Position numbers and translations under genes: made by a program
In this document: positions 1-56,932 of the stretch, piece by piece
Layout of the letters: every line of letters starts with the position of its first letter
Numbering within the stretch: the first letter of the stretch is position 1
Source: Bacteroidales bacterium
GTDB taxonomy: Bacteria; Bacteroidota; Bacteroidia; Bacteroidales; F082
Length of the DNA: 56,932 nt
Direction of reading: 5' to 3'
Assembly: GCA_017651645.1 (NCBI GenBank)
Contig: JAGCCO010000030.1
Location: 1 to 56,932 of the forward strand
The notes under the pieces: generated by a model
The model's input: only the letters and a program-made list of their open reading frames with translations
What the model was told of the DNA's origin: nothing
Databases searched by the model: none

Positions 1-222
1 GGGAGTCTCCTTGTACTTGTCAATGAGAAGTCCCGCTCCGAAACTACACGCGGAAGTGAATGCAATCAAGAACAAGAACCGCCAGTCCCACCATCCGTAG
101 AAGATGTAGGACACCACCACGATGAAGAGATTCTGCAGTTTCAGGTTCTTTTGGATGACGAACCAATACAACAGAAACACAATCGGTAGGAAGATGGCGA
201 ATTCTATGGAGTTGAAAAGCAT
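1..222 (-). CDS. MBOAT O-acyltransferase, N-terminal fragment (cut by window edge)
   Basis: Only the first 74 codons are inside the window; the gene runs off the left end. The visible protein starts with a hydrophobic segment and carries an FYGWWDWRF motif, almost the same as the start of the complete MBOAT gene at 1169-2602. MBOAT (AlgI-like) proteins are polytopic inner-membrane enzymes that move acyl groups to extracytoplasmic polysaccharide. The start ATG lies 2 bases after the TAG stop of the SGNH gene upstream, the same spacing as between wecB's stop and the first MBOAT ATG is not seen, but both MBOAT starts sit next to a TAG. It is a second, tandem paralogue of the downstream-encoded pair. 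Whether the remainder is intact cannot be seen. Confidence 0.85.
   Translation of the reverse strand, partial: MLFNSIEFAIFLPIVFLLYWFVIQKNLKLQNLFIVVVSYIFYGWWDWRFLFLIAFTSACSFGAGLLIDKYKETP
81..222. repeat. Direct repeat, copy 1 (start of truncated MBOAT gene)
   Basis: Bases 81-222 align without gaps to 2461-2602. By hand I count 19 differences in 142 positions, so about 87 per cent identity. The last 22 bases up to and including the start codon are identical. It is coding DNA from a gene duplication. The repeat is direct, with a spacing of 2380 bases, and encloses one MBOAT-SGNH unit. Confidence 0.85.
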
Positions 223-224
223 CC

Positions 225-1169
225 CTATATCTTGTTCAAGGAAATCAAATCTTCCACGAGCGTTTCGGAAAACTTCCGGGCGGCGGCGGAATTCAGATGC
301 ACCGATACGACGAAATTGTTCTGGTCATAACATTCCGGGGTGTCGGTATAATCGAGATACACACCTCCGTATTTTTCCGCGACCTCTTCAAAATAGGCTC
401 GTGCCTCTTCATATCCTATCAACTTAGTTCGGGCCTCCGCATAAAAAGGGCTGTTGACCAGGATGACTTGGACGGAATCCGCCTGGCAATGGGCCAGGAA
501 ACCCTCCAGCAAGGATTTGCCCTCGGCAGACAAGGTAACCTGTTCCGTTTTCATCCGTTCCAGTTCCGAACCGTTCCAACGCCCTTTTTCCGGCAGAAAA
601 CCTTTATAGGATGGCCGGGAGGCATAATGCTTGAGATGCAATGCTTCCAGCAAGCCATTTTTGATAACCTGCTGATAGCCGAAGAACCGATACAGAGGCA
701 CGCACAGTTCCAGAAATCCGTAGCCTGCTTCCCGAAGCGCCTTTCTCATGGCCTTGTCATAGACAAGCGGGAAAAACTGCTCGGACTCGTGCTGGTGCCG
801 GATATCCTGCATGACCTGAATGGTCAGATAATCGATATTCTGGATAATCAGATCCGGCTTCCGATTATGCTCCCGGTACAACCGATACTTCAGCAACTGG
901 GCATTGATTGGATAACCGCCGATGCTGATATTGAAAGACTGCTTCCGGCTGAGCGAGTCAATGACGTGCGTGTCAAAGTGGGATTTTCCCCGGGAGTTCC
1001 CCATGATCAGGATGTCGTTGTCCATACCTCCTTTCAGCATGGCACTATAATCCTGAAACCGATAGTCCTCCATCTTCAGCAGCCCACTACAGATCAACCG
1101 GTCCAGACCGAAAGCCAAGACCAGCACCAAAACGGCAAACCCCAAAAACTTCAGCAGAAACTTCTTCAT
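225..1169 (-). CDS. SGNH-type (DltD/AlgJ-like) membrane-anchored acyl-transfer partner
   Basis: The protein has 314 residues. I chose the ATG at 1169, which shares one base with the TGA of the upstream MBOAT gene; a longer reading would overlap that gene by about 100 bases. Residues 5-20 form one hydrophobic segment, giving a membrane-anchored periplasmic protein. The sequence MGNSRG near residue 57 places a serine (about residue 59) in the position of the SGNH nucleophile, and SVHLN near the C terminus could supply the catalytic histidine. Such proteins pair with MBOAT enzymes, as AlgJ/AlgX do with AlgI and DltD with DltB, to O-acylate surface glycans. It lies between two MBOAT genes, so the pair MBOAT-SGNH is the likely functional unit. 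The exact family is not certain because similarity is limited to short motifs. Confidence 0.75.
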   Translation of the reverse strand: MKKFLLKFLGFAVLVLVLAFGLDRLICSGLLKMEDYRFQDYSAMLKGGMDNDILIMGNSRGKSHFDTHVIDSLSRKQSFNISIGGYPINAQLLKYRLYREHNRKPDLIIQNIDYLTIQVMQDIRHQHESEQFFPLVYDKAMRKALREAGYGFLELCVPLYRFFGYQQVIKNGLLEALHLKHYASRPSYKGFLPEKGRWNGSELERMKTEQVTLSAEGKSLLEGFLAHCQADSVQVILVNSPFYAEARTKLIGYEEARAYFEEVAEKYGGVYLDYTDTPECYDQNNFVVSVHLNSAAARKFSETLVEDLISLNKI

Positions 1170-2602
1170 CAGAACTGGAAGTAAATGAAATTGACCGCAT
1201 GACCGCCGAAAGCGAACGTCAGGAACAAGACCACCAGATAGGCGGCATATCTGACCACTCCCCACTTGATCCCGGACAGGTCAAAGCCATGTTCCTTGTC
1301 ACGCTGGAACCACTCCACAAGCAGCATGATAACGATCGCCACCGCGAATCCCGTTACGCCGGACGCATCCGGATGGGAGAACAACGATGCCGAGCAGATG
1401 CCCTTCAAATAGTTCCATGCCTGCCCGATACTGTCTGCCTTGAAGATAATCCAACCAACCGTAGCCAGAAAGAACGTCAGCAGCATCTGGCTAAATTCTT
1501 TCAAGGACGGAAGAAGTCTCCCCTCGGCAACAGTGTCCCGGTATTTCCTGTTCTTCCCCATGAGGATGAGCGGCAAGAAAAGGAAGGCATGGAAGGCGCC
1601 CCAGGCGATGAACGTCCAATTCGCGCCATGCCATAAACCGCTGAGCAGGAAGATCACGAACGTATTACGGACAATCTTCGCCTTCGAACACCGGCTACCG
1701 CCGAGAGGGATATACACATAATCCCGGAACCAAGTCGTTAGGGAGATGTGCCAGCGGCGCCAGAATTCAGCGATATCACGGCTGAAATACGGGAAATTGA
1801 AATTCTTCATCGTCTTGAAACCGAAGAGTTTTCCCGTGCCGATGGCCATATCTGAATACCCCGAGAAATCACCATAGATCTGGAAGGCAAAGAAGATGGC
1901 GGCCAGCAGCAGCGTACTGCCGCTCTGCGTCTGGTAAGTCGAAAAGACGCGGTCCACATAGACCGCACAGTTGTCGGCAATCACCATTTTCTTGAACAGC
2001 CCCCACAGAATCTGACGCAACCCGTCCACCCCCGTCTCATAGTCGAAGGTCCGGGGCTTTTCCAGTTGCGGCAGCAGATTCGTCGCCCGTTCGATCGGGC
2101 CCGCCAGCAACTGGGGGAAGAATCCCACATATGCGCAATACTGAATGACATCGTGCGTAGGTTTCAGTTTCTCCCGATATACGTCGATACTATAACTCAA
2201 TGCCTTGAACGTGTAGAAACTGATGCCGACAGGAAGGATTACTTTCAGTAACAAGCCGTCCGTTTTCGCGCCGAGGAAAGCATCCGCAAAGGAGGTGACA
2301 AAGAAATTGTAATACTTGAATACCCCCAGAATAAGCAGGTTTATGACGATGTTCAAGATATTGGCCGTCTTCGCCTTCCGGGGTGTATCCCGGTACTTCT
2401 CAATGGCCAACCCACTGGCATAACTGAACAACGACGTAAAGGCAAGCAACACCAGAAAACGCCAGTCCCACCATCCATAAAAGACGTAGGACGCCACCAC
2501 AATGAAGATGTTCTGCAACTTCAGGTTCCGATTGAAGACGAACCAATAGAGCAGAAACACTATCGGGAGGAAAATGGCGAATTCTATGGAGTTGAAAAGC
2601 AT
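1169..2602 (-). CDS. MBOAT family O-acyltransferase (AlgI-like)
   Basis: This 477-residue polytopic membrane protein matches the usual length of AlgI-type MBOAT enzymes. Visible hallmarks are the FYGWWDWRF motif near residue 42, PVGISFYTFKALSY, FFPQLLAGPIERA, the FWRRWHISLTTWFRDYVYIPLGG block and GLWHGANWTFIAWG, which contains the conserved active-site histidine. The family transfers acetyl or other acyl groups across the inner membrane to a polysaccharide. Its start lies directly after wecB and its stop is fused to the start of the SGNH partner, so the two are probably made together. A second MBOAT copy begins at 222. The donor and the sugar acceptor cannot be told from sequence. Confidence 0.95.
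   Translation of the reverse strand: MLFNSIEFAIFLPIVFLLYWFVFNRNLKLQNIFIVVASYVFYGWWDWRFLVLLAFTSLFSYASGLAIEKYRDTPRKAKTANILNIVINLLILGVFKYYNFFVTSFADAFLGAKTDGLLLKVILPVGISFYTFKALSYSIDVYREKLKPTHDVIQYCAYVGFFPQLLAGPIERATNLLPQLEKPRTFDYETGVDGLRQILWGLFKKMVIADNCAVYVDRVFSTYQTQSGSTLLLAAIFFAFQIYGDFSGYSDMAIGTGKLFGFKTMKNFNFPYFSRDIAEFWRRWHISLTTWFRDYVYIPLGGSRCSKAKIVRNTFVIFLLSGLWHGANWTFIAWGAFHAFLFLPLILMGKNRKYRDTVAEGRLLPSLKEFSQMLLTFFLATVGWIIFKADSIGQAWNYLKGICSASLFSHPDASGVTGFAVAIVIMLLVEWFQRDKEHGFDLSGIKWGVVRYAAYLVVLFLTFAFGGHAVNFIYFQF
2461..2602. repeat. Direct repeat, copy 2 (start of complete MBOAT gene)
   Basis: This is the partner of 81-222, in the same orientation. It encodes the first 47 residues of the complete MBOAT protein. 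Recombination between the two copies would remove the intervening MBOAT and SGNH genes and leave a hybrid MBOAT. Confidence 0.85.
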
Positions 2603-2603
2603 C

Positions 2604-3734
2604 CTATGCTACATTTCCTGAATTGACGTAATCAATGATGCTTTGGAGTATTCTATGAGAGGCCTTTCCATCTCCGAACAGGGGCGGGAAGCAGACATCA
2701 TTCCCGGAGAGAGTGTTGTACGCATTGATTATCCTGTCATAATCCGCATCGGCAAGGATGCCTGCGTGATACTCAAGTATTTCTACCCACTCCGTTTCCG
2801 GGCGGAGTATAACACAGGGCTTCCCAAAGAAAAACGCCTCTTTCTGGACTCCGCCACTGTCGGTCATGACTACTCGCGCATTCTTTTCCAAGGTCAGAAT
2901 GTCGAAGAAGGATGCCGGTGGTATGATGTTAATCTTGCTGGAGAGTCCCGAAGGAAGGTACTTCTTAGTCCTGGGATGCAGAGGAAGCACGATTGGAATA
3001 TCATTCTCTTCAGCGACTCGTGAGAGCGCGCGGAATATGCTTTCAATTCTTTCCGGATTGTCGGTGTTGAAGTCCCTGTGGATGGTAGCAAGGATGTAAT
3101 TCCCGGAACTGACATGACAGTCGTTCAGAATTGTGCTTTTCTTTTCAGCCATTTTGCTGAAATACAAGGCATTGTCATACATAACGTCTCCCGAGTTGAC
3201 AATCAACCGCCTTTTCCCTCCTTGGAAAAGGGCCTTCGATGAACCCATACCCTCGGAAACGAGATTATCATAGGCAGTCTTTGTAGGGGGAAACAGAATG
3301 GATGAAAGGTGGTCACAAACGATTCTGTTCAGTTCCTCGGGCATGCTCATATTGAAGGATCGAAGTCCCGCCTCAACATGAAACACGGGTATTTGCAATT
3401 TGGAGGCAGCTACGGCCCCGGCAAGCGTGGAATTGGTGTCACCATACAAAATAATACCGTCGAAATGGTCTGAAGTGAGCACCTTTTCGATGCCGTCAAT
3501 CATTTTGGCAGTTTGCACCCCATGAGATCCGGACCCGACTCCCAGATTATAATCAGGCGAGGGAATACCGAGCTCGTCGAAAAACACTTGGGACATGTTC
3601 GCGTCGTAGTGCTGACCGGTATGCAGGATCCGTTCTTCGATCTTGTCCTGGAAATTCTCTCGGATCGCCCTGGAAATCGCCGCCGCCTTAATAATCTGCG
3701 GCCTGGCTCCGATAACTGTGAGAAGTCTGATCAT
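2604..3734 (-). CDS. wecB: UDP-N-acetylglucosamine 2-epimerase (non-hydrolysing)
   Basis: The 376-residue protein has the full length of the non-hydrolysing WecB family, which converts UDP-GlcNAc to UDP-ManNAc in the cytoplasm. It opens with a GARPQIIKAAA motif and contains YGDTNSTLAGA, HVEAGLRS and PEELNRI, which carry the conserved aspartate and two glutamates of the active site, then TIHRDFN with the conserved histidine and MTDSGGVQKEAFFFGKPC near residue 290, which binds the UDP. All key residues are therefore present. The product could be used as ManNAc or be converted further, but no ManNAc dehydrogenase is visible here. The stop is a TAG next to the MBOAT start codon. Confidence 0.95.
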   Translation of the reverse strand: MIRLLTVIGARPQIIKAAAISRAIRENFQDKIEERILHTGQHYDANMSQVFFDELGIPSPDYNLGVGSGSHGVQTAKMIDGIEKVLTSDHFDGIILYGDTNSTLAGAVAASKLQIPVFHVEAGLRSFNMSMPEELNRIVCDHLSSILFPPTKTAYDNLVSEGMGSSKALFQGGKRRLIVNSGDVMYDNALYFSKMAEKKSTILNDCHVSSGNYILATIHRDFNTDNPERIESIFRALSRVAEENDIPIVLPLHPRTKKYLPSGLSSKINIIPPASFFDILTLEKNARVVMTDSGGVQKEAFFFGKPCVILRPETEWVEILEYHAGILADADYDRIINAYNTLSGNDVCFPPLFGDGKASHRILQSIIDYVNSGNVA

Positions 3735-3745
3735 AAATATGGGGG

Positions 3746-4765
3746 TTATTTTTCTAAAAGGTCTGCAATGTACCTGTTGGTGTCGCCGACTGTCTTGTAA
3801 TAATCTTCACGTTTCTGCTTCCACTCTGCTTTCCTTGAGTCTTTGGCCAAATCGGTCGCCGTAGCCAGGACGTTCTTGAAATCCCGGATATTGAACAACA
3901 GGCCGCACTTATTCTCCAGCATCTTGAAGTTGGACATGTCATTCTCCCCTACAAAGGAGTTGGAGCGAATGGCGGGCGTACCGAGCAGCGCGGCTTCGGT
4001 GGCCATGGTCTGTGAGTCGCCTACGTACAAATCGGCATTTGCAAGGACGTCGTGTATCTGTGCGGCAGGCGTTGTCAACTTATACTTGGCAAGTTCCGGA
4101 GGAAGAACCTTTTCTGACGAGATATACACGGTCATGTACTTGCTTATCGAATCGGCCAGCGCAATCTTCTCATCCAAAGAGAATCCATTATTGTTGACGT
4201 CATGGTTCGCTGTCCATCCGACAAATCGCAAAATCGCATATGGGCATTGCAGGCCATGTTCCTGAGGATAACTGGCATCGATGCTCAGCACTTCCGGACT
4301 CAAGTAGCAATCCTCGAACAAGCCCTTGATTCTGAGATGCTTTTTCCCAAAATCAATCGTGAATGGTTCCGGTGTGACAATCCAGGTAGCCATAGGAGCC
4401 ACGACGTTATTCGTGAGCTTGACCACCTCGGAGTCCGGAAAGATGAAAGACTTGCAACCAAGCATCTTGGCGACAAGTGTGCCGTATAACGATGCTTTGG
4501 ATACGATCACATCCGGCGAGAACTCTTTGGCAATCCCCTTATAATGCCGGAAGATGCTGAATGAACTAAAAACTTTACCCGAGATGCTCTCTTTGTGGAC
4601 TCCGAATACACGATAAGGTACTCCTTCTTCCTGCAATACTTTCAGCAGCACGTCCTTGTCCCTTGCCAGCACCATGATTGAATGTCCCCTTTTTTCAAGG
4701 ATGGACATGATATACTTGAACTGGTAATAATGCTTCGGGTGGTTCAGCTCAAAAATGTATTTCAT
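3746..4765 (-). CDS. GT-B-like protein of the DUF354 type (probable glycosyltransferase)
   Basis: The protein has 339 residues and the two-Rossmann layout of GT-B enzymes. It starts MKYIFELNHPKHYYQFKY, typical of DUF354 proteins in archaeal and bacterial polysaccharide loci, and has GDSQTMATEAALLGTPAIRS in the C-terminal half, where GT-B enzymes bind the nucleotide sugar. No signal peptide or membrane segment is seen. It follows the CapK-like ligase and precedes wecB within the same run of closely spaced genes. A glycosyltransferase or an epimerase-like role is possible, since WecB-type enzymes share the fold. Catalytic function has not been assigned for this family as far as I know. Confidence 0.75.
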   Translation of the reverse strand: MKYIFELNHPKHYYQFKYIMSILEKRGHSIMVLARDKDVLLKVLQEEGVPYRVFGVHKESISGKVFSSFSIFRHYKGIAKEFSPDVIVSKASLYGTLVAKMLGCKSFIFPDSEVVKLTNNVVAPMATWIVTPEPFTIDFGKKHLRIKGLFEDCYLSPEVLSIDASYPQEHGLQCPYAILRFVGWTANHDVNNNGFSLDEKIALADSISKYMTVYISSEKVLPPELAKYKLTTPAAQIHDVLANADLYVGDSQTMATEAALLGTPAIRSNSFVGENDMSNFKMLENKCGLLFNIRDFKNVLATATDLAKDSRKAEWKQKREDYYKTVGDTNRYIADLLEK

Positions 4766-4779
4766 TTGTCTCCCAGGGT

Positions 4780-6177
4780 TTATTCAAAGCGTTTATAATC
4801 CGATACGCAATAGTCCTCCTTCCCCGAGGGGAGGACAGGAATTTCATCCACAAAAGAGAGGGCTATTTCCGAACCGGGGAACTGGTTCTCGAAATTCGTG
4901 AGAATGTAATTGAATTGTCCATTCTCTTCCGCCTTGTCCTTCAGCTTCAACAGGATCTGGACGTTACCTTCACTGTCCTGCCGGATCTGGAACTTGTCGA
5001 TCTTGTTGTATAGATTCTGGTTCTCGGTTTTATGATAATCCAGATCCGGATACAACATCATCGGAAGCGCAGTCGGAGAAATAGGCACGCCCTGTTTATT
5101 ATAGACCAATCTTCCGGCACGGCCCATGATCTCTCCGAAATGGCGCGTATGCCTTCCGCACGAGCATGGCTCGGAAGAGACACAAGACATGTCACCGACG
5201 TGATATCTGATGAAGGGAAATACATAATTCTCCAGATCGGTCGATGTGACATATCCGATTTCCCCATCCGGCAGGACATGACCCTCTTTATCGGTAATCT
5301 CAATCATGCACAACTCTTCCGTGATGTGGAGCCTGTGATTGACACACTCGTGTGAGACAATGCCGCCGTCCCCCGCCCCATAAGCGTCATAAACCGGAGC
5401 ATGAAAAACCCTTTCCAACTCTCTCCGATATGTAGGAAGCAGTACTTCCCCAGTCGTCAATACTACCTGAACGGTATCCGGCTTAAAACCGACTTGATCC
5501 AGATAACGGGCAAACACGACCAACGAGGAGCCATAACCGCGTACAACCTTGGGCCTGATTCTTTTGAATTCCTGCAATAACACCTCCATACTCTCAGGGT
5601 CAACATTGACACTGCTGTACTTATGGTTCCGCATGATGACCCGGTCATAAAAACCTTTGCTGGTCAGGAACTGTCCCTTCCGGGTCAATGAACTGCCGGC
5701 CAGGGAAAAGAACTTGTCCCCCAAATGGATCCCATAACTCTCCCACGCTCTGAACGACGACGCCCTCTGCATGCTCCATTCGCGTTTATCCATGCAGTAC
5801 TTGAGCGGGGTTCCCGTACTGCCTCCCGTGGAAGCATACTTGCGCTGACGGGGATCCGCGGTCGTACAGAAAAGGTCGTCATAGTTGTCCCGGATGATCT
5901 GTTTGGTCAAGATCGGTATTCTTTGCAAATCCTCCTTGTTCCTGATCTCTTCGGGTTTAATACCACATTCATCAAACAACCTGTGATAATAAGGAACGGT
6001 CTCGTAGCAGTGCCGGATCAGACGACGGAGTTTCTCATTCTGGATTTCCTGAATCCTTTCCCAAGAAATGAATTCATCGGCCTTCAACTTCCGCAACTGA
6101 GCGGAAAGGGTGCTTCCAAAACACAAATCTGCGGACGGAATCAGCAGATACTTGTCTATCAGATTGTATATGCCCAT
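4780..6177 (-). CDS. CapK / phenylacetate-CoA ligase-like adenylate-forming enzyme
   Basis: This 465-residue cytoplasmic protein belongs to the PaaK/CapK branch of the ANL superfamily. The phosphate-binding loop STGGSTGTPLKY lies near residue 115, YGAGDGG near residue 265, and YHVGDMSCV near residue 335 holds the conserved aspartate. CapK relatives are common in capsule loci and are thought to activate carboxylates by adenylation, but the substrate is rarely known. Nothing links it to phenylacetate metabolism here. It sits between a GT4 glycosyltransferase and a DUF354 protein. Activation of an acyl or amino acid that decorates the glycan is an inference from the setting. Confidence 0.85.
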   Translation of the reverse strand: MGIYNLIDKYLLIPSADLCFGSTLSAQLRKLKADEFISWERIQEIQNEKLRRLIRHCYETVPYYHRLFDECGIKPEEIRNKEDLQRIPILTKQIIRDNYDDLFCTTADPRQRKYASTGGSTGTPLKYCMDKREWSMQRASSFRAWESYGIHLGDKFFSLAGSSLTRKGQFLTSKGFYDRVIMRNHKYSSVNVDPESMEVLLQEFKRIRPKVVRGYGSSLVVFARYLDQVGFKPDTVQVVLTTGEVLLPTYRRELERVFHAPVYDAYGAGDGGIVSHECVNHRLHITEELCMIEITDKEGHVLPDGEIGYVTSTDLENYVFPFIRYHVGDMSCVSSEPCSCGRHTRHFGEIMGRAGRLVYNKQGVPISPTALPMMLYPDLDYHKTENQNLYNKIDKFQIRQDSEGNVQILLKLKDKAEENGQFNYILTNFENQFPGSEIALSFVDEIPVLPSGKEDYCVSDYKRFE

Positions 6178-6178
6178 A

Positions 6179-7189
6179 TTATGCGTGATATAGGGTAAAC
6201 AACGGTTCCCGGATATTGGCCCAACTATACTTTTTCACTTCACGATGTGCGGCCTCCATGATACGAAGCGTGTCTGGTATGTTCTCAAGTGCTTGTAACA
6301 TACATTGGGCAAGCGCACTGTCGTCATTCGAAGGGAAAAGCAGTCCGGTCTGTCCGTTTTCAATCATATAGGGAACCCCTCCCACCTTGCTGGAGATGAC
6401 CAGTAACCCTGCATTCATGGCCTCCAGAACGGAAACGGGCATATTGTCCACGGTCGGAGAGGACAGCAGAATGTCCGATTTGTCCAGGTAATCGTAAATC
6501 TCACGATTGGGTACCCGGCCGGTAAACTTGACATTGTCAAGCCCCATGCTTGAGGCTTGTGAAACAAGCATATCATGCAAGGATCCGTCTCCGACGAGGG
6601 TGAGCGTCGCATTGGGAATCTTCTCCTGAACTTTTTTGAATGCCCGAAAGATGCAGGGAATATTGTAAATCTCCTCATGAGACCGGATGCAGATGAAATC
6701 CGGCTTCACCGTGAGGCGTTTACGGTAGAGCGTCTCATCCAGTTCAATGATGTTGGGTATGATGGAATACGGAATCCGGTATTTGTCAAAAACATCCCCC
6801 AAAAAGCCCGAAAGAACGATATTGGCGTCCGTGCGCATCAGATAATGCCTGACAAGCCTTTGATGCTTGGCGAAGAAAGAAGATCCTCCCCCTCCATGAT
6901 AGGTAAGGATTACCCGCTTTCCGGCGAGTTTTGCGATTCCAACCCCGAGTACGGCAGGTAAAAAACCCCAGCCGGAGCAGCAGTGAATATGTGCCAAATC
7001 GTATTGCCGGACCTTTCGAAACAGACTGAACGGCATGAACAGACGTTTCAGGGCCGAGCCCCTGCAGGAGAAAACATCCGCCGTAAACCCTTCTTCCACC
7101 AAGTGCCTTTGCAGTGCTTCGACCTGTCCGGAAATTCCTCCGACACCCGGTTTGAAGTTACAAATAAACAGAACTCTTTTCATATTCAC
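6179..7189 (-). CDS. Glycosyltransferase family 4
   Basis: The 336-residue protein has the GT-B fold of GT4 enzymes. The N-terminal glycine-rich stretch after NFKPGVGGISGQ contacts the acceptor domain, and the C-terminal donor site is clear: FTGRVPNREIYDYL, then VSVLEAMNAG with the conserved E-x7-E-like glutamate, and GGVPYMIENGQTGLLFP. GT4 enzymes are retaining transferases that act at the cytoplasmic face on a lipid-linked acceptor. The stop is only one base upstream of the CapK-like gene start, which suggests coupled translation. The sugar donor and linkage are not predictable. Confidence 0.92.
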   Translation of the reverse strand: MNMKRVLFICNFKPGVGGISGQVEALQRHLVEEGFTADVFSCRGSALKRLFMPFSLFRKVRQYDLAHIHCCSGWGFLPAVLGVGIAKLAGKRVILTYHGGGGSSFFAKHQRLVRHYLMRTDANIVLSGFLGDVFDKYRIPYSIIPNIIELDETLYRKRLTVKPDFICIRSHEEIYNIPCIFRAFKKVQEKIPNATLTLVGDGSLHDMLVSQASSMGLDNVKFTGRVPNREIYDYLDKSDILLSSPTVDNMPVSVLEAMNAGLLVISSKVGGVPYMIENGQTGLLFPSNDDSALAQCMLQALENIPDTLRIMEAAHREVKKYSWANIREPLFTLYHA

Positions 7190-7198
7190 GATGTCACC

Positions 7199-8149
7199 CT
7201 ATCGGTGGCTGATAAGCCTTTGTTTGATTTTCGATCCTGTCTTCAGGAATCTGCGACGAAGTTTGAGCAGCCATACCGGACATCTGTAAAGAGATCGGGT
7301 TTTTCGTGGTTGCTTTTTCCAATCGACTTTCGCCAACTCGGGTTTTGCGTCTTTACGGTATCGATCTGACAGATAATAAGGGAGCAGACTATATGTCCTC
7401 AGATTGTCTATCAGTTGCTTATAGTCCGGATTCTTCTTTTCTTCCTCGGAAAGGTAATCCAGATTCCAAAGCATGTGCACCTTGGGATTGGTCAAATGTC
7501 CGGTGCCTCTCCACGTAGGATTCGAATCCTGGAAGTAATAAGCCAAAGGCTCATCCAAAAAGGCCACCTTATGAGAGAGCGCAATCCTGATCCACAGGTC
7601 GAAATCTTCCCCGAGTTTCAGATGCGGTTTGAATCCACCGGAACGCTGGAAAACATCCTTGGGAATAGCGACACTAATCGACGTCAACGGCATCTGCAAT
7701 TTCTCCGCATAGGTGCGGCAGTAATTGATATAGCCCGTTTGAGCGGTCGTCACGCAGATCCTTTGCCGGCCATTCTTGACATAGTAATAATTCGTGCCAT
7801 AGATTCCGGCATCGGGATATTCATGGATGAGCCAGTCCATTCTTTCAAGGAAAGTCGGTGCCCACCAATCATCCGCATCGAGAAAGCAAATGTAGTCTCC
7901 GGAAGCCGCCAAAACGCCACAATTGCGTGCCGTGCCCACGCCGGCGTTCTCCTGATGAATCAGTTGATGCTGGACGGCTGCATTCTTGAGGACAGATTGT
8001 GCTACCTGGAACGAGTCATCTGTACTCCCGTCATCCACCACAATCAGTTCAAAGTCCCGGAATGTCTGTTCCAGGACACTCGCCAGCGCTTTGCTGATAT
8101 AAAGGCCCTTGTTATAGAGTGGTATGATAACGGAAAACCTCATTCCCAT
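7199..8149 (-). CDS. Glycosyltransferase family 2
   Basis: The 316-residue protein is a GT-A fold transferase. It begins with SVIIPLYNKG and has VVDDGSTDDS near residue 40, RNCGVLAASGDYICFLDADD with the metal-binding DxD near residue 93, and GEDFDLWIRIALS near residue 185, which supplies the catalytic acid region. The C-terminal 50 residues are rich in lysine and arginine and may sit on the membrane surface. The start is directly after the TAG of the deacetylase-like gene with no spacer; an internal ATG two codons later (8143) is equally possible. Donor and acceptor are unknown. Confidence 0.92.
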   Translation of the reverse strand: MGMRFSVIIPLYNKGLYISKALASVLEQTFRDFELIVVDDGSTDDSFQVAQSVLKNAAVQHQLIHQENAGVGTARNCGVLAASGDYICFLDADDWWAPTFLERMDWLIHEYPDAGIYGTNYYYVKNGRQRICVTTAQTGYINYCRTYAEKLQMPLTSISVAIPKDVFQRSGGFKPHLKLGEDFDLWIRIALSHKVAFLDEPLAYYFQDSNPTWRGTGHLTNPKVHMLWNLDYLSEEEKKNPDYKQLIDNLRTYSLLPYYLSDRYRKDAKPELAKVDWKKQPRKTRSLYRCPVWLLKLRRRFLKTGSKIKQRLISHR

Positions 8150-8896
8150 CTATTTCTTGACGAGGACAAGGGCCCGTTTGACAACGTTCTTCGCATTCTG
8201 CAGCGCCATCTCCTTGCACCAAGCCAACCCGAAAGGATTCCAGCGCTGGGGGTGCACCGTCACCATCAGATTCTTGGGGATGACACCCCGTCGGAGACCG
8301 TCGATGATATCATCCGTCGTATGGAAAGTCAAACCTTTGGCCGTCCACTCATCCTGATACTGCGGGATCTTGTCACGGACACTCACCTTGTAACCGTCCC
8401 AGCGACGTCCGGTGTCGGTGAGATAAAACACTTTCGAAAAGTCCGTATCCAGATAAGGCTCGCTTTCGATGCCGAGGGCCTTGTAATCGTATTTCTTCCA
8501 GATATCCTTGCTGTCATACGGAGAGTGAGGGCTTCCGTGCATGCAGATACTCCGAACCGGCACCAGCTTCCGAAAGGCCTCCAGGTTCTTGCAGAAATCC
8601 GCATAGGCCTTGTCAACATCACCGTCGCAGGTTGTCAAGGATTCGTAGTGATATCCGACTTCATGACCCAAAGCTGCGATTTCCCGAATGATGCCCTCAT
8701 CCCAACTTTCCGGAACAGCCCGGAAATAGTAGATGCCGAACATGCCCTTCTCCGCCTCCACGCGCGCTGTCCGCAAGGAATTCCCGGGCAATAAATCCAC
8801 GTCATGACGCAAAACCAATGACTCGAAGCCATAGGCCTTCAAAGCATCCAATAGCGCAGCGTATTTTTCTAGCGTGAAGTCTATCCGATTCCTCAT
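8150..8896 (-). CDS. Polysaccharide-deacetylase-fold protein
   Basis: The 248-residue protein shows features of the NodB/carbohydrate-esterase 4-like fold: RHDVDLLPGN near residue 29 provides the Asp-Asp pair, GHEVGYHYESL near residue 77 provides the metal-binding histidines, and MHGSPHSPYD follows. There is no signal peptide, so it probably acts in the cytoplasm on a nucleotide sugar or lipid-linked intermediate, not on finished glycan. Family members in capsule loci are often annotated only as hypothetical deacetylases. The gene ends in TAG immediately before the GT2 start. N-deacetylation of an amino sugar would create a free amine for the ATP-grasp ligases in this locus, which is inference. 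Confidence 0.75.
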   Translation of the reverse strand: MRNRIDFTLEKYAALLDALKAYGFESLVLRHDVDLLPGNSLRTARVEAEKGMFGIYYFRAVPESWDEGIIREIAALGHEVGYHYESLTTCDGDVDKAYADFCKNLEAFRKLVPVRSICMHGSPHSPYDSKDIWKKYDYKALGIESEPYLDTDFSKVFYLTDTGRRWDGYKVSVRDKIPQYQDEWTAKGLTFHTTDDIIDGLRRGVIPKNLMVTVHPQRWNPFGLAWCKEMALQNAKNVVKRALVLVKK

Positions 8897-8899
8897 CCC

Positions 8900-9379
8900 C
8901 TACTCATCAAACTTTCTGATCACCTTCGCCGGAACGCCGACCGCGACACAATACGAAGGGATGTCCTTCGTTACGATGGAACCCGCCCCGATGACCGCCC
9001 CTTTGCCAATGGTGACGCCCGGCATAATGATGCTGCCGATGCCGATATGGGCCCCATCCTCAATAACGATGGGGGCATATTTCAGCGGAAGGTCCATCAC
9101 CGGCACACCCACCTTATACTCCGACAAATCCCGCTGGTGGCATAGCAACTGGCACCCGGCCGTCACCCACACATTCTTACCGATGGTAACGAGGTCCGGG
9201 CGGGAATCGTCGATGAGCACGCTCCGAGCAATCCTGGAACCTTTACCGACATGCACTCCCCGGAGCCGATGAATGGCCGTCGTGACGTGCGCCGGAAAAG
9301 TAAAGGGAGCTATGACGGACCAAAATCGGATCCAGACGCCCTTGAGGACATTGCCTACCGTCCTGTGATTGTTGGCCAT
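8900..9379 (-). CDS. Hexapeptide-repeat (left-handed beta-helix) acyltransferase
   Basis: The protein is 159 residues long, a common size for WbbJ/NodL-like acetyltransferases. Imperfect [LIV]-G-x4 hexapeptide repeats run from VHVGKGSRIARSV to IGIGSIIMPGVTIGKGAVIGAGSIV. The C terminus has the usual AVGVPAKVIRKF ending. Enzymes of this fold use acetyl-CoA to O- or N-acetylate sugars in the cytoplasm. The gene is three bases from the deacetylase-like gene and two bases downstream of the opine-dehydrogenase-like gene. The insertion LLCHQRDLSEYK near residue 75 contains a histidine in the typical place of the catalytic base. Confidence 0.9.
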   Translation of the reverse strand: MANNHRTVGNVLKGVWIRFWSVIAPFTFPAHVTTAIHRLRGVHVGKGSRIARSVLIDDSRPDLVTIGKNVWVTAGCQLLCHQRDLSEYKVGVPVMDLPLKYAPIVIEDGAHIGIGSIIMPGVTIGKGAVIGAGSIVTKDIPSYCVAVGVPAKVIRKFDE

Positions 9380-9381
9380 AA

Positions 9382-10335
9382 CTATCTGTGCTGGAAGTCA
9401 ATGATTCTCTGGTCCAGGATCTCACCCTTGCAGAAACAGTTCGCTTTATGAAGAACCTCTCCCGGCTTCCCCTCTATCAGTTCGTCAATGAACCGGACGA
9501 ACACCTTGCTGAGGCTGTCGGAAGTCGTCTTCCAGAAAAGGGCGGGCGTGTGGTCCACCACATAGTGGACAATCCCGTCCACCACATAGGTAGGATTGTC
9601 AATGGTCGTTGGGACGCTGGTCTCAATGCCCCCACAGCGGTCGCAACTGATGTCAATCAGAAGGCTGCCACGCTTCATGCGCTTCAAGTCCTCCCTATAG
9701 ATGATATGGTCTTTCCGGGTGGTATCCCAAAGAACGGCGTTTACGACCACATCATATTGGGGTAACTCAGACCGGAACAAATGCTCGGTCCTGCGGTCGT
9801 ACATGGTGGTCTCAGCACCCATATAATTCAGAGCTTTTGCAGCACCGCGCGCGGTATTCCCCCGCCCCAGAACGGCAGCCTTAGAACCATACGGGAACAC
9901 ACCGTGGCACATATAGGCATGATACACAGCCGCCTCGCCGGCAATCTCATTATTCTTCCAGAACGAATGCCGTCCATCCTCGAACATATCCTCCCAGGCG
10001 TAGACGGTAAGCCGGCTCTTGATGATGGCATCCGTGATATCCTGGTTCTGCACGGCGTGCATCCATCCGAAAACTATCTGGCCGTTCAACTTGTCCAGAT
10101 ACTCGGCATCGCCCGCTTTGGGATCGCAGATGATATCCTTGGAAAGAGCCTCTTCGCGGCTGCACACCTGAACACCGGCCTTCAGATAATCCTCATCCGA
10201 AAAGCCGAGAACATCACCATAACCGGATTCAATGAAAATCAGTTCCTGATGCTTGATCTGACAGATGTCTTGCGGAACGAGCGCCCTTCTGCGCTCGTTC
10301 TCCTTGTGAGAGATGGGGAGGCCTACGGTATTCAT
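9382..10335 (-). CDS. Opine dehydrogenase of the alanine dehydrogenase / N5-(carboxyethyl)ornithine synthase type
   Basis: The 317-residue protein resembles alanine dehydrogenase and especially N5-(1-carboxyethyl)ornithine synthase, which joins pyruvate to the side-chain amine of ornithine or lysine using NAD(P)H. The N-terminal pyruvate-binding arginine (NERRRALVPQDI), a lysine in CDPKAGD and a histidine in FGWMHAVQNQD match the family's active-site residues. The NAD-binding loop is AVLGRGNTARGAA near residue 155. I start at the ATG at 10335; the longer frame uses a GTG at 10353, directly beside the stop of the preceding gene. In a glycan locus the product could be a carboxyethyl amino acid that decorates the polymer, as known for lysine derivatives in some O-antigens. 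The substrate is unknown. Confidence 0.8.
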   Translation of the reverse strand: MNTVGLPISHKENERRRALVPQDICQIKHQELIFIESGYGDVLGFSDEDYLKAGVQVCSREEALSKDIICDPKAGDAEYLDKLNGQIVFGWMHAVQNQDITDAIIKSRLTVYAWEDMFEDGRHSFWKNNEIAGEAAVYHAYMCHGVFPYGSKAAVLGRGNTARGAAKALNYMGAETTMYDRRTEHLFRSELPQYDVVVNAVLWDTTRKDHIIYREDLKRMKRGSLLIDISCDRCGGIETSVPTTIDNPTYVVDGIVHYVVDHTPALFWKTTSDSLSKVFVRFIDELIEGKPGEVLHKANCFCKGEILDQRIIDFQHR

Positions 10336-10353
10336 AATCTGCAAAGGTAACAC

Positions 10354-12165
10354 TTATTCCCAACTAATCATAATCTTATACGGCACACCGTTCAAAACCT
10401 CGGTCTTGCCGCTGTATGCTTGCCCATAGTCAGTTTCCGTGACCGTCACTGTTGTCAAACATTGAACAGAAATATACCAGATTCCCTCGCGAATGGACGG
10501 GAAAGATAACTGTTGCCGAGAGCCCTGGACGGAAGAGCTATACTCAGACATACCGGAGAAAGCATAGGTTTTCTGATTCATCATCAAGACTAAATCGCAA
10601 TCGCTAGGGCTGCTGACCTCGACCCGGATATTCTTTGCGTCCGGGGGGATATAAGTGGCGAAATGATGGGTCTGGAGGTCGCCGACTCGGGTATAAGCAG
10701 GATCATTATCTTCCGTTGTCTTATCCATCAATCGTTCCACTCCATTTTTCAAAAAACCTTTCAAGGAGGCAATCCCCCTTCCATCCATGGCATACTGCAT
10801 CATGGCAGCCGTCAAATCTCGTCTCTCCCCGTCGGACTCTCTTTCCGGGTGGGAACCCGTTAATACAACCCGGCCAGAGAATCGCGATTCCTTATACGCC
10901 CAAATACTCGGTTGGTTATGGACAGTTTCCTTTTTGGGATAATCAAATCGAGCCAATACTTCTGTTCCTGGAGGGAAATCCGCAGCATAACCTCCTTCAT
11001 TATGACGTATCTCATCTACATAATAATCACCACCAAAATCATAATACTGCAGCAGTGGACTATCTTTTTCGATGAACATTCCAGGGTAAACATTTCTTAA
11101 TCCTGAATGCTCCATCATACCAGGCCAGACTGAAAGGTAATAGGGATAATCTGCATTCCCATCAAAACCATTGGACGCGAAAAAAGCCCCTGCGCATGTT
11201 CCCACATAACTCCCTCCATTATGTACAAACTGGCGCATATTTTCAAAGCACTTCTTTCCCATAGACTGTCCGTGGGCTCTTGAATCTCCGCCATTTACAA
11301 ATAACATCCTATACCGAGGCTGCCCATCCGGATACAATAATCGACCATTGGAGTCTATCGAGTCGCCTGCGACAATGGACTTCTGCATCTCTCTCTCTTC
11401 CTTAACGGCCCCCGAACGAGCAAAAATCATGGCCTCTAATGATAGATTAAGATAAGAAGCTGCCGCCAGGGATCTACGTGATGTTAGCGCAATCCCAGCA
11501 TCCATAAATACATCTTTGTAGTACGATAGATTCAGAACGTTTCCTTCAAGCAGTTGGAATTCCGATATCGTGGGAAAGGTCGTCTTGTATCCCGATGATA
11601 AACTAAGGTCAAATTCGCGTTTGTCCAGATTATAGTTGAAATAAACATCCTTGGCCAGGTAGTCTGCCTTCGTAACAGGAAAATCCCCAACGATGTGATT
11701 ATTGATTTTACAATAAATAGATTCCGCATCCGAAAGGAAAACAGGTTGAGCCTTACCCGTTACGGAGATACGATTCCCTTTCGAATCCTTTAGATAAACA
11801 CTATTGATCATCCAGAAGAAATCCTCTCCATCTTTCATCATCGACACCTCGGGGACACATATCTCCGGAGAGACAATTTCACTGTACAATTCGATATCAC
11901 CCGATTCTTCCATACTCAGCCAGTAGAGAACGCTGCCATCTTCATTGTATTCAATGTCAAAAATGGCAACGCTGTCGGCTTTCATGCATGCTTCGGCCAG
12001 ACGCATTAAGCCTTCAACATTCTTGTTCAGTTTCTTTACAACTCCATGCGAAATGTCCTGTTGTTCTTCCTCTGGGTCCAAATCATCCGCATTCAAACAA
12101 GCAGGGAATAAAGAAATAACAAAGAATCCGAGTACAAACACTCGAAATAGTCCACTTATCTTCAT
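10354..12165 (-). CDS. Surface lipoprotein with glutamine-amidotransferase-like (BPL_N-like) and PPC-like domains
   Basis: The 603-residue protein starts with a lipoprotein signal peptide ending in LFPAC (cysteine 23); the next residues LNADDLDPEEEQQD are very acidic, like the export signal of Bacteroidota surface lipoproteins. An ATG six codons upstream (12183) is an alternative start. A central region holds LFVNGGDSRAH and GGSYVGTCAGAFFAS, where cysteine 324 occupies the nucleophile position of class I glutamine-amidotransferase-like folds, as in the N-terminal domain of biotin-protein ligase. The last 100 residues resemble a pre-peptidase beta-sandwich (ATYIPPDAKNIRVEVSS to the end). Its role in this locus is unknown. 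It is preceded by a 111-base gap, which may hold its promoter. Confidence 0.75.
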   Translation of the reverse strand: MKISGLFRVFVLGFFVISLFPACLNADDLDPEEEQQDISHGVVKKLNKNVEGLMRLAEACMKADSVAIFDIEYNEDGSVLYWLSMEESGDIELYSEIVSPEICVPEVSMMKDGEDFFWMINSVYLKDSKGNRISVTGKAQPVFLSDAESIYCKINNHIVGDFPVTKADYLAKDVYFNYNLDKREFDLSLSSGYKTTFPTISEFQLLEGNVLNLSYYKDVFMDAGIALTSRRSLAAASYLNLSLEAMIFARSGAVKEEREMQKSIVAGDSIDSNGRLLYPDGQPRYRMLFVNGGDSRAHGQSMGKKCFENMRQFVHNGGSYVGTCAGAFFASNGFDGNADYPYYLSVWPGMMEHSGLRNVYPGMFIEKDSPLLQYYDFGGDYYVDEIRHNEGGYAADFPPGTEVLARFDYPKKETVHNQPSIWAYKESRFSGRVVLTGSHPERESDGERRDLTAAMMQYAMDGRGIASLKGFLKNGVERLMDKTTEDNDPAYTRVGDLQTHHFATYIPPDAKNIRVEVSSPSDCDLVLMMNQKTYAFSGMSEYSSSVQGSRQQLSFPSIREGIWYISVQCLTTVTVTETDYGQAYSGKTEVLNGVPYKIMISWE

Positions 12166-12276
12166 ACTAATGCGGGATTCCATAATAATAACCGGTAAAA
12201 AAAGTCCTTATTTAAACAATCTCGGAAGAAAACCGGCTTCTCCTTCAATACGAATAGAATTAATTTTATAGAATAA

Positions 12277-13455
12277 TTAACTGTCTTCGTTTACACAGGA
12301 AATAAAGGTTTCATTCCAGGCTATCATCTTCTGCTTCCAGCCACGATTCTTGATTCGTGTAACAACCTCTTCTGGAATACTGGGCATCTCTGCTTGGTAA
12401 GCCTCTACAATCACCTTGGGCAAATCTTCCAAATCGTCAACGGGGAAATAGAATTTAGGAGGATAATCCAACCATTTATAATGCATCCAGGAGCCATGAA
12501 TGACTTTATTCCCACAGATGAGGTACTCCATAATTGTAGAATTACCTGCATCTGTCGTTTGGACATGGATAAACATATCTGATGCTCGGCGAAGTATAAA
12601 AATATCTTCTACTGATAAATAGTTCTCAAAAAAGACAGCATTCAGCCCTAAACCTTTACACTTTTCTTTCAATAAACTGACATATTCTTCTTTCTCTACT
12701 TTAGTAGCATAAGTAGTTGGAAAAAGAAAAACGACATTTTCCGGCAAATGACTTTTAACCTTTACAATAGCATCAATGATTGCCAAATGTCGTTGAGCTT
12801 TGTAAGCGTTATAACCACAAGTTATAACATAACTATCAGATAGATTCAGTCTTTTCTTTGCCTCTTCCTTAGTTATATGCTCTAAATGATCCTGGATGAA
12901 ATCTATCGTCTCGGACCCCCATGCTAAAGGCTCAAACCGATTCTTGTCAATACCGAATCGGTTTTGTGCAATTCTACCGATATCACTTCCCGCGCCGACG
13001 GTGACCAAATCTGCCCGTCGATATATATACTTTAATTCAAACAAGTCGTGTTTTGTTGCTCTAAGTACATCACTGCCCCAAGGAGTCAAAATGATTCTTT
13101 TCCCCATTCTTCTCAAATAATTACGAACAAACATCATCTGAGGCCTGGGATAATGGATATTAATGATGTCGAAGCGCTCTGTCTTTGATAGTATCCTGAA
13201 TTGCTTGCGTAAAATAACAATATTGAAAAAATACTTGAGGAACCGGAAGTATTTCAAAGAAAAAACATGACGATAGATGATTCTGTCGACGTTTTCCTGG
13301 ATGTCCGGCGACTGAACGGTCTTATCATAATCACCGAAGAAAGTAATAACCACTTCAGGATTAGTCTGCCTCAAAAACTTGACAAATCGACAGAGATGGC
13401 CGTAGTGACAGTTTATTCCAATGATAATAATGCTATAGTTCTGCTTCTTTATCAT
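12277..13455 (-). CDS. GT4-like glycosyltransferase
   Basis: The 392-residue protein is a GT-B type transferase. The ATG at 13455 overlaps the TGA of the nucleotidyltransferase gene by the classic ATGA arrangement, so I prefer it to the longer frame from 13503. INIHYPRPQMMFVRNYLRR and ILTPWGSDVLRATKHDL near residues 100-130 are typical of GT4 relatives, followed by VTVGAGSDIGRIA, and the donor-domain region shows SDMFIHVQTTDAGNSTIMEYL with a conserved glutamate near residue 320. No membrane segment is seen. The gene is AT-richer than the glycosyltransferases at 36-44 kb. Donor and acceptor are unknown. Confidence 0.85.
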   Translation of the reverse strand: MIKKQNYSIIIIGINCHYGHLCRFVKFLRQTNPEVVITFFGDYDKTVQSPDIQENVDRIIYRHVFSLKYFRFLKYFFNIVILRKQFRILSKTERFDIINIHYPRPQMMFVRNYLRRMGKRIILTPWGSDVLRATKHDLFELKYIYRRADLVTVGAGSDIGRIAQNRFGIDKNRFEPLAWGSETIDFIQDHLEHITKEEAKKRLNLSDSYVITCGYNAYKAQRHLAIIDAIVKVKSHLPENVVFLFPTTYATKVEKEEYVSLLKEKCKGLGLNAVFFENYLSVEDIFILRRASDMFIHVQTTDAGNSTIMEYLICGNKVIHGSWMHYKWLDYPPKFYFPVDDLEDLPKVIVEAYQAEMPSIPEEVVTRIKNRGWKQKMIAWNETFISCVNEDS

Positions 13456-14504
13456 ACCCCAATCATTTTCAAATACTCCGACCATTCGCCCATATCTTTC
13501 CATGAGTGTTCACTCACGGGAAAGCATCCGACTCTCCCACCTCTAGCCTTAATCTTTTCCATTAAATGAGTAATGTGAAAGAACTGTCCTTCGGGTATCT
13601 CGTCAATACAGTTCGGGTTAAGAATGTACACTCCTGTGTTTACCTGGTACGTCAGTTCGGGTTTCTCACTCAATGACACCATCAGACCATCTTCACCCGT
13701 CTCAATTACACCATAGGGGATCTTAAAACTCTTCACCATGGTAACAATCGTAAGGTCATTATGATTGTTCACATGGTAATCATAAACATCGCGGTAATCT
13801 TGCTGATTGATGCTATCGCAGTTGGACACAAAGAACGGTGTGGTTATTTTGCTTTTCAGAAGCGATACGCTCCCTATCGTCCCCAATGGCTTATCTTCCT
13901 GGAAAAACTCAATGTCATACTTGTGCTCCAACTGCCCAAGGTAATACTTCAGCATGTCGGCCTTGTAATTGACACTCATATAGAACTTCGTGCACCCGAT
14001 TTCCTCAAACTGATCAAGGATGGTTTCCAAAATGGTTTTATCCCCTATCGGAACAAGAGGTTTAGGAATAACGTTGGTCAAAGGTTTCAGTCTGGAGCCC
14101 TTGCCTCCCGCCATGATGACGACCGGCAAGTCAATGGATTCCCGAATCGAGTATTCGCTCTTCTTGAACAAATCCCCCCAAAACCAGACGTCAACCAGTT
14201 GGTGTTCATCGTCAAGAATAGGCATCACTTCTGCCCGCAGCCGACGCATCTTGTTTCGGATTTCGTCCTCGGACTCGGATACGAATCCATAAACTTTATT
14301 CTTATCGAGGATAGCGCTTATCGGGGTGGACAAGGTAATATTCTTGATGATCGCACGCTGGATATCTCCAATGGTCAATAATCCCTCGAATTGATTATCC
14401 CGAAAGACAAAAAGCGTCTTGACACCTCCCGCATCCATTTGCTTCATGGCGGTCAACAAAGAACGGTCAGGAGCGATAATCCTGGGTTTAATCTTAGTTA
14501 GCAT
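13452..14504 (-). CDS. CBS-domain sugar-phosphate nucleotidyltransferase (PtmE/LegX-like architecture)
   Basis: The 350-residue protein has two CBS motifs in the first 115 residues and a sugar nucleotidyltransferase domain from about 125 onward, beginning PVVIMAGGKGSRLKPLT, the NTP-binding GxGxR signature, with KPLVPIGDKTILE after it. NCDSIN near residue 232 replaces the usual NGD metal site. The same order of domains occurs in PtmE/LegX, which makes GDP-glucosamine for legionaminic acid. No other legionaminic acid gene (synthase, CMP transferase) is in the window, so the substrate is open. The stop overlaps the next glycosyltransferase start; the start touches the stop of the lipoprotein gene. 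Confidence 0.85.
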   Translation of the reverse strand: MLTKIKPRIIAPDRSLLTAMKQMDAGGVKTLFVFRDNQFEGLLTIGDIQRAIIKNITLSTPISAILDKNKVYGFVSESEDEIRNKMRRLRAEVMPILDDEHQLVDVWFWGDLFKKSEYSIRESIDLPVVIMAGGKGSRLKPLTNVIPKPLVPIGDKTILETILDQFEEIGCTKFYMSVNYKADMLKYYLGQLEHKYDIEFFQEDKPLGTIGSVSLLKSKITTPFFVSNCDSINQQDYRDVYDYHVNNHNDLTIVTMVKSFKIPYGVIETGEDGLMVSLSEKPELTYQVNTGVYILNPNCIDEIPEGQFFHITHLMEKIKARGGRVGCFPVSEHSWKDMGEWSEYLKMIGV

Positions 14505-15790
14505 TATCTTGAAACAGGAATAGGATTATTGATTACAGTACCGAAAGGCGTTTTGAATACGACTTTACAAAAAAAGTTATCCATATCGGGATAATCCAGT
14601 TCGAAGGACTGATTTCGAACCTCATCCTCGGTAAGGATATGAATAACCTTGAAACTCCCGACTTCGTCACACAACACACAGTACCTCGCCTCTCCCTGGT
14701 CACAAGAGAAATCAATATGCAGGCGGTCACCTTTGCTTATGTCTATCTGAGGATCCGCGACGAGGAACTCCACAGAGTCTGACCTGCGGTCTTCACCCGT
14801 CAGATAGGCAACATAATGCCCAGGCTCCAGATTATCAAACACAACATCGTCTTCTCTAGAAACAGATGTAACAAAACCGTCTCCTTCAACGACCAAATCG
14901 GTATATGTGTTGTCGAAAGTATTAATGATCACCGGCTCATCGATGCGATAGACCGCTCGGTCGCCCCGATTGGGGCAAAGCGCCTCATTATATTGAACCG
15001 ACACCGCCATCTCATCTCCGACGGGAACATATTCCGAAGGCTCGTAATCCATTACCTCGTCTATCTTTTTATACCGATAGACAAGTAATCCTTCTTCTTT
15101 GATTTTCTGGGAGAACGCCTTGGCCGAAACTGATTCCAGACAACAGATCTTACTCCCCGCCTCCATATAGGTGATGGTTATAGGCGTCCCCCCCACACTC
15201 TTCGCGACTCGATATATCATGAATACATGCTGCTCGGGACGCACCATCACATCACCGGGTTCCAACTGTTTCAAATCCCGAAGTGTTATCTCTTCAAAAT
15301 CTGGATTCTCAGGAAAAGTCTTCGTTGGAAATGGTATATCTATTCCCAAGGCATAATCGACACAAGTACTGCAAACTGTACCATAATACGTTGCGCAATT
15401 AACGCCATTGTAAGGATTCTTTCCTAAATTCTCCGTATATAAGACACTTCTAGGATTGTGCACCGCTGTCATAAAAGTATGAAAGGACACATCCAAACCC
15501 ACATACTTATTAATCTGCTTGGTTGACGAATAAGGGATACCGACAACCGTTGAGCCAGATGGGAACACGCCTCGATTCCATGGGACATTCTTCATCGGTG
15601 TCCAACGGATGGTCGATAATTGTGTGGCACGACGCAAGACATTTCTAACACCTTCCGATTTCGCCCAATAAAATGCCTGGGTAGTATCAGATACCACCGT
15701 ATCTCTCCCCACAGTGATGTCCATCTCCAGTTCAAAAGAAGAACAGGAGAAGAATATAAGAACCGAGACGATTAAATTGATCATCTTCAT
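14504..15790 (-). CDS. Lipoprotein with NlpC/P60-like cysteine-hydrolase region
   Basis: The protein has 428 residues from the ATG at 15790 (the GTG at 15805 gives five more; another ATG at 15784 is possible). The signal peptide ends in a lipobox, VLIFFSC. Near residue 135, YNGVNCATYYGTVCSTCVDY contains cysteines that fit a papain-like nucleophile, and LEPGDVMVRPEQHVFMIYRV near residue 170 gives the GD-x-H pattern of NlpC/P60 and CHAP-like hydrolases. After that come one or two Ig-like beta-rich segments. It is probably a periplasmic or surface hydrolase or amidase. It ends one base into the nucleotidyltransferase start, so both are on one transcript. The assignment is by motif only. Confidence 0.65.
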   Translation of the reverse strand: MKMINLIVSVLIFFSCSSFELEMDITVGRDTVVSDTTQAFYWAKSEGVRNVLRRATQLSTIRWTPMKNVPWNRGVFPSGSTVVGIPYSSTKQINKYVGLDVSFHTFMTAVHNPRSVLYTENLGKNPYNGVNCATYYGTVCSTCVDYALGIDIPFPTKTFPENPDFEEITLRDLKQLEPGDVMVRPEQHVFMIYRVAKSVGGTPITITYMEAGSKICCLESVSAKAFSQKIKEEGLLVYRYKKIDEVMDYEPSEYVPVGDEMAVSVQYNEALCPNRGDRAVYRIDEPVIINTFDNTYTDLVVEGDGFVTSVSREDDVVFDNLEPGHYVAYLTGEDRRSDSVEFLVADPQIDISKGDRLHIDFSCDQGEARYCVLCDEVGSFKVIHILTEDEVRNQSFELDYPDMDNFFCKVVFKTPFGTVINNPIPVSR

Positions 15791-15839
15791 ACCTTTTTGG
15801 TACACGACATAGGGGGCAATCTTAATACTGTCTATTTAT

Positions 15840-15873
15840 CAAACAAATATTCTTTTAAAACGGTGATACCAAA
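15840..15873 (-). promoter_or_regulatory. Candidate Bacteroidota-type promoter upstream of the lipoprotein gene at 15790
   Basis: On the minus strand TTTG (15873-15870) is followed after 20 bases by TATTTGTTTG (15849-15840). The phylum's vegetative promoter is TTTG, 19-21 bases, TAnnTTTG; here the -7 element is imperfect, with two extra bases before its TTTG. It would leave a leader of about 45 bases before the start codon. It sits in a 193-base AT-rich gap after a broken gene, a plausible place for a fresh promoter. Evidence is one loose match only. Confidence 0.25.
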
Positions 15874-15983
15874 CTTTCAAACGGCTCCGAAACTGTAACC
15901 CAATACCTTTCACATACGTTCGAAACTTTTCAACAGGCACTCAACCTTGGAAACAGGGAAAGCGCTGATATAGTAACTCTTCT

Positions 15984-17072
15984 TCAAATCGAATCGACTT
16001 CTCCCATCAGTAATGAAACAAACTCATTTCTAAGTCCCCGTTTTAATGACAGTTGCTGCAAGAACAAGTCTCCCCAATTGCCTTCAACAATACACCAACC
16101 TTTATCGGAAAGAGCAAGATCAAATGCGACATATACTTGATTGTCCGGAAGTGCTAAATGTGCTTTCTTAATCAACGCCACTAAATCATCCCACTGGGGA
16201 ATTCGAAATCCGCGAAATGGTACTTTAGAATCAGGATGCATAGCGAAAACGTTCCCTTTTTCGTCATAAGCATTCGGGAATAACTCTCCTGTTTTCTCAT
16301 CAATAGAAACAATCAACCCTCCTAAAGCAGCGTTATCAACAATACTCCCAGCTCTTCCAAACCGAATACATGGGAAAGCGCATTTGACAACGCCATTATG
16401 TTTAAACGAAGGAAAGCGAACGGTATTTATCGAAGACGAATTAAACGCAGAAATCGCAGAATCTTGTATAATCAACTCCTCAATTATCCATTCCCCGGAT
16501 GCGACCAATTCATCAAAAAACACATTCGCTTGTTCTTCATTACCAACAAACAATTCTCTGGCACCATTTCCGCAACTTCCTTTATTCAGTTTGGCAAAGA
16601 TATGATTATGGCGTTTACAAAAGGCCAAAAAGAGATCACGATCATCCAGACACTTCAAATAGAAAACATCTCTTTTATAAAAGTCTTTAAGATAGGTATA
16701 AAAGATATACTTATCCCTCAATAACCCAATTATTCTTAGCCACTCTGAACCATAGTAAGAAATAAGAATTTCATCCTTCTATTTTTGTGATAAATAAAGA
16801 GTTATTTCCTTCTTATTCTTATTCTCAAAACCGTGCAAGCAAAACTCATCGGGACGAAAACCATCTCTAAAAAAAGCTAGCCTTACATGCGCCTTGAGTA
16901 TTTTTGTTGAAAGAAAAGAACGATGATCATTCCCATAGAAATCTTCCCAATAAGATTTGTATGATCTTCCATTATATACGACTTGAGACTCATCGAAAAA
17001 AACTATTCGAATAACTCGTTTTAAAAAACCAATCATCTTTCTTTTTGAAAGAAGGGTGGAAAAAACACTCAT
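15984..17072 (-). pseudogene. Sugar-transfer-type ATP-grasp gene interrupted by one in-frame TAG
   Basis: Two reading frames at 17072-16779 (97 residues) and 16721-15984 are in the same frame and together match, end to end, the intact 359-residue ATP-grasp at 50224-51303. The break is one TAG at 16781-16779. Translation before it ends LYLSQK and after it continues KDEILISYYGSEW, against ISQR-M-KDQLMISLYGSNW in the paralogue: the stop replaces exactly one residue, without a frameshift. The ATP-grasp core (NKGSCGNGAR, VAFDLALS, VEGNWGD) is intact. Other genes here also end in TAG, so a recoded genetic code is unlikely. It may be a recent pseudogene, an assembly error or a readthrough case. The ATG inside the second frame would give only the C-terminal 245 residues. 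Confidence 0.85.
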
Positions 17073-17338
17073 TTGCTAAATTATCGTTCTAATTAACTCC
17101 AAAGGCTTTTTCTCCTCCGCGGTTCTCGTAGTCCATTTCTTTCATTTCCTTATATCTTTTATCACTCCTCCAGTTGTGTGGCGAGGCCAAGATAGCATTG
17201 CAAAAAAAAACCAATCAGCACTTTTGAGAATTCGAATGGTTCTTTACGAACAAAAAGAAGGGTTATCCTGAGGACTTTTCATCTTAAATTTGAACTATCA
17301 ACCCATTAATTTTGCAGCAACAGGCGACAAAAATACCT
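17073..17338. other. Intergenic gap, AT-rich, no gene seen
   Basis: This 266-base stretch is the longest gap between genes in the window. I see no open frame with family resemblance. It has a run of nine or so adenines near 17201 and a short inverted repeat GTTC-TTTAC-GAAC near 17241-17253, too weak to call a terminator. A TATTTTTG sequence at 17335-17328 (minus strand) resembles a -7 box, but there is no TTTG at the right distance. It separates the three-ATP-grasp run from the broken ATP-grasp gene. Confidence 0.5.
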
Positions 17339-18613
17339 CTACTGTCCCTTCTGATAATCAGCATACAATCTGTCAAAAGTATCCCAAATAATCATACTTT
17401 GTCCATTCTCGTCCTTGATTTGCAGTTTTTCGCGAATTCCTTTCAAAACACTGAAGACACTACTTCTATCACGATCCACGACCATTATTCTAGCGAATAA
17501 CTGATCAAGTGTATTCTGTTGCTTACTTGCTATTGTATCGCCGATTTCATAATAATGAGTGAAATCTACTACAGACTTCGACTGCAAAATCTGCTCTTTC
17601 CCTTCTACGGATGCTATTGTTCCTTCTCTCAAAGGAATAGCCATAGATGAACCAAACATTCCTTTAAAAAAAGGATCGATTTTCTTTATATCATCAGGTT
17701 CACACATTTTCCCTGTTAAAGAGTGATAAAGCAGCATTTTCATGGAATTATGACCACTTGTTGCTTCTGTCATCTTGTAAGTCATCCCTCCCGTCAAACG
17801 CAAACAACACTCATAAACATAGATGTTATCTCCATCAGGAATGGTCTGAAAAGCAACTACTCCATTTTCAAATCCTATTCCTTTTAATAGATTACAAACA
17901 TACTGGTTGTTGTTTTTCATCCAAAGATCAATGAACTTGGAGGGATAGAATGTATTTGAGGTTATCAATCCTTTATTCAGCACATATCGGTCTCCCATAG
18001 CCTCCAAATAATACCTACCATCTATAGCGACATACTTCACCATATTAGTCATGCCGCCATTTTCAACGTATTTTTCAATCAGTATTCTTTTGGATGATGA
18101 TTCTGCCAACGCCTTTTCTTTTGCCTTTTTCAACTCTTCTTGAGTACGGCAAACTGAAATTCCACGAGAAGCACAACCATCAACCGGTTTAACAATAACA
18201 GGAAAATCGGCTTCTGAAATACTGTCACTTATACTATACTCCGGTATTGTTGGCACTCTATACTTACGGCACAAATCCTTGAATACTCGTTTATTTTGCA
18301 TCAAATCCCATTGATTCTTGGTGCAATAGCAAGGATAACCCAACTGACCAATATAGTCGCACGTTTTTGAAATAATGAACTCACTTCCTCCCATAAAAAC
18401 GCCATCTACATTATGTTCCTTTATAAACGGAATCATCACAGAGGGGTCAGTCGTGTCAATACGATAATGCTCGTTTGCGATGGTATCAAGCACTCCGGGA
18501 TATAACCCAGCGAAGATTAAATAAACTCCATTATCTTTAGCAAACTGCTCAATATTGTTTTTCCATAAATTGCTACCAAGCAATAAAAGCCTTTTCCCAT
18601 GCAAATCTTTCAT
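17339..18613 (-). CDS. ATP-grasp ligase-like protein with altered metal-site residues
   Basis: The protein has 424 residues from the ATG at 18613. It has the order pre-ATP-grasp Rossmann (LLLLGSNLWKNN), then an ATP-binding lid (VIVKPVDGCASRGISV near residue 140) and a C-terminal grasp domain. In the metal-binding region, where active relatives have an acidic residue followed by E-x-N-x-R, this protein reads VAFQTIPDG and YECCLRLTGG: the first acid is Gln and the Asn is Cys. It may be inactive or use another metal arrangement. It is the last of three consecutive ATP-grasps (with 18651 and 19796) downstream of an amino-sugar gene pair, 37 bases from its neighbour. Family-wide chemistry is ATP-driven amide or ester bond formation. 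Confidence 0.8.
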   Translation of the reverse strand: MKDLHGKRLLLLGSNLWKNNIEQFAKDNGVYLIFAGLYPGVLDTIANEHYRIDTTDPSVMIPFIKEHNVDGVFMGGSEFIISKTCDYIGQLGYPCYCTKNQWDLMQNKRVFKDLCRKYRVPTIPEYSISDSISEADFPVIVKPVDGCASRGISVCRTQEELKKAKEKALAESSSKRILIEKYVENGGMTNMVKYVAIDGRYYLEAMGDRYVLNKGLITSNTFYPSKFIDLWMKNNNQYVCNLLKGIGFENGVVAFQTIPDGDNIYVYECCLRLTGGMTYKMTEATSGHNSMKMLLYHSLTGKMCEPDDIKKIDPFFKGMFGSSMAIPLREGTIASVEGKEQILQSKSVVDFTHYYEIGDTIASKQQNTLDQLFARIMVVDRDRSSVFSVLKGIREKLQIKDENGQSMIIWDTFDRLYADYQKGQ

Positions 18614-18650
18614 AAATATCACTTCCCATATAAAAAAACACAACTACTAA

Positions 18651-19799
18651 CTACAAACAATCATCTATGGTAATCCTATGATCAGAAACATAAATGAAGA
18701 AACCAGAACTGGACGCTTCAACATTACAAGTAGCGTCAGCAAAATCATCTCTTTGAACAGTATTCATATAACACCATGAAGCATCTTTTGCACTTTCAAA
18801 CAAACGCCGCAACTTTTCATTTTGCTTACTATGAAAATATATACCCGAATATGCTTTGCTTGTGATTTCAGTTGCCTGATAAATACCCAAGTGACACTCA
18901 ATTGCTGCCCTATAGTAGTCAAAGCCCGTACTTAGCGGTGTGAGAATGTCTGAGATATGATCACCGCCACCTCTTGCCCCCACTTCGATAAAGAATATCT
19001 CGTTGTCAATAATCTTAATTTCCAGATGTGCCATTCCGCAATTCAGGCCCAATACTTCCAAAATATCCCAGGTAACTCTGTCTATCCTGGCCTTCATACA
19101 GTCTGAAAGAATAGCAGGTTGATGGTGCGCAATTTCAACGAAATGCGGTGGCCCCGCCGATTCTTTTTCGGTATACTGAACCACATAATGATTACCTTGA
19201 CCATTCGAGAGACACTCTATTGAGTACTCTTTTCCTCCCTGAAGATACTCTTCAATCAAAACGGCTCCATTTGAGGAGTATTCCTTGGCCTCTTGAACCG
19301 CTTTTTGCAAATCATATTCATCATAAGCGATACCAATCCCTCTTTTCCCACAGGAATCAACAGCCTTGACAACAACTGGGAAAGAATCGGAATAATCCTT
19401 CCCGTAAAGAGTGAACCGGGGCTGGCGAACGGAGGTCAATTCTGAAACTCTAGTTCGCATCACATACTTATTCTTTCCAGCGAATCCCTGTTCCACATCA
19501 TTCCCAGGCAGACCCAGCAAATGAGCAACTTTGGCCGCAACTTCAGTTGACAATTCACTCGAAGCCATAATACCGTTCACGTCCAGATTTCGACAAGAAT
19601 CTGCAATAAAACCAATGTCGAAACAGTTCTCCTCCACAAATACATTCACAAGGTCTTTGGCAACAGAATCGCTTCTACCAAAAGCCACGATCTCTATACC
19701 CATTTCTCTAGCCTTTTTGATAATGGGTAAGGAACCTTCACCTGCACCTATGATGGCTAATACTTTTTTCCGACTTTGGAAATCTCTGATATCTTTCAT
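18651..19799 (-). CDS. ATP-grasp ligase (L-amino-acid-ligase/carboxylase-like)
   Basis: The 382-residue protein begins with a Rossmann segment (VLAIIGAGEGSLPIIKKA), then the lid VVVKAVDSCGKRGIGI near residue 145, IEEYLQGGKEYSIE, and a metal site HLEIKIIDNEIFFIEVGARG that keeps both acidic residues, with Gly in place of the usual Asn. ATP-grasp enzymes of this layout join a carboxylate, as an acyl-phosphate, to an amine. Its start overlaps the stop of the next ATP-grasp (19796) by four bases. The partners are probably a carboxylic acid and an amino sugar made by the dehydratase-aminotransferase pair upstream, which is inference from order. Confidence 0.85.
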   Translation of the reverse strand: MKDIRDFQSRKKVLAIIGAGEGSLPIIKKAREMGIEIVAFGRSDSVAKDLVNVFVEENCFDIGFIADSCRNLDVNGIMASSELSTEVAAKVAHLLGLPGNDVEQGFAGKNKYVMRTRVSELTSVRQPRFTLYGKDYSDSFPVVVKAVDSCGKRGIGIAYDEYDLQKAVQEAKEYSSNGAVLIEEYLQGGKEYSIECLSNGQGNHYVVQYTEKESAGPPHFVEIAHHQPAILSDCMKARIDRVTWDILEVLGLNCGMAHLEIKIIDNEIFFIEVGARGGGDHISDILTPLSTGFDYYRAAIECHLGIYQATEITSKAYSGIYFHSKQNEKLRRLFESAKDASWCYMNTVQRDDFADATCNVEASSSGFFIYVSDHRITIDDCL

Positions 19800-21010
19800 T
19801 GTGAAGTACCCCGTATCGCTTGAATATCTATTATCTCTTTGGTTTCGTCCAATATGCGACTAATTCTAGTATACATACCCGCATATGAATCTCCCGAGAC
19901 TATGAACTCTCCATATCTACTAAGACTGCTAGTGATAGGAGGAACAACATCACCCTCTTTGACTTTCAATTCGGCAAGAAACACCTCTGGCCTTTTTCTA
20001 ATCCTGTCCCAAACGCTCCCGTTTATTGAACGAACGATTCCTTCCGGAAACTGGAAAAACTCCACCCCTGCCGCCTTATCAACCCGCCCAGTCTTGGTGT
20101 CTATCGACTCACCTATCGCAATGTTCAGCAACTGATCTTCCATATTGATTCCTGTCGAAAGAGGAACCAGCGTCGAGGTAATAAAATCGCCACCAAGCCG
20201 AGGGCTCGTTTCGATGACAAAAATGCCCCGGTCGTTAATCTTCAACTCCGTGTGAGACGGGCAATTCTCAAAACGCAGGACCGACCCTATCTTCGCAACT
20301 ATCTCCCGAATAGCATCCTTCTGCTCATCGGTCAATAAAGCCGGTTGTTTATGTCCGACTTCCACATTGTATGGAAACTCTGTCGTTTTCTTCTCGGTAA
20401 ACTGAATCACCTCCGATTTCCCATCATTGTGGAGACCTTCGATGCTATACTCGGGCCCTTCAATGTATTCCTCAACGAGTACGGATTCTAGATGGGAATT
20501 CTCCAAAGCCTCATCAATCGAATTCCTCAACTCTTCTTGATTGCGACATAGTTTCACTCCCCTGCTCCCGGAGTTGTCACGAGGCTTGACAATGACCGGA
20601 TAAACCAGATCTTCTGCGTCCTCCACCCGCGAAATCAAACGCCCCCGAGCGTGAGGAATTCCCCCTAATTCAAACCGCTCTTTCATCAGGAACTTGTCGG
20701 TAGACCATCTCGCAGTATCAACCGAGAAGAACGGAAAACCATATTTCTCGGCAATCCGGGCCATCATCACCAGAGGCTTGTCCGTGGCGGCCGTGACAAT
20801 GGCATCGATGCCATATTTCTCCACAACCGCACAAGTCCCGTCAAAATCCTGCCCGCCAACCACCTCGAAGGCATCCGTATCATCCTTGCAATAGGCATCG
20901 GCGCAAGGATCGATACCCACCACGAAGAGTCCCATTTTATGAGCTCTTCCAATGATGGACTGCTGAAGCTCTCCGCAGCCGAAGACCAAAATGGATTTAT
21001 TGGATTTCAT
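19796..21010 (-). CDS. ATP-grasp ligase (L-amino-acid-ligase/carboxylase-like)
   Basis: The protein has 404 residues from the ATG at 21010, overlapping the aminotransferase stop by 14 bases; the longer frame from 21070 would overlap it by 74 and is unlikely. The order is Rossmann (ILVFGCGELQQSIIG), lid (VIVKPRDNSGSRGVKL), VEEYIEGPEYSIEG and metal site HTELKINDRGIFVIETSPRL, with both acids present. It is clearly related to the 18651 protein (LVPLSTG motif near the end of both). Together with 18651 and 17339 it forms a tandem set that probably arose by duplication. The substrate is unknown. Confidence 0.87.
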   Translation of the reverse strand: MKSNKSILVFGCGELQQSIIGRAHKMGLFVVGIDPCADAYCKDDTDAFEVVGGQDFDGTCAVVEKYGIDAIVTAATDKPLVMMARIAEKYGFPFFSVDTARWSTDKFLMKERFELGGIPHARGRLISRVEDAEDLVYPVIVKPRDNSGSRGVKLCRNQEELRNSIDEALENSHLESVLVEEYIEGPEYSIEGLHNDGKSEVIQFTEKKTTEFPYNVEVGHKQPALLTDEQKDAIREIVAKIGSVLRFENCPSHTELKINDRGIFVIETSPRLGGDFITSTLVPLSTGINMEDQLLNIAIGESIDTKTGRVDKAAGVEFFQFPEGIVRSINGSVWDRIRKRPEVFLAELKVKEGDVVPPITSSLSRYGEFIVSGDSYAGMYTRISRILDETKEIIDIQAIRGTSQ

Positions 21011-22136
21011 GGACGGCTTTCTCGACGGTATCACAGATGAAGTCAATCTGCTCAGGCGTGAGAGCGGCATACATCGGCAGCGTGAACTCGCAATCGGTCA
21101 CATAATCCGTCTGGGGCAGGACCGCGCCAAAGTCCTTGTAAATGGAAAAACGGTGGATTGCGGGATAGTGAACGCTGGTCTGGATGCCTGCAGCGTGGAT
21201 GTACTCGCGAATCTTGTTGCGGCGCTCTTTGTTCCCATCTTTCATGACCACGGGGAAGATGTAATTGGACACGAACTCCGTATTGTCAGCAAAAGGAACA
21301 ACAAGTTCTTCAACCTTGGAGAGACGGTCCACATACTGTTTCCGAACAGCCAGGCGCTTCTCTAAATCCCCCGGGAGTTTCTTCAACTGCTCGATGGCGA
21401 TGGCGGCACGGATATCATCCATGCGATAGTTGTAGCCAAGTTCGGTGATGTCATACTCCGTCGCATGGCCCGTAGCCCGCTGGTAAGACATCGTGCTCAT
21501 TCCGTGGGAACGTAGCAGACGGGCCTTGGCGGCATACTCTTCGTTGTTCGTCACGAACATTCCGCCTTCACCGGTAGAGATATTCTTGTTGGAGAAGAAG
21601 CTGAACGCGGAGCAATCACCGATGGTGCCAATTTTCTTTCCCTTGTATTCGGAAAGCGGTCCGTGGCAGGCATCCTCAACAATTTTGAGATTGTGCTTCC
21701 GGGCAATGGCCATGATCTCGTCCATCTTGGCCGGGAAACCCGCCATGTGGACAACGACAATTCCCTTGGTTCTCGGGGTAATCTTTCTCTCGATATCCTT
21801 CGGGTCGATGTTGATATGATCCGGACCGACGATGTCGCAAAAAACCGGAGTTGCACCCGTATAGCGGATACAGTTTGCCGATGCGGCAAAGGTCAGGGAG
21901 GGGCAGAGAACCTCATCCCCGGGACCGAATCCACAAATCATGCAGCAAAGATGAAGACCATCCGTGCAGTTGGTCAGGCTGACGGCGTATTTGGCGCCCA
22001 GCATCTTCGCGAACATCTCCTCGAGTTCGGCATTCTTGGGCCCTGTGGAAATCCACCCGGACATGATGGTATCATAGGCGGCCTGCGCTTCGCGGTCGTC
22101 GAAATTCAAGTTGAAAAGCGGTATCTTGTATGCCAT
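20997..22136 (-). CDS. DegT/DnrJ/EryC1 sugar aminotransferase
   Basis: The 379-residue PLP enzyme has the standard length. SLTNCTDGLHLC near residue 55, VEDACHGPLSEYKG near residue 150 and FFSNKNISTGEGGMFVT near residue 180, which holds the PLP-binding lysine, identify it as a nucleotide-sugar 3- or 4-aminotransferase. It follows the CapD-like 4,6-dehydratase gene by four bases, the usual pair that makes a 4-amino-4,6-dideoxy sugar from a UDP-HexNAc. Its stop overlaps the start of the first of three ATP-grasps, which suggests that the new amine is then acylated. Glutamate is the usual amino donor. Confidence 0.93.
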   Translation of the reverse strand: MAYKIPLFNLNFDDREAQAAYDTIMSGWISTGPKNAELEEMFAKMLGAKYAVSLTNCTDGLHLCCMICGFGPGDEVLCPSLTFAASANCIRYTGATPVFCDIVGPDHINIDPKDIERKITPRTKGIVVVHMAGFPAKMDEIMAIARKHNLKIVEDACHGPLSEYKGKKIGTIGDCSAFSFFSNKNISTGEGGMFVTNNEEYAAKARLLRSHGMSTMSYQRATGHATEYDITELGYNYRMDDIRAAIAIEQLKKLPGDLEKRLAVRKQYVDRLSKVEELVVPFADNTEFVSNYIFPVVMKDGNKERRNKIREYIHAAGIQTSVHYPAIHRFSIYKDFGAVLPQTDYVTDCEFTLPMYAALTPEQIDFICDTVEKAVHEIQ

Positions 22137-22140
22137 AATC

Positions 22141-23346
22141 TTACATTTTCTGATCCAGATTCTTCCCTTTCTCTTCGTGCTCGAAGTTCGGAATGAACTC
22201 CTTGATAGCCTTCACGACATCCTCTTTCGTGAAGTCGGATGCAAACATATCCTTCAATTTGCCAAAGAAGGCATCTACCTCGCACATCGGCCGTCGCGTC
22301 GTTTCTTCGATGACACCCAAGGCGTTGAAACGGTCCAGATTAATCTTTTCTCCCGGGATATAAAACTCTTCATAAGCCTTCTCCCCTGTGGTGTCGCTCT
22401 TGAAGTAAACGACCGGATATTCCGCACTGTCATAGGTCATTTGCTGCGCGAAAGACTTAGCGGAATCATCATCCGTAAACTCTTTCTTGACATATCCTTC
22501 GGATTTCACGAAATCATCGCAGATGGAACTGAAGGTCAACATCTGCTCCTCCCCCAGTTTAGGGAAGAAAGTTTCTCCGCTCTTCCCAAGGATACAGGCA
22601 AGCATGCAGATCTGGCCGCTTTCTTCGGGAGAGACGAAGTAACGTTTTACATCATACGGAGCGGCAAGCGGCTGCTTCTTTTGCAAGCGATGTAACCATC
22701 CGTCCGGCAAGGAACCATTGCTGAAAGCGACATTGGCAAAACGAGCGGTCGTAACCTTGAACCTGTCGCCATAGGCCATGACCAGATCTTCCATAATCCG
22801 CTTGCTGGCGCCCATGATATTCACCGGATTCGCCGCCTTGTCCGTACTGACGCAGAAGAAATGCTTGGGCGGATACTCGCAAAGCAAATCCATTAATCTC
22901 TTTGCCTTGATGTCATTATTCTCTATCAAAGCCTGGACAGAATACTTGTCCTTCTCGCTGCGGACGTGCTTATGGGCGGAGAAATTGGCAACGATGTCAA
23001 AGCCCTTCTCCTCCCGGAAAATCCTAGCAAAGATGGGATTGTCGAAATCCAGGGTGTAAGTCCGATAATCCTGGGGCACATACAATCCGGCCGTAGAACG
23101 GATATCGCGCGTCAACTCAACCAGTCCGTTTTCATTCAAGTCGATAACAACCAGTTTTCCTGGACAAAATGGCAGAACCGATTTAATGAAAGAGGATCCG
23201 ATACTTCCAGCGCCACCGATTACACAGACAGATTTCCCTTCAATCTCCGAAGTCAGTATTTCGGTATTCGCTTTGATATCCGAAGCAAAGAGACTGGTCG
23301 GACGAAAAGTGACGCGGGTGGAAATGAATTGATTGAGATTGAACAT
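22141..23346 (-). CDS. CapD-like nucleotide-sugar 4,6-dehydratase (soluble)
   Basis: The 401-residue protein is an extended SDR. CVIGGAGSIGSSFIKSV near residue 35 is the NAD(P)-binding loop, and STDKAANPVNIMGASKR near residue 165 matches the catalytic segment of the FlaA1/CapD family (TDKAVNPTNVMGATKR-like). The N-terminal membrane domain of large CapD proteins is absent. Such enzymes dehydrate UDP-GlcNAc, or similar, at C4/C6, sometimes with C5 inversion. The downstream aminotransferase would use the product. A C-terminal extension of about 100 residues follows the SDR core. It sits 20 bases downstream of the KAS III gene. Confidence 0.9.
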   Translation of the reverse strand: MFNLNQFISTRVTFRPTSLFASDIKANTEILTSEIEGKSVCVIGGAGSIGSSFIKSVLPFCPGKLVVIDLNENGLVELTRDIRSTAGLYVPQDYRTYTLDFDNPIFARIFREEKGFDIVANFSAHKHVRSEKDKYSVQALIENNDIKAKRLMDLLCEYPPKHFFCVSTDKAANPVNIMGASKRIMEDLVMAYGDRFKVTTARFANVAFSNGSLPDGWLHRLQKKQPLAAPYDVKRYFVSPEESGQICMLACILGKSGETFFPKLGEEQMLTFSSICDDFVKSEGYVKKEFTDDDSAKSFAQQMTYDSAEYPVVYFKSDTTGEKAYEEFYIPGEKINLDRFNALGVIEETTRRPMCEVDAFFGKLKDMFASDFTKEDVVKAIKEFIPNFEHEEKGKNLDQKM

Positions 23347-23366
23347 ATAAATAGGAATCTGGAACT

Positions 23367-24428
23367 TTACATCAGATATAACGGTTCAACCACGACTTGA
23401 TTTGTTTTCAATATCATCGTTCCCCACGTCAAACCCAAACCAAACGAAGAGCAAAGCAGGGTTAAATCTCTGGATTTCAAGTCCTCGGCAATCTCCGAAA
23501 CCATAAGCATCGGGATGGAAGCACCTCCTAAGTTACCGAACTTTTGCAAGTCATAAGGTACTTTCTGGGGGTCAAGTTTCAGTTTCTTCACCAGGCGGTC
23601 GACAATCAACTTATTGGCTTGGTGAATAAGAAAAAAGTCCACATCCTTATCCTTGTCGATACACTCTGTTTCCAGCATATTCTTTACGCTCATGGATGGT
23701 TTAGTGATGGCGAAAGAGAACACATCCATACCATTGATTAACGCATCTTTGGGCGCTCGGACAATGCCGTTACCAAAATCCTCAAGTGTAAATGACTCCT
23801 CCTGGGTAATGGGATGTCTATAGCCCCCATGCGGGGTCATCAAGGCTTTATAACCAGATCCTAAAGTATTGAAATCGATGATAATGTCGTCTGCCGATGT
23901 ATCGTATTCAAGCGCAAGAGCCGTACCGCAATCACCAAACAGCGGCACACGGCTTTTGTCAATGGGACTGCCCATGCGCATAGCCGTATCACCAATCAGG
24001 CACAAAGCCCTTTTGACAGTTCCCGCCGACAATAGATTACCCGCCACGTTGATGGCATACATGCAGCCACAGCATCCCATCGGCAAATCAAGGACAAAAG
24101 TTGTACTTGGCAGTCCAAGACGATCCTGCAGAATGGCAGATGTCGGTGGAGTGCGATAATCACCTGTCACCGAAGAGAAGACCAGCACATCGATACTCTC
24201 TTTTGTCCAACCCAAATCGGCTATCAGTCTCTCAGCGGCATCGAGACAAAGATCAGACGCACAAATGTCATCGGGCGCGATATACCGCTGTTTGATTCCG
24301 ACGGTATTATCAAACAGTTCCGCTTCCTCCTTAGTAAAGAAAGGGAAATCAGAAGTCTTTACAGGGTTGTTCGGAACCGTTCCGCTAACACCTCTCAGGG
24401 AAACGTTTTTTATTCTCCAAAGAGCCAT
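23367..24428 (-). CDS. 3-oxoacyl-ACP synthase III-like (KAS III)
   Basis: The 353-residue thiolase-fold protein keeps the Cys-His-Asn triad: Cys119 in MGCCGCMYAI, His269 in FFLIHQANK and Asn299 in FGNLGGASIP. KAS III enzymes condense an acyl-CoA with malonyl-ACP. A carrier protein lies directly upstream, overlapping by one base, and two FabG-like reductases and an AMP ligase follow the same order. I infer synthesis of a short beta-keto or 3-hydroxyacyl chain on ACP. Similar sets (ACP, KAS III, reductase) make the 3-hydroxybutyryl group on the modified viosamine of Pseudomonas syringae flagellin. It is not the housekeeping FabH, given the setting. Confidence 0.9.
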   Translation of the reverse strand: MALWRIKNVSLRGVSGTVPNNPVKTSDFPFFTKEEAELFDNTVGIKQRYIAPDDICASDLCLDAAERLIADLGWTKESIDVLVFSSVTGDYRTPPTSAILQDRLGLPSTTFVLDLPMGCCGCMYAINVAGNLLSAGTVKRALCLIGDTAMRMGSPIDKSRVPLFGDCGTALALEYDTSADDIIIDFNTLGSGYKALMTPHGGYRHPITQEESFTLEDFGNGIVRAPKDALINGMDVFSFAITKPSMSVKNMLETECIDKDKDVDFFLIHQANKLIVDRLVKKLKLDPQKVPYDLQKFGNLGGASIPMLMVSEIAEDLKSRDLTLLCSSFGLGLTWGTMILKTNQVVVEPLYLM

Positions 24429-24667
24429 CAGAGTTCAATATCATATTTAGCCAATATTGCCTTGGCGTTATTGTAGGAAGTGAATTCAAGAATGTCTTCG
24501 GCATCCAACATGATGTCAAACTCATCCTCCACTGCAGTGGTAAGACCGAGTTGACGTACTGAATCCCAACCGTCAATGTGACATTTATCAAAAGTGTCGT
24601 TCAATACCGAGGCGTCAACCGAGAACACCTCGCAAAAAATACCGTTCAGTTTTTCTATGTTTGTCAT
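24428..24667 (-). CDS. Acyl carrier protein
   Basis: The 79-residue acidic protein has the four-helix ACP pattern with a phosphopantetheine attachment site GWDSVRQL (Ser36). It lies 26 bases after the AMP-ligase gene and overlaps the KAS III start by one base, so it probably serves these two enzymes. The usual DSL motif is DSV here, a common variant in secondary-metabolism and O-antigen carriers. Confidence 0.92.
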   Translation of the reverse strand: MTNIEKLNGIFCEVFSVDASVLNDTFDKCHIDGWDSVRQLGLTTAVEDEFDIMLDAEDILEFTSYNNAKAILAKYDIEL

Positions 24668-24693
24668 AATCGCGTTTGATTCTGTCTATTCAG

Positions 24694-26097
24694 TTATTGG
24701 TTAATCACCTTCCCGGCCTCATTCCGAAGCAAAGCATCAACAACTTGTACTTCAACATTTTTATGGAAAAGGTGGGTCTTTTCTTCAATAAAGCCAGGCA
24801 GAACTTCTACCATCTTCGGGTCGGTCACCAGAATAGTGAGCTTCTGGTCATCACCTTTACAGTAACAATCCACATGGTATTGTCCTTTTATCATTGTTTC
24901 GACTTCATCAAGACCGATACGCAACCCGAAAATCTTCAGGAATCGTTTCAGTCGTCCGATGATGAAATAGCATCCGTCGGCATCGCGACGGGCCAAGTCG
25001 CCGGTGTGCATCACGCCATGGTTTTCATCGCCTTTTATGAGATCGGTAATCGTCTCCGCATATCCGAGAGTCACGTTTTCTCCCCGATAAACCATCTCCC
25101 CTTCCGCTTCCCCCGAAAAGGACTCGTGCCCGTCCTTATCTAGAATGGATAACTTTCCGCCCGGCTCGGCATATCCGATACTGCAAGTCTTGGTCAAGGC
25201 CAATTCAGCAGGCAGATAAGCCATGCGCGCCGTGCATTCCGATTGGCCATAAGTGGCGATGAAACGCTTTCCTTTTTCAAAAGCATATGTGGCCAGGGCT
25301 TGGAATACTTCTGGTGACAGTTTTCCGCCTCCTTGGGAAATAGTCCTGAGTTTCGGCAAATCCATCTTGGTGAAACGCATCTTCATCAAGATCTCATAAC
25401 TATAAGGCACACCAGTGAAACTGGTAGCTTCTTTCAACATCGCCCAAAAGCCTTTATCCAATAATGAACGGGCAGACAACAGCACGGTGGCTCCCGCGTA
25501 TAGATGAGAGGTTATGACCGAAAGTCCCATGGTATAGTGCATAGGGAGTATCGCCAACGCTTTTTCATCCTCCGTCAGATTAAACAATCGGCACACATTA
25601 TCTGCATTGGCTTCAATGTTTCGATAACTGTGGCGCACCAATTTCGGACTTCCCGTACTGCCACTCGTAGGCAAGAGCAATGACAACGCCTCATTGAGAA
25701 GAATTGAAGGATATCCCGTCTTGACGAGCGAATAATCCCATGCCTGGAAAACGACTTCCCCCTTAAAGGAAGACACCAATTCATCCGGAAGCCATAAAAA
25801 TTGCGGCCTATACTGTTCAAACAGATTGAAGACAAGGCCATGCTCCGTTTTCGCGCTTAGAATTAGCGGCACAACCTGATTGGAAAGGGCTGAAGTATAA
25901 CCCAACAAAGAGCCGATCCTGTTCTCTGACAAAACAAAAATCAGAGATCGTGAGGGCAGATGTCTCCCAAACAGGGCCGAGAAGTCACAAATCTCACCAT
26001 AAGTAATGGATTTGCCACTGTCGTCGATAACGGCAACTTTATCCTTTCTTTTCTTGTCCAGATTCAAGAACATCTTTTGACTTAGATACTTGCGCAA
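24694..26097 (-). CDS. AMP-binding acyl-CoA/ACP ligase (ANL family)
   Basis: The 467-residue protein keeps all ANL motifs: phosphate loop PTSGSTGSPKLVRH near residue 140, YGQSECTARMAYLP near residue 265, MHTGDLARRDADGCYFI near residue 340 with the ribose aspartate, and a terminal lysine in NEAGKVINQ. It would adenylate a carboxylic acid and pass it to CoA or to an ACP. The length is a little shorter than typical ligases (500-550) because of a compact N-terminal region. It overlaps the upstream reductase gene by 16 bases. A starter acid for KAS III or loading of the ACP at 24428 is the simplest role. Confidence 0.9.
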   Translation of the reverse strand: MRKYLSQKMFLNLDKKRKDKVAVIDDSGKSITYGEICDFSALFGRHLPSRSLIFVLSENRIGSLLGYTSALSNQVVPLILSAKTEHGLVFNLFEQYRPQFLWLPDELVSSFKGEVVFQAWDYSLVKTGYPSILLNEALSLLLPTSGSTGSPKLVRHSYRNIEANADNVCRLFNLTEDEKALAILPMHYTMGLSVITSHLYAGATVLLSARSLLDKGFWAMLKEATSFTGVPYSYEILMKMRFTKMDLPKLRTISQGGGKLSPEVFQALATYAFEKGKRFIATYGQSECTARMAYLPAELALTKTCSIGYAEPGGKLSILDKDGHESFSGEAEGEMVYRGENVTLGYAETITDLIKGDENHGVMHTGDLARRDADGCYFIIGRLKRFLKIFGLRIGLDEVETMIKGQYHVDCYCKGDDQKLTILVTDPKMVEVLPGFIEEKTHLFHKNVEVQVVDALLRNEAGKVINQ

Positions 26098-26837
26098 CCG
26101 TCCACACCAAGGATTTGACCGCTGATATAAGAAGCCCTGTCCGAAGCCAAGAAAGAAACGGCATTGGCAACATCTTGCGGTGTGCCAAGGCGTCCGAGAG
26201 CAATTCTGCCAATGCGTTGCTCTATCTTTTCACCATCACTCTCATAGAGTTCTTTGAAACGTTCCGTCTCAATAATCCCGGGTGCCACGGCGTTAACACG
26301 AATATGCTGGGGAGCCAACTCTTTTGCCGCCGACTTTGTGAGAGCGATCACGGCTCCCTTACTCGCAGCGTAAGCTACCTGCCCAGGAGAGCCCACCACG
26401 CCTGTGATGGAAGCCATATTGACGAAACAGCCACCACCATTGCGAGCCATCAATCTTGATGCGATCTGAATTATGTCAATGACGGCAAAAACGTTCACCG
26501 CATACATCTTTTCCAGCAGAGGTTTGGTTACCATACTCAACTTCTGATTAGCGATGATAGCGGCGTTGTTGACCACACAGTCAATACGTCCTTCCAACTT
26601 GTAGACCGACATTAGGCCAGCCTTTAGTGCGGCAGAGTCCGTCACGTCAAAACAGATCGGAATAACTTTGGTATCGTTTCGGGCAGCACAATCATTAGCC
26701 CAAACGTCCATATCGCCTTCTTGCAAGTCATTGGCATATACGATTGCACCATCCCTGGCAAATTGCTCAGCTATGACACGTCCAATGCCTCGACCGGCAC
26801 CGGTAATCAGACAGACTTTATTCTCGAGTAATTTCAT
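26082..26837 (-). CDS. FabG-like short-chain reductase
   Basis: The 251-residue classical SDR has the cofactor loop TGAGRGIGR at residue 12, NNAAI, and the catalytic serine plus YxxxK (YAASKGA) near residue 155. The C terminus, ISGQILGVDGCASI, is typical of 3-oxoacyl-ACP reductases. It would reduce a beta-keto acyl chain to 3-hydroxyacyl. A second, similar gene lies upstream, two bases away; they may act on different chains or one may be a sugar reductase. Confidence 0.9.
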   Translation of the reverse strand: MKLLENKVCLITGAGRGIGRVIAEQFARDGAIVYANDLQEGDMDVWANDCAARNDTKVIPICFDVTDSAALKAGLMSVYKLEGRIDCVVNNAAIIANQKLSMVTKPLLEKMYAVNVFAVIDIIQIASRLMARNGGGCFVNMASITGVVGSPGQVAYAASKGAVIALTKSAAKELAPQHIRVNAVAPGIIETERFKELYESDGEKIEQRIGRIALGRLGTPQDVANAVSFLASDRASYISGQILGVDGCASI

Positions 26838-26839
26838 AT

Positions 26840-27592
26840 CTATATGGTTACTCCTCCATCAATAATCAAAGAATGTCCCGTCACCCACGAGGAAGCATTG
26901 GAAAGCAAATAAATGATACCATAAGCAATGTCCTCCGGTTCACCATAGCGTTTCAGTGGATACTTCTCCATATCGAGTTTAAGTTGTTCTTCAGAAATAG
27001 CGCCGCCTTGTATGAGTTTCGTGTTTACCATACCCGGATTGACACTGTTGACTCGAATCTTTTTCGTGGCCAATTCCTTGGCACAAAACCGCATCATGGA
27101 ATTGATAGCCGCTTTGGAAGCTCCATATACGCCATTTCCCAAACTGAACGACTCCACACCACCGACCGAAGACACGAAAACAACTGAAGAATCATGTGCC
27201 AGTTTTTTCTTTCTGACAAGTAGACGCAACAACTCGACAGGTGCGAAGAAATTCACATCGAAGATTTCATCGAATCTATCCCGCGTACAAAAAGGAAACG
27301 GAAGTGTCATTCCCTGGCCAGCACACAACACCAACCCTTGCAAAGTCGGTACTTGTGCGACGAGATTCTCGACTTGAGCCTGATCGGTCAATTCAGCCAA
27401 CAACGACAGATGCTCATCACCATCCAAAGAATCAAACGTTTCTTTGAGTCTTTCTTCATTGCGAGCAGTAATGATAACTTTTGCCCCCAATTTAGAACAC
27501 TGGATGGCGGTCTCCTGTCCTATACCGGAGGATGCCCCTGTTACCAAAATCGTTTTGCTTTCTAAAGAAAACGGATTAAAGACTGTAGCCAT
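26840..27592 (-). CDS. FabG-like short-chain reductase (second copy)
   Basis: The 250-residue classical SDR shows TGASSGIGQ at residue 19, the catalytic serine in VFVSSVGG, and YGASKAA (YxxxK) near residue 155. C-terminal VTGHSLIIDGGVTI fits FabG-type enzymes. It is clearly divergent from the protein at 26082, so the pair is not a recent duplication. It is preceded by a 50-base gap after the second carrier protein. The substrate is unknown. Confidence 0.9.
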   Translation of the reverse strand: MATVFNPFSLESKTILVTGASSGIGQETAIQCSKLGAKVIITARNEERLKETFDSLDGDEHLSLLAELTDQAQVENLVAQVPTLQGLVLCAGQGMTLPFPFCTRDRFDEIFDVNFFAPVELLRLLVRKKKLAHDSSVVFVSSVGGVESFSLGNGVYGASKAAINSMMRFCAKELATKKIRVNSVNPGMVNTKLIQGGAISEEQLKLDMEKYPLKRYGEPEDIAYGIIYLLSNASSWVTGHSLIIDGGVTI

Positions 27593-27642
27593 AGTTGTTT
27601 TTACACCTCTAATCTTGACTCTCTAGTACTCGAAAAAAGTAA

Positions 27643-27876
27643 CTACACCTTGCCAATCACTGTATTATACAAATCCTCAATTGTCATCGAACTGAGGATA
27701 TCATTGCCTTTTAATGCAACATTAAACTCTTCGTCAACCATTGCAATAACGGAAAGAGCTATTAATGAGGACCATTCGTCCAATTCGCGGTACTCCGTTT
27801 CTGCTTTGAATTCTGAAGAATCTGTCTGGTCAAACTGTTCAGCAAAGAGCTGAATGAATTCGTCTAATGATTTCAT
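27643..27876 (-). CDS. Acyl carrier protein (second copy)
   Basis: The 77-residue acidic protein matches ACPs. The attachment site is DEWSSLIAL, with Ser37 in the usual place but Ser instead of Asp before it. This variant is seen in carriers of polysaccharide loci. It is distinct from the carrier at 24428 and is set between the TagD-like fusion (20 bases) and the second reductase (50 bases). Confidence 0.88.
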   Translation of the reverse strand: MKSLDEFIQLFAEQFDQTDSSEFKAETEYRELDEWSSLIALSVIAMVDEEFNVALKGNDILSSMTIEDLYNTVIGKV

Positions 27877-27895
27877 ATCTTATAATTATAATTGT

Positions 27896-29254
27896 TCATT
27901 TTATTTCAATAGAATCCTTACCTGAGTAAAAATCCTCGATAATGCCCACAAATGCTTTCGAAACAGCATCGCTGATATATGAATAGTTCTTGCCATTCAT
28001 AATTGCCTTCACAAAGGAAACAATCTCATAACGGATGCCTTCCCCGTCAAGTTGGTAGAAATAACGTTTGTTGAGTGTTGGATCTTCGCGGCGGATTTCA
28101 AAATAATCGGTCTTCCACCAAGGAGCCGGCACATAAATATAGCCTGCAGTACCAGAGATGATCAGTTCTCCTTCGGTCTTCACACCCTTGCCAACTTTAA
28201 TGGAGGCCACAGCTTTGGGATAGGTAAATGCCACCTTGGAAAAAGCATCGTATTTTAAAGGACAATCCTTTATCATCGAGGTGATCTGCTTGAACTGATA
28301 ATTCACACCCAAAATCTGAAAGATGGGTAATAAGGCAGTAGGCCCCCAAGAACAGATACTGTTCCAAACCTTAGCAAGTTCTTCTCCATTCAAATCGTTG
28401 TCACGCAACGAAGAACAGGAAGCATCAACTGAAACAACATTACCAATACGTCCGCTTTTCACCAAAAGAAGCATTCGGTAATAAGCAGTGGAGTAAGCCG
28501 TGCGGATGGCATCCATAAGAATCCGGTTATTCTTCTTGGCTAAATCCATCAATTCTTCCCACTCCGCGACATTGATAGCGATAGGAGATTCGCAAAGCAC
28601 ATGCTTCCCCCTGTTCAAAGCGGTCTTGATATGATTATAATGATCTTGCGGTTTGGAGATGATGTAGACAGCGTCTACCCGATCCAGTAACTCATCATAA
28701 TCCGAGGTCACGACAGGAAGATTGCGCAAGGTTGGAGAAAGCGAATTCATCTCCTCTTCCGTTGTAAACACACCTATCACATCGGCGCCATTGACGAAAC
28801 GGCTTTCTTTCTCAAACTTATCCAGAAATGACAGTTCGCCTCCCACCAGCCCGAGTCGTAACTCGCTGTTTTCTGACCTTAGTTCAGAACTGGAAACCCC
28901 CGCCGTTCTTTCCAGATAAACAACCTCACAGTACTCTTTCAGATAATCAAAATAACCTTTCCAGTCAGAACCAATGGCAAAAATGTCTACGCCGTAACGT
29001 AAAATATCATCAATCTTCTGCCCCTCATATTCCTCTACGATGACCTCGTCAGCTAACCCCGTTGCCTTGACCGCCTCCATACGTTCCATCAACGACTGTT
29101 GAACGTTGATTTTCCCTCGAGCACGGTCAAATCCATCGGCTGTAACACCGACGATCAGGTAGTCGCCCAATGCCCTTGCCCGTTCCAATAGCCGTTGATG
29201 GCCGTAATGGAAAAGGTCATATGTACCGTATGTGATTACTTTTCTCAACTTCAC
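27896..29254 (-). CDS. TagD-like cytidylyltransferase fused to a degenerate Gfo/Idh/MocA domain
   Basis: The 452-residue protein has two parts. Residues 1-130 are a nucleotidyltransferase of the TagD/glycerol-3-phosphate cytidylyltransferase type: GTYDLFHYGHQRLLERA with the HxGH motif (His16, His19), RTAGVSSSELR near residue 118 in place of the ISTT-R site. From about 133 to the end is a Gfo/Idh/MocA oxidoreductase fold, but its dinucleotide loop lacks the usual GxGxxG and the catalytic EKP motif reads CESPIA, so the active lysine is a serine. The domain may bind a cofactor or substrate but probably does not carry out normal dehydrogenation. It overlaps the GNAT-like gene by four bases. Confidence 0.87.
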   Translation of the reverse strand: MKLRKVITYGTYDLFHYGHQRLLERARALGDYLIVGVTADGFDRARGKINVQQSLMERMEAVKATGLADEVIVEEYEGQKIDDILRYGVDIFAIGSDWKGYFDYLKEYCEVVYLERTAGVSSSELRSENSELRLGLVGGELSFLDKFEKESRFVNGADVIGVFTTEEEMNSLSPTLRNLPVVTSDYDELLDRVDAVYIISKPQDHYNHIKTALNRGKHVLCESPIAINVAEWEELMDLAKKNNRILMDAIRTAYSTAYYRMLLLVKSGRIGNVVSVDASCSSLRDNDLNGEELAKVWNSICSWGPTALLPIFQILGVNYQFKQITSMIKDCPLKYDAFSKVAFTYPKAVASIKVGKGVKTEGELIISGTAGYIYVPAPWWKTDYFEIRREDPTLNKRYFYQLDGEGIRYEIVSFVKAIMNGKNYSYISDAVSKAFVGIIEDFYSGKDSIEIK

Positions 29255-29892
29255 TTGAATAATCTCTTGATGGCCTTCCAGATATTAGAAAGGATTCTAA
29301 AGCGTTCTACCCTCCCGACCTTGTACCGAGTTTTGATATATATTTTCGAAAGCCAACAACGGAATCTGATATACCAGTTGGGATAAGGACATGGAAAAAG
29401 CCACTTGGCAAACTCAACAGAGTAATAATTTCTGTTTCTATAAGAATTATAGAAAACTTCTTTAAATCCAGACCTTGCAACATTTTTACGTACGGCCATA
29501 TTCTTCTCAGCAGTACTAGCTTCTATAATGGCACAACCGGAATCACAAATATAACTATCAATAAATAAGTTCATTTTCTCCGGAATACCACAACCCTGAA
29601 AGCTCTTAAGCACACCCGTAAAAACTTTCCTTGCAACTCTCTTCCCTCTATTAAACCATAGATCTCCAACAACAAATCGACACGCTGTCACCCCGATAAG
29701 CTTATTACCATACATCGCCACCACAAAAGTATCACCTTTGTTGGCAAACTCTTGAAGTTGTTCTGGAAGAAGATTCAAATCACCCATATTAAACCCCATT
29801 CTAACATTTACCTCATTGGCTTTCACCAATACTTTATGAATATCTTCCCAACTCACCCAATCAGGTTTGAACATCACTTTTATCTCTTCCAT
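29251..29892 (-). CDS. GNAT-like acyltransferase (probable)
   Basis: The 213-residue protein begins with a GNAT-like beta-alpha pattern: VVAMYGNKLIGVTACRFV near residue 55 is a typical strand 3-4 region, and SFQGCGIPEKMNLF near residue 97 resembles the acetyl-CoA phosphate loop. The C-terminal 60 residues are basic with several tryptophans and tyrosines. No membrane segment is seen. It may transfer the ACP- or CoA-bound acyl group made by the neighbouring module to an amino sugar, which would explain why no other transferase is visible beside the ACPs. The family assignment rests on weak motifs. Confidence 0.6.
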   Translation of the reverse strand: MEEIKVMFKPDWVSWEDIHKVLVKANEVNVRMGFNMGDLNLLPEQLQEFANKGDTFVVAMYGNKLIGVTACRFVVGDLWFNRGKRVARKVFTGVLKSFQGCGIPEKMNLFIDSYICDSGCAIIEASTAEKNMAVRKNVARSGFKEVFYNSYRNRNYYSVEFAKWLFPCPYPNWYIRFRCWLSKIYIKTRYKVGRVERFRILSNIWKAIKRLFK

Positions 29893-29904
29893 AATAAATA
29901 ATCT

Positions 29905-30951
29905 TTATGCATACTCAAATTCAGCAATATGAGCTGCCAGTTCTTCCAAATCATCATTGCTCTGCAATCCCATATGGGAAACCCGATAAAACCCAGGGAT
30001 AGAGCCCGGCATTATGAATGTGTCGTAATTATCTTTCAATCCCTTGAAAACTCTCCTTTGTTCGTTATCCTTGGTTTGAAAGCCCGTAATAGCAAACGAG
30101 GGTGTTTCAGCCAGTACTTTCCATCCATACTTGAGACAAAGATTCCGGAAAACAATCGCTCTTTGCCGAACCTTGGCAATATTAACTGACTCTCCTCCGT
30201 CGGCCTTTAACTCTTTCAGGCGGGCATTTAACTGAATGAAAAGGATTGTCGCAGGACTGAAAGGTGTCTGGCCTCGTTTTAGGTTGCTGAAATTGTCTTC
30301 GAAATCCCAATAATAACCTTTGTGATTAAATGGATACTCCTTTAGTTTCTTGTTAAAAAAAAGAATGGACAGTCCCGGAGGAATATTCAACCCTTTTTGA
30401 GTGCTGGTAACACAGATATCTAAGTCCAGTTCATCCATATTCAATTCCTCAGCCAGGAAAGTACTGATGACATCCACGACAAGGGAGACTCCGTATTTAT
30501 GACAGATGCGGCTAATCTCTTTCAAGTCGAAGAGCTGTCCGGAACTGGTCTCATGATGCTGGCAAAGGAAAACGTCCGGCTTTATCTCAGCGACTGTCCG
30601 CTCCAGGTCCTCATAATCCATGTCCTTGGCAAAAGGGACCTTGTAATCAAAAGCATCCACCCCATAATACTGGCACAACTGAAACCATCTATGACCAAAA
30701 GATCCACCGTCAACGACAAATGCCTTTTGTTTTGTAGTGACATAGTTTTCAACCACAGCACTCATGGCACCCGTTCCTGACCCCGTATAAATGATAGTTC
30801 TACCTTCCGAACAATGAATCAAGTCAAGAAGAATCCTTTCAGACTCTTTGTTGATTTGCGAGAATTCTTCAGTCCTCATGTACATAAACGGTTGAGATCC
30901 GATTGCCATGATGGACTCATCTATATTACCGGGGAAAACAAATGACTGCAT
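29905..30951 (-). CDS. Class V aminotransferase (PhnW/serine-glyoxylate-like)
   Basis: The 348-residue PLP enzyme has YTGSGTGAMSAVVENY near residue 55 as phosphate-binding loop, VVDVISTF (Asp160) and TSTQKGLNIPPGLS with the PLP lysine (Lys186). The fold is that of small-molecule class V aminotransferases such as 2-aminoethylphosphonate-pyruvate transaminase. It lies five bases upstream of licD, so it might make the amino-alcohol or aminophosphonate that LicD transfers. No phosphoenolpyruvate mutase or phosphonopyruvate decarboxylase is visible here, so a phosphonate route is not supported by the window alone. Confidence 0.85.
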   Translation of the reverse strand: MQSFVFPGNIDESIMAIGSQPFMYMRTEEFSQINKESERILLDLIHCSEGRTIIYTGSGTGAMSAVVENYVTTKQKAFVVDGGSFGHRWFQLCQYYGVDAFDYKVPFAKDMDYEDLERTVAEIKPDVFLCQHHETSSGQLFDLKEISRICHKYGVSLVVDVISTFLAEELNMDELDLDICVTSTQKGLNIPPGLSILFFNKKLKEYPFNHKGYYWDFEDNFSNLKRGQTPFSPATILFIQLNARLKELKADGGESVNIAKVRQRAIVFRNLCLKYGWKVLAETPSFAITGFQTKDNEQRRVFKGLKDNYDTFIMPGSIPGFYRVSHMGLQSNDDLEELAAHIAEFEYA

Positions 30952-30955
30952 ATAT

Positions 30956-31753
30956 CTAATCTTTCCAATAAGCCTTCATATGGTGTTGTGGGATGCGACT
31001 CTCTACGGGAGGCAACGTCATATAATCCCCATATTGCCCACGGAGATATTCGTCATAGTTTTTTAGTACCAGAAAACTGTGACCTTCAAATTCCATCTCA
31101 ATATATTCATCGAAGACCTCAGACCGGAAAGCGGGATACGTTGCCCACCAAATGGCTAGAACCGTTCTTCGCTTTGTTGAGACTCCTTTATACTTACTTA
31201 TCGTTTTTTCAGCCTTATTCACGAAATACTTTGCCGAATGGATACTTGAATAGAACTGAATCAGAGGTTTAATGAAACGCGCCCTCTTACTATTAAACAT
31301 GGAATCCGTATATTTCGCACAACAAAGCATTTGCAGAAACCTTGACCTTTGTTTCATTCTATTCCATTCACGATCATCATCAGGAATATTATCAACCGGA
31401 AAAATAGCGACCCAAATACCATGATTTGTTATTGTCGGAGTAAGCTCCCAATAGACACATGTACTATCATCCGATAATCTGGAATAACAATCCCTCCAGT
31501 TATGTTCGCTTTTGATCGACTTAAGCGAATACTTGTCTCCATCATATATTGACAAAAATTTGTCATAGTCATCCCGCAGCATAATCACATCTATATCATC
31601 ATCCCAAGGAATGAAGCCTTTATGACGTACCGCTCCGATCAATGTACCCTCACCTAAAGAATACCTCAATTGATGTTCCCTACAAAAGGCGTCAAAATAA
31701 CATAGTATCGAAAGCTGAATCCGTCTTGATTCCTCAAAGGTAACTTCTTTCAT
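30956..31753 (-). CDS. LicD family phosphotransferase
   Basis: The 265-residue protein carries the LicD signature GTLIGAVRHKGFIPWDDDI near residue 40, with a metal-binding DDD. LicD enzymes move phosphocholine, or other phosphate-linked substituents such as phosphoethanolamine or ribitol phosphate, from a CDP-activated donor to a sugar. The cytidylyltransferase fusion at 27896 may supply such a CDP-donor; that link is inferred from position. The start is 1 base from the CapA-like gene stop. No transmembrane segment is visible. Confidence 0.93.
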   Translation of the reverse strand: MKEVTFEESRRIQLSILCYFDAFCREHQLRYSLGEGTLIGAVRHKGFIPWDDDIDVIMLRDDYDKFLSIYDGDKYSLKSIKSEHNWRDCYSRLSDDSTCVYWELTPTITNHGIWVAIFPVDNIPDDDREWNRMKQRSRFLQMLCCAKYTDSMFNSKRARFIKPLIQFYSSIHSAKYFVNKAEKTISKYKGVSTKRRTVLAIWWATYPAFRSEVFDEYIEMEFEGHSFLVLKNYDEYLRGQYGDYMTLPPVESRIPQHHMKAYWKD

Positions 31754-31754
31754 T

Positions 31755-32858
31755 CTAATGTCTATAATAAAGCAATCGTTTAATAATCTTATTAACCTTT
31801 CGTACCAGGTTGCGAGTGGGATAAACTCCAGGAATGTTCATCAAGAATCCTATCTTCCTTAACCGATGACTGATTCTCCTGTATTCCTTCGAATCATGCA
31901 CTAAATCCAGCACATTGTCATTATCTAGTTTTACAAAACGATTCTGAGCCTCAATATTTCCAGCATCAATTTCCAAAACTATTGTTTCCCCAATGCGCGC
32001 TTTACCATTCCATACTTGTCGAATGGGCTCAAGAATAGGGAATGGATAACCTACTACATCCTTAACGATTGAAAGATCTTCATTCTTATCCGGATACCAA
32101 ATGGGGCGTGGCGGATACATGTAGAAATCCGGAAAAAGAAAATTCCCCATACTATAACAGATAGGACGTCTTCTGAATCTGACCATCGGTTGTGCTTGAT
32201 GAGTATGACTACCCAAAACCGCATCCGCTCCAGCCTTGATCATCCGTTTTGCCATCTTTCGGCAAACATCGGCAGGCCAATACTCATATTCTTTTCCCCA
32301 ATGAGGGAGTACGATCACATAATCATATTTCTTTTTGTTGTTTTCAATGTCTGACAGAACCCGATTCAAATCTAAACAATTGACGCCGGCAGAATCTTTG
32401 CTCGCACATTCTACATAACCCATCATACTCGAGTCAGTCATGCAGTATGCCAAGAAGGCGATTGTCTTTCCTTCTTTACAGACAACAGCGGGCATTGAAG
32501 CCTCTTGCATATTATCTCCGGCTCCGCAAAACAAAACCTCATTCTCCTTTAGAACCCGGATTGTATTATGCAAGCCTTCTTTCCCCAAATCCATCAAGTG
32601 ATTATTGGCCAAAGAAACCACATCAAAACCTATCTCTTTTACGCGGTAAAAATCTTCTTCCCTCGCATAGATGATGTTCTTCCTCCCCTCCATTTTTACC
32701 TTATCGAATGAGTAACCCGAACCAATCGCGCATTCCAAAGTCCCGACCCGAATATCGAAACTGTCCAGAAAAGCCCTTAAACCCGCCTGAATGTACTCGG
32801 ATTGAAGTGCCAGGACTCCTCCTGGCATTATGTCGCCAACCGCTACAATTCTAATCAT
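31755..32858 (-). CDS. CapA-family metallophosphatase-fold protein (copy 1)
   Basis: The 367-residue protein shows CapA motifs in order: IVAVGDIMPGG, VGTLECAIG, VVSLANNHLMDLG, VVLPHWGKEYE-like sequence near residue 180, GSHTHQAQPM and YSMGNFLFPDF. These metal-ligand motifs are those of the calcineurin-like CapA/PgsA family linked to poly-gamma-glutamate capsules. Unlike PgsA, it has no signal peptide or membrane anchor, so it would act in the cytoplasm. The gene forms a tandem pair with the one at 32899, and the pair is next to two ATP-grasp genes. The function of such anchorless CapA proteins is not settled. Confidence 0.93.
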   Translation of the reverse strand: MIRIVAVGDIMPGGVLALQSEYIQAGLRAFLDSFDIRVGTLECAIGSGYSFDKVKMEGRKNIIYAREEDFYRVKEIGFDVVSLANNHLMDLGKEGLHNTIRVLKENEVLFCGAGDNMQEASMPAVVCKEGKTIAFLAYCMTDSSMMGYVECASKDSAGVNCLDLNRVLSDIENNKKKYDYVIVLPHWGKEYEYWPADVCRKMAKRMIKAGADAVLGSHTHQAQPMVRFRRRPICYSMGNFLFPDFYMYPPRPIWYPDKNEDLSIVKDVVGYPFPILEPIRQVWNGKARIGETIVLEIDAGNIEAQNRFVKLDNDNVLDLVHDSKEYRRISHRLRKIGFLMNIPGVYPTRNLVRKVNKIIKRLLYYRH

Positions 32859-32898
32859 CTTCGCACTTTATAATGCTTCTCATATGACTCTTTGACAA

Positions 32899-33984
32899 TT
32901 ATTTAAGTATTCTTTTCATTACTTTTTTCATCCTACTAAGACCAAACTCATAAACCGAATAAGGCATGAACGATAAAAAGAACTTCTGCCAAAGCATCAC
33001 TGCCCTTACTCCAGAAGGTAAAGAGCAAATACACAACCTATTACTATCGCTAATTCTCACAAAATGAGGTTGTGCCTTTATGGACTTACCATCCACCTTA
33101 GTCATCACCACCATGCCTATCCTGGCCAGTGGTTTCCAAATCTTCAAGGTGGTTTCCTCCACGAACGGGTAACGGTCAGTAACGGGAAGTTTAGATGTAT
33201 CTATCGGCTCATCCGGATAGTATGTGCTACGCGGTTTTACCAAGAGACGATCTGGGAACAGAAAGTTGCCCATACTGTAAGCAACAACTTGATTTCTCCG
33301 GCTGAGCACGGGCTGAATTCGATGAGTATGCCCACCAAAGATCATGTCCGCTCCCGCTTTCTTCATTTTCCTAGCAAGCCTGTACACATGACGTGTTGTA
33401 ACGAACGAATGTTCCTTTCCCCAATGCGGTATTACAATGACATAATCATATATCTTCTTGTTCTTTTGTATCTGGTCGACCACATAATCATCGAGCATAG
33501 GATTCACTCCCATTTCGGTTTCAGTAGCGAAAGGACACCACCCTACCGTCTCGGCTCGCCAATCACAAAATGACAAAAAAGCATAAGATTTGCCGTCATG
33601 TTCCATCACAACAGGCCGGGAAGCTTCCTCCAGATTTCGTCCTGCACCACAATGACGTATACCCAATTTATCCAACAAATCTATAGCATGAACAGCCCCC
33701 TCAGGACCAAGGTCGAAAAAGTGATTGTTCGCGAGACTGACGATATCGACTTTCAATTCCTTTAATCGTTTCAAGTCCTCGTCTTTCGCATAAATCACAT
33801 CGGCGCTACGTGCCATTTTCTCGGGATAGAATGTCGGCTCATTGCCAATTGCCGTTTCCAAAGTGCCAACTCGAATATCGGCATGATCCAGCAGGTCTTT
33901 AACTTCAAGTGAAATGAATTCGTTGTCTGTTCCACTCAACAAACCTCCAGGCATAATATCACCGAATGCAGCAATTGTTGTCAT
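32899..33984 (-). CDS. CapA-family metallophosphatase-fold protein (copy 2)
   Basis: The 361-residue protein is about 40-50 per cent alike to copy 1 by eye, with AAFGDIMPGGLL, VGTLETAIG, VSLANNHFFDLG, IVIPHWGKEHSF, FGGHTHRIQPVLS and YSMGNFLFPDR. It also lacks any membrane anchor. The two copies differ throughout the C-terminal 100 residues, which suggests different partners. It ends 40 bases upstream of copy 1, and starts 17 bases after the ATP-grasp at 34002. Duplication with divergence is likely. Confidence 0.93.
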   Translation of the reverse strand: MTTIAAFGDIMPGGLLSGTDNEFISLEVKDLLDHADIRVGTLETAIGNEPTFYPEKMARSADVIYAKDEDLKRLKELKVDIVSLANNHFFDLGPEGAVHAIDLLDKLGIRHCGAGRNLEEASRPVVMEHDGKSYAFLSFCDWRAETVGWCPFATETEMGVNPMLDDYVVDQIQKNKKIYDYVIVIPHWGKEHSFVTTRHVYRLARKMKKAGADMIFGGHTHRIQPVLSRRNQVVAYSMGNFLFPDRLLVKPRSTYYPDEPIDTSKLPVTDRYPFVEETTLKIWKPLARIGMVVMTKVDGKSIKAQPHFVRISDSNRLCICSLPSGVRAVMLWQKFFLSFMPYSVYEFGLSRMKKVMKRILK

Positions 33985-34001
33985 AAATGAATGATTACAT
34001 T

Positions 34002-35147
34002 CTATTGACTGATAATCCTTCTCAAATGCCTTTTTGACAAATTCTTCCTTATCCTGTAATCATTATTGCCATCGTCTCGGTTTTCTTTTTTCCACGCGAA
34101 ATAGCAATCTCTAATTTCTTCGCGCCAGCCATGACGAATGAAAAATTGTCCTGTTGTATCCCACCTATCGTTCACTTCCAATACCACCGGGCCATCGTCC
34201 GTAATGGCCACATCCCATCCAGCCGCTCTACAATAGGGGAAAGCCTGCTGGTAACGAATTACTTCGGCTTTAATGGCATCCCAATTCTCTATCGCCACAC
34301 CATTAAGTTGAGCACCACTATCCGGATGTTTTTCAATCTCAAAACTATTCCTCCAGCCATCAAATTGCCTAACATTAAATAACCTGCCCGTGTTGACATC
34401 GACTCCCGAATCCACATTGCCACCACTGCCAGCATTATCAACACAATTCCCATCTCGACCAACCTTAAACCATGTGGCAATCACCCTAGCACTTCCATCA
34501 GGATAAAGAGTGGTCATAAAACGAACAGTATTGACCGAGGAAGCATTGAAACTAGCCAATTGGGCTGTTTGGTGAACCAGACTCTCAAAAATCAAAGGCA
34601 CTTTATTAACGATTTCTGATAGTTTTACTTCTTGATCATTATACTTTATCAGCAACACATCATCGTCGGTATAGTGTATATCTTTAACCACAAAAACATT
34701 GGCGCCATGCGAACCTTCAGGATGCTTTACGACACACTCTCTCACATTCTTTGCTTTCAGAATGCGACAAACATCAATTACACTCGTCGCAATCACATCA
34801 CTATCAGAGACTCTCCCGTCGGGCTGGTAATAGCAATACAATGTTGACGTCCGAATTCCCGTATTCTCCAGCACTTTATGGGTCAGATACTTATTGAAAG
34901 AAAGCACGTAGAATTTAATAGGATTCAGGATATCCAGATAATGGCGCTCCTCACAAAAACCGAGATATGATTTGCGAAAAGACTCGGGTTGTTTCTCAAA
35001 CTCGAAACTATAATACTCTCGAAAAGAAACTCCCTTATTCCTATATTGTTTTAGAATGTCAAAGAGTACTGAAATCCTTTTTCTAGGATTAACCGGATAA
35101 TGCAGAATTAATCCAATGGCGTCTACTATTTTCTTCAGAGGTTTCAT
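34002..35147 (-). CDS. Sugar-transfer-associated ATP-grasp protein (copy A)
   Basis: The 381-residue protein resembles the sugar-transfer-associated ATP-grasp family found beside glycosyltransferases. Landmarks are VVKHPEGSHGANVFVV (lid region near residue 140), SFNASSVNTVRFMTT, GGNVDSGVDVNTG and the metal site AGWDVAITDDGPVVLEVNDRW, with both the acid and the ExN present. It should therefore be active. Members are thought to attach amino acids or similar acids to sugars. The gene lies between another of the same family (35157, nine bases away) and the CapA pair. Confidence 0.88.
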   Translation of the reverse strand: MKPLKKIVDAIGLILHYPVNPRKRISVLFDILKQYRNKGVSFREYYSFEFEKQPESFRKSYLGFCEERHYLDILNPIKFYVLSFNKYLTHKVLENTGIRTSTLYCYYQPDGRVSDSDVIATSVIDVCRILKAKNVRECVVKHPEGSHGANVFVVKDIHYTDDDVLLIKYNDQEVKLSEIVNKVPLIFESLVHQTAQLASFNASSVNTVRFMTTLYPDGSARVIATWFKVGRDGNCVDNAGSGGNVDSGVDVNTGRLFNVRQFDGWRNSFEIEKHPDSGAQLNGVAIENWDAIKAEVIRYQQAFPYCRAAGWDVAITDDGPVVLEVNDRWDTTGQFFIRHGWREEIRDCYFAWKKENRDDGNNDYRIRKNLSKRHLRRIISQ

Positions 35148-35156
35148 ATCTTGTCT

Positions 35157-36236
35157 TTATTTGAAATCCAATCCTAATGAATCTTTGATTATCTTTTTCA
35201 ATCCTCCATTCACCGTCTGCAACCCCGAAATCTCCGGATTATCATTCCCTTCGATGAACACCGGGCCGTCAGAAGTGATGGCGATATCCCAGCCAATCAC
35301 ACGGATAGATGAAAGTATTTCGTGGAGTTTTTCTGCCAAGTCGACGGCCTCCTGGACAAACGGAATCCGGACATCCGCGAAGCGGACCTGACTATCCGGA
35401 TGGCTAGGTGTCCGTTTGGCACCGCCTTTCTTGCAGATGCCGAACTCGGACAACTGCCCGGTTTTCAGGTCGATTCCGACAGCGACGCCACCGGCGGCCA
35501 GGTTGTCCACCACGCTACCATGGGCACCGAACCGGACTTCGCCGGCAACCGAAACCGCTTTCCCGGTCTCTTTGTCCATAATGGTCAGGATACGCAAAGT
35601 ATTGACGGACTTATCATAAATACGGTCCATCACCGGATGCTGGACAACACAGGTCTGAATCAGATAGACACCTTGGGACAATCTGTCGCGAACGGAATCA
35701 CGATTGGTTTCAACAGTCGTATCCAACCGGAAGACTCCACCCCCGCATTGCCCGTCCAGCGGCTTGCAGAAGTAGGTACCTCCCTGGGAGAATAGCATAT
35801 CAGTAACAGTCGCCGCCTCTTCGGGAGTCCGGACGCAGGCCATGGTATGCGGAGTTTCAAATCCCCATTCTGTCAAAAGAGTCGCAAACAACTCCTTGTC
35901 GCGGAGGATGCAGGTATAATCGTGATCCGTCAGGACCGTGTTCAGCATGGCGCATTTCCAAAGGAACCAACTGTCATCCATATAGTCATCCTTGTCGCGC
36001 AATCCCTTGATATCCAGTCCATACGGAAAATAGTATTGCTCGATGTTTCCGTATTTCCAGATATGCCCCAACTGGTCCAGGGCCATCCGAAACTTGCTCT
36101 TCTGCGGCATTTCGGGATAATAGGATTCCGAACGCAGGATGCCGCAGGTAAACAGTTTGACCGGAAGGGTGAACCGCCGCTTCATCAAAGATGCCCAGCG
36201 TCCCAACTTGATTAAGGGATAATACTTGGCGTTCAT
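35157..36236 (-). CDS. Sugar-transfer-associated ATP-grasp protein (copy B)
   Basis: The 359-residue protein has the same pattern as copy A: CKPLDGQCGGGVFRL (lid), DKSVNTLRILTIMDK, GGVAVGIDLKTGQ and IGWDIAITSDGPVFIEGNDN at the metal site, with all ligands in place. It is only distantly related to copy A, so both genes are probably old. Its start codon overlaps the region right after the TAG stop of the membrane-protein gene at 36237. The substrates are unknown. Confidence 0.88.
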   Translation of the reverse strand: MNAKYYPLIKLGRWASLMKRRFTLPVKLFTCGILRSESYYPEMPQKSKFRMALDQLGHIWKYGNIEQYYFPYGLDIKGLRDKDDYMDDSWFLWKCAMLNTVLTDHDYTCILRDKELFATLLTEWGFETPHTMACVRTPEEAATVTDMLFSQGGTYFCKPLDGQCGGGVFRLDTTVETNRDSVRDRLSQGVYLIQTCVVQHPVMDRIYDKSVNTLRILTIMDKETGKAVSVAGEVRFGAHGSVVDNLAAGGVAVGIDLKTGQLSEFGICKKGGAKRTPSHPDSQVRFADVRIPFVQEAVDLAEKLHEILSSIRVIGWDIAITSDGPVFIEGNDNPEISGLQTVNGGLKKIIKDSLGLDFK

Positions 36237-37637
36237 CTAGAAAAGACCTCGACTACCCAGTTTAAAGTAAGCCCAGGCAAACTCCATGACAACTACAACC
36301 AGGCCCCAAGGAACAAGCAATTTGAAAGTGTTTTTACGCAACGTAGAAATGCCATAGGCCCAAATCATGATCAATCCCGGCAAACCAGGAAGCAGGAAGC
36401 GCTCGGCATTACCGTATCCACTTACAGAAACGATACCCAAGTATGCGACCACAAAAGAGCCTATCAAGGCAAAATCCCTCCATTTTTTGCGACGAAAAGC
36501 CTCATAGAGTCCTAAGATGGCGAAGAATCCCATAAAATTACGAATGTAATTGCCGCCATGTTTTTCCTGCTGGCCATATTGCCCGGCGACATCGACCATC
36601 GTCGAGAATGGAAGGACAAACACCATTGGCGCCATTACCGCACCCGTCGCATATTGTGCCCACTGATTGCCTCGGACAGTCTGCTGATATCTCTTTCTTT
36701 CAAGGTTTTCTTCCTTCCGCTCCCAATAGCCCTCGACCTCCGTCATGATGGTTCCCCCGCTGAGTACCAGCAAACACAAGAGGCCCCAACCTATCAAGGC
36801 CAGTCTTCTCCATCCCCGTTTCATAGATGGCGTATTCATCAACAAAACTGCCGTCGCAAAAGAGAAAACGGCGACAGTGCCCAGAACGGTTCGAAAGAAA
36901 AACATGCTGAGCGCCAGCAAAGAGGGGACGAGGATACTCCAAAGATTCGCTTTCTCTCGGCGGAACATGTAATCCGCCCGCTCCAGAAATGCGACCTCCA
37001 GGAACAGCATCTCCGTTTCCTTCAGATGATATCCGCAATAGACAATCAGATTCATCATCAAAGCGCTCATGATGCCGACCATCCGACCGGTATCCTCGCC
37101 AAAGGTCCGCTGGGACAACTTATACAATAAAACACAGGTATAAGCGCTGATGAGTGCCTTAAAGATTCGTGGAACCATGACGGCCGCGCCAAATATTTTA
37201 TAAATGACTGTCAGCCACAGCGAATAACCGATATCTGAAACACCGAAAGACCCAAAATAGTAGTCCCAAATGAATGACCAGTTCGATTCCGCCAGCCATG
37301 CGGCTTCATCATGATAACTGGCTGAATCGGCCGCACCGAACTCGAATGGTTGCCCAGTCGCCTCGATATAATAGTAATACGATGCGACCACCCACACGAG
37401 CCTAAGCGCAACTGCGACCCAAAAGATTCTTCTGACAAACACCTTATCGGGGATTGCGCGCCAAGTCTCCGTCCAACGATTCGTTAGCAGGAAAAAACCC
37501 GCCACCCAAAGGATACCAAGCAGGATAAAGCCCCAACGCATCATATATCCGACATAAAAGACGGATACCACAGACAGGGATATCAAATAGACCAATATGG
37601 CCCGATGGGCTATTTTTTGAGGGAAATAAGGAACCAT
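36237..37637 (-). CDS. Polytopic membrane glycosyltransferase-like protein (GT39-like) or polymerase
   Basis: The 466-residue protein starts at the ATG at 37637, two bases after the upstream TAG; the longer frame from 37742 would overlap the GT32 gene. About ten hydrophobic segments run from residue 15 to near the end. An acidic motif DSASYHDEAAWLA lies near residue 105 in a loop after segment 3, the place of the catalytic DxE of PMT/ArnT-like (GT-C) enzymes. It could be a lipid-linked sugar transferase or the glycan polymerase. I see no ligase or polymerase otherwise in this window. It is not a flippase, since the layout is wrong for that. Confidence 0.75.
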   Translation of the reverse strand: MVPYFPQKIAHRAILVYLISLSVVSVFYVGYMMRWGFILLGILWVAGFFLLTNRWTETWRAIPDKVFVRRIFWVAVALRLVWVVASYYYYIEATGQPFEFGAADSASYHDEAAWLAESNWSFIWDYYFGSFGVSDIGYSLWLTVIYKIFGAAVMVPRIFKALISAYTCVLLYKLSQRTFGEDTGRMVGIMSALMMNLIVYCGYHLKETEMLFLEVAFLERADYMFRREKANLWSILVPSLLALSMFFFRTVLGTVAVFSFATAVLLMNTPSMKRGWRRLALIGWGLLCLLVLSGGTIMTEVEGYWERKEENLERKRYQQTVRGNQWAQYATGAVMAPMVFVLPFSTMVDVAGQYGQQEKHGGNYIRNFMGFFAILGLYEAFRRKKWRDFALIGSFVVAYLGIVSVSGYGNAERFLLPGLPGLIMIWAYGISTLRKNTFKLLVPWGLVVVVMEFAWAYFKLGSRGLF

Positions 37638-37639
37638 AC

Positions 37640-38359
37640 CTATCCTAATATCTTTCTTTTCAATTTGATGAGACGCGTCATATTCTTCTGACCGATGAGC
37701 CTGGCCAAAGACGACTTCCGCCTTCCACCGCCTCCGCTCCAAGACCCCATAAAATGATGATCACAATAAGTGTCCGCTGTCAAAAGATATTCGCCCGTCG
37801 TCTGGCGAGGGCAGAAATACTGGACAGGGAAAATATGCATACCCTTATACACCTGCTTCTTTCCGTCCTGTTTGAAGCCCCCGGCTTTCATGATTTCGGA
37901 AATCCGGACCGTGTTGGTTTTCAAGTCCAGGGATCCATCCGGAAGCAGAAAATGGGCATCCTCATAGGCGGCGAGTTGTTCCTTTACCCATTCACCTCCA
38001 GCCTCGCTGGCCATCGTTCCGGTCACTGGCGGAAGAAACTTGCTTCCCTCATATCCTGTAAACCCGGTCAACCCCAACAAGTCATCGTATGGTTTCAGAA
38101 CTTCGACATCCGTGTCCATGTAAATGCCCCCTTCCGTATACAGCGCGTATAGACGGACATAATCCGTGACAAATGCGAATTTCCGGGCTTCGTAGGCCTC
38201 TTTGACATAGGGAACGGAATTGATGTCGAAGTTGTCCTCGTTCCACAACTTATACTCGTAATCCGGCATGAACTGATGCCAGGACTCGATGCACTTGAGA
38301 GCCATCGGGGGCATGGGGCCACGGCCAAACCAGCAGTAATGTATCTTTCTGGGTATCAT
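37640..38359 (-). CDS. Glycosyltransferase family 32-like (capsular polysaccharide type)
   Basis: The 239-residue protein starts IPRKIHYCWFG, then shows WNEDNFDINS, FAFVTDYVRLYALYTEGG and IYMDTDVEVL with the DxD metal motif near residue 98. These are the marks of GT32 enzymes, Och1-like retaining transferases of capsule and LPS loci. No signal peptide is seen. Its stop TAG is two bases before the start of the membrane protein. It is preceded by about 30 bases of spacer. Confidence 0.92.
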   Translation of the reverse strand: MIPRKIHYCWFGRGPMPPMALKCIESWHQFMPDYEYKLWNEDNFDINSVPYVKEAYEARKFAFVTDYVRLYALYTEGGIYMDTDVEVLKPYDDLLGLTGFTGYEGSKFLPPVTGTMASEAGGEWVKEQLAAYEDAHFLLPDGSLDLKTNTVRISEIMKAGGFKQDGKKQVYKGMHIFPVQYFCPRQTTGEYLLTADTYCDHHFMGSWSGGGGRRKSSLARLIGQKNMTRLIKLKRKILG

Positions 38360-38392
38360 CGATGTTTAATCTTACAAATTTACGAAAAAACG

Positions 38393-39238
38393 TCAATACT
38401 CGTATTCGCCTCTATTCCTGTTCCGTCTCTTCTCCATCTTGAAAAGGCAGCGCTCCAGAAGAGTAACAATCCGATTTGCCCAGGGATGCCTTTCGAGTCT
38501 CCTCATCAGGTTGATGGACAAAGCCCAACGGTCGTAGTCGGCCAGGATGGTCGAAGGAATCAATTCGTTCAGAACCCGCCGGCGTTCGGTCTTGTCCAGC
38601 GCCTTGTTCTTTTCGCTGATGCCGTTCATGTCGAACAGCGTGACATCCATATCGACATAGACCGGCTTCTCTCCCCCAAGGATGATGACCTGAAGGAACC
38701 ATTTCCAGTCAGAGACAATCTTCAGGTTCTCATCGTACATGCCATATTGATTGAAAAGACTTCTCCGTATATAGGCGGACGAATGGTTCAACGAGCCCGT
38801 GTAAAAACCGAGAAAAGAGATGTCTCTACCAGCGAAACAACGGTCTCTCATGGCTTTTCCGCCTGGGATGTCCTTGAGCATATTACCATATAGGATGGAA
38901 GGATATCCTTTGCTTTTCAAGGCTTCCGTCATCCGCTTCGTGATATCATCCGATACCAAGGAATCTCCGCTATTGAGAAACTGAAGGTAATCCCCCGTTG
39001 CCATCCCAATTCCCTTGTTCATCGCATTGTAGATTCCCTTGTCAGGTTCGGAAATCCACTTCAAACGCTCACCGAACGAGGCCTCAAACGAACGGATTAC
39101 TTCCACGCTCGCGTCCGTGCTAGCACCGTCGATGACGACATATTCGAAATCTCCGCGAACCTGGGAGGCGACGCTACGCATCGTCTTTTCAAGTCCGGCG
39201 GCGTTGTTCCGGTTGATGGTTATAATCGACAGGATCAT
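38393..39238 (-). CDS. Glycosyltransferase family 2 (WcaA-like)
   Basis: The 281-residue GT-A protein has LSIITINRNNAAGLEKTM, VIDGASTDASVEVI and YLQFLNSGDS near residue 85, where the DxD motif is replaced by NSGDS. SLNHSSAYIRRSLFNQYG and VSDWKWFLQ follow. Similar short GT2 proteins add one sugar to a lipid-linked acceptor in colanic-acid-like pathways. The donor is unknown. About 20 bases separate it from the GT4-like gene upstream. Confidence 0.9.
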   Translation of the reverse strand: MILSIITINRNNAAGLEKTMRSVASQVRGDFEYVVIDGASTDASVEVIRSFEASFGERLKWISEPDKGIYNAMNKGIGMATGDYLQFLNSGDSLVSDDITKRMTEALKSKGYPSILYGNMLKDIPGGKAMRDRCFAGRDISFLGFYTGSLNHSSAYIRRSLFNQYGMYDENLKIVSDWKWFLQVIILGGEKPVYVDMDVTLFDMNGISEKNKALDKTERRRVLNELIPSTILADYDRWALSINLMRRLERHPWANRIVTLLERCLFKMEKRRNRNRGEYEY

Positions 39239-39260
39239 TCGAATTATCTTGACTTGAGGA

Positions 39261-40355
39261 TTATTGAAGAATCTCCCGGGCGATGCTGACAGGTAGCAGC
39301 CGCTCCGGAGTCACATAATCATGGGGCTTGCCCCGCAGGGACTTCAGAGCCTCGGTAATGGATGCGGACGTATTGTCGCAAACCACAAAACGGTTGTACG
39401 ATTCCAGATACTTGCACATCTCGTCGTGCGAGTCCTTCTCTACCGCCACGAGGATATGCTTGTCGGAGGAAGCCTTGTACAGGATCTTTCCCGGAATCTG
39501 TGTGCCCCTTTTGTTGCATACGCAGAAGATTACGTCGGAACCATTTTCAATTTCCAAGGCTTGGTCCTGCGGAATCCGAGGCAAAACCTTAATATTCGGC
39601 AAAGACCGGTAACTGGGGCCGTGACCGGCGATGGTCAGAGAGACGTCATCCATCTTCGAACAGGCGTTATATAACGGGCGCAGATTCCGGAATGCCGGGT
39701 TGTAGTCACCCAGATAGGCGATTCGCAATAAGCCGTCCTGTTCGACGGTTTCCGAGCCGTGCATATCTGCAGGAAGCGGAATGAAGGCGATTCTGTGCGC
39801 CATCTTGGGGTACTCCTTCCGCTGTGCCTCACAGGTGAAAGGAGTCACATAGACGATCTTGTCGGCCTTGCGGATGATATTCCGTTCATAGCACTTGATG
39901 TACCAGCGGGGCCACCAGAAATTGCGTGTGATATCCCCCAGCAAGGGATCGCCCCAATGCTGTATCCACCGCCCATAGCGGACATGCCGCAGGAGACGGG
40001 CGGTAAACACATGGGAGGTCTTCGGGTCGGATGTTGAAATGACAACGTCATAGAATTCATCCGGGACCTGCGTTTTCCGAACCTGGCGCAAGTAAGGACG
40101 TGTGAAGTCCAGCATATAGAAATGCGAATGCAGCCTGTTCCGGAGGAAACCGGCATCCCGCTTTTCATCTTCACCCGGAACACGGATAATCCGCACCTGA
40201 GACGCATCGAATTCCGTCTCGCACTGCGTCCAATGCGGCATCACCCAGGTCACCTGATGCCCCAGTTCCAGAAGCCCCTTCGTAATATTGATATTACTGA
40301 TTGCTACGGAAGTATTGCGCTCCAGCGAATAAAGTGTGACCAGTAGAATATTCAT
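39261..40355 (-). CDS. Glycosyltransferase, GT-B fold (GT4-like)
   Basis: The 364-residue protein has the N-terminal acceptor domain (MNILLVTLYSLERNTSVAI), RYGRWIQHWGDPLLGDI near residue 140, DKIVYVTPFTCEAQRKEYP, and C-terminal donor domain RIAYLGDYNPAFRNLRPL. The usual E-x7-E is less clear: IPGKILYKASSDKHILVAVE near residue 300 takes its place. It is probably a retaining transferase of the capsule pathway. It lies three bases from the GT2 gene at 40359. Confidence 0.82.
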   Translation of the reverse strand: MNILLVTLYSLERNTSVAISNINITKGLLELGHQVTWVMPHWTQCETEFDASQVRIIRVPGEDEKRDAGFLRNRLHSHFYMLDFTRPYLRQVRKTQVPDEFYDVVISTSDPKTSHVFTARLLRHVRYGRWIQHWGDPLLGDITRNFWWPRWYIKCYERNIIRKADKIVYVTPFTCEAQRKEYPKMAHRIAFIPLPADMHGSETVEQDGLLRIAYLGDYNPAFRNLRPLYNACSKMDDVSLTIAGHGPSYRSLPNIKVLPRIPQDQALEIENGSDVIFCVCNKRGTQIPGKILYKASSDKHILVAVEKDSHDEMCKYLESYNRFVVCDNTSASITEALKSLRGKPHDYVTPERLLPVSIAREILQ

Positions 40356-40358
40356 CCG

Positions 40359-41330
40359 TTACAGCGTTTTTCTAAAGCCCGCCAGCCAAAGGCAGAAACG
40401 GGCGGACCTCCTCTGTCCCATCAAATTGAAAACGTATCTGTTCTTGAAGAAGGATTTCCGGCACAAGGATTTGAAATGTGCCTGATCCTCTGCCGACATC
40501 TCGTTCAAATACTTGGGGAACAGGTCCAGGGTGTATTTTGCCGACTGGAGGAACGATTTCCGCGTGGAAGGATGAGCGGAAGGGACCGCCTGCGCCACTC
40601 GATAGACCAGTTTGGGATTGACGAAGCACTTCTCATACAAGACCTCGGGTGTAGGCTGCCAGTTGCTGCCCGTCAATGAATCGTCGTTAATCCTGTACAA
40701 ATAGCAACAGTCATGACGCACGATTAACCGCTTCGCCAGCGTCAGGATTCGGAACGAATAGGGTACGTCTTCGCCCATATTGATCTCCGGAGAGAATATT
40801 CCGTTATCTTCCAGGAATTCCCTGCGTATCATCTTGTTCCAGACAGGGCACATCCGGGAAACCCGGTAGGCGTTCAGACGATCCAGATAATTCAGCCCAG
40901 ACTCAACACCCTTAGTTTGAGGGATACGAGGTAACTCTTTCCGCACGGAAGTACTGAACTGAATTGCTCCGAACTCGAGAACATCCAACTCGTTATCCTC
41001 GCAAATCTTCAGCATTCCGGACAAGCAGTTGGGAACAATCTGATCATCGGAATCCACGTTCCAGATATACTTACCTTTGGCAATCGTCCTTCCCGTATTC
41101 CGGGCCGTGCCCAACTTTCTGTTCTTCTCGTGCTCGATCAGCCGGAGGTTTGGGAAACGCTCCATATACTGCAGAACAATATCCCTGGAATAGTCCGGGC
41201 TCCCATCATTCACGCATATGACCTCATACTCGGAAAGCGGGATATCCTGGTCGAACACCGAGTCGAGACACTCGGAGATAAACCGCTCGACGTTGTAGAA
41301 GGGAATGATGATGGATAGGCGCAAATCCAT
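40359..41330 (-). CDS. Glycosyltransferase family 2
   Basis: The 323-residue protein begins LSIIIPFYNVERFISEC and has CVNDGSPDYSRDI, RNTGRTIAKGKYIWNVDSDDQ with the DxD near residue 96, and MGEDVPYSFRILTLA near residue 190. It belongs to the large group of bacterial inverting GT2 transferases. The C-terminal third contains basic helical segments. The donor is unknown. Confidence 0.93.
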   Translation of the reverse strand: MDLRLSIIIPFYNVERFISECLDSVFDQDIPLSEYEVICVNDGSPDYSRDIVLQYMERFPNLRLIEHEKNRKLGTARNTGRTIAKGKYIWNVDSDDQIVPNCLSGMLKICEDNELDVLEFGAIQFSTSVRKELPRIPQTKGVESGLNYLDRLNAYRVSRMCPVWNKMIRREFLEDNGIFSPEINMGEDVPYSFRILTLAKRLIVRHDCCYLYRINDDSLTGSNWQPTPEVLYEKCFVNPKLVYRVAQAVPSAHPSTRKSFLQSAKYTLDLFPKYLNEMSAEDQAHFKSLCRKSFFKNRYVFNLMGQRRSARFCLWLAGFRKTL

Positions 41331-41334
41331 ACGG

Positions 41335-43395
41335 CTAAGATTTCGGCGTATTCAAATCGCTCCAACGGAGCCAGTCGCAAGTAATCTTCATGCCCTCTTC
41401 GACCGAATAACGAGGTTTGAAGCCGAGTAGCTCACGGTTCTTTCGAACATCCAGCACCGTCTGCTGGCTGTAGATGGCCATGTTGACCGGATCCATCTCC
41501 GGCAAATGCTTTGTAATCTGCTTCCGAGCCAGACGCAGAACCTTGCGTGGCGCCTTGTACATCCACTTCGCCTTTTTAGGCGATGCCTTCTTCATGGACT
41601 CGTACTTGTCCATCAAATACTTCATCTGCTTCGTGAGCGTTACCTTGGTCGCCAACTTCAATTTGCGGCCGATGCCGTCCTTCAACGGAACAGACGGGAA
41701 CTGCTCGGGCGTCATACCCAGGACATCCAAATAATGGCCATAGAACTCTTTCCAGGTCAGCTTCTCGTCATCCGTCGCAATGAAAGCCTGATGGTCGGCC
41801 TTGGGATTGGTGCAACAGAGGAGGCACAGATCCACGACATTACCCACATACACGGCATTGCAGATGCCATTCCCGTTATCCACCCAGACAAAGTCGCCTT
41901 TGCGCATCAGTTCGGCCTGATAGATCGTATACCACATCGAATAAGGTCCCCAGACGTAGGTCGGGCGGACAATGCTTCCGTGAAGACCGTATTCATCCAG
42001 TAACTCCCAGAAACGTTTTTCCGATTCAAACTTGCTTAGGGCATAGGAATCGTCATAACTGATGAGGGGAGAATCGGCATTCAAATCTTCCGGAACGGTA
42101 GGGCCGTGAACAACGACACTGCTTGTCTGCACAACATGCTTGACACCACATTTCTTGGCTGCCCCAAGGATGGATTCCGTCGCCTTGACACTGGTTTCAG
42201 CGCCTCCCACGATGGCAAGGTGGAAAACATAATCGCAACCGGCCATCGCCTTTTCCATAGCCGTCTCATCGAGGATATCGTCCTGAATGAATTCGACGTC
42301 AAAACGGCTGATATAGGCTGCCTTTCCCCAATTGTGCACCAAGGCGCGAACTTTGGCACCCTCATGAAGGACCAGCTGTTCCACCAGATGGCTCCCAATG
42401 AAACCGGTGCCACCCGTGACGAATACTGTCTTGCCCTCGAATCCGCCCAGCGGATGCTTTTCGACCGGCCTATCTTTCTTCTGGGCATAGCAACGCTCGA
42501 GAATCTCGATGACGGACAGACCGTCCGAAACGGGGCAGGTCAACGCGGCATTTCCTTCAATGGCATCGAGGAAGTTCTTCAACTGGGCTTTCCCCAGATT
42601 CCGCATTCTCTCCTTGCAGATCTTTTCCACGCCGTCGATCTTCATCTTCCGCATTTCGAAGATCCCCAGTTCCACCCGATGCCCATTGCCTTCGATGACA
42701 ATGGTGTTGGACAATTCCCGTGTACGGCTCAACTTATAGAACGCCTTTGCCTTGTCAAACTGGAAATCGATCGTCAGGTTGCTTTCCAGTCCACCCATGG
42801 CATCGTCCTCATAGACAATCTCCTTGGGTTCGCCGAAGCACCAGAGGAGGAAATCCAGGGAATGGATTCCGTTGTCATAAAGCGCACCGCCGGGGACCAG
42901 TTCCTTCCTGAAGCAGTATCCGGATACAGTCGGCCAGTTGGAAGGAAGACCTTCGTTGATGGTTACGACGGGGCTGTCCCCGAAGAAACCGCTTTGGATC
43001 AACTCGCGAGCCTCTTTCCGCGACGGATAGAAACGATAGGTATGGCACATACCGATCGTCAGGCTATCCGGAGCACCTTCAAGGATGGCTTTGGTTTCGG
43101 CGCTGGACGGAGATAGTGGCTTCTCACACAGCACGTGCTTTCCTGCGGCAATGCAATCCTTGAGGATCGCATTCCTCACATGCGGAGGAGTGCAAATGAT
43201 GCAAACATCGCATTGCGACAACGCCTCGTGATAATCTGATACCGTGTGGACAAGTCCGTGCTTTTCAGCCAACTTCTCCCTCTGCGCCGGATTCAGTTCG
43301 GCAAGGACGATACGGTCGGCTCCTACAAGAGACTTCGCTGCGGGAATATGGGTGGAGTCGGCAATTGCTCCGCCACCGATGATGAGAATGGTCAT
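41335..43395 (-). CDS. Gfo/Idh/MocA oxidoreductase fused to NAD-dependent epimerase/dehydratase
   Basis: The 686-residue protein joins two complete enzymes. Residues 1 to about 315 form a Gfo/Idh/MocA oxidoreductase, with LIIGGGAIADSTHIPAA as dinucleotide loop and LCEKPLSPSSAE with the catalytic lysine. From about 326 to the end is an extended SDR: KTVFVTGGTGFIGSHLVEQL, then YALSKFESEKRF holding the YxxxK pair. Both active sites look intact. The pair could carry out two steps on one nucleotide sugar, such as oxidation and epimerisation. Such two-domain proteins are uncommon. The stop lies four bases from the next GT2; the start overlaps the upstream GT2 stop by four bases. Confidence 0.92.
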   Translation of the reverse strand: MTILIIGGGAIADSTHIPAAKSLVGADRIVLAELNPAQREKLAEKHGLVHTVSDYHEALSQCDVCIICTPPHVRNAILKDCIAAGKHVLCEKPLSPSSAETKAILEGAPDSLTIGMCHTYRFYPSRKEARELIQSGFFGDSPVVTINEGLPSNWPTVSGYCFRKELVPGGALYDNGIHSLDFLLWCFGEPKEIVYEDDAMGGLESNLTIDFQFDKAKAFYKLSRTRELSNTIVIEGNGHRVELGIFEMRKMKIDGVEKICKERMRNLGKAQLKNFLDAIEGNAALTCPVSDGLSVIEILERCYAQKKDRPVEKHPLGGFEGKTVFVTGGTGFIGSHLVEQLVLHEGAKVRALVHNWGKAAYISRFDVEFIQDDILDETAMEKAMAGCDYVFHLAIVGGAETSVKATESILGAAKKCGVKHVVQTSSVVVHGPTVPEDLNADSPLISYDDSYALSKFESEKRFWELLDEYGLHGSIVRPTYVWGPYSMWYTIYQAELMRKGDFVWVDNGNGICNAVYVGNVVDLCLLCCTNPKADHQAFIATDDEKLTWKEFYGHYLDVLGMTPEQFPSVPLKDGIGRKLKLATKVTLTKQMKYLMDKYESMKKASPKKAKWMYKAPRKVLRLARKQITKHLPEMDPVNMAIYSQQTVLDVRKNRELLGFKPRYSVEEGMKITCDWLRWSDLNTPKS

Positions 43396-44378
43396 GCTAA
43401 CCTCAATTTATTCGAAAGATACCCTAAGTAATACTTGACAGCCTTCAGATACTCTCCCTGTTTATATGTCCTTTTTACTAACGAATAAAAATACTCCGAA
43501 ATAATATCGCGGGAAATCAGTTTGTGATACTTATACTCCAGACCTTTGTCGATTAATCTATACATTTCGATCCGTTTGCAATCGTCATCGACAAACGAGA
43601 AATCTGCGGTAGATACACCAACGCCCAGCCGATAGGTGGAAGTCACATCATTGATGAACTTGGCTTTGCCAAAGGTGCTCAGCCAAATGAAAAACGGCTC
43701 ATCTCCAATAAAACACTTGGAAATCCAGGCTGGTCTAGACAAAGGAGGTTTACGATAAACAATAGTCGAGGTATGGCCGGGAGAAACAACTCTGTCTCTT
43801 CGTTTCTTTAACCCAAGACTATTGTGCAGAAGCATCTCCCTGGTCGTATATGTATCCCAGATAAAAATGTTCCCCTTGCGTATCCGCTTCCCATCCGTAA
43901 CCTGACAATTCGTGAAACAGAGCGAATAGTCAGGATTCTGTTCCAAGAAATCAACTTGCTTTTGCAATTTCAAGGGATCCGTCCAATAATCATCGCCTTC
44001 ACACATGGCGATGTATCTTGCGTTCGTCCAACCCGGAACTAATTCGCTCTTTTTGGGGTTGCGAAACAAATTCTTTTTAAGGAGAATTGCGAGAAAGTAA
44101 ACATTGGCATTCTCGTTATGTCTTGCATAAATCCACCGAGCATCATCGGTCTCCCACCTCTCTTCACAAGCACCTTCTCCCTGTCCGAAGAAACGCGAAA
44201 AATAATCCTCGATGATGTTCTGCTCACCGTCTGTCGAAGCATCATCCATGATAACGGCCAGAAAAGGAAAATCTGTCCGCTGAGCAGTAAAACCATCGAG
44301 CGTATCTTGGATGAAACGGCTTTGGTTATATGTCCTGCAATTGATATGGACCCAAAAGAAATCCTTCGGCGGAAACAT
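43392..44378 (-). CDS. Glycosyltransferase family 2
   Basis: The 328-residue protein has WVHINCRTYNQSRFIQDTL, AVIMDDASTDGEQNI and CEGDDYWTDPLKLQKQVDF near residue 130, which carries the DxD. GDEPFFIWLSTFG follows near residue 225. The pattern of DDYW and YSLCFTNC is that of GT2 proteins from polysaccharide loci. It lies 14 bases after the ABC ATPase gene. The donor is unknown. Confidence 0.92.
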   Translation of the reverse strand: MFPPKDFFWVHINCRTYNQSRFIQDTLDGFTAQRTDFPFLAVIMDDASTDGEQNIIEDYFSRFFGQGEGACEERWETDDARWIYARHNENANVYFLAILLKKNLFRNPKKSELVPGWTNARYIAMCEGDDYWTDPLKLQKQVDFLEQNPDYSLCFTNCQVTDGKRIRKGNIFIWDTYTTREMLLHNSLGLKKRRDRVVSPGHTSTIVYRKPPLSRPAWISKCFIGDEPFFIWLSTFGKAKFINDVTSTYRLGVGVSTADFSFVDDDCKRIEMYRLIDKGLEYKYHKLISRDIISEYFYSLVKRTYKQGEYLKAVKYYLGYLSNKLRLA

Positions 44379-44392
44379 AAATAACGTCAGTC

Positions 44393-45679
44393 CTAGAGTC
44401 TCTCTTCGGTAAAATCAAATCTCGGCGTAATATAACCCGGCTCTTTGCCCATGAACGAACCGATAGCCACTTTGCGACTCGCCAATGAGAAAGAAATGAT
44501 GTCATTCTCCTCTGCAAGGGGAATTATATTATTCTCCCTCTTGAACGCTAAAAAATCCAAAGCAAAACTACCCCAATTCAGGAAGTTCGCAGGAATGATA
44601 CAGGTCTGCAAATACTCTCCAGCCTCATGATGACGGTCATAACAACGACCGGATCCACTGAACGAGAAAAGCTTCTCTCCTTGCTCGTTTTTCATGTGCA
44701 TAGTAATCCAGAAATTATCAACCGGACGAGAAAGGCGATATCTGATAACAATCTCCAATTCCTGGTCAGTGCGCATCGTATCCTCATAATCCCCTCTCCT
44801 ACGTCTAACACCGATCTCCAGTAACGAAAACTCTCCCTTGGCAATCTCGGGGACTTGCCAGGATTTATAATTATCCGTGGCATTGTCTCCACGAAGATAG
44901 TGCGTAACAACCGTATCAATATCCCCGTCATCAACGACCATTCCATTCTGCAGGATAATACCACGCTTACACAAGGCTTTGATGCTGGTCATGTTATGGC
45001 TCACGAACAACACGGTACGGCCCTCCCCCTTACTGACATCCTGCATCTTGCCGATGGCCTTTTTCTGGAACTCGGCATCACCCACGGCAAGAACCTCATC
45101 AACGATAAGGATTTCCGGATCCAAATGCGCGGCAACCGCAAATCCCAGACGGACTTTCATACCGGAAGAATAGCGCTTGACAGGGGTGTCGATATAACGC
45201 TCACATCCGGAGAAAGCGATGATTTCATCAAGCCGGCTGGCGATTTCGGCCTTGTTCATTCCTAAAATCGCACCGTTCATGAAGATGTTTTCACGGCCGG
45301 TCATTTCAGAATGGAAACCTGTCCCGACCTCCAGCAAGGCGCCAATACGGCCACGGGCACGGATGGTTCCGACAGTAGGACCTGTAACTTTCGAAAGAAG
45401 TTTGAGAAGTGTGCTTTTTCCAGCACCATTCTTCCCGATAATTCCGACGACGTCACCCTGCTCGACTTTAAAGTCAATATCGCGCAGTGCCCAAACATAT
45501 TCCTCATCCCCCGCTGCAGTTGAGCGGTCATTGACTGCACCTATCTGGAGGTATGGGTCTTCCTTTTTCAAGACGGCGGTCTGCCACCAGCGGTCAAGGT
45601 CGTGAGACAAAGTCCTCGTTGAAACAAGACCGAGTCGGTATTGCTTGCCAACGTGGTTAAATTCAATAGCAGTAGACAT
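44393..45679 (-). CDS. wzt: Polysaccharide ABC transporter ATPase with C-terminal glycan-binding-type domain
   Basis: The 428-residue protein has an ATPase domain (about residues 1-245) with Walker A GIIGKNGAGKST (about 80-90), signature YSSGMKVRLGF (about 170-180), Walker B ILIVDEVLAVGD (about 190-201) and SHNM with the switch histidine (about 228). The last 170 residues form a beta-rich domain of the Wzt C-terminal type, which reads the end group of O-antigen in species where it has been studied. The family exports capsule or O-antigen across the inner membrane together with a permease. No permease gene is next to it or elsewhere in this window, so the partner must lie outside or be unlinked. 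Confidence 0.93.
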   Translation of the reverse strand: MSTAIEFNHVGKQYRLGLVSTRTLSHDLDRWWQTAVLKKEDPYLQIGAVNDRSTAAGDEEYVWALRDIDFKVEQGDVVGIIGKNGAGKSTLLKLLSKVTGPTVGTIRARGRIGALLEVGTGFHSEMTGRENIFMNGAILGMNKAEIASRLDEIIAFSGCERYIDTPVKRYSSGMKVRLGFAVAAHLDPEILIVDEVLAVGDAEFQKKAIGKMQDVSKGEGRTVLFVSHNMTSIKALCKRGIILQNGMVVDDGDIDTVVTHYLRGDNATDNYKSWQVPEIAKGEFSLLEIGVRRRRGDYEDTMRTDQELEIVIRYRLSRPVDNFWITMHMKNEQGEKLFSFSGSGRCYDRHHEAGEYLQTCIIPANFLNWGSFALDFLAFKRENNIIPLAEENDIISFSLASRKVAIGSFMGKEPGYITPRFDFTEERL

Positions 45680-45697
45680 ATTTACAAATAATTATAA

Positions 45698-46546
45698 TTA
45701 CAATTCAACACTAGCCCTTCTCGGCTCAAAACAGCAACACGGCCTCAACGCGACGATCCGAACCCCGCTCGCCCGCTGAGGTCCCACCTTGGCAAATGTC
45801 GCCAACACGCTGGTCTGACCACCAAGTCCCAAAGCGCCAATTCCTGCTTCGTTCACTTTCTCCGTGATCGTCCGCTCAAAATCAGACTGAACATCATAGT
45901 TCCCTTTCGCCATCGCCTCCACCATCATCGAGGTAGCCTCATATTGAGACCGGCCGATACCGACCGCAAGCGTACAAGGGCTACAACCGAGTTTGGCCAC
46001 GGCCTCCTTGGCACGAGCCACAATCTCGTCAATCACGACATCCACGCTGTGCTTATGGAAAACCCGATGGGTTATTCCGCGGATAGCGGGGCCGCCGCCA
46101 AGCATCAGTACAGTAAGGCGAAGGACATCTTCATCCACGGGTTTGATCAGGATGGGAGCAGGCTTCAACGCCCCCGGATCTTCATCCAAACCGCCCGACT
46201 GATCCAGGCGGGCATAATCGTCTCCTTTGATGGCCATCGGACGACCTGGGAGTGTCCGAAGTCCCAGTTCCACACCTTCAAAAATCTGCTGCATCAATTC
46301 ACCGGAGACGGTCCGATTGGGGCCGACCTCCAGGAACAGATGGGGAATACCCGTATCATCACAAAGAGGGCTCCGGCGGTCTTCCGCAACCAATGCATTT
46401 TCCAGCACCTGCTTCATCACCCAGCAAGTATGCCCATTCGTCTCAGAGCCGATGGCGCGACGATAGGCTTCCTTCTGATCCTCACGGAAAGTGGAGCCTG
46501 CCCGGACCAGACAATCCGCAACTTTTTGAACGATTTCGCTAATCAT
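45698..46546 (-). CDS. Class I fumarase / L-tartrate dehydratase-type alpha subunit
   Basis: The 282-residue protein matches the alpha subunit of two-subunit [4Fe-4S] hydro-lyases. The cluster cysteines are in PLCDDTGIP near residue 75, GCSPCTL near residue 182 and LRPCCCFEPRRASVEL at the C terminus. I chose the ATG at 46546, because GGAGAG lies about nine bases upstream on the minus strand; the frame open to 46573 overlaps the beta gene more. Such enzymes hydrate or dehydrate fumarate/malate, tartrate or related acids. The gene sits with other carboxylic-acid enzymes in a glycan locus, so a non-housekeeping substrate is likely. Confidence 0.88.
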   Translation of the reverse strand: MISEIVQKVADCLVRAGSTFREDQKEAYRRAIGSETNGHTCWVMKQVLENALVAEDRRSPLCDDTGIPHLFLEVGPNRTVSGELMQQIFEGVELGLRTLPGRPMAIKGDDYARLDQSGGLDEDPGALKPAPILIKPVDEDVLRLTVLMLGGGPAIRGITHRVFHKHSVDVVIDEIVARAKEAVAKLGCSPCTLAVGIGRSQYEATSMMVEAMAKGNYDVQSDFERTITEKVNEAGIGALGLGGQTSVLATFAKVGPQRASGVRIVALRPCCCFEPRRASVEL

Positions 46547-47051
46547 AGATGCTCTCTCCATGGGCTGCGGCAATGATTGCCTGGTAATTCTCTACGCGAA
46601 TACGATGGAAAGCCTCCATCCCAAGTTCCGGGAATGCCACTACTTCCCTCTCCAAGGTCTGACTCTCAAGCAGTGCGGTCACCGGAGGAATTACGGCAAA
46701 TACCGCATTGTTTTCCTTCAATGCCTGGACAGTGGCCGGAGAAATTGCTCCCTTCCCCAAATGTATCTTCACCCCTGCCTTTGACAGCGGTGCAAAACTG
46801 CTCTCTATCTCCAGTTTATTGCTGGAAGTCGGACCAACACCGGCTGGGGATACGGCCGTATGGAAGATGACCGAACCTTGAAGGTCGATACCGAGTTCGG
46901 GAAGAGTTCCCTCCGCTGCAGCCCTGACAATTTTAGGAAGAACCGCATCGCGGCCGGTATAGATTTCTCCGGAAATTGAGATGACATCACCTACACGGAG
47001 AGTCGCTATCAGCTCCTCCGGACAGGGTGTTTCAATCACGATGTGATTCAT
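46539..47051 (-). CDS. Class I fumarase / L-tartrate dehydratase-type beta subunit
   Basis: The 170-residue protein matches the C-terminal (beta) half of class I fumarases: VGDVISISGEIYTGRDAVL, VSPAGVGPTSSNKLE near residue 80 and IHLGKGAISPAT near residue 100. The usual arginine-aspartate pair of the GRDAAH motif is present but the following histidine is leucine. The alpha gene overlaps it by eight bases and the MmgE/PrpD gene shares one base with its start, so the three are co-expressed. The substrate may differ from fumarate, given the motif change; that is inference. Confidence 0.88.
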   Translation of the reverse strand: MNHIVIETPCPEELIATLRVGDVISISGEIYTGRDAVLPKIVRAAAEGTLPELGIDLQGSVIFHTAVSPAGVGPTSSNKLEIESSFAPLSKAGVKIHLGKGAISPATVQALKENNAVFAVIPPVTALLESQTLEREVVAFPELGMEAFHRIRVENYQAIIAAAHGESIYD

Positions 47052-48295
47052 TATCGGTTCTTTTCAATAATCTCTGATTCTGTAATGGGATTCTCAGGAT
47101 CTCCCTTGGGGTACTCTATACAAGTCGAAAATGAGTTATCTGTCGTAACAATCGTAACTCGGGCTGCTCGTTTTCCGGGAAGCCAAGAGGAAATCTCCGG
47201 ATTCTCGACAATACGAACCAGACCCATCAGACGATGAATCTCTTCATCCGCCAGATTTGTTTCATTATAATCTCCCAGTCCAGCATCCCCTGTCTTCAAT
47301 GCAAGGGCGACGCTGAACGGGATGCTCATTTTCGCGGATTGGATACCTTTGATTTCCGTATGGTCATGCCCTTTAATCGCCATGCCGTAAGTCTCAATGA
47401 GAATGCTGGATATGGAAGCAGGATCAATGTTGTATCTATCTCTCAAGGTAATGGCTGCCTCGATGGCAGAATGAGCATGCCGGCAGGCCGCATACATTTT
47501 ACGGTAAACCGTCTCAATTTGAAGATATTTCTCCTTGAATTCAGTTAGATACTGAATCCGAGGATTCTCCGTCAATACCGAGAGAAAGCCACGCTTTCCG
47601 CTGATGGCATCATCCGGTCCTTTGAATCCGGCCAAAGCACAATAAGCAGCAGCGATACCTCCGACAGCCGCATTTGCGAGGTTATAGGGCTTCAACTCAG
47701 ATTCATCTTCCTGCATTTCAAGCAGTCCGGAAGCGCTGGCCGTTGCGGCAGAGACTGCCACTTTCATCTGCTCACGAGTGAACTTCATGGCCGCTGCTAT
47801 AGCGACAGCTACACCGATCGTCCCACAGGTTCCCGAAGTATGATACCCCCTCAGTTTATGAGCAGGATTGACTGCTATGGCAAGTCTGATTGCGGCCTCA
47901 TAACCTACGACAATTCCTCTCAGAACGGCATCATCTGATAGCCCCTCAACCTCAGAAACCGGAAGAAGAGCAGAAATAATCGACGCCCCCAAATGAATCT
48001 GGCCGGCTCGATGGCCATCATCCAGTTCGGCCATATGGGCACTCATCGCATTGAGAAAAGCCGCATTGTGAAGCGTCGTCTTCTCCTGGAATCCAAAGAC
48101 ACTTACGTTCCCACCCTGTTTCAAGACACGGTCCAAGAAAGCATTGCCTTGCTTCCTAAGTATCTTTGCTCCGGCAGCAGTAACTCCCTTGTAATCAAGC
48201 AGACATAGCCGGGCCTGTTCAACCGCTACCGCCCGAAGGTCAGAAACGGATAATCCATAGAGATAATCGACAAATATGTCCGTGATATTCATCAA
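47051..48295 (-). CDS. MmgE/PrpD family protein (2-methylcitrate dehydratase-like)
   Basis: The 414-residue protein is the usual length of the MmgE/PrpD family, which includes 2-methylcitrate dehydratase, cis-aconitate decarboxylase and iminodisuccinate epimerase. Landmarks are AELDDGHRAGQIHLGASIISAL near residue 88, GYEAAIRLAIAVNPAHKLRGYHTSGTCGT near residue 130 and KMYAACRHAHSAIEAA near residue 265. Its start overlaps the hydroxyacid dehydrogenase stop (ATGA), and its stop shares a base with the fumarase beta start. Dehydration, decarboxylation or epimerisation of a tricarboxylic or dicarboxylic acid is possible. The choice cannot be made from sequence. Confidence 0.88.
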   Translation of the reverse strand: MMNITDIFVDYLYGLSVSDLRAVAVEQARLCLLDYKGVTAAGAKILRKQGNAFLDRVLKQGGNVSVFGFQEKTTLHNAAFLNAMSAHMAELDDGHRAGQIHLGASIISALLPVSEVEGLSDDAVLRGIVVGYEAAIRLAIAVNPAHKLRGYHTSGTCGTIGVAVAIAAAMKFTREQMKVAVSAATASASGLLEMQEDESELKPYNLANAAVGGIAAAYCALAGFKGPDDAISGKRGFLSVLTENPRIQYLTEFKEKYLQIETVYRKMYAACRHAHSAIEAAITLRDRYNIDPASISSILIETYGMAIKGHDHTEIKGIQSAKMSIPFSVALALKTGDAGLGDYNETNLADEEIHRLMGLVRIVENPEISSWLPGKRAARVTIVTTDNSFSTCIEYPKGDPENPITESEIIEKNR

Positions 48296-49266
48296 TACTT
48301 CAATCTTTTCCCCTCGATCCGCTCCAACTGACCGGATTCAAAGGCAGCGATATTGTCCATCGCCCCTTTCATCATGGTGTGGAATGCTTCATACGAAAGC
48401 CCGCCTATATGGGGCGTCAGAATGACATTATCCAGCTCCAACAACCTGTTATCCCCCTTAAGCGGCTCTTCATAATGCGTATCAAGTCCAGCGGAAAGAA
48501 CCCGACCTGATAGAATAGCGTCGTAAAGGTCATCCGGATTAATCAGTTTCCCTCGGGCAGTGTTAATCACAACTGCGCCAGGTTTCATCAACGACAAAGT
48601 ACAGATATTGAGCATCTCAACATTGTCCGGAGTAAGCGGGCAGTGAAAACTTAGGATATCGACGTTGGGAAGCATCTCCTTGAATGATGGGAAATAAGTC
48701 AATCGCAGTTCCTTCTCGACCGTCTCCAGCTGACGGAAGACATCCGTATACAAGACAATAGCGCCGAACGCATTCAACAGGCGGGCAACCATTCTTCCGA
48801 TATTTCCCATCCCGACAAGCCCGACAGTCTTTCCATGCAGTTCCCGAGTCTGGAGACCAGAATCCTGTTTGGCCCACACTCCGGAATGAGTTTGCTTGTT
48901 GATTCGAGGCAACTGCTTCAAACAAGCAAGAATCAACGTGAGGGTATGTTCTGCGACGCTTTGGGCGTTAACACCGGCATTCACATAGACTGGAATCCCC
49001 CGCTGTTTAATCGCAGCCAAATCCAACATCTCGGTCCCCACTCCTGTCCTTTGGATCATCTTGAGATGGGGGGCGGCATCCAACACCTCGGCATCAATTG
49101 ACAACCTTCCGCTCACCAAGAAGTAATCCGCGTCAGCAGCCTGACGAATCAAGCACTCCCTGTTGAGAGAATCTAATGTCTCGACAGAAAAGCCATCGGG
49201 AACAACCGAGCGGAGGATGTCCCAAGGAAGCCCGGAATAGGAAGCCGTATGCAGAATCTTTCTCAT
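48292..49266 (-). CDS. D-2-hydroxyacid dehydrogenase (phosphoglycerate dehydrogenase-like)
   Basis: The 324-residue protein starts at the ATG at 49266, which overlaps the TGA of the acyltransferase gene as ATGA; the longer frame from 49359 is not needed. The NAD loop GLVGMGNIGRMVARLL is near residue 145. The catalytic Arg (INTARGKLI), Glu (DTHYEEP) and His (LTPHIGG) are all present. Enzymes of this family oxidise or reduce D-2-hydroxy acids and 2-keto acids. The protein has no ACT or regulatory domain like SerA. It precedes MmgE/PrpD and fumarase genes, so it probably acts on the same acid series. Confidence 0.92.
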   Translation of the reverse strand: MRKILHTASYSGLPWDILRSVVPDGFSVETLDSLNRECLIRQAADADYFLVSGRLSIDAEVLDAAPHLKMIQRTGVGTEMLDLAAIKQRGIPVYVNAGVNAQSVAEHTLTLILACLKQLPRINKQTHSGVWAKQDSGLQTRELHGKTVGLVGMGNIGRMVARLLNAFGAIVLYTDVFRQLETVEKELRLTYFPSFKEMLPNVDILSFHCPLTPDNVEMLNICTLSLMKPGAVVINTARGKLINPDDLYDAILSGRVLSAGLDTHYEEPLKGDNRLLELDNVILTPHIGGLSYEAFHTMMKGAMDNIAAFESGQLERIEGKRLKY

Positions 49267-50237
49267 GAGGCCAGTTTCATCTTGTCCTGATGAAGGAGAG
49301 CATAACAAATGCTGGATAGTATCAGAGTAATGATGACAGTAACGATCGGCCTGAACCATTGAACCAATACAACAGTATCAACAGCCCAATGATGGTAGAT
49401 TTTATCCATCGACAGGAAGACAAAAGGGTGTAGGATATAAATCCACATCGAGTAACGTTTCCCGATTTCTTGTATGACGCCACGATGCCTGTCAGGATAC
49501 TTTACTGCATAAATGAATAAAGCAAATACTTGAGGAAAAGTCATAATGTTCACCCCGAAGTCACGCCCCATTATCTTTCGTTCTACCAAACATAACAAGG
49601 TCGAGACAAGAATAATCAGGATTAGCATCTTATCTGAGACCTTGATCTTATCTTGATTCGCATGAATCCAATGACCAGCGAAGAAGAAAGGCAAACCCTC
49701 AATCAACCAGTTCCGATAATACATATTCTGAACCTTGATTCCACAAAGGTGTGCCCCTTGGGCCATACAGATATATACGATTACCAGGACGGCAGATATG
49801 AGATAAAACCACTTTATCTTATCGGCTTTCCATATAATTCCAAAGGCGAAATAATCGTAGAGAAGTGCAAAGAGAAACCATAACTGGCCTACAATGATGA
49901 ACGGCTGATTGAAAACGCCAAATGCCAATATCTCATTCCTTGTGACCACATAGGTACCTTTCAAAACAAATGCGAACAACACATAAAACAAAGACGCCCA
50001 AAACACAATTCTTGTAATATGCATTGTCTTTCGTCGAATGATCGAACTATCGTATTCACCCGGATAGAAACAGAAATACCCCGATACCATAAAGAAGAAG
50101 GGAACCGAGAAGCGGCTGATCGCTTGTACGATAATGCCCGCCTTCCCGGGGAACTCACAATGCATGAACACGACGCAAATGCATGCTAGCCCCTTCACGA
50201 AATCCAAACAAGGATTGTATTCTTTAACGGTTCCCAT
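49263..50237 (-). CDS. Acyltransferase 3 family membrane protein (OafA/WecH-like)
   Basis: The 324-residue protein has about ten hydrophobic segments. It starts NPCLDFVKGLACICVVFMHC, where the motif FVKGLACICVVxxH places the conserved arginine-like and histidine residues of the family near the N terminus, and FFFMVSGYFCFY follows. Family members O-acetylate or succinylate polysaccharide intermediates. Its start overlaps the ATP-grasp stop by 14 bases and its stop overlaps the dehydrogenase start by four. No C-terminal SGNH domain is present. Confidence 0.9.
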   Translation of the reverse strand: MGTVKEYNPCLDFVKGLACICVVFMHCEFPGKAGIIVQAISRFSVPFFFMVSGYFCFYPGEYDSSIIRRKTMHITRIVFWASLFYVLFAFVLKGTYVVTRNEILAFGVFNQPFIIVGQLWFLFALLYDYFAFGIIWKADKIKWFYLISAVLVIVYICMAQGAHLCGIKVQNMYYRNWLIEGLPFFFAGHWIHANQDKIKVSDKMLILIILVSTLLCLVERKIMGRDFGVNIMTFPQVFALFIYAVKYPDRHRGVIQEIGKRYSMWIYILHPFVFLSMDKIYHHWAVDTVVLVQWFRPIVTVIITLILSSICYALLHQDKMKLAS

Positions 50238-51303
50238 TCAGGAAGGAAACGAACTCGTTCTTAAACCCTTTCTTAAGCGATGTCTGCTGCAAGATCCAAT
50301 CGCCCCAGTTACCTTCAACAAGACACCATCCTTTCTCCGAGAGAGCAAAATCAAAGGCAACATAAATCTGATCGTCCGGCAACGCAAGATGCGCTTTTTT
50401 GACCAACTCTATCAATTCCGACCATTGAGGAACCCGGAAACCGCGAAATGCCACTTTCGAGTCAGGATGTGCTACAAAAACATTTCCTTTCTCGTCATAG
50501 GCGTCAGAAATAATCTCGCCCGTATCCCGGGCTATCGAAACAAACACGCCACCCTGGCCGGCATTATCGACAATGCTCCCTGCTCTTCCAAACCGCATGC
50601 AAGGGTAAACACATTCCACGACTCCATTCCTTTTGAACGAAGGGAAACGAACGGTATTGATTGATGACGGATTGAATTCTGAAATCTCCGGAGCCTGTTT
50701 AATCACTTCCTCAATGATCCACTCTCCCAAACCGACCAACTCGTCAAAGATTTTGCCTGCCTGTTCATCATCACTGACTGCATATGTCCTGGCTCCATTC
50801 CCACAATTCCCTCTGTTCAGTTTGACGAAGACCTGATTATGTTTCTGACAAAAAGACAAAAAAGGCTGACGATCTTCCGGGCCCTTAATATATGTAACAT
50901 CCCTATTGAAGAAATCTTTCATATAGGAATAGAACACATATTTATCCTTCAACACATTTAGTTTTTCTCGCCAGTTTGAGCCATACAAAGAGATCATCAG
51001 TTGATCCTTCATCCTCTGGGAAATATACTGATCCCGCTCCCTCCTCTTGCTGTTCTCAAACCCGTATAACACAAACTCGTCCGGACGGAATCCCCCTTCC
51101 AGGAAAGCATATCTAGCCTTTTCGTAAATCTTGAGTCTGCTGAAATAGGGACGTTGGGCTATCTCAGGACACCTGCTCCAAAAGTATTGATACGATCGCC
51201 CATTATAAACCCGCTGAGAATCATCAAAATGCTTCCTCTGCTCCAGGAGAGAGAAAAAATCCGATATCCTTCTTCTCAGCGAATATGTAACGTTGCTGCT
51301 CAT
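50224..51303 (-). CDS. Sugar-transfer-associated ATP-grasp protein (intact paralogue of the broken gene)
   Basis: The 359-residue protein carries VKLNRGNCGNGARTYAV (lid near residue 150), FNPSSINTVRFPSFKR, GGVFVSIARDTGE and a metal site YVAFDFALSEKGWCLVEGNWGD-like segment with both ligands. Its N-terminal 95 residues (VYNGRSYQYFW, FRPDEFVLYGFEN) are matched by the small frame at 16779-17072, and the rest by 15984-16721, so it is the intact homologue of that broken gene. It starts by ATGA overlap with the C-C lyase gene and ends inside the acyltransferase start. An amide- or ester-forming step on a sugar is the likely role. Confidence 0.9.
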   Translation of the reverse strand: MSSNVTYSLRRRISDFFSLLEQRKHFDDSQRVYNGRSYQYFWSRCPEIAQRPYFSRLKIYEKARYAFLEGGFRPDEFVLYGFENSKRRERDQYISQRMKDQLMISLYGSNWREKLNVLKDKYVFYSYMKDFFNRDVTYIKGPEDRQPFLSFCQKHNQVFVKLNRGNCGNGARTYAVSDDEQAGKIFDELVGLGEWIIEEVIKQAPEISEFNPSSINTVRFPSFKRNGVVECVYPCMRFGRAGSIVDNAGQGGVFVSIARDTGEIISDAYDEKGNVFVAHPDSKVAFRGFRVPQWSELIELVKKAHLALPDDQIYVAFDFALSEKGWCLVEGNWGDWILQQTSLKKGFKNEFVSFLNGNR

Positions 51304-52436
51304 TCTCCGAATAAGATGAAATAATCGGCCTCACTATTGATGACCCCGTATGCCTCTGACCGACGCAAAATCCTTTCAGCCCATGCCTTGTGCGGGCCAA
51401 CCTCATTCATTCCCTTCGTTCCCTTCACGACTCCTCCGGAAGTATGCATTATCTGATACGCGTCGTCATACTCGTCCTTCGTAACGGCCAACATTCCGTT
51501 GATGTAGTTCAGATGCGAAGGATGGATGCAGGTCTTGCCCATGAAACCATTCGCCTGGTCAAGCACCAGTTCTCTCATCAATCCGTCAACGGCGTCATTG
51601 ACAATGGCCTTCCGCTTCAAGAGCGTCTGTTGAAGATCAACCTTGGGGAGTTCAGCCATTGTCTTCATGCTCTTGTTCGCCTTGAAGTATTCCCAGACCG
51701 GGCCTGACACGGTATAGTCGTTATCGCGGGTGAACACGTTAAGAATATCCATCAGACAATTACTTACCGTCAGGATATCGTAGATGGTATAGTTGATTCC
51801 ACGACGTACGCCGAAGCAGGACGAGAAATCAGTGCCTCCAACGCGAATATTCAGGACAAGATCCTTACACTTATCCAGCACTGACTTGATGGCGATAAGC
51901 TCATCCAGACGCGATTCCTTGTACGCAACACGGCGGTCTTCGATAATCGGCATGCCATAGATTACTTCTCCGAACTGATCATTCAGTTCTTTCAGGTGGC
52001 ACATATAGCCTTCTGCCGTCACGCTGTTGAACTTGGGGAAGTTGATGCCGGTGATAAACTTGATGTGTTCCGGTTTCAGCATGGAACTGAAGTGGTGGAA
52101 CTGCTCAAGATTACGGACACGGAAGAAAATCAAGGGAATATCCTTGTAGTCCAATGCACCCTCGTTGACAAGCCTGTCCAACTCATCCAGCAGATGAATC
52201 GAATTCAGTTCCGCGGCGGGGACATCCTGTTCTGGACAGGCATCCTCGAAGCACATCACCATGGACGTAAGCCCCGGATAACTCTTGTCAACAATCTTTT
52301 GGACGAAATCCTTCGTTCCGGGCATATACATCGTGGCGCCCAGACAATACTGAAGCAACGTGCGGTCCGTGTATTTGTCGAAGTTCACGGGGTCCTTCAC
52401 GAAGGCGAAATGAGGATTATATTGGTGATGCTTCAT
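51300..52436 (-). CDS. HpcH/HpaI-type C-C bond lyase (citrate lyase beta-like)
   Basis: The 378-residue protein fits the TIM-barrel C-C bond lyase family related to CitE, including those of ter-type operons. Visible are CFEDACPEQDVPAAE near residue 65, with the acidic metal ligands, NIRVGGTDFSSCFGVRRG near residue 200 and GFMGKTCIHPSHLNYING near residue 320, a strong family signature. The ATG at 52436 is five bases from the upstream stop; a TTG at 52445 would give a TTGA overlap. It cleaves or joins a 2-keto or acyl-CoA acid and a short aldehyde or acid. Next to an MmgE/PrpD and fumarase gene set it may supply a new carbon skeleton. The substrate is unknown. Confidence 0.85.
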   Translation of the reverse strand: MKHHQYNPHFAFVKDPVNFDKYTDRTLLQYCLGATMYMPGTKDFVQKIVDKSYPGLTSMVMCFEDACPEQDVPAAELNSIHLLDELDRLVNEGALDYKDIPLIFFRVRNLEQFHHFSSMLKPEHIKFITGINFPKFNSVTAEGYMCHLKELNDQFGEVIYGMPIIEDRRVAYKESRLDELIAIKSVLDKCKDLVLNIRVGGTDFSSCFGVRRGINYTIYDILTVSNCLMDILNVFTRDNDYTVSGPVWEYFKANKSMKTMAELPKVDLQQTLLKRKAIVNDAVDGLMRELVLDQANGFMGKTCIHPSHLNYINGMLAVTKDEYDDAYQIMHTSGGVVKGTKGMNEVGPHKAWAERILRRSEAYGVINSEADYFILFGE

Positions 52437-52441
52437 TTCTC

Positions 52442-53677
52442 TCAATCAAGTTCATAAATATCCTTCCGCATGATGGACTTTCCCTGCTCATCCAAGACAT
52501 CCATCTTTTGAAGGATGTGTTTCATCTTTTCGTCCACTTCCCGATAAGAACCGGCTCGAACGGTGAAAGAGACAATCCGCTCACTCGATGACATATCTCC
52601 GGAGCACATCATGCCTGTAGGTTTATTGGCATACAAAGTATCAATGCTCCCGTCGGCTTTCAGTTCATCGCATCCGACCAAAGCTGAAAAGACCCCTTTA
52701 CGAGGGAAAACATGATAAGTCGCATAAACAGGGAGCGAGGGTTGCTGTATCCTCAACTCCGGCTTCATACCAAGGAAGGCATCCGCCGAAGTCGTTATGA
52801 TATCCACCCCGGTCATATCCTGGACGATCCGGAAACTCAGATTGCCTCCAAACCGAATCCCAAACTCGATGACGGACACATCGCTGTCCGTCACGATCGC
52901 CTGAATGTATAAAGGTCCATTTTCGATGCCTAAAGCAGTCGCAATCCGATTGCTGATGACATGACAACGCCGCTTCATTTCATCGGATATCCGAGCGGGA
53001 ATCAATGAGCCGTAAGAGAGTGTCAGGACATCGGCAGTGTATTTTCTTTTCTCCTTGATATCCAGGACGACGGCCTCTCCGTCGGCTACGAAACAATCTA
53101 TCTGGATTTCGGGTCCCTGAACGAATTCCTCCACGATGGCCTGCTGATTGCGGCTCAAAGACAAGGCCTTCTCCACAGCATCCCTCAATTCCTGGGAGTT
53201 TCCCACTTTCGTGATGCCGATCGAGCCTGAAGCATCCGACGGTTTTACGACCAAAGGATACCGAAGCCCCTCGTCCTGAATATCATCGACGGAAAGCACC
53301 ATCCGGAAATCCGAGGTGGGAACACCTATCGATTTCAGCCATGCCTTCATCTTGTTCTTGTTCGTGACAACCAGAGAGGTATCATAACTGTAGGGATGGC
53401 CAATTCCCAATCTTTCCGCGACATAAGCGCCCACCGGTATCGCCCTGTCGGTACACAAATCCATGATGTACCGGGCATTCTCCTTCCGGCAGATTTGTTC
53501 CACTACGGCCACATCCAACGTGCTCTCCTGATAGTGGATATCAACATGGTCCTTGGCGAAAGGATGAGGGAGATAGTCAATCAGGACCGTTCGGTATCCT
53601 TTTTGCCTGAGATAATCAGCCAATACCGCATGAGGCCTGACACCTCCCAAAATCACGACCGTGTTCAGCCCTTGCAT
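52442..53677 (-). CDS. ATP-grasp ligase-like protein with altered metal-site residue
   Basis: The 411-residue protein starts NTVVILGGVRPHAVLADYL, with a lid at VVKPSDASGSIGITK near residue 145 and VEEFVQGPEIQID. In the metal site the first acid is Gln (YIQAIVTDSD) and EFGIRFGG keeps E and R but lacks Asn. It is therefore close to the protein at 17339 in having a weakened site. It overlaps the PLP-enzyme gene by 13 bases and is followed directly by the C-C lyase. It may still be active with a different metal geometry. I cannot tell its substrate. Confidence 0.83.
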   Translation of the reverse strand: MQGLNTVVILGGVRPHAVLADYLRQKGYRTVLIDYLPHPFAKDHVDIHYQESTLDVAVVEQICRKENARYIMDLCTDRAIPVGAYVAERLGIGHPYSYDTSLVVTNKNKMKAWLKSIGVPTSDFRMVLSVDDIQDEGLRYPLVVKPSDASGSIGITKVGNSQELRDAVEKALSLSRNQQAIVEEFVQGPEIQIDCFVADGEAVVLDIKEKRKYTADVLTLSYGSLIPARISDEMKRRCHVISNRIATALGIENGPLYIQAIVTDSDVSVIEFGIRFGGNLSFRIVQDMTGVDIITTSADAFLGMKPELRIQQPSLPVYATYHVFPRKGVFSALVGCDELKADGSIDTLYANKPTGMMCSGDMSSSERIVSFTVRAGSYREVDEKMKHILQKMDVLDEQGKSIMRKDIYELD

Positions 53678-54630
53678 TTCAAATCATTCAATTCTTTCAC
53701 CATTCCGTTCATGATCTCCTCCCCATAGCGCTGATCAACCGGCAGAGGAAGCATCTGTGATGCAAGACAATACTCCAAACTGGCGTCATCGACCCAATCC
53801 AAAACGTCCGGCCAATAACAAGCGATGAACACTTTTTCGGCAATAAGCCTCTCCCGCGTCCCCCTGGCTGACGTCAAATAGGGGTAAACCATTGGAACAG
53901 CATCGTCCTCAAGATTCAGGACGATCTTGTTTGATTTGCCTAATTCGTTTTCCAGCAGACGGTAATTCGCTCTGCGCCGGTTGGCGACCCCCTCATAATC
54001 GATACCTCGCATGAGCCGATGAGTGAGTCTCGACATCCGACGGACAGGCTGACCCGACAGGCGGTCATCATTCTTCCGGAAATCATCATAACCGGCCTCC
54101 GCTCCCTGGTCGATACGCCTAAGAAGGTGGCTCATCCGGTCATAAGACTCGTCCTGTTCAAACTCTCCGCCAAGCAGTTTTTCCGTATAAAGATACGCGC
54201 CGTCCGACACGCCAAAGAACTTACGGCAGGAATAGAAAGTGTCAATTCCTTTCACCGGTTTGGCATAAAAGGCCTGCGTGTTGTCAATGATCAGGCTCGT
54301 GCCATACAATTCGGCCAAATACTCGACATACCGCTGCTTCAAACCGAAATAATTCACATAGAGCAGCGCCTCGCCTGCTTTGACGGAAAGCTTTTCCCTC
54401 AACTCCAGACGCCCATCCACGTGGTAGAACACATACTGAACGCCCAGTTTCTCAAAAGGCTCCAGAACCACCGAACAGATATAATAGGGCAGGTAAACCT
54501 TCTTATATCCTCGAGACTGCAGAATATACTCAAGACAGTTGCGCCCAGTATTCAAGCGAAGGGCATCCTTGTGATACTCCTCCACCAGGGGCAGTTCCAG
54601 ACCGAAATATCCGCCAACAGGCTCCGTCAT
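53665..54630 (-). CDS. DegT/DnrJ/EryC1-like PLP enzyme, divergent
   Basis: The 321-residue protein starts at the ATG at 54630, which forms ATGA with the TGA of the upstream ATP-grasp; a longer frame starts at 54651. It is shorter than normal DegT enzymes (370-400). RLNTGRNCLEYILQSRGY near the start, LIIDNTQAFYAK near residue 110 and SCRKFFGVSDGAYLY near residue 133, where the lysine fits the PLP site, are the family marks. The usual EDxA pair reads DNTQA. It could be an aminotransferase for a small acid or sugar, or a non-catalytic relative. Its location between two ATP-grasps is notable. Confidence 0.75.
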   Translation of the reverse strand: MTEPVGGYFGLELPLVEEYHKDALRLNTGRNCLEYILQSRGYKKVYLPYYICSVVLEPFEKLGVQYVFYHVDGRLELREKLSVKAGEALLYVNYFGLKQRYVEYLAELYGTSLIIDNTQAFYAKPVKGIDTFYSCRKFFGVSDGAYLYTEKLLGGEFEQDESYDRMSHLLRRIDQGAEAGYDDFRKNDDRLSGQPVRRMSRLTHRLMRGIDYEGVANRRRANYRLLENELGKSNKIVLNLEDDAVPMVYPYLTSARGTRERLIAEKVFIACYWPDVLDWVDDASLEYCLASQMLPLPVDQRYGEEIMNGMVKELNDLKCKG

Positions 54631-55829
54631 CTTACAACCACTCTCCGCCATTCTCGTTGATGGGTAATAGCATGTTCCAGTTCTTCGGCCGATTTGAAAG
54701 AAAGGACCAGCGTACCGATGGCATTATTTGCGCCTTCAAATGCTTCCACACGGACCCCGCTTTCCACCCAAAGGTCCTCCTCAACAACCTCTCCGGAGAA
54801 ACACGGCGCAATCTCCAGATGGTCAAAAAGTCCCCCCTGGTCGGCGTGCAGGATAATCTCCGCCCAATACCCGTTGTAAGGCTTCTGTTCAATGCGGTCA
54901 ATAATCGGATCTCCCACAATCGCACGGGTAATGGCTGTAATCATGTCCACGCCTGTCGCATATCGCAGCATCTCGCACAGACGGTTTCCTCCCCCACGGG
55001 GGGTCAGTTCCATGATATAGGGCTTGCCATTGGTTCCGATGCGGGTCTCAATGTTATAGACAACCGTTTTCAGACCGAGCAAGGTAATCAGCCGCTGAAT
55101 CTCAGAAGTCAGATACGCCTCCTGTTCCTTGGTAAAGGTGGACGGCCAGGAATAGGCAGCGGGCGTGTACGGATTGACGGCATCCGCATCAAAGCGCTGG
55201 GCACAAAAACTTGTGAACGCCAGTTTTCCGTCTATCGACATACTGTCAGTATCGGAAGAACAGCCCTGTTTCTCAATAAACTCTTCGACGATAATATGAC
55301 CGGAAAGGGAGTTCTTCCAGGCATGCTCCAAGGCAGGTTTCAAATCTTCCACCGCGTCTACTCGGGTCACACCCTTGCTTCCCGCAGAGTCCGTAGGCTT
55401 GACAATGACGGGGAAAGAGAAAGAACAAGCCTCTTTCATCGCCGTTTCGACACTGTCGAAACCCTGATGCTTCGGGACATTGAAACCGTTCTTCTCCAGA
55501 AAATCCCGGAACTTGTCCTTGTTCTGGAGAATCTCCACGGACTCAAACGGTCCGAAGGAGGGCAGTCCCATCTTATTCTGGACATAGGATGCGGAAATCA
55601 CACCAGGATCACAGGCGAAAGACATGATGCCGTCTATCTTGAGCCGTTGCGCCTCCCGCAGAACGGCTTCCTTGTCGATGATGCTCACATTGCAATACGC
55701 ATCGCTCCTTTTGTGCGCTATGTTGTCAGGCAGGTAATCCGCCGTGATAACAAAGTAGCCCTGGTGATGGGCGGCATCGATCACAGGCTTGAGGTAACGA
55801 AGACCTCCCAACAGCATCAGTTTCTTCAT
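54627..55829 (-). CDS. ATP-grasp ligase (L-amino-acid-ligase/carboxylase-like)
   Basis: The 400-residue protein begins MLLGGLRYLKPVIDAAHHQ, has a lid at VIVKPTDSAGSKGVTRV near residue 140, VEEFIEKQGCSSD and a metal site YNIETRIGTNGKPYIMELTP with both acids; the third ligand position is Thr. The C-terminal 100 residues form a small extra domain. It is in the same group as the proteins at 18651, 19796 and 52442. It overlaps the PLP-enzyme start and follows the TIM-barrel gene by 29 bases. It would join an acid to an amine by an acyl-phosphate. Confidence 0.87.
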   Translation of the reverse strand: MKKLMLLGGLRYLKPVIDAAHHQGYFVITADYLPDNIAHKRSDAYCNVSIIDKEAVLREAQRLKIDGIMSFACDPGVISASYVQNKMGLPSFGPFESVEILQNKDKFRDFLEKNGFNVPKHQGFDSVETAMKEACSFSFPVIVKPTDSAGSKGVTRVDAVEDLKPALEHAWKNSLSGHIIVEEFIEKQGCSSDTDSMSIDGKLAFTSFCAQRFDADAVNPYTPAAYSWPSTFTKEQEAYLTSEIQRLITLLGLKTVVYNIETRIGTNGKPYIMELTPRGGGNRLCEMLRYATGVDMITAITRAIVGDPIIDRIEQKPYNGYWAEIILHADQGGLFDHLEIAPCFSGEVVEEDLWVESGVRVEAFEGANNAIGTLVLSFKSAEELEHAITHQREWRRVVVR

Positions 55830-55858
55830 GCTATCCTTCCCCTCCCAACAATGCCTTT

Positions 55859-56746
55859 TTATTTCGGAGAGACTATCGCCTCCGGATAGTATTCATCAAT
55901 CACCCTCTTCACCAACGCGACCTGCTTCGCACGCTTCCTGGCATCAGCTTCAGTTGTATCCCAACTATGCGTAGCGGCGACAGATCCACCTGTTTTCAGA
56001 TACACAGGCGCACAAATACGGATGAACTCCGGCACTTCATAGTGACGGATGAAACCGCCCGAAGATTTCGGGTTCTCCGTGTGAAGATCAATCGGAATAT
56101 CAATGGCAGCACGGATAGCAGCCAGCATCTGAAGTTGGATGTCACGGACGGGATTGAACGAGTTCGCGCCCAGGGACTCCATCAATTTGGCAGAGCAAGG
56201 ATTCCCATGGCCGGTATGGGCCGATACTTTAAAGTGGCAATCTTTGGGGATGAATCCCTGCTCCCGCATCTGACCAAGCAGCCAAAGCGCGCCTTCATCA
56301 TAAACCATGAAGGAACGGCAACCCAAGCGGGCGGCTCGACGGACATCCTCGACAGCACGGACAATCTGCTCCTGCCCTCTCAGGCGGTATCCCATGCGCT
56401 GGCCTTCTTCCGTATGGACGGAAGCGGACGTGTCTGTCGTGGCACGGGGGCCGATGGCCAGGATGAGTTCCACCTTCCACTTGTCCGCGTATTCGACCAT
56501 CTGGGCGATTTCGCTGTCAAGCAGCGTCCAGATGCCCTTGGTCTGCGTGACCCGATGAATCTGGATTCCATAACCATCCAGCGCTTCCAGCAGTGCTTTC
56601 ATCGTACCAGGTGCTTGAATGCCGGGTACTTCGAAACGATACTGGCCGCCATCTTCAAACCGCTTTTCTGATGTCGGGAGCGAATAAAGGTCACCTTCCG
56701 GCATTCCTATCGACGCAAGAAAGGCTCTTGTTTCTTTCATACTCAT
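55859..56746 (-). CDS. Predicted TIM-barrel protein (peptidase-U32-like, uncertain)
   Basis: The 295-residue protein shows alternating beta-alpha segments, as in TIM barrels: ILAIGPRATTDTSAS near residue 95, RLGCRSFMVYDEGALWLLG near residue 140, HFKVSAHTGHGNPCSAKLME near residue 175 and IDIPIDLHTENPKSSGG near residue 215. Many such short glycine- and histidine-rich turns suggest metal or phosphate binding. It looks closest to small U32-peptidase-like barrels, but the family signature motif is not seen. Four bases separate it from the partial gene upstream. I do not assign a reaction. Confidence 0.55.
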   Translation of the reverse strand: MSMKETRAFLASIGMPEGDLYSLPTSEKRFEDGGQYRFEVPGIQAPGTMKALLEALDGYGIQIHRVTQTKGIWTLLDSEIAQMVEYADKWKVELILAIGPRATTDTSASVHTEEGQRMGYRLRGQEQIVRAVEDVRRAARLGCRSFMVYDEGALWLLGQMREQGFIPKDCHFKVSAHTGHGNPCSAKLMESLGANSFNPVRDIQLQMLAAIRAAIDIPIDLHTENPKSSGGFIRHYEVPEFIRICAPVYLKTGGSVAATHSWDTTEADARKRAKQVALVKRVIDEYYPEAIVSPK

Positions 56747-56750
56747 AAAG

Positions 56751-56932
56751 TTACTTCCATTCTATGGGGGGTGTCGCAATATTGCCAAATTCCGTCGCGA
56801 AAGTTATCGTGAAATAGGGAAGATCTTCTTTCATTCTTTCCGACGAAACAGTCATGTATCCGTTGGTTATTTCTTCTTCAGAAAAACGCCGACAGATGAT
56901 TTCATCGACGGTATAACCGCGTCCTCCTGCTT
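56751..56932 (-). CDS. C-terminal end of an unrecognised protein (cut by window edge)
   Basis: Reading the minus strand from base 56932 gives 60 codons ending in TAA at 56753-56751. The last residues include VDEIICRRFSEEEITNGYMT and end NIATPPIEWK. The stretch has no membrane segment. I do not recognise the family. It is followed after four bases by the TIM-barrel gene, so both are likely in one operon with the dicarboxylate-type genes downstream. Confidence 0.7.
   Translation of the reverse strand, partial: AGGRGYTVDEIICRRFSEEEITNGYMTVSSERMKEDLPYFTITFATEFGNIATPPIEWK

Follow-up and report, generated by a model that had tools for sequence, protein, structure and literature searches.

One end of a surface-glycan locus from a Bacteroidales bacterium carries a compact block of genes (A to K), part of which, about seven genes, recurs in the sugar-coat loci of unrelated bacteria. 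This core comprises A, E, H, I, and J plus K, usually together with an ATP-grasp gene such as D, and its reading as one pathway is well supported. We propose that it is a dedicated biosynthetic cassette for a branched hydroxy acid of the citramalate/mesaconate type, which an ATP-grasp enzyme would link to an amino sugar; we give this proposal an even chance of being correct. That the acid is a C5 branched acid is a moderate inference, about evenly balanced. Somewhat short of even, we place the bolder version, in which an undescribed cross-phylum pathway runs citramalate-type degradation backwards to a new branched hydroxy acid, with A (two invariant lysines) as a new enzyme class at an essential step. 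No description of the gene set was found in the literature searched, and within that scope the set is new as a whole, built of known families except A. If true, the proposal would tie central-metabolite chemistry to a sugar-coat decoration for which we found no description in gut and rumen bacteria; it would supply a gene marker predicting which strains carry the decoration and draw attention to enzyme family A, in which the window protein is 69 to 80% identical to 22 aligned copies from 21 loci in several phyla.

Layout of the block and family assignments

The window (the whole stretch of DNA analyzed, 56,932 nucleotides) contains 11 minus-strand open reading frames from 56746 to 45698, lettered in order of transcription (Table 1). 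With the likeliest starts chosen (54630 for C, 49266 for H, and 46546 for K), neighboring genes overlap by 4 (B/C), 13 (C/D), 4 (D/E), 4 (E/F), 14 (F/G), 4 (G/H), 1 to 4 (H/I), 1 (I/J), and 8 (J/K) bases; the gap between A and B is 29 bases, and that between K and the ABC gene is 18. The tightly packed block with a partial gene at its edge, as given in a preliminary description of this DNA, is present, with overlaps of 1 to 14 bases except at A/B. It occupies the end of the glycan locus, a setting borne out by the further window genes scanned: a family was found for 18 of 20 (glycosyltransferases, ABC ATPase, PGA_cap proteins, ATP-grasps, sugar epimerases, and others) and none for 2.

Table 1. 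Features of the block and its flanks
Feature	Coordinates	Strand	Basis
Further ORF at window edge, 3' end, stop 56751-56753	56751..56932	-	
A, U32-like TIM-barrel enzyme, 295 aa, core	55859..56746	-	Predicted structure
B, ATP-grasp (ATP-grasp_4), outside constant core	54627..55829	-	Pfam
C, without Pfam family, likely start 54630	53665..54651	-	
D, ATP-grasp_4, putative carboxylate-amine ligase	52442..53677	-	Pfam; ligase role inferred
E, PF15617 C-C lyase, citramalyl-/malyl-CoA lyase fold, core	51300..52445	-	Pfam
F, ATPgrasp_ST (PF14397), sugar-transfer-associated ATP-grasp, locus-specific	50224..51303	-	Pfam
G, acyltransferase 3 membrane protein (Acyl_transf_3)	49263..50237	-	Pfam
H, D-2-hydroxyacid dehydrogenase (2-Hacid_dh), replaceable core step	48292..49266	-	Pfam
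I, MmgE/PrpD enzyme (MmgE_PrpD), core	47051..48295	-	Pfam
J, class I fumarase-type beta subunit (Fumerase_C), own subfamily, GPTSSNK motif	46539..47051	-	
K, class I fumarase-type alpha subunit, own subfamily	45698..46546	-	NCBIfam TIGR00722
ABC-transporter ATPase of glycan locus (flank)	44393..45679	-	
Glycosyltransferase family 2 (flank)	43392..44378	-	

The family labels first given to B, D, E, F, G, H, I, and J (Pfam) and to K (NCBIfam) were confirmed. C, described as DegT-like, matched no Pfam family even at E ≤ 5, leaving both that label and the suggested amination by C unsupported. The "probable TIM barrel" assigned to A agrees with an AF2 model (mean pLDDT, 86.7), which matches TIM barrels. 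Window A had no Pfam match at an E value of 0.001 and no U32 (PF01136) match at E ≤ 5; a relaxed Pfam search returned only BKACE (E value, 0.098). Unlike window A, its relatives in L063 and L106 passed the PF01136 cut-off, suggesting that A is distantly related to U32 peptidase-like proteins. Thirty positions are invariant among 11 A sequences, the window copy included, among them E39, R65, D105, D150, K173, D220, R234, and K251. Distant A relatives adjoin enolase-superfamily genes in L064 (by reading) and L105 (by annotation), and a 2-hydroxyacid dehydrogenase plus an aminotransferase in L106; these neighbors fit a putative role for A as an enzyme acting on 2-oxo acids.

E matches PF15617 (C-C_Bond_Lyase; E value, 5e-110) and shares its fold with citramalyl-CoA and malyl-CoA lyases (CLYBL and MCL), at 12 to 17% sequence identity in those matches; the resemblance of E to a citramalate-type C-C lyase is one of fold. 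CitE/CitF are present in sister loci. PF15617 enzymes of the HpcH/HpaI type also occur with a phosphoribosyltransferase and StiP, in what we take to be a Ter-associated module. Relatives of E with less than 60% identity occurred in 2515 plasmid records, and the annotated ones among the matches listed were mostly of the Ter type. The best of them (46% identity) lay beside phosphoribosyltransferase/StiP-type genes, and a Brevibacillus relative had both genes adjacent, whereas phosphoribosyltransferase and StiP are absent from the window's 11 genes.

K exceeded the TIGR00722 cut-off (110 versus 101 bits), and three of its cysteines, presumably cluster ligands, align with those of fumarases. J/K form their own subfamily of two-subunit class I fumarase relatives. 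Their substrate motifs are rewired (SENMS to PAIRG and TSGRM to SSNK), and the fumarase-type proteins encoded in methylaspartate operons resemble them no more closely than those of L059 to L061 do, so mesaconate is a candidate substrate only. For I, no NCBIfam equivalog cut-off for 2-methylcitrate dehydratase (PrpD) was reached (50 versus 575, 43 versus 458, and 40 versus 950 bits). The 2-methylcitrate cycle (PrpB, PrpC, and PrpD) shares with the block the MmgE/PrpD family of I; in contrast to that cycle, I falls far below the prpD cut-offs, and no PrpB- or PrpC-type gene is among the window's 11.

A recurring core with exchangeable steps

Scanning genome contigs with an MmgE profile yielded the related loci (n = 32). 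Gene presence was scored by BLAST against cluster members and by reading; reading also supplied a number of the names, among them malic enzyme, GT2, and flippase. Within the examined stretch, A was found in 25 of the 32 loci, J in 22, and K in 20. Every A locus also carried a C-C lyase (25/25), namely, E in 21, CitE/CitF instead in 3 (L005, L006, and L019), and a DRE-TIM (HMGL-like) enzyme of a different family in 1 (L011). CitE matches PF15617 over the cut-off and is a distant relative of E, so the E/CitE exchange is not one between unrelated families. Of the 22 A loci lacking CitE/CitF, 20 had an ATP-grasp related to D or B. Among all 25 A loci, 14 had a D relative (29 to 38% identity) close to the set, and D was less conserved and less constant than A, E, J, or K. 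Seven loci with I had no A in the examined stretch (L001, L003, L022, L027, L029, L030, and L032), although in L001 A was found further along the same contig.

The dehydrogenase step is occupied by a 2-HADH enzyme, an Ldh_2 enzyme, a GlcD-like flavoprotein (L067 and L069), or an isocitrate-dehydrogenase-family enzyme (L024); in L059 to L061 a malic-enzyme-like gene is found close to an A relative, accompanied by Ldh_2 in L061. In L026, L028, and L077 a Lyase_1 enzyme together with a PF04199 cyclase stands in for J/K, and a pair of AtuA (PF07287, which we take to be DUF1446) and DUF4387 may do so in L003. That unrelated enzymes with similar chemistry take over the dehydrogenase and fumarase steps is the mark of one pathway, since genes that were neighbors by chance would not be exchanged for members of other families within one reaction class.

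The predicted co-occurrence of a C-C lyase, MmgE/PrpD, and fumarase alpha/beta subunits with ATP-grasps thus held in glycan loci of many genomes. Close homologues, whose scattering in unrelated settings had been raised as an objection, were not scattered; distant ones were found elsewhere. The core also takes in a dehydrogenase and A, the latter named at first only as a probable TIM barrel. The 11 genes did not hold together as one unit: F-like genes occurred in 4 of 47 other loci scanned and G-like genes in 3 (L015, L070, and L119), B relatives (25 to 28% identity) occurred in 5 of the 32 related loci, and neither B nor C had a constant counterpart. On these comparisons, B, C, F, and G are locus-specific partners outside the core. 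Of the original idea of a block that builds an acid and attaches it to a sugar, the co-occurrence of core and ATP-grasp is supported; the full 11-gene unit and the amination are unsupported.

The candidate acid and competing readings

In the proposed route, E would condense an acetyl unit with a 2-oxo acid; pyruvate is the likeliest and would yield citramalate. J/K and I would shift water across the double bond of a derived unsaturated diacid, dividing between them the work of a single aconitase, with intermediates of the citramalate, mesaconate, or 3-methylmalate type as candidates. H or an unrelated 2-hydroxyacid dehydrogenase would interconvert the 2-hydroxy and 2-oxo acids, and A may make or break a bond in the 2-oxo acid, in an aldolase-like manner at a guess. 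Finally, the ATP-grasp would ligate the acid to an amino sugar, which by gene context in the two loci read may be a 4-amino-4,6-dideoxyhexose. We infer the order and direction of the steps and the amide linkage; gene content, folds, co-occurrence, and swaps were observed.

The nearest known route is the methylaspartate/mesaconate pathway. In that pathway, as described in PMC4682846, MesAB and CitDEF turn mesaconate into acetate and pyruvate by way of citramalate. Similarly, a fumarase relative adjoins citrate-lyase genes in the sister loci, and both systems have a two-subunit fumarase with cluster-type cysteines. Cassette-type J/K also occur in L130, with 62% and 57% identity to their closest cassette counterparts; the operon there includes methylaspartate mutase S and E as well as GlmL, each of which exceeded its NCBIfam cut-off, and PF07476 had no match in that genome. 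The AtuA/DUF1446 and DUF4387 pair is a further tie between these sets. In contrast, no mutase or ammonia-lyase was seen in the glycan cassettes, which add A, I, and a 2-hydroxyacid dehydrogenase and whose J/K form their own subfamily. The sister version, which has citrate lyase but no glycan genes, resembles a catabolic route running in the opposite direction, and its existence means that the chemistry is not exclusive to glycans.

Against a C5 acid, L066, L068, and L078 carry a phosphonopyruvate-decarboxylase-like TPP enzyme, over the cut-off in L066 (402.8 versus 312.5) and by similarity in the other two. None of the dehydrogenases listed above lies within the examined stretch of these three loci, and where an MmgE is seen (L066 and L068) it is 32 to 39% identical to that of the cassette. 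In a rival reading that draws on the TPP enzyme, the acid would bear an additional anionic group, with the core handling a phosphono- or sulfo-analogue of citrate, the 2-oxo acid being phosphonopyruvate or sulfopyruvate, reduced or TPP-decarboxylated. Sulfolactate dehydrogenases occur in the 2-HADH, Ldh_2, and GlcD families; the three Ldh_2 copies scanned (L016, L061, and L130) scored best with L-sulfolactate dehydrogenase, below the cut-off (274 to 312 versus 500), and the rewired J/K motifs have gained basic residues. We nevertheless consider this reading unlikely. Of 15 genomes of carriers or relatives, several of them incomplete assemblies, 1 had PEP mutase (TIGR02320), and there it belonged to an aminoethylphosphonate-type locus on a different contig; inspection by eye of L005, L019, L067, and L069 revealed no sulfite or C-P genes; and the L130 J/K sit in a methylaspartate-mutase operon.

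Lower still, we rate the possibility that the set degrades a branched hydroxy acid and lies in or beside glycan loci without functional link, with E as a lyase. Relatives of A and I do occur in catabolic-looking operons: A relatives of about 50% identity in L059 to L061 adjoin fumarase, malic-enzyme, and MmgE genes (names partly by reading), with transporter genes and Ldh_2 also in L061, and the citrate-lyase version in L005 includes a binding protein of the oligopeptide type together with an AAT-type amidase and a creatininase. However, in glycan loci of several phyla the genes next to the set are ATP-grasp, GT2, DegT, or flippase genes, and these loci have E in place of citrate lyase. Least probable of all is a single pathway of all 11 genes, including amination by C; the tight overlaps in the window favor it, but B, C, F, and G are absent from most related loci, and C lacks a Pfam family.

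Distribution of the cassette

In surveys independent of I, A (73 to 78% identity) was found in 7 of 391 Clostridia genomes and cassette-type K in 8 of 386, with 6 genomes in common (hypergeometric P = 4e-11 for 386 genomes, an indicative figure given the relatedness of the genomes and the prior identification of G004 and G007 as carriers). Across five surveys, A at no less than 69% identity was present in 7/391, 1/395, 2/295, 2/196, and 2/31 genomes, counting the center genome of each survey among its positives; both positives of the 295-genome survey are also among those of the 391-genome survey. Left out before counting were 9 of the 16 A matches in the 391-genome survey (three at 49 to 51%, one at 39%, and five partial at 26 to 30%) and, in the 31-genome survey, 7 of 9 positive genomes with only partial A matches (25 to 30%) and a second, partial match in G1281. 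The cassette is patchily distributed, and this patchiness alone is the ground for suggesting horizontal transfer.

Several genomes held parts of the set. A was on a 3-kb contig in G122, where K was not found; K was in a glycan-like stretch in G139, where A was not found; and in G034, K and an A relative of 51% identity were on separate contigs. E and I were present and A was not found in G011 and in the genome of L027. In G334 the set was split: one part, in a glycan locus, comprised E, I, H, and an ATP-grasp, and CitEF, A, J, and K were elsewhere. Named strains among the carrier loci are Eubacterium ruminantium FB3002 and Tritonibacter scottomollicae DSM 25328, which make the proposal testable.

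Cassettes with a TPP enzyme and the search for PEP mutase

At three related loci (L066, L068 and L078), cassettes carry A (the U32-like TIM barrel), E (the PF15617 C-C lyase) and K (the fumarase-type alpha subunit) together with a TPP enzyme; J, the beta subunit, was observed in L066 and L068, and an aldo-keto reductase gene in L066 and L078. The TPP enzyme of L066 exceeded the phosphonopyruvate decarboxylase cut-off. A search for PEP mutase in G336 and G378, two of the genomes carrying these loci, found none.

The genome G002, also a cassette carrier, encodes a PEP mutase scoring over the cut-off on a contig separate from that of the cassette (L079). Downstream lie phosphonopyruvate decarboxylase, aminotransferase and nucleotidyltransferase genes (all three named by reading), and the whole reads as a typical aminoethylphosphonate glycan locus.

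A recurrent gene pair

Genes of the AtuA/DUF1446 and DUF4387 types were repeatedly paired across L095, L097, L102, L130 and L003, where they adjoined methylaspartate ammonia-lyase, methylaspartate mutase or MmgE genes. The pair is a candidate hydratase of C5 diacids without kinship to fumarase.

Other genes of the window and a distant relative of A

Within the window's glycan locus, the adjacency of genes for a FabH-like protein (score below the cut-off), an AMP-ligase and two SDR proteins suggests a second acyl substituent. A 686-aa protein of the window fuses a GFO/IDH/MocA oxidoreductase to an NAD-dependent epimerase. A distant A relative was found on an Enterobacter chuandaensis plasmid (L106), within an apparent biosynthetic cluster.

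Coordinates and content of the additional loci
Feature	Location	Content
PEP mutase locus	L079:3434-7781	
Consecutive FabH-like, AMP-ligase and SDR genes	window 23367-27592	
Fusion protein	window 41335-43395	
Plasmid cluster, enzymes	L106:6907-16870	APH-type kinase, 2-hydroxyacid dehydrogenase, class I aminotransferase, haem-oxygenase-like enzyme
Plasmid cluster, other members	L106:6907-16870	DUF2817 protein, MFS transporter
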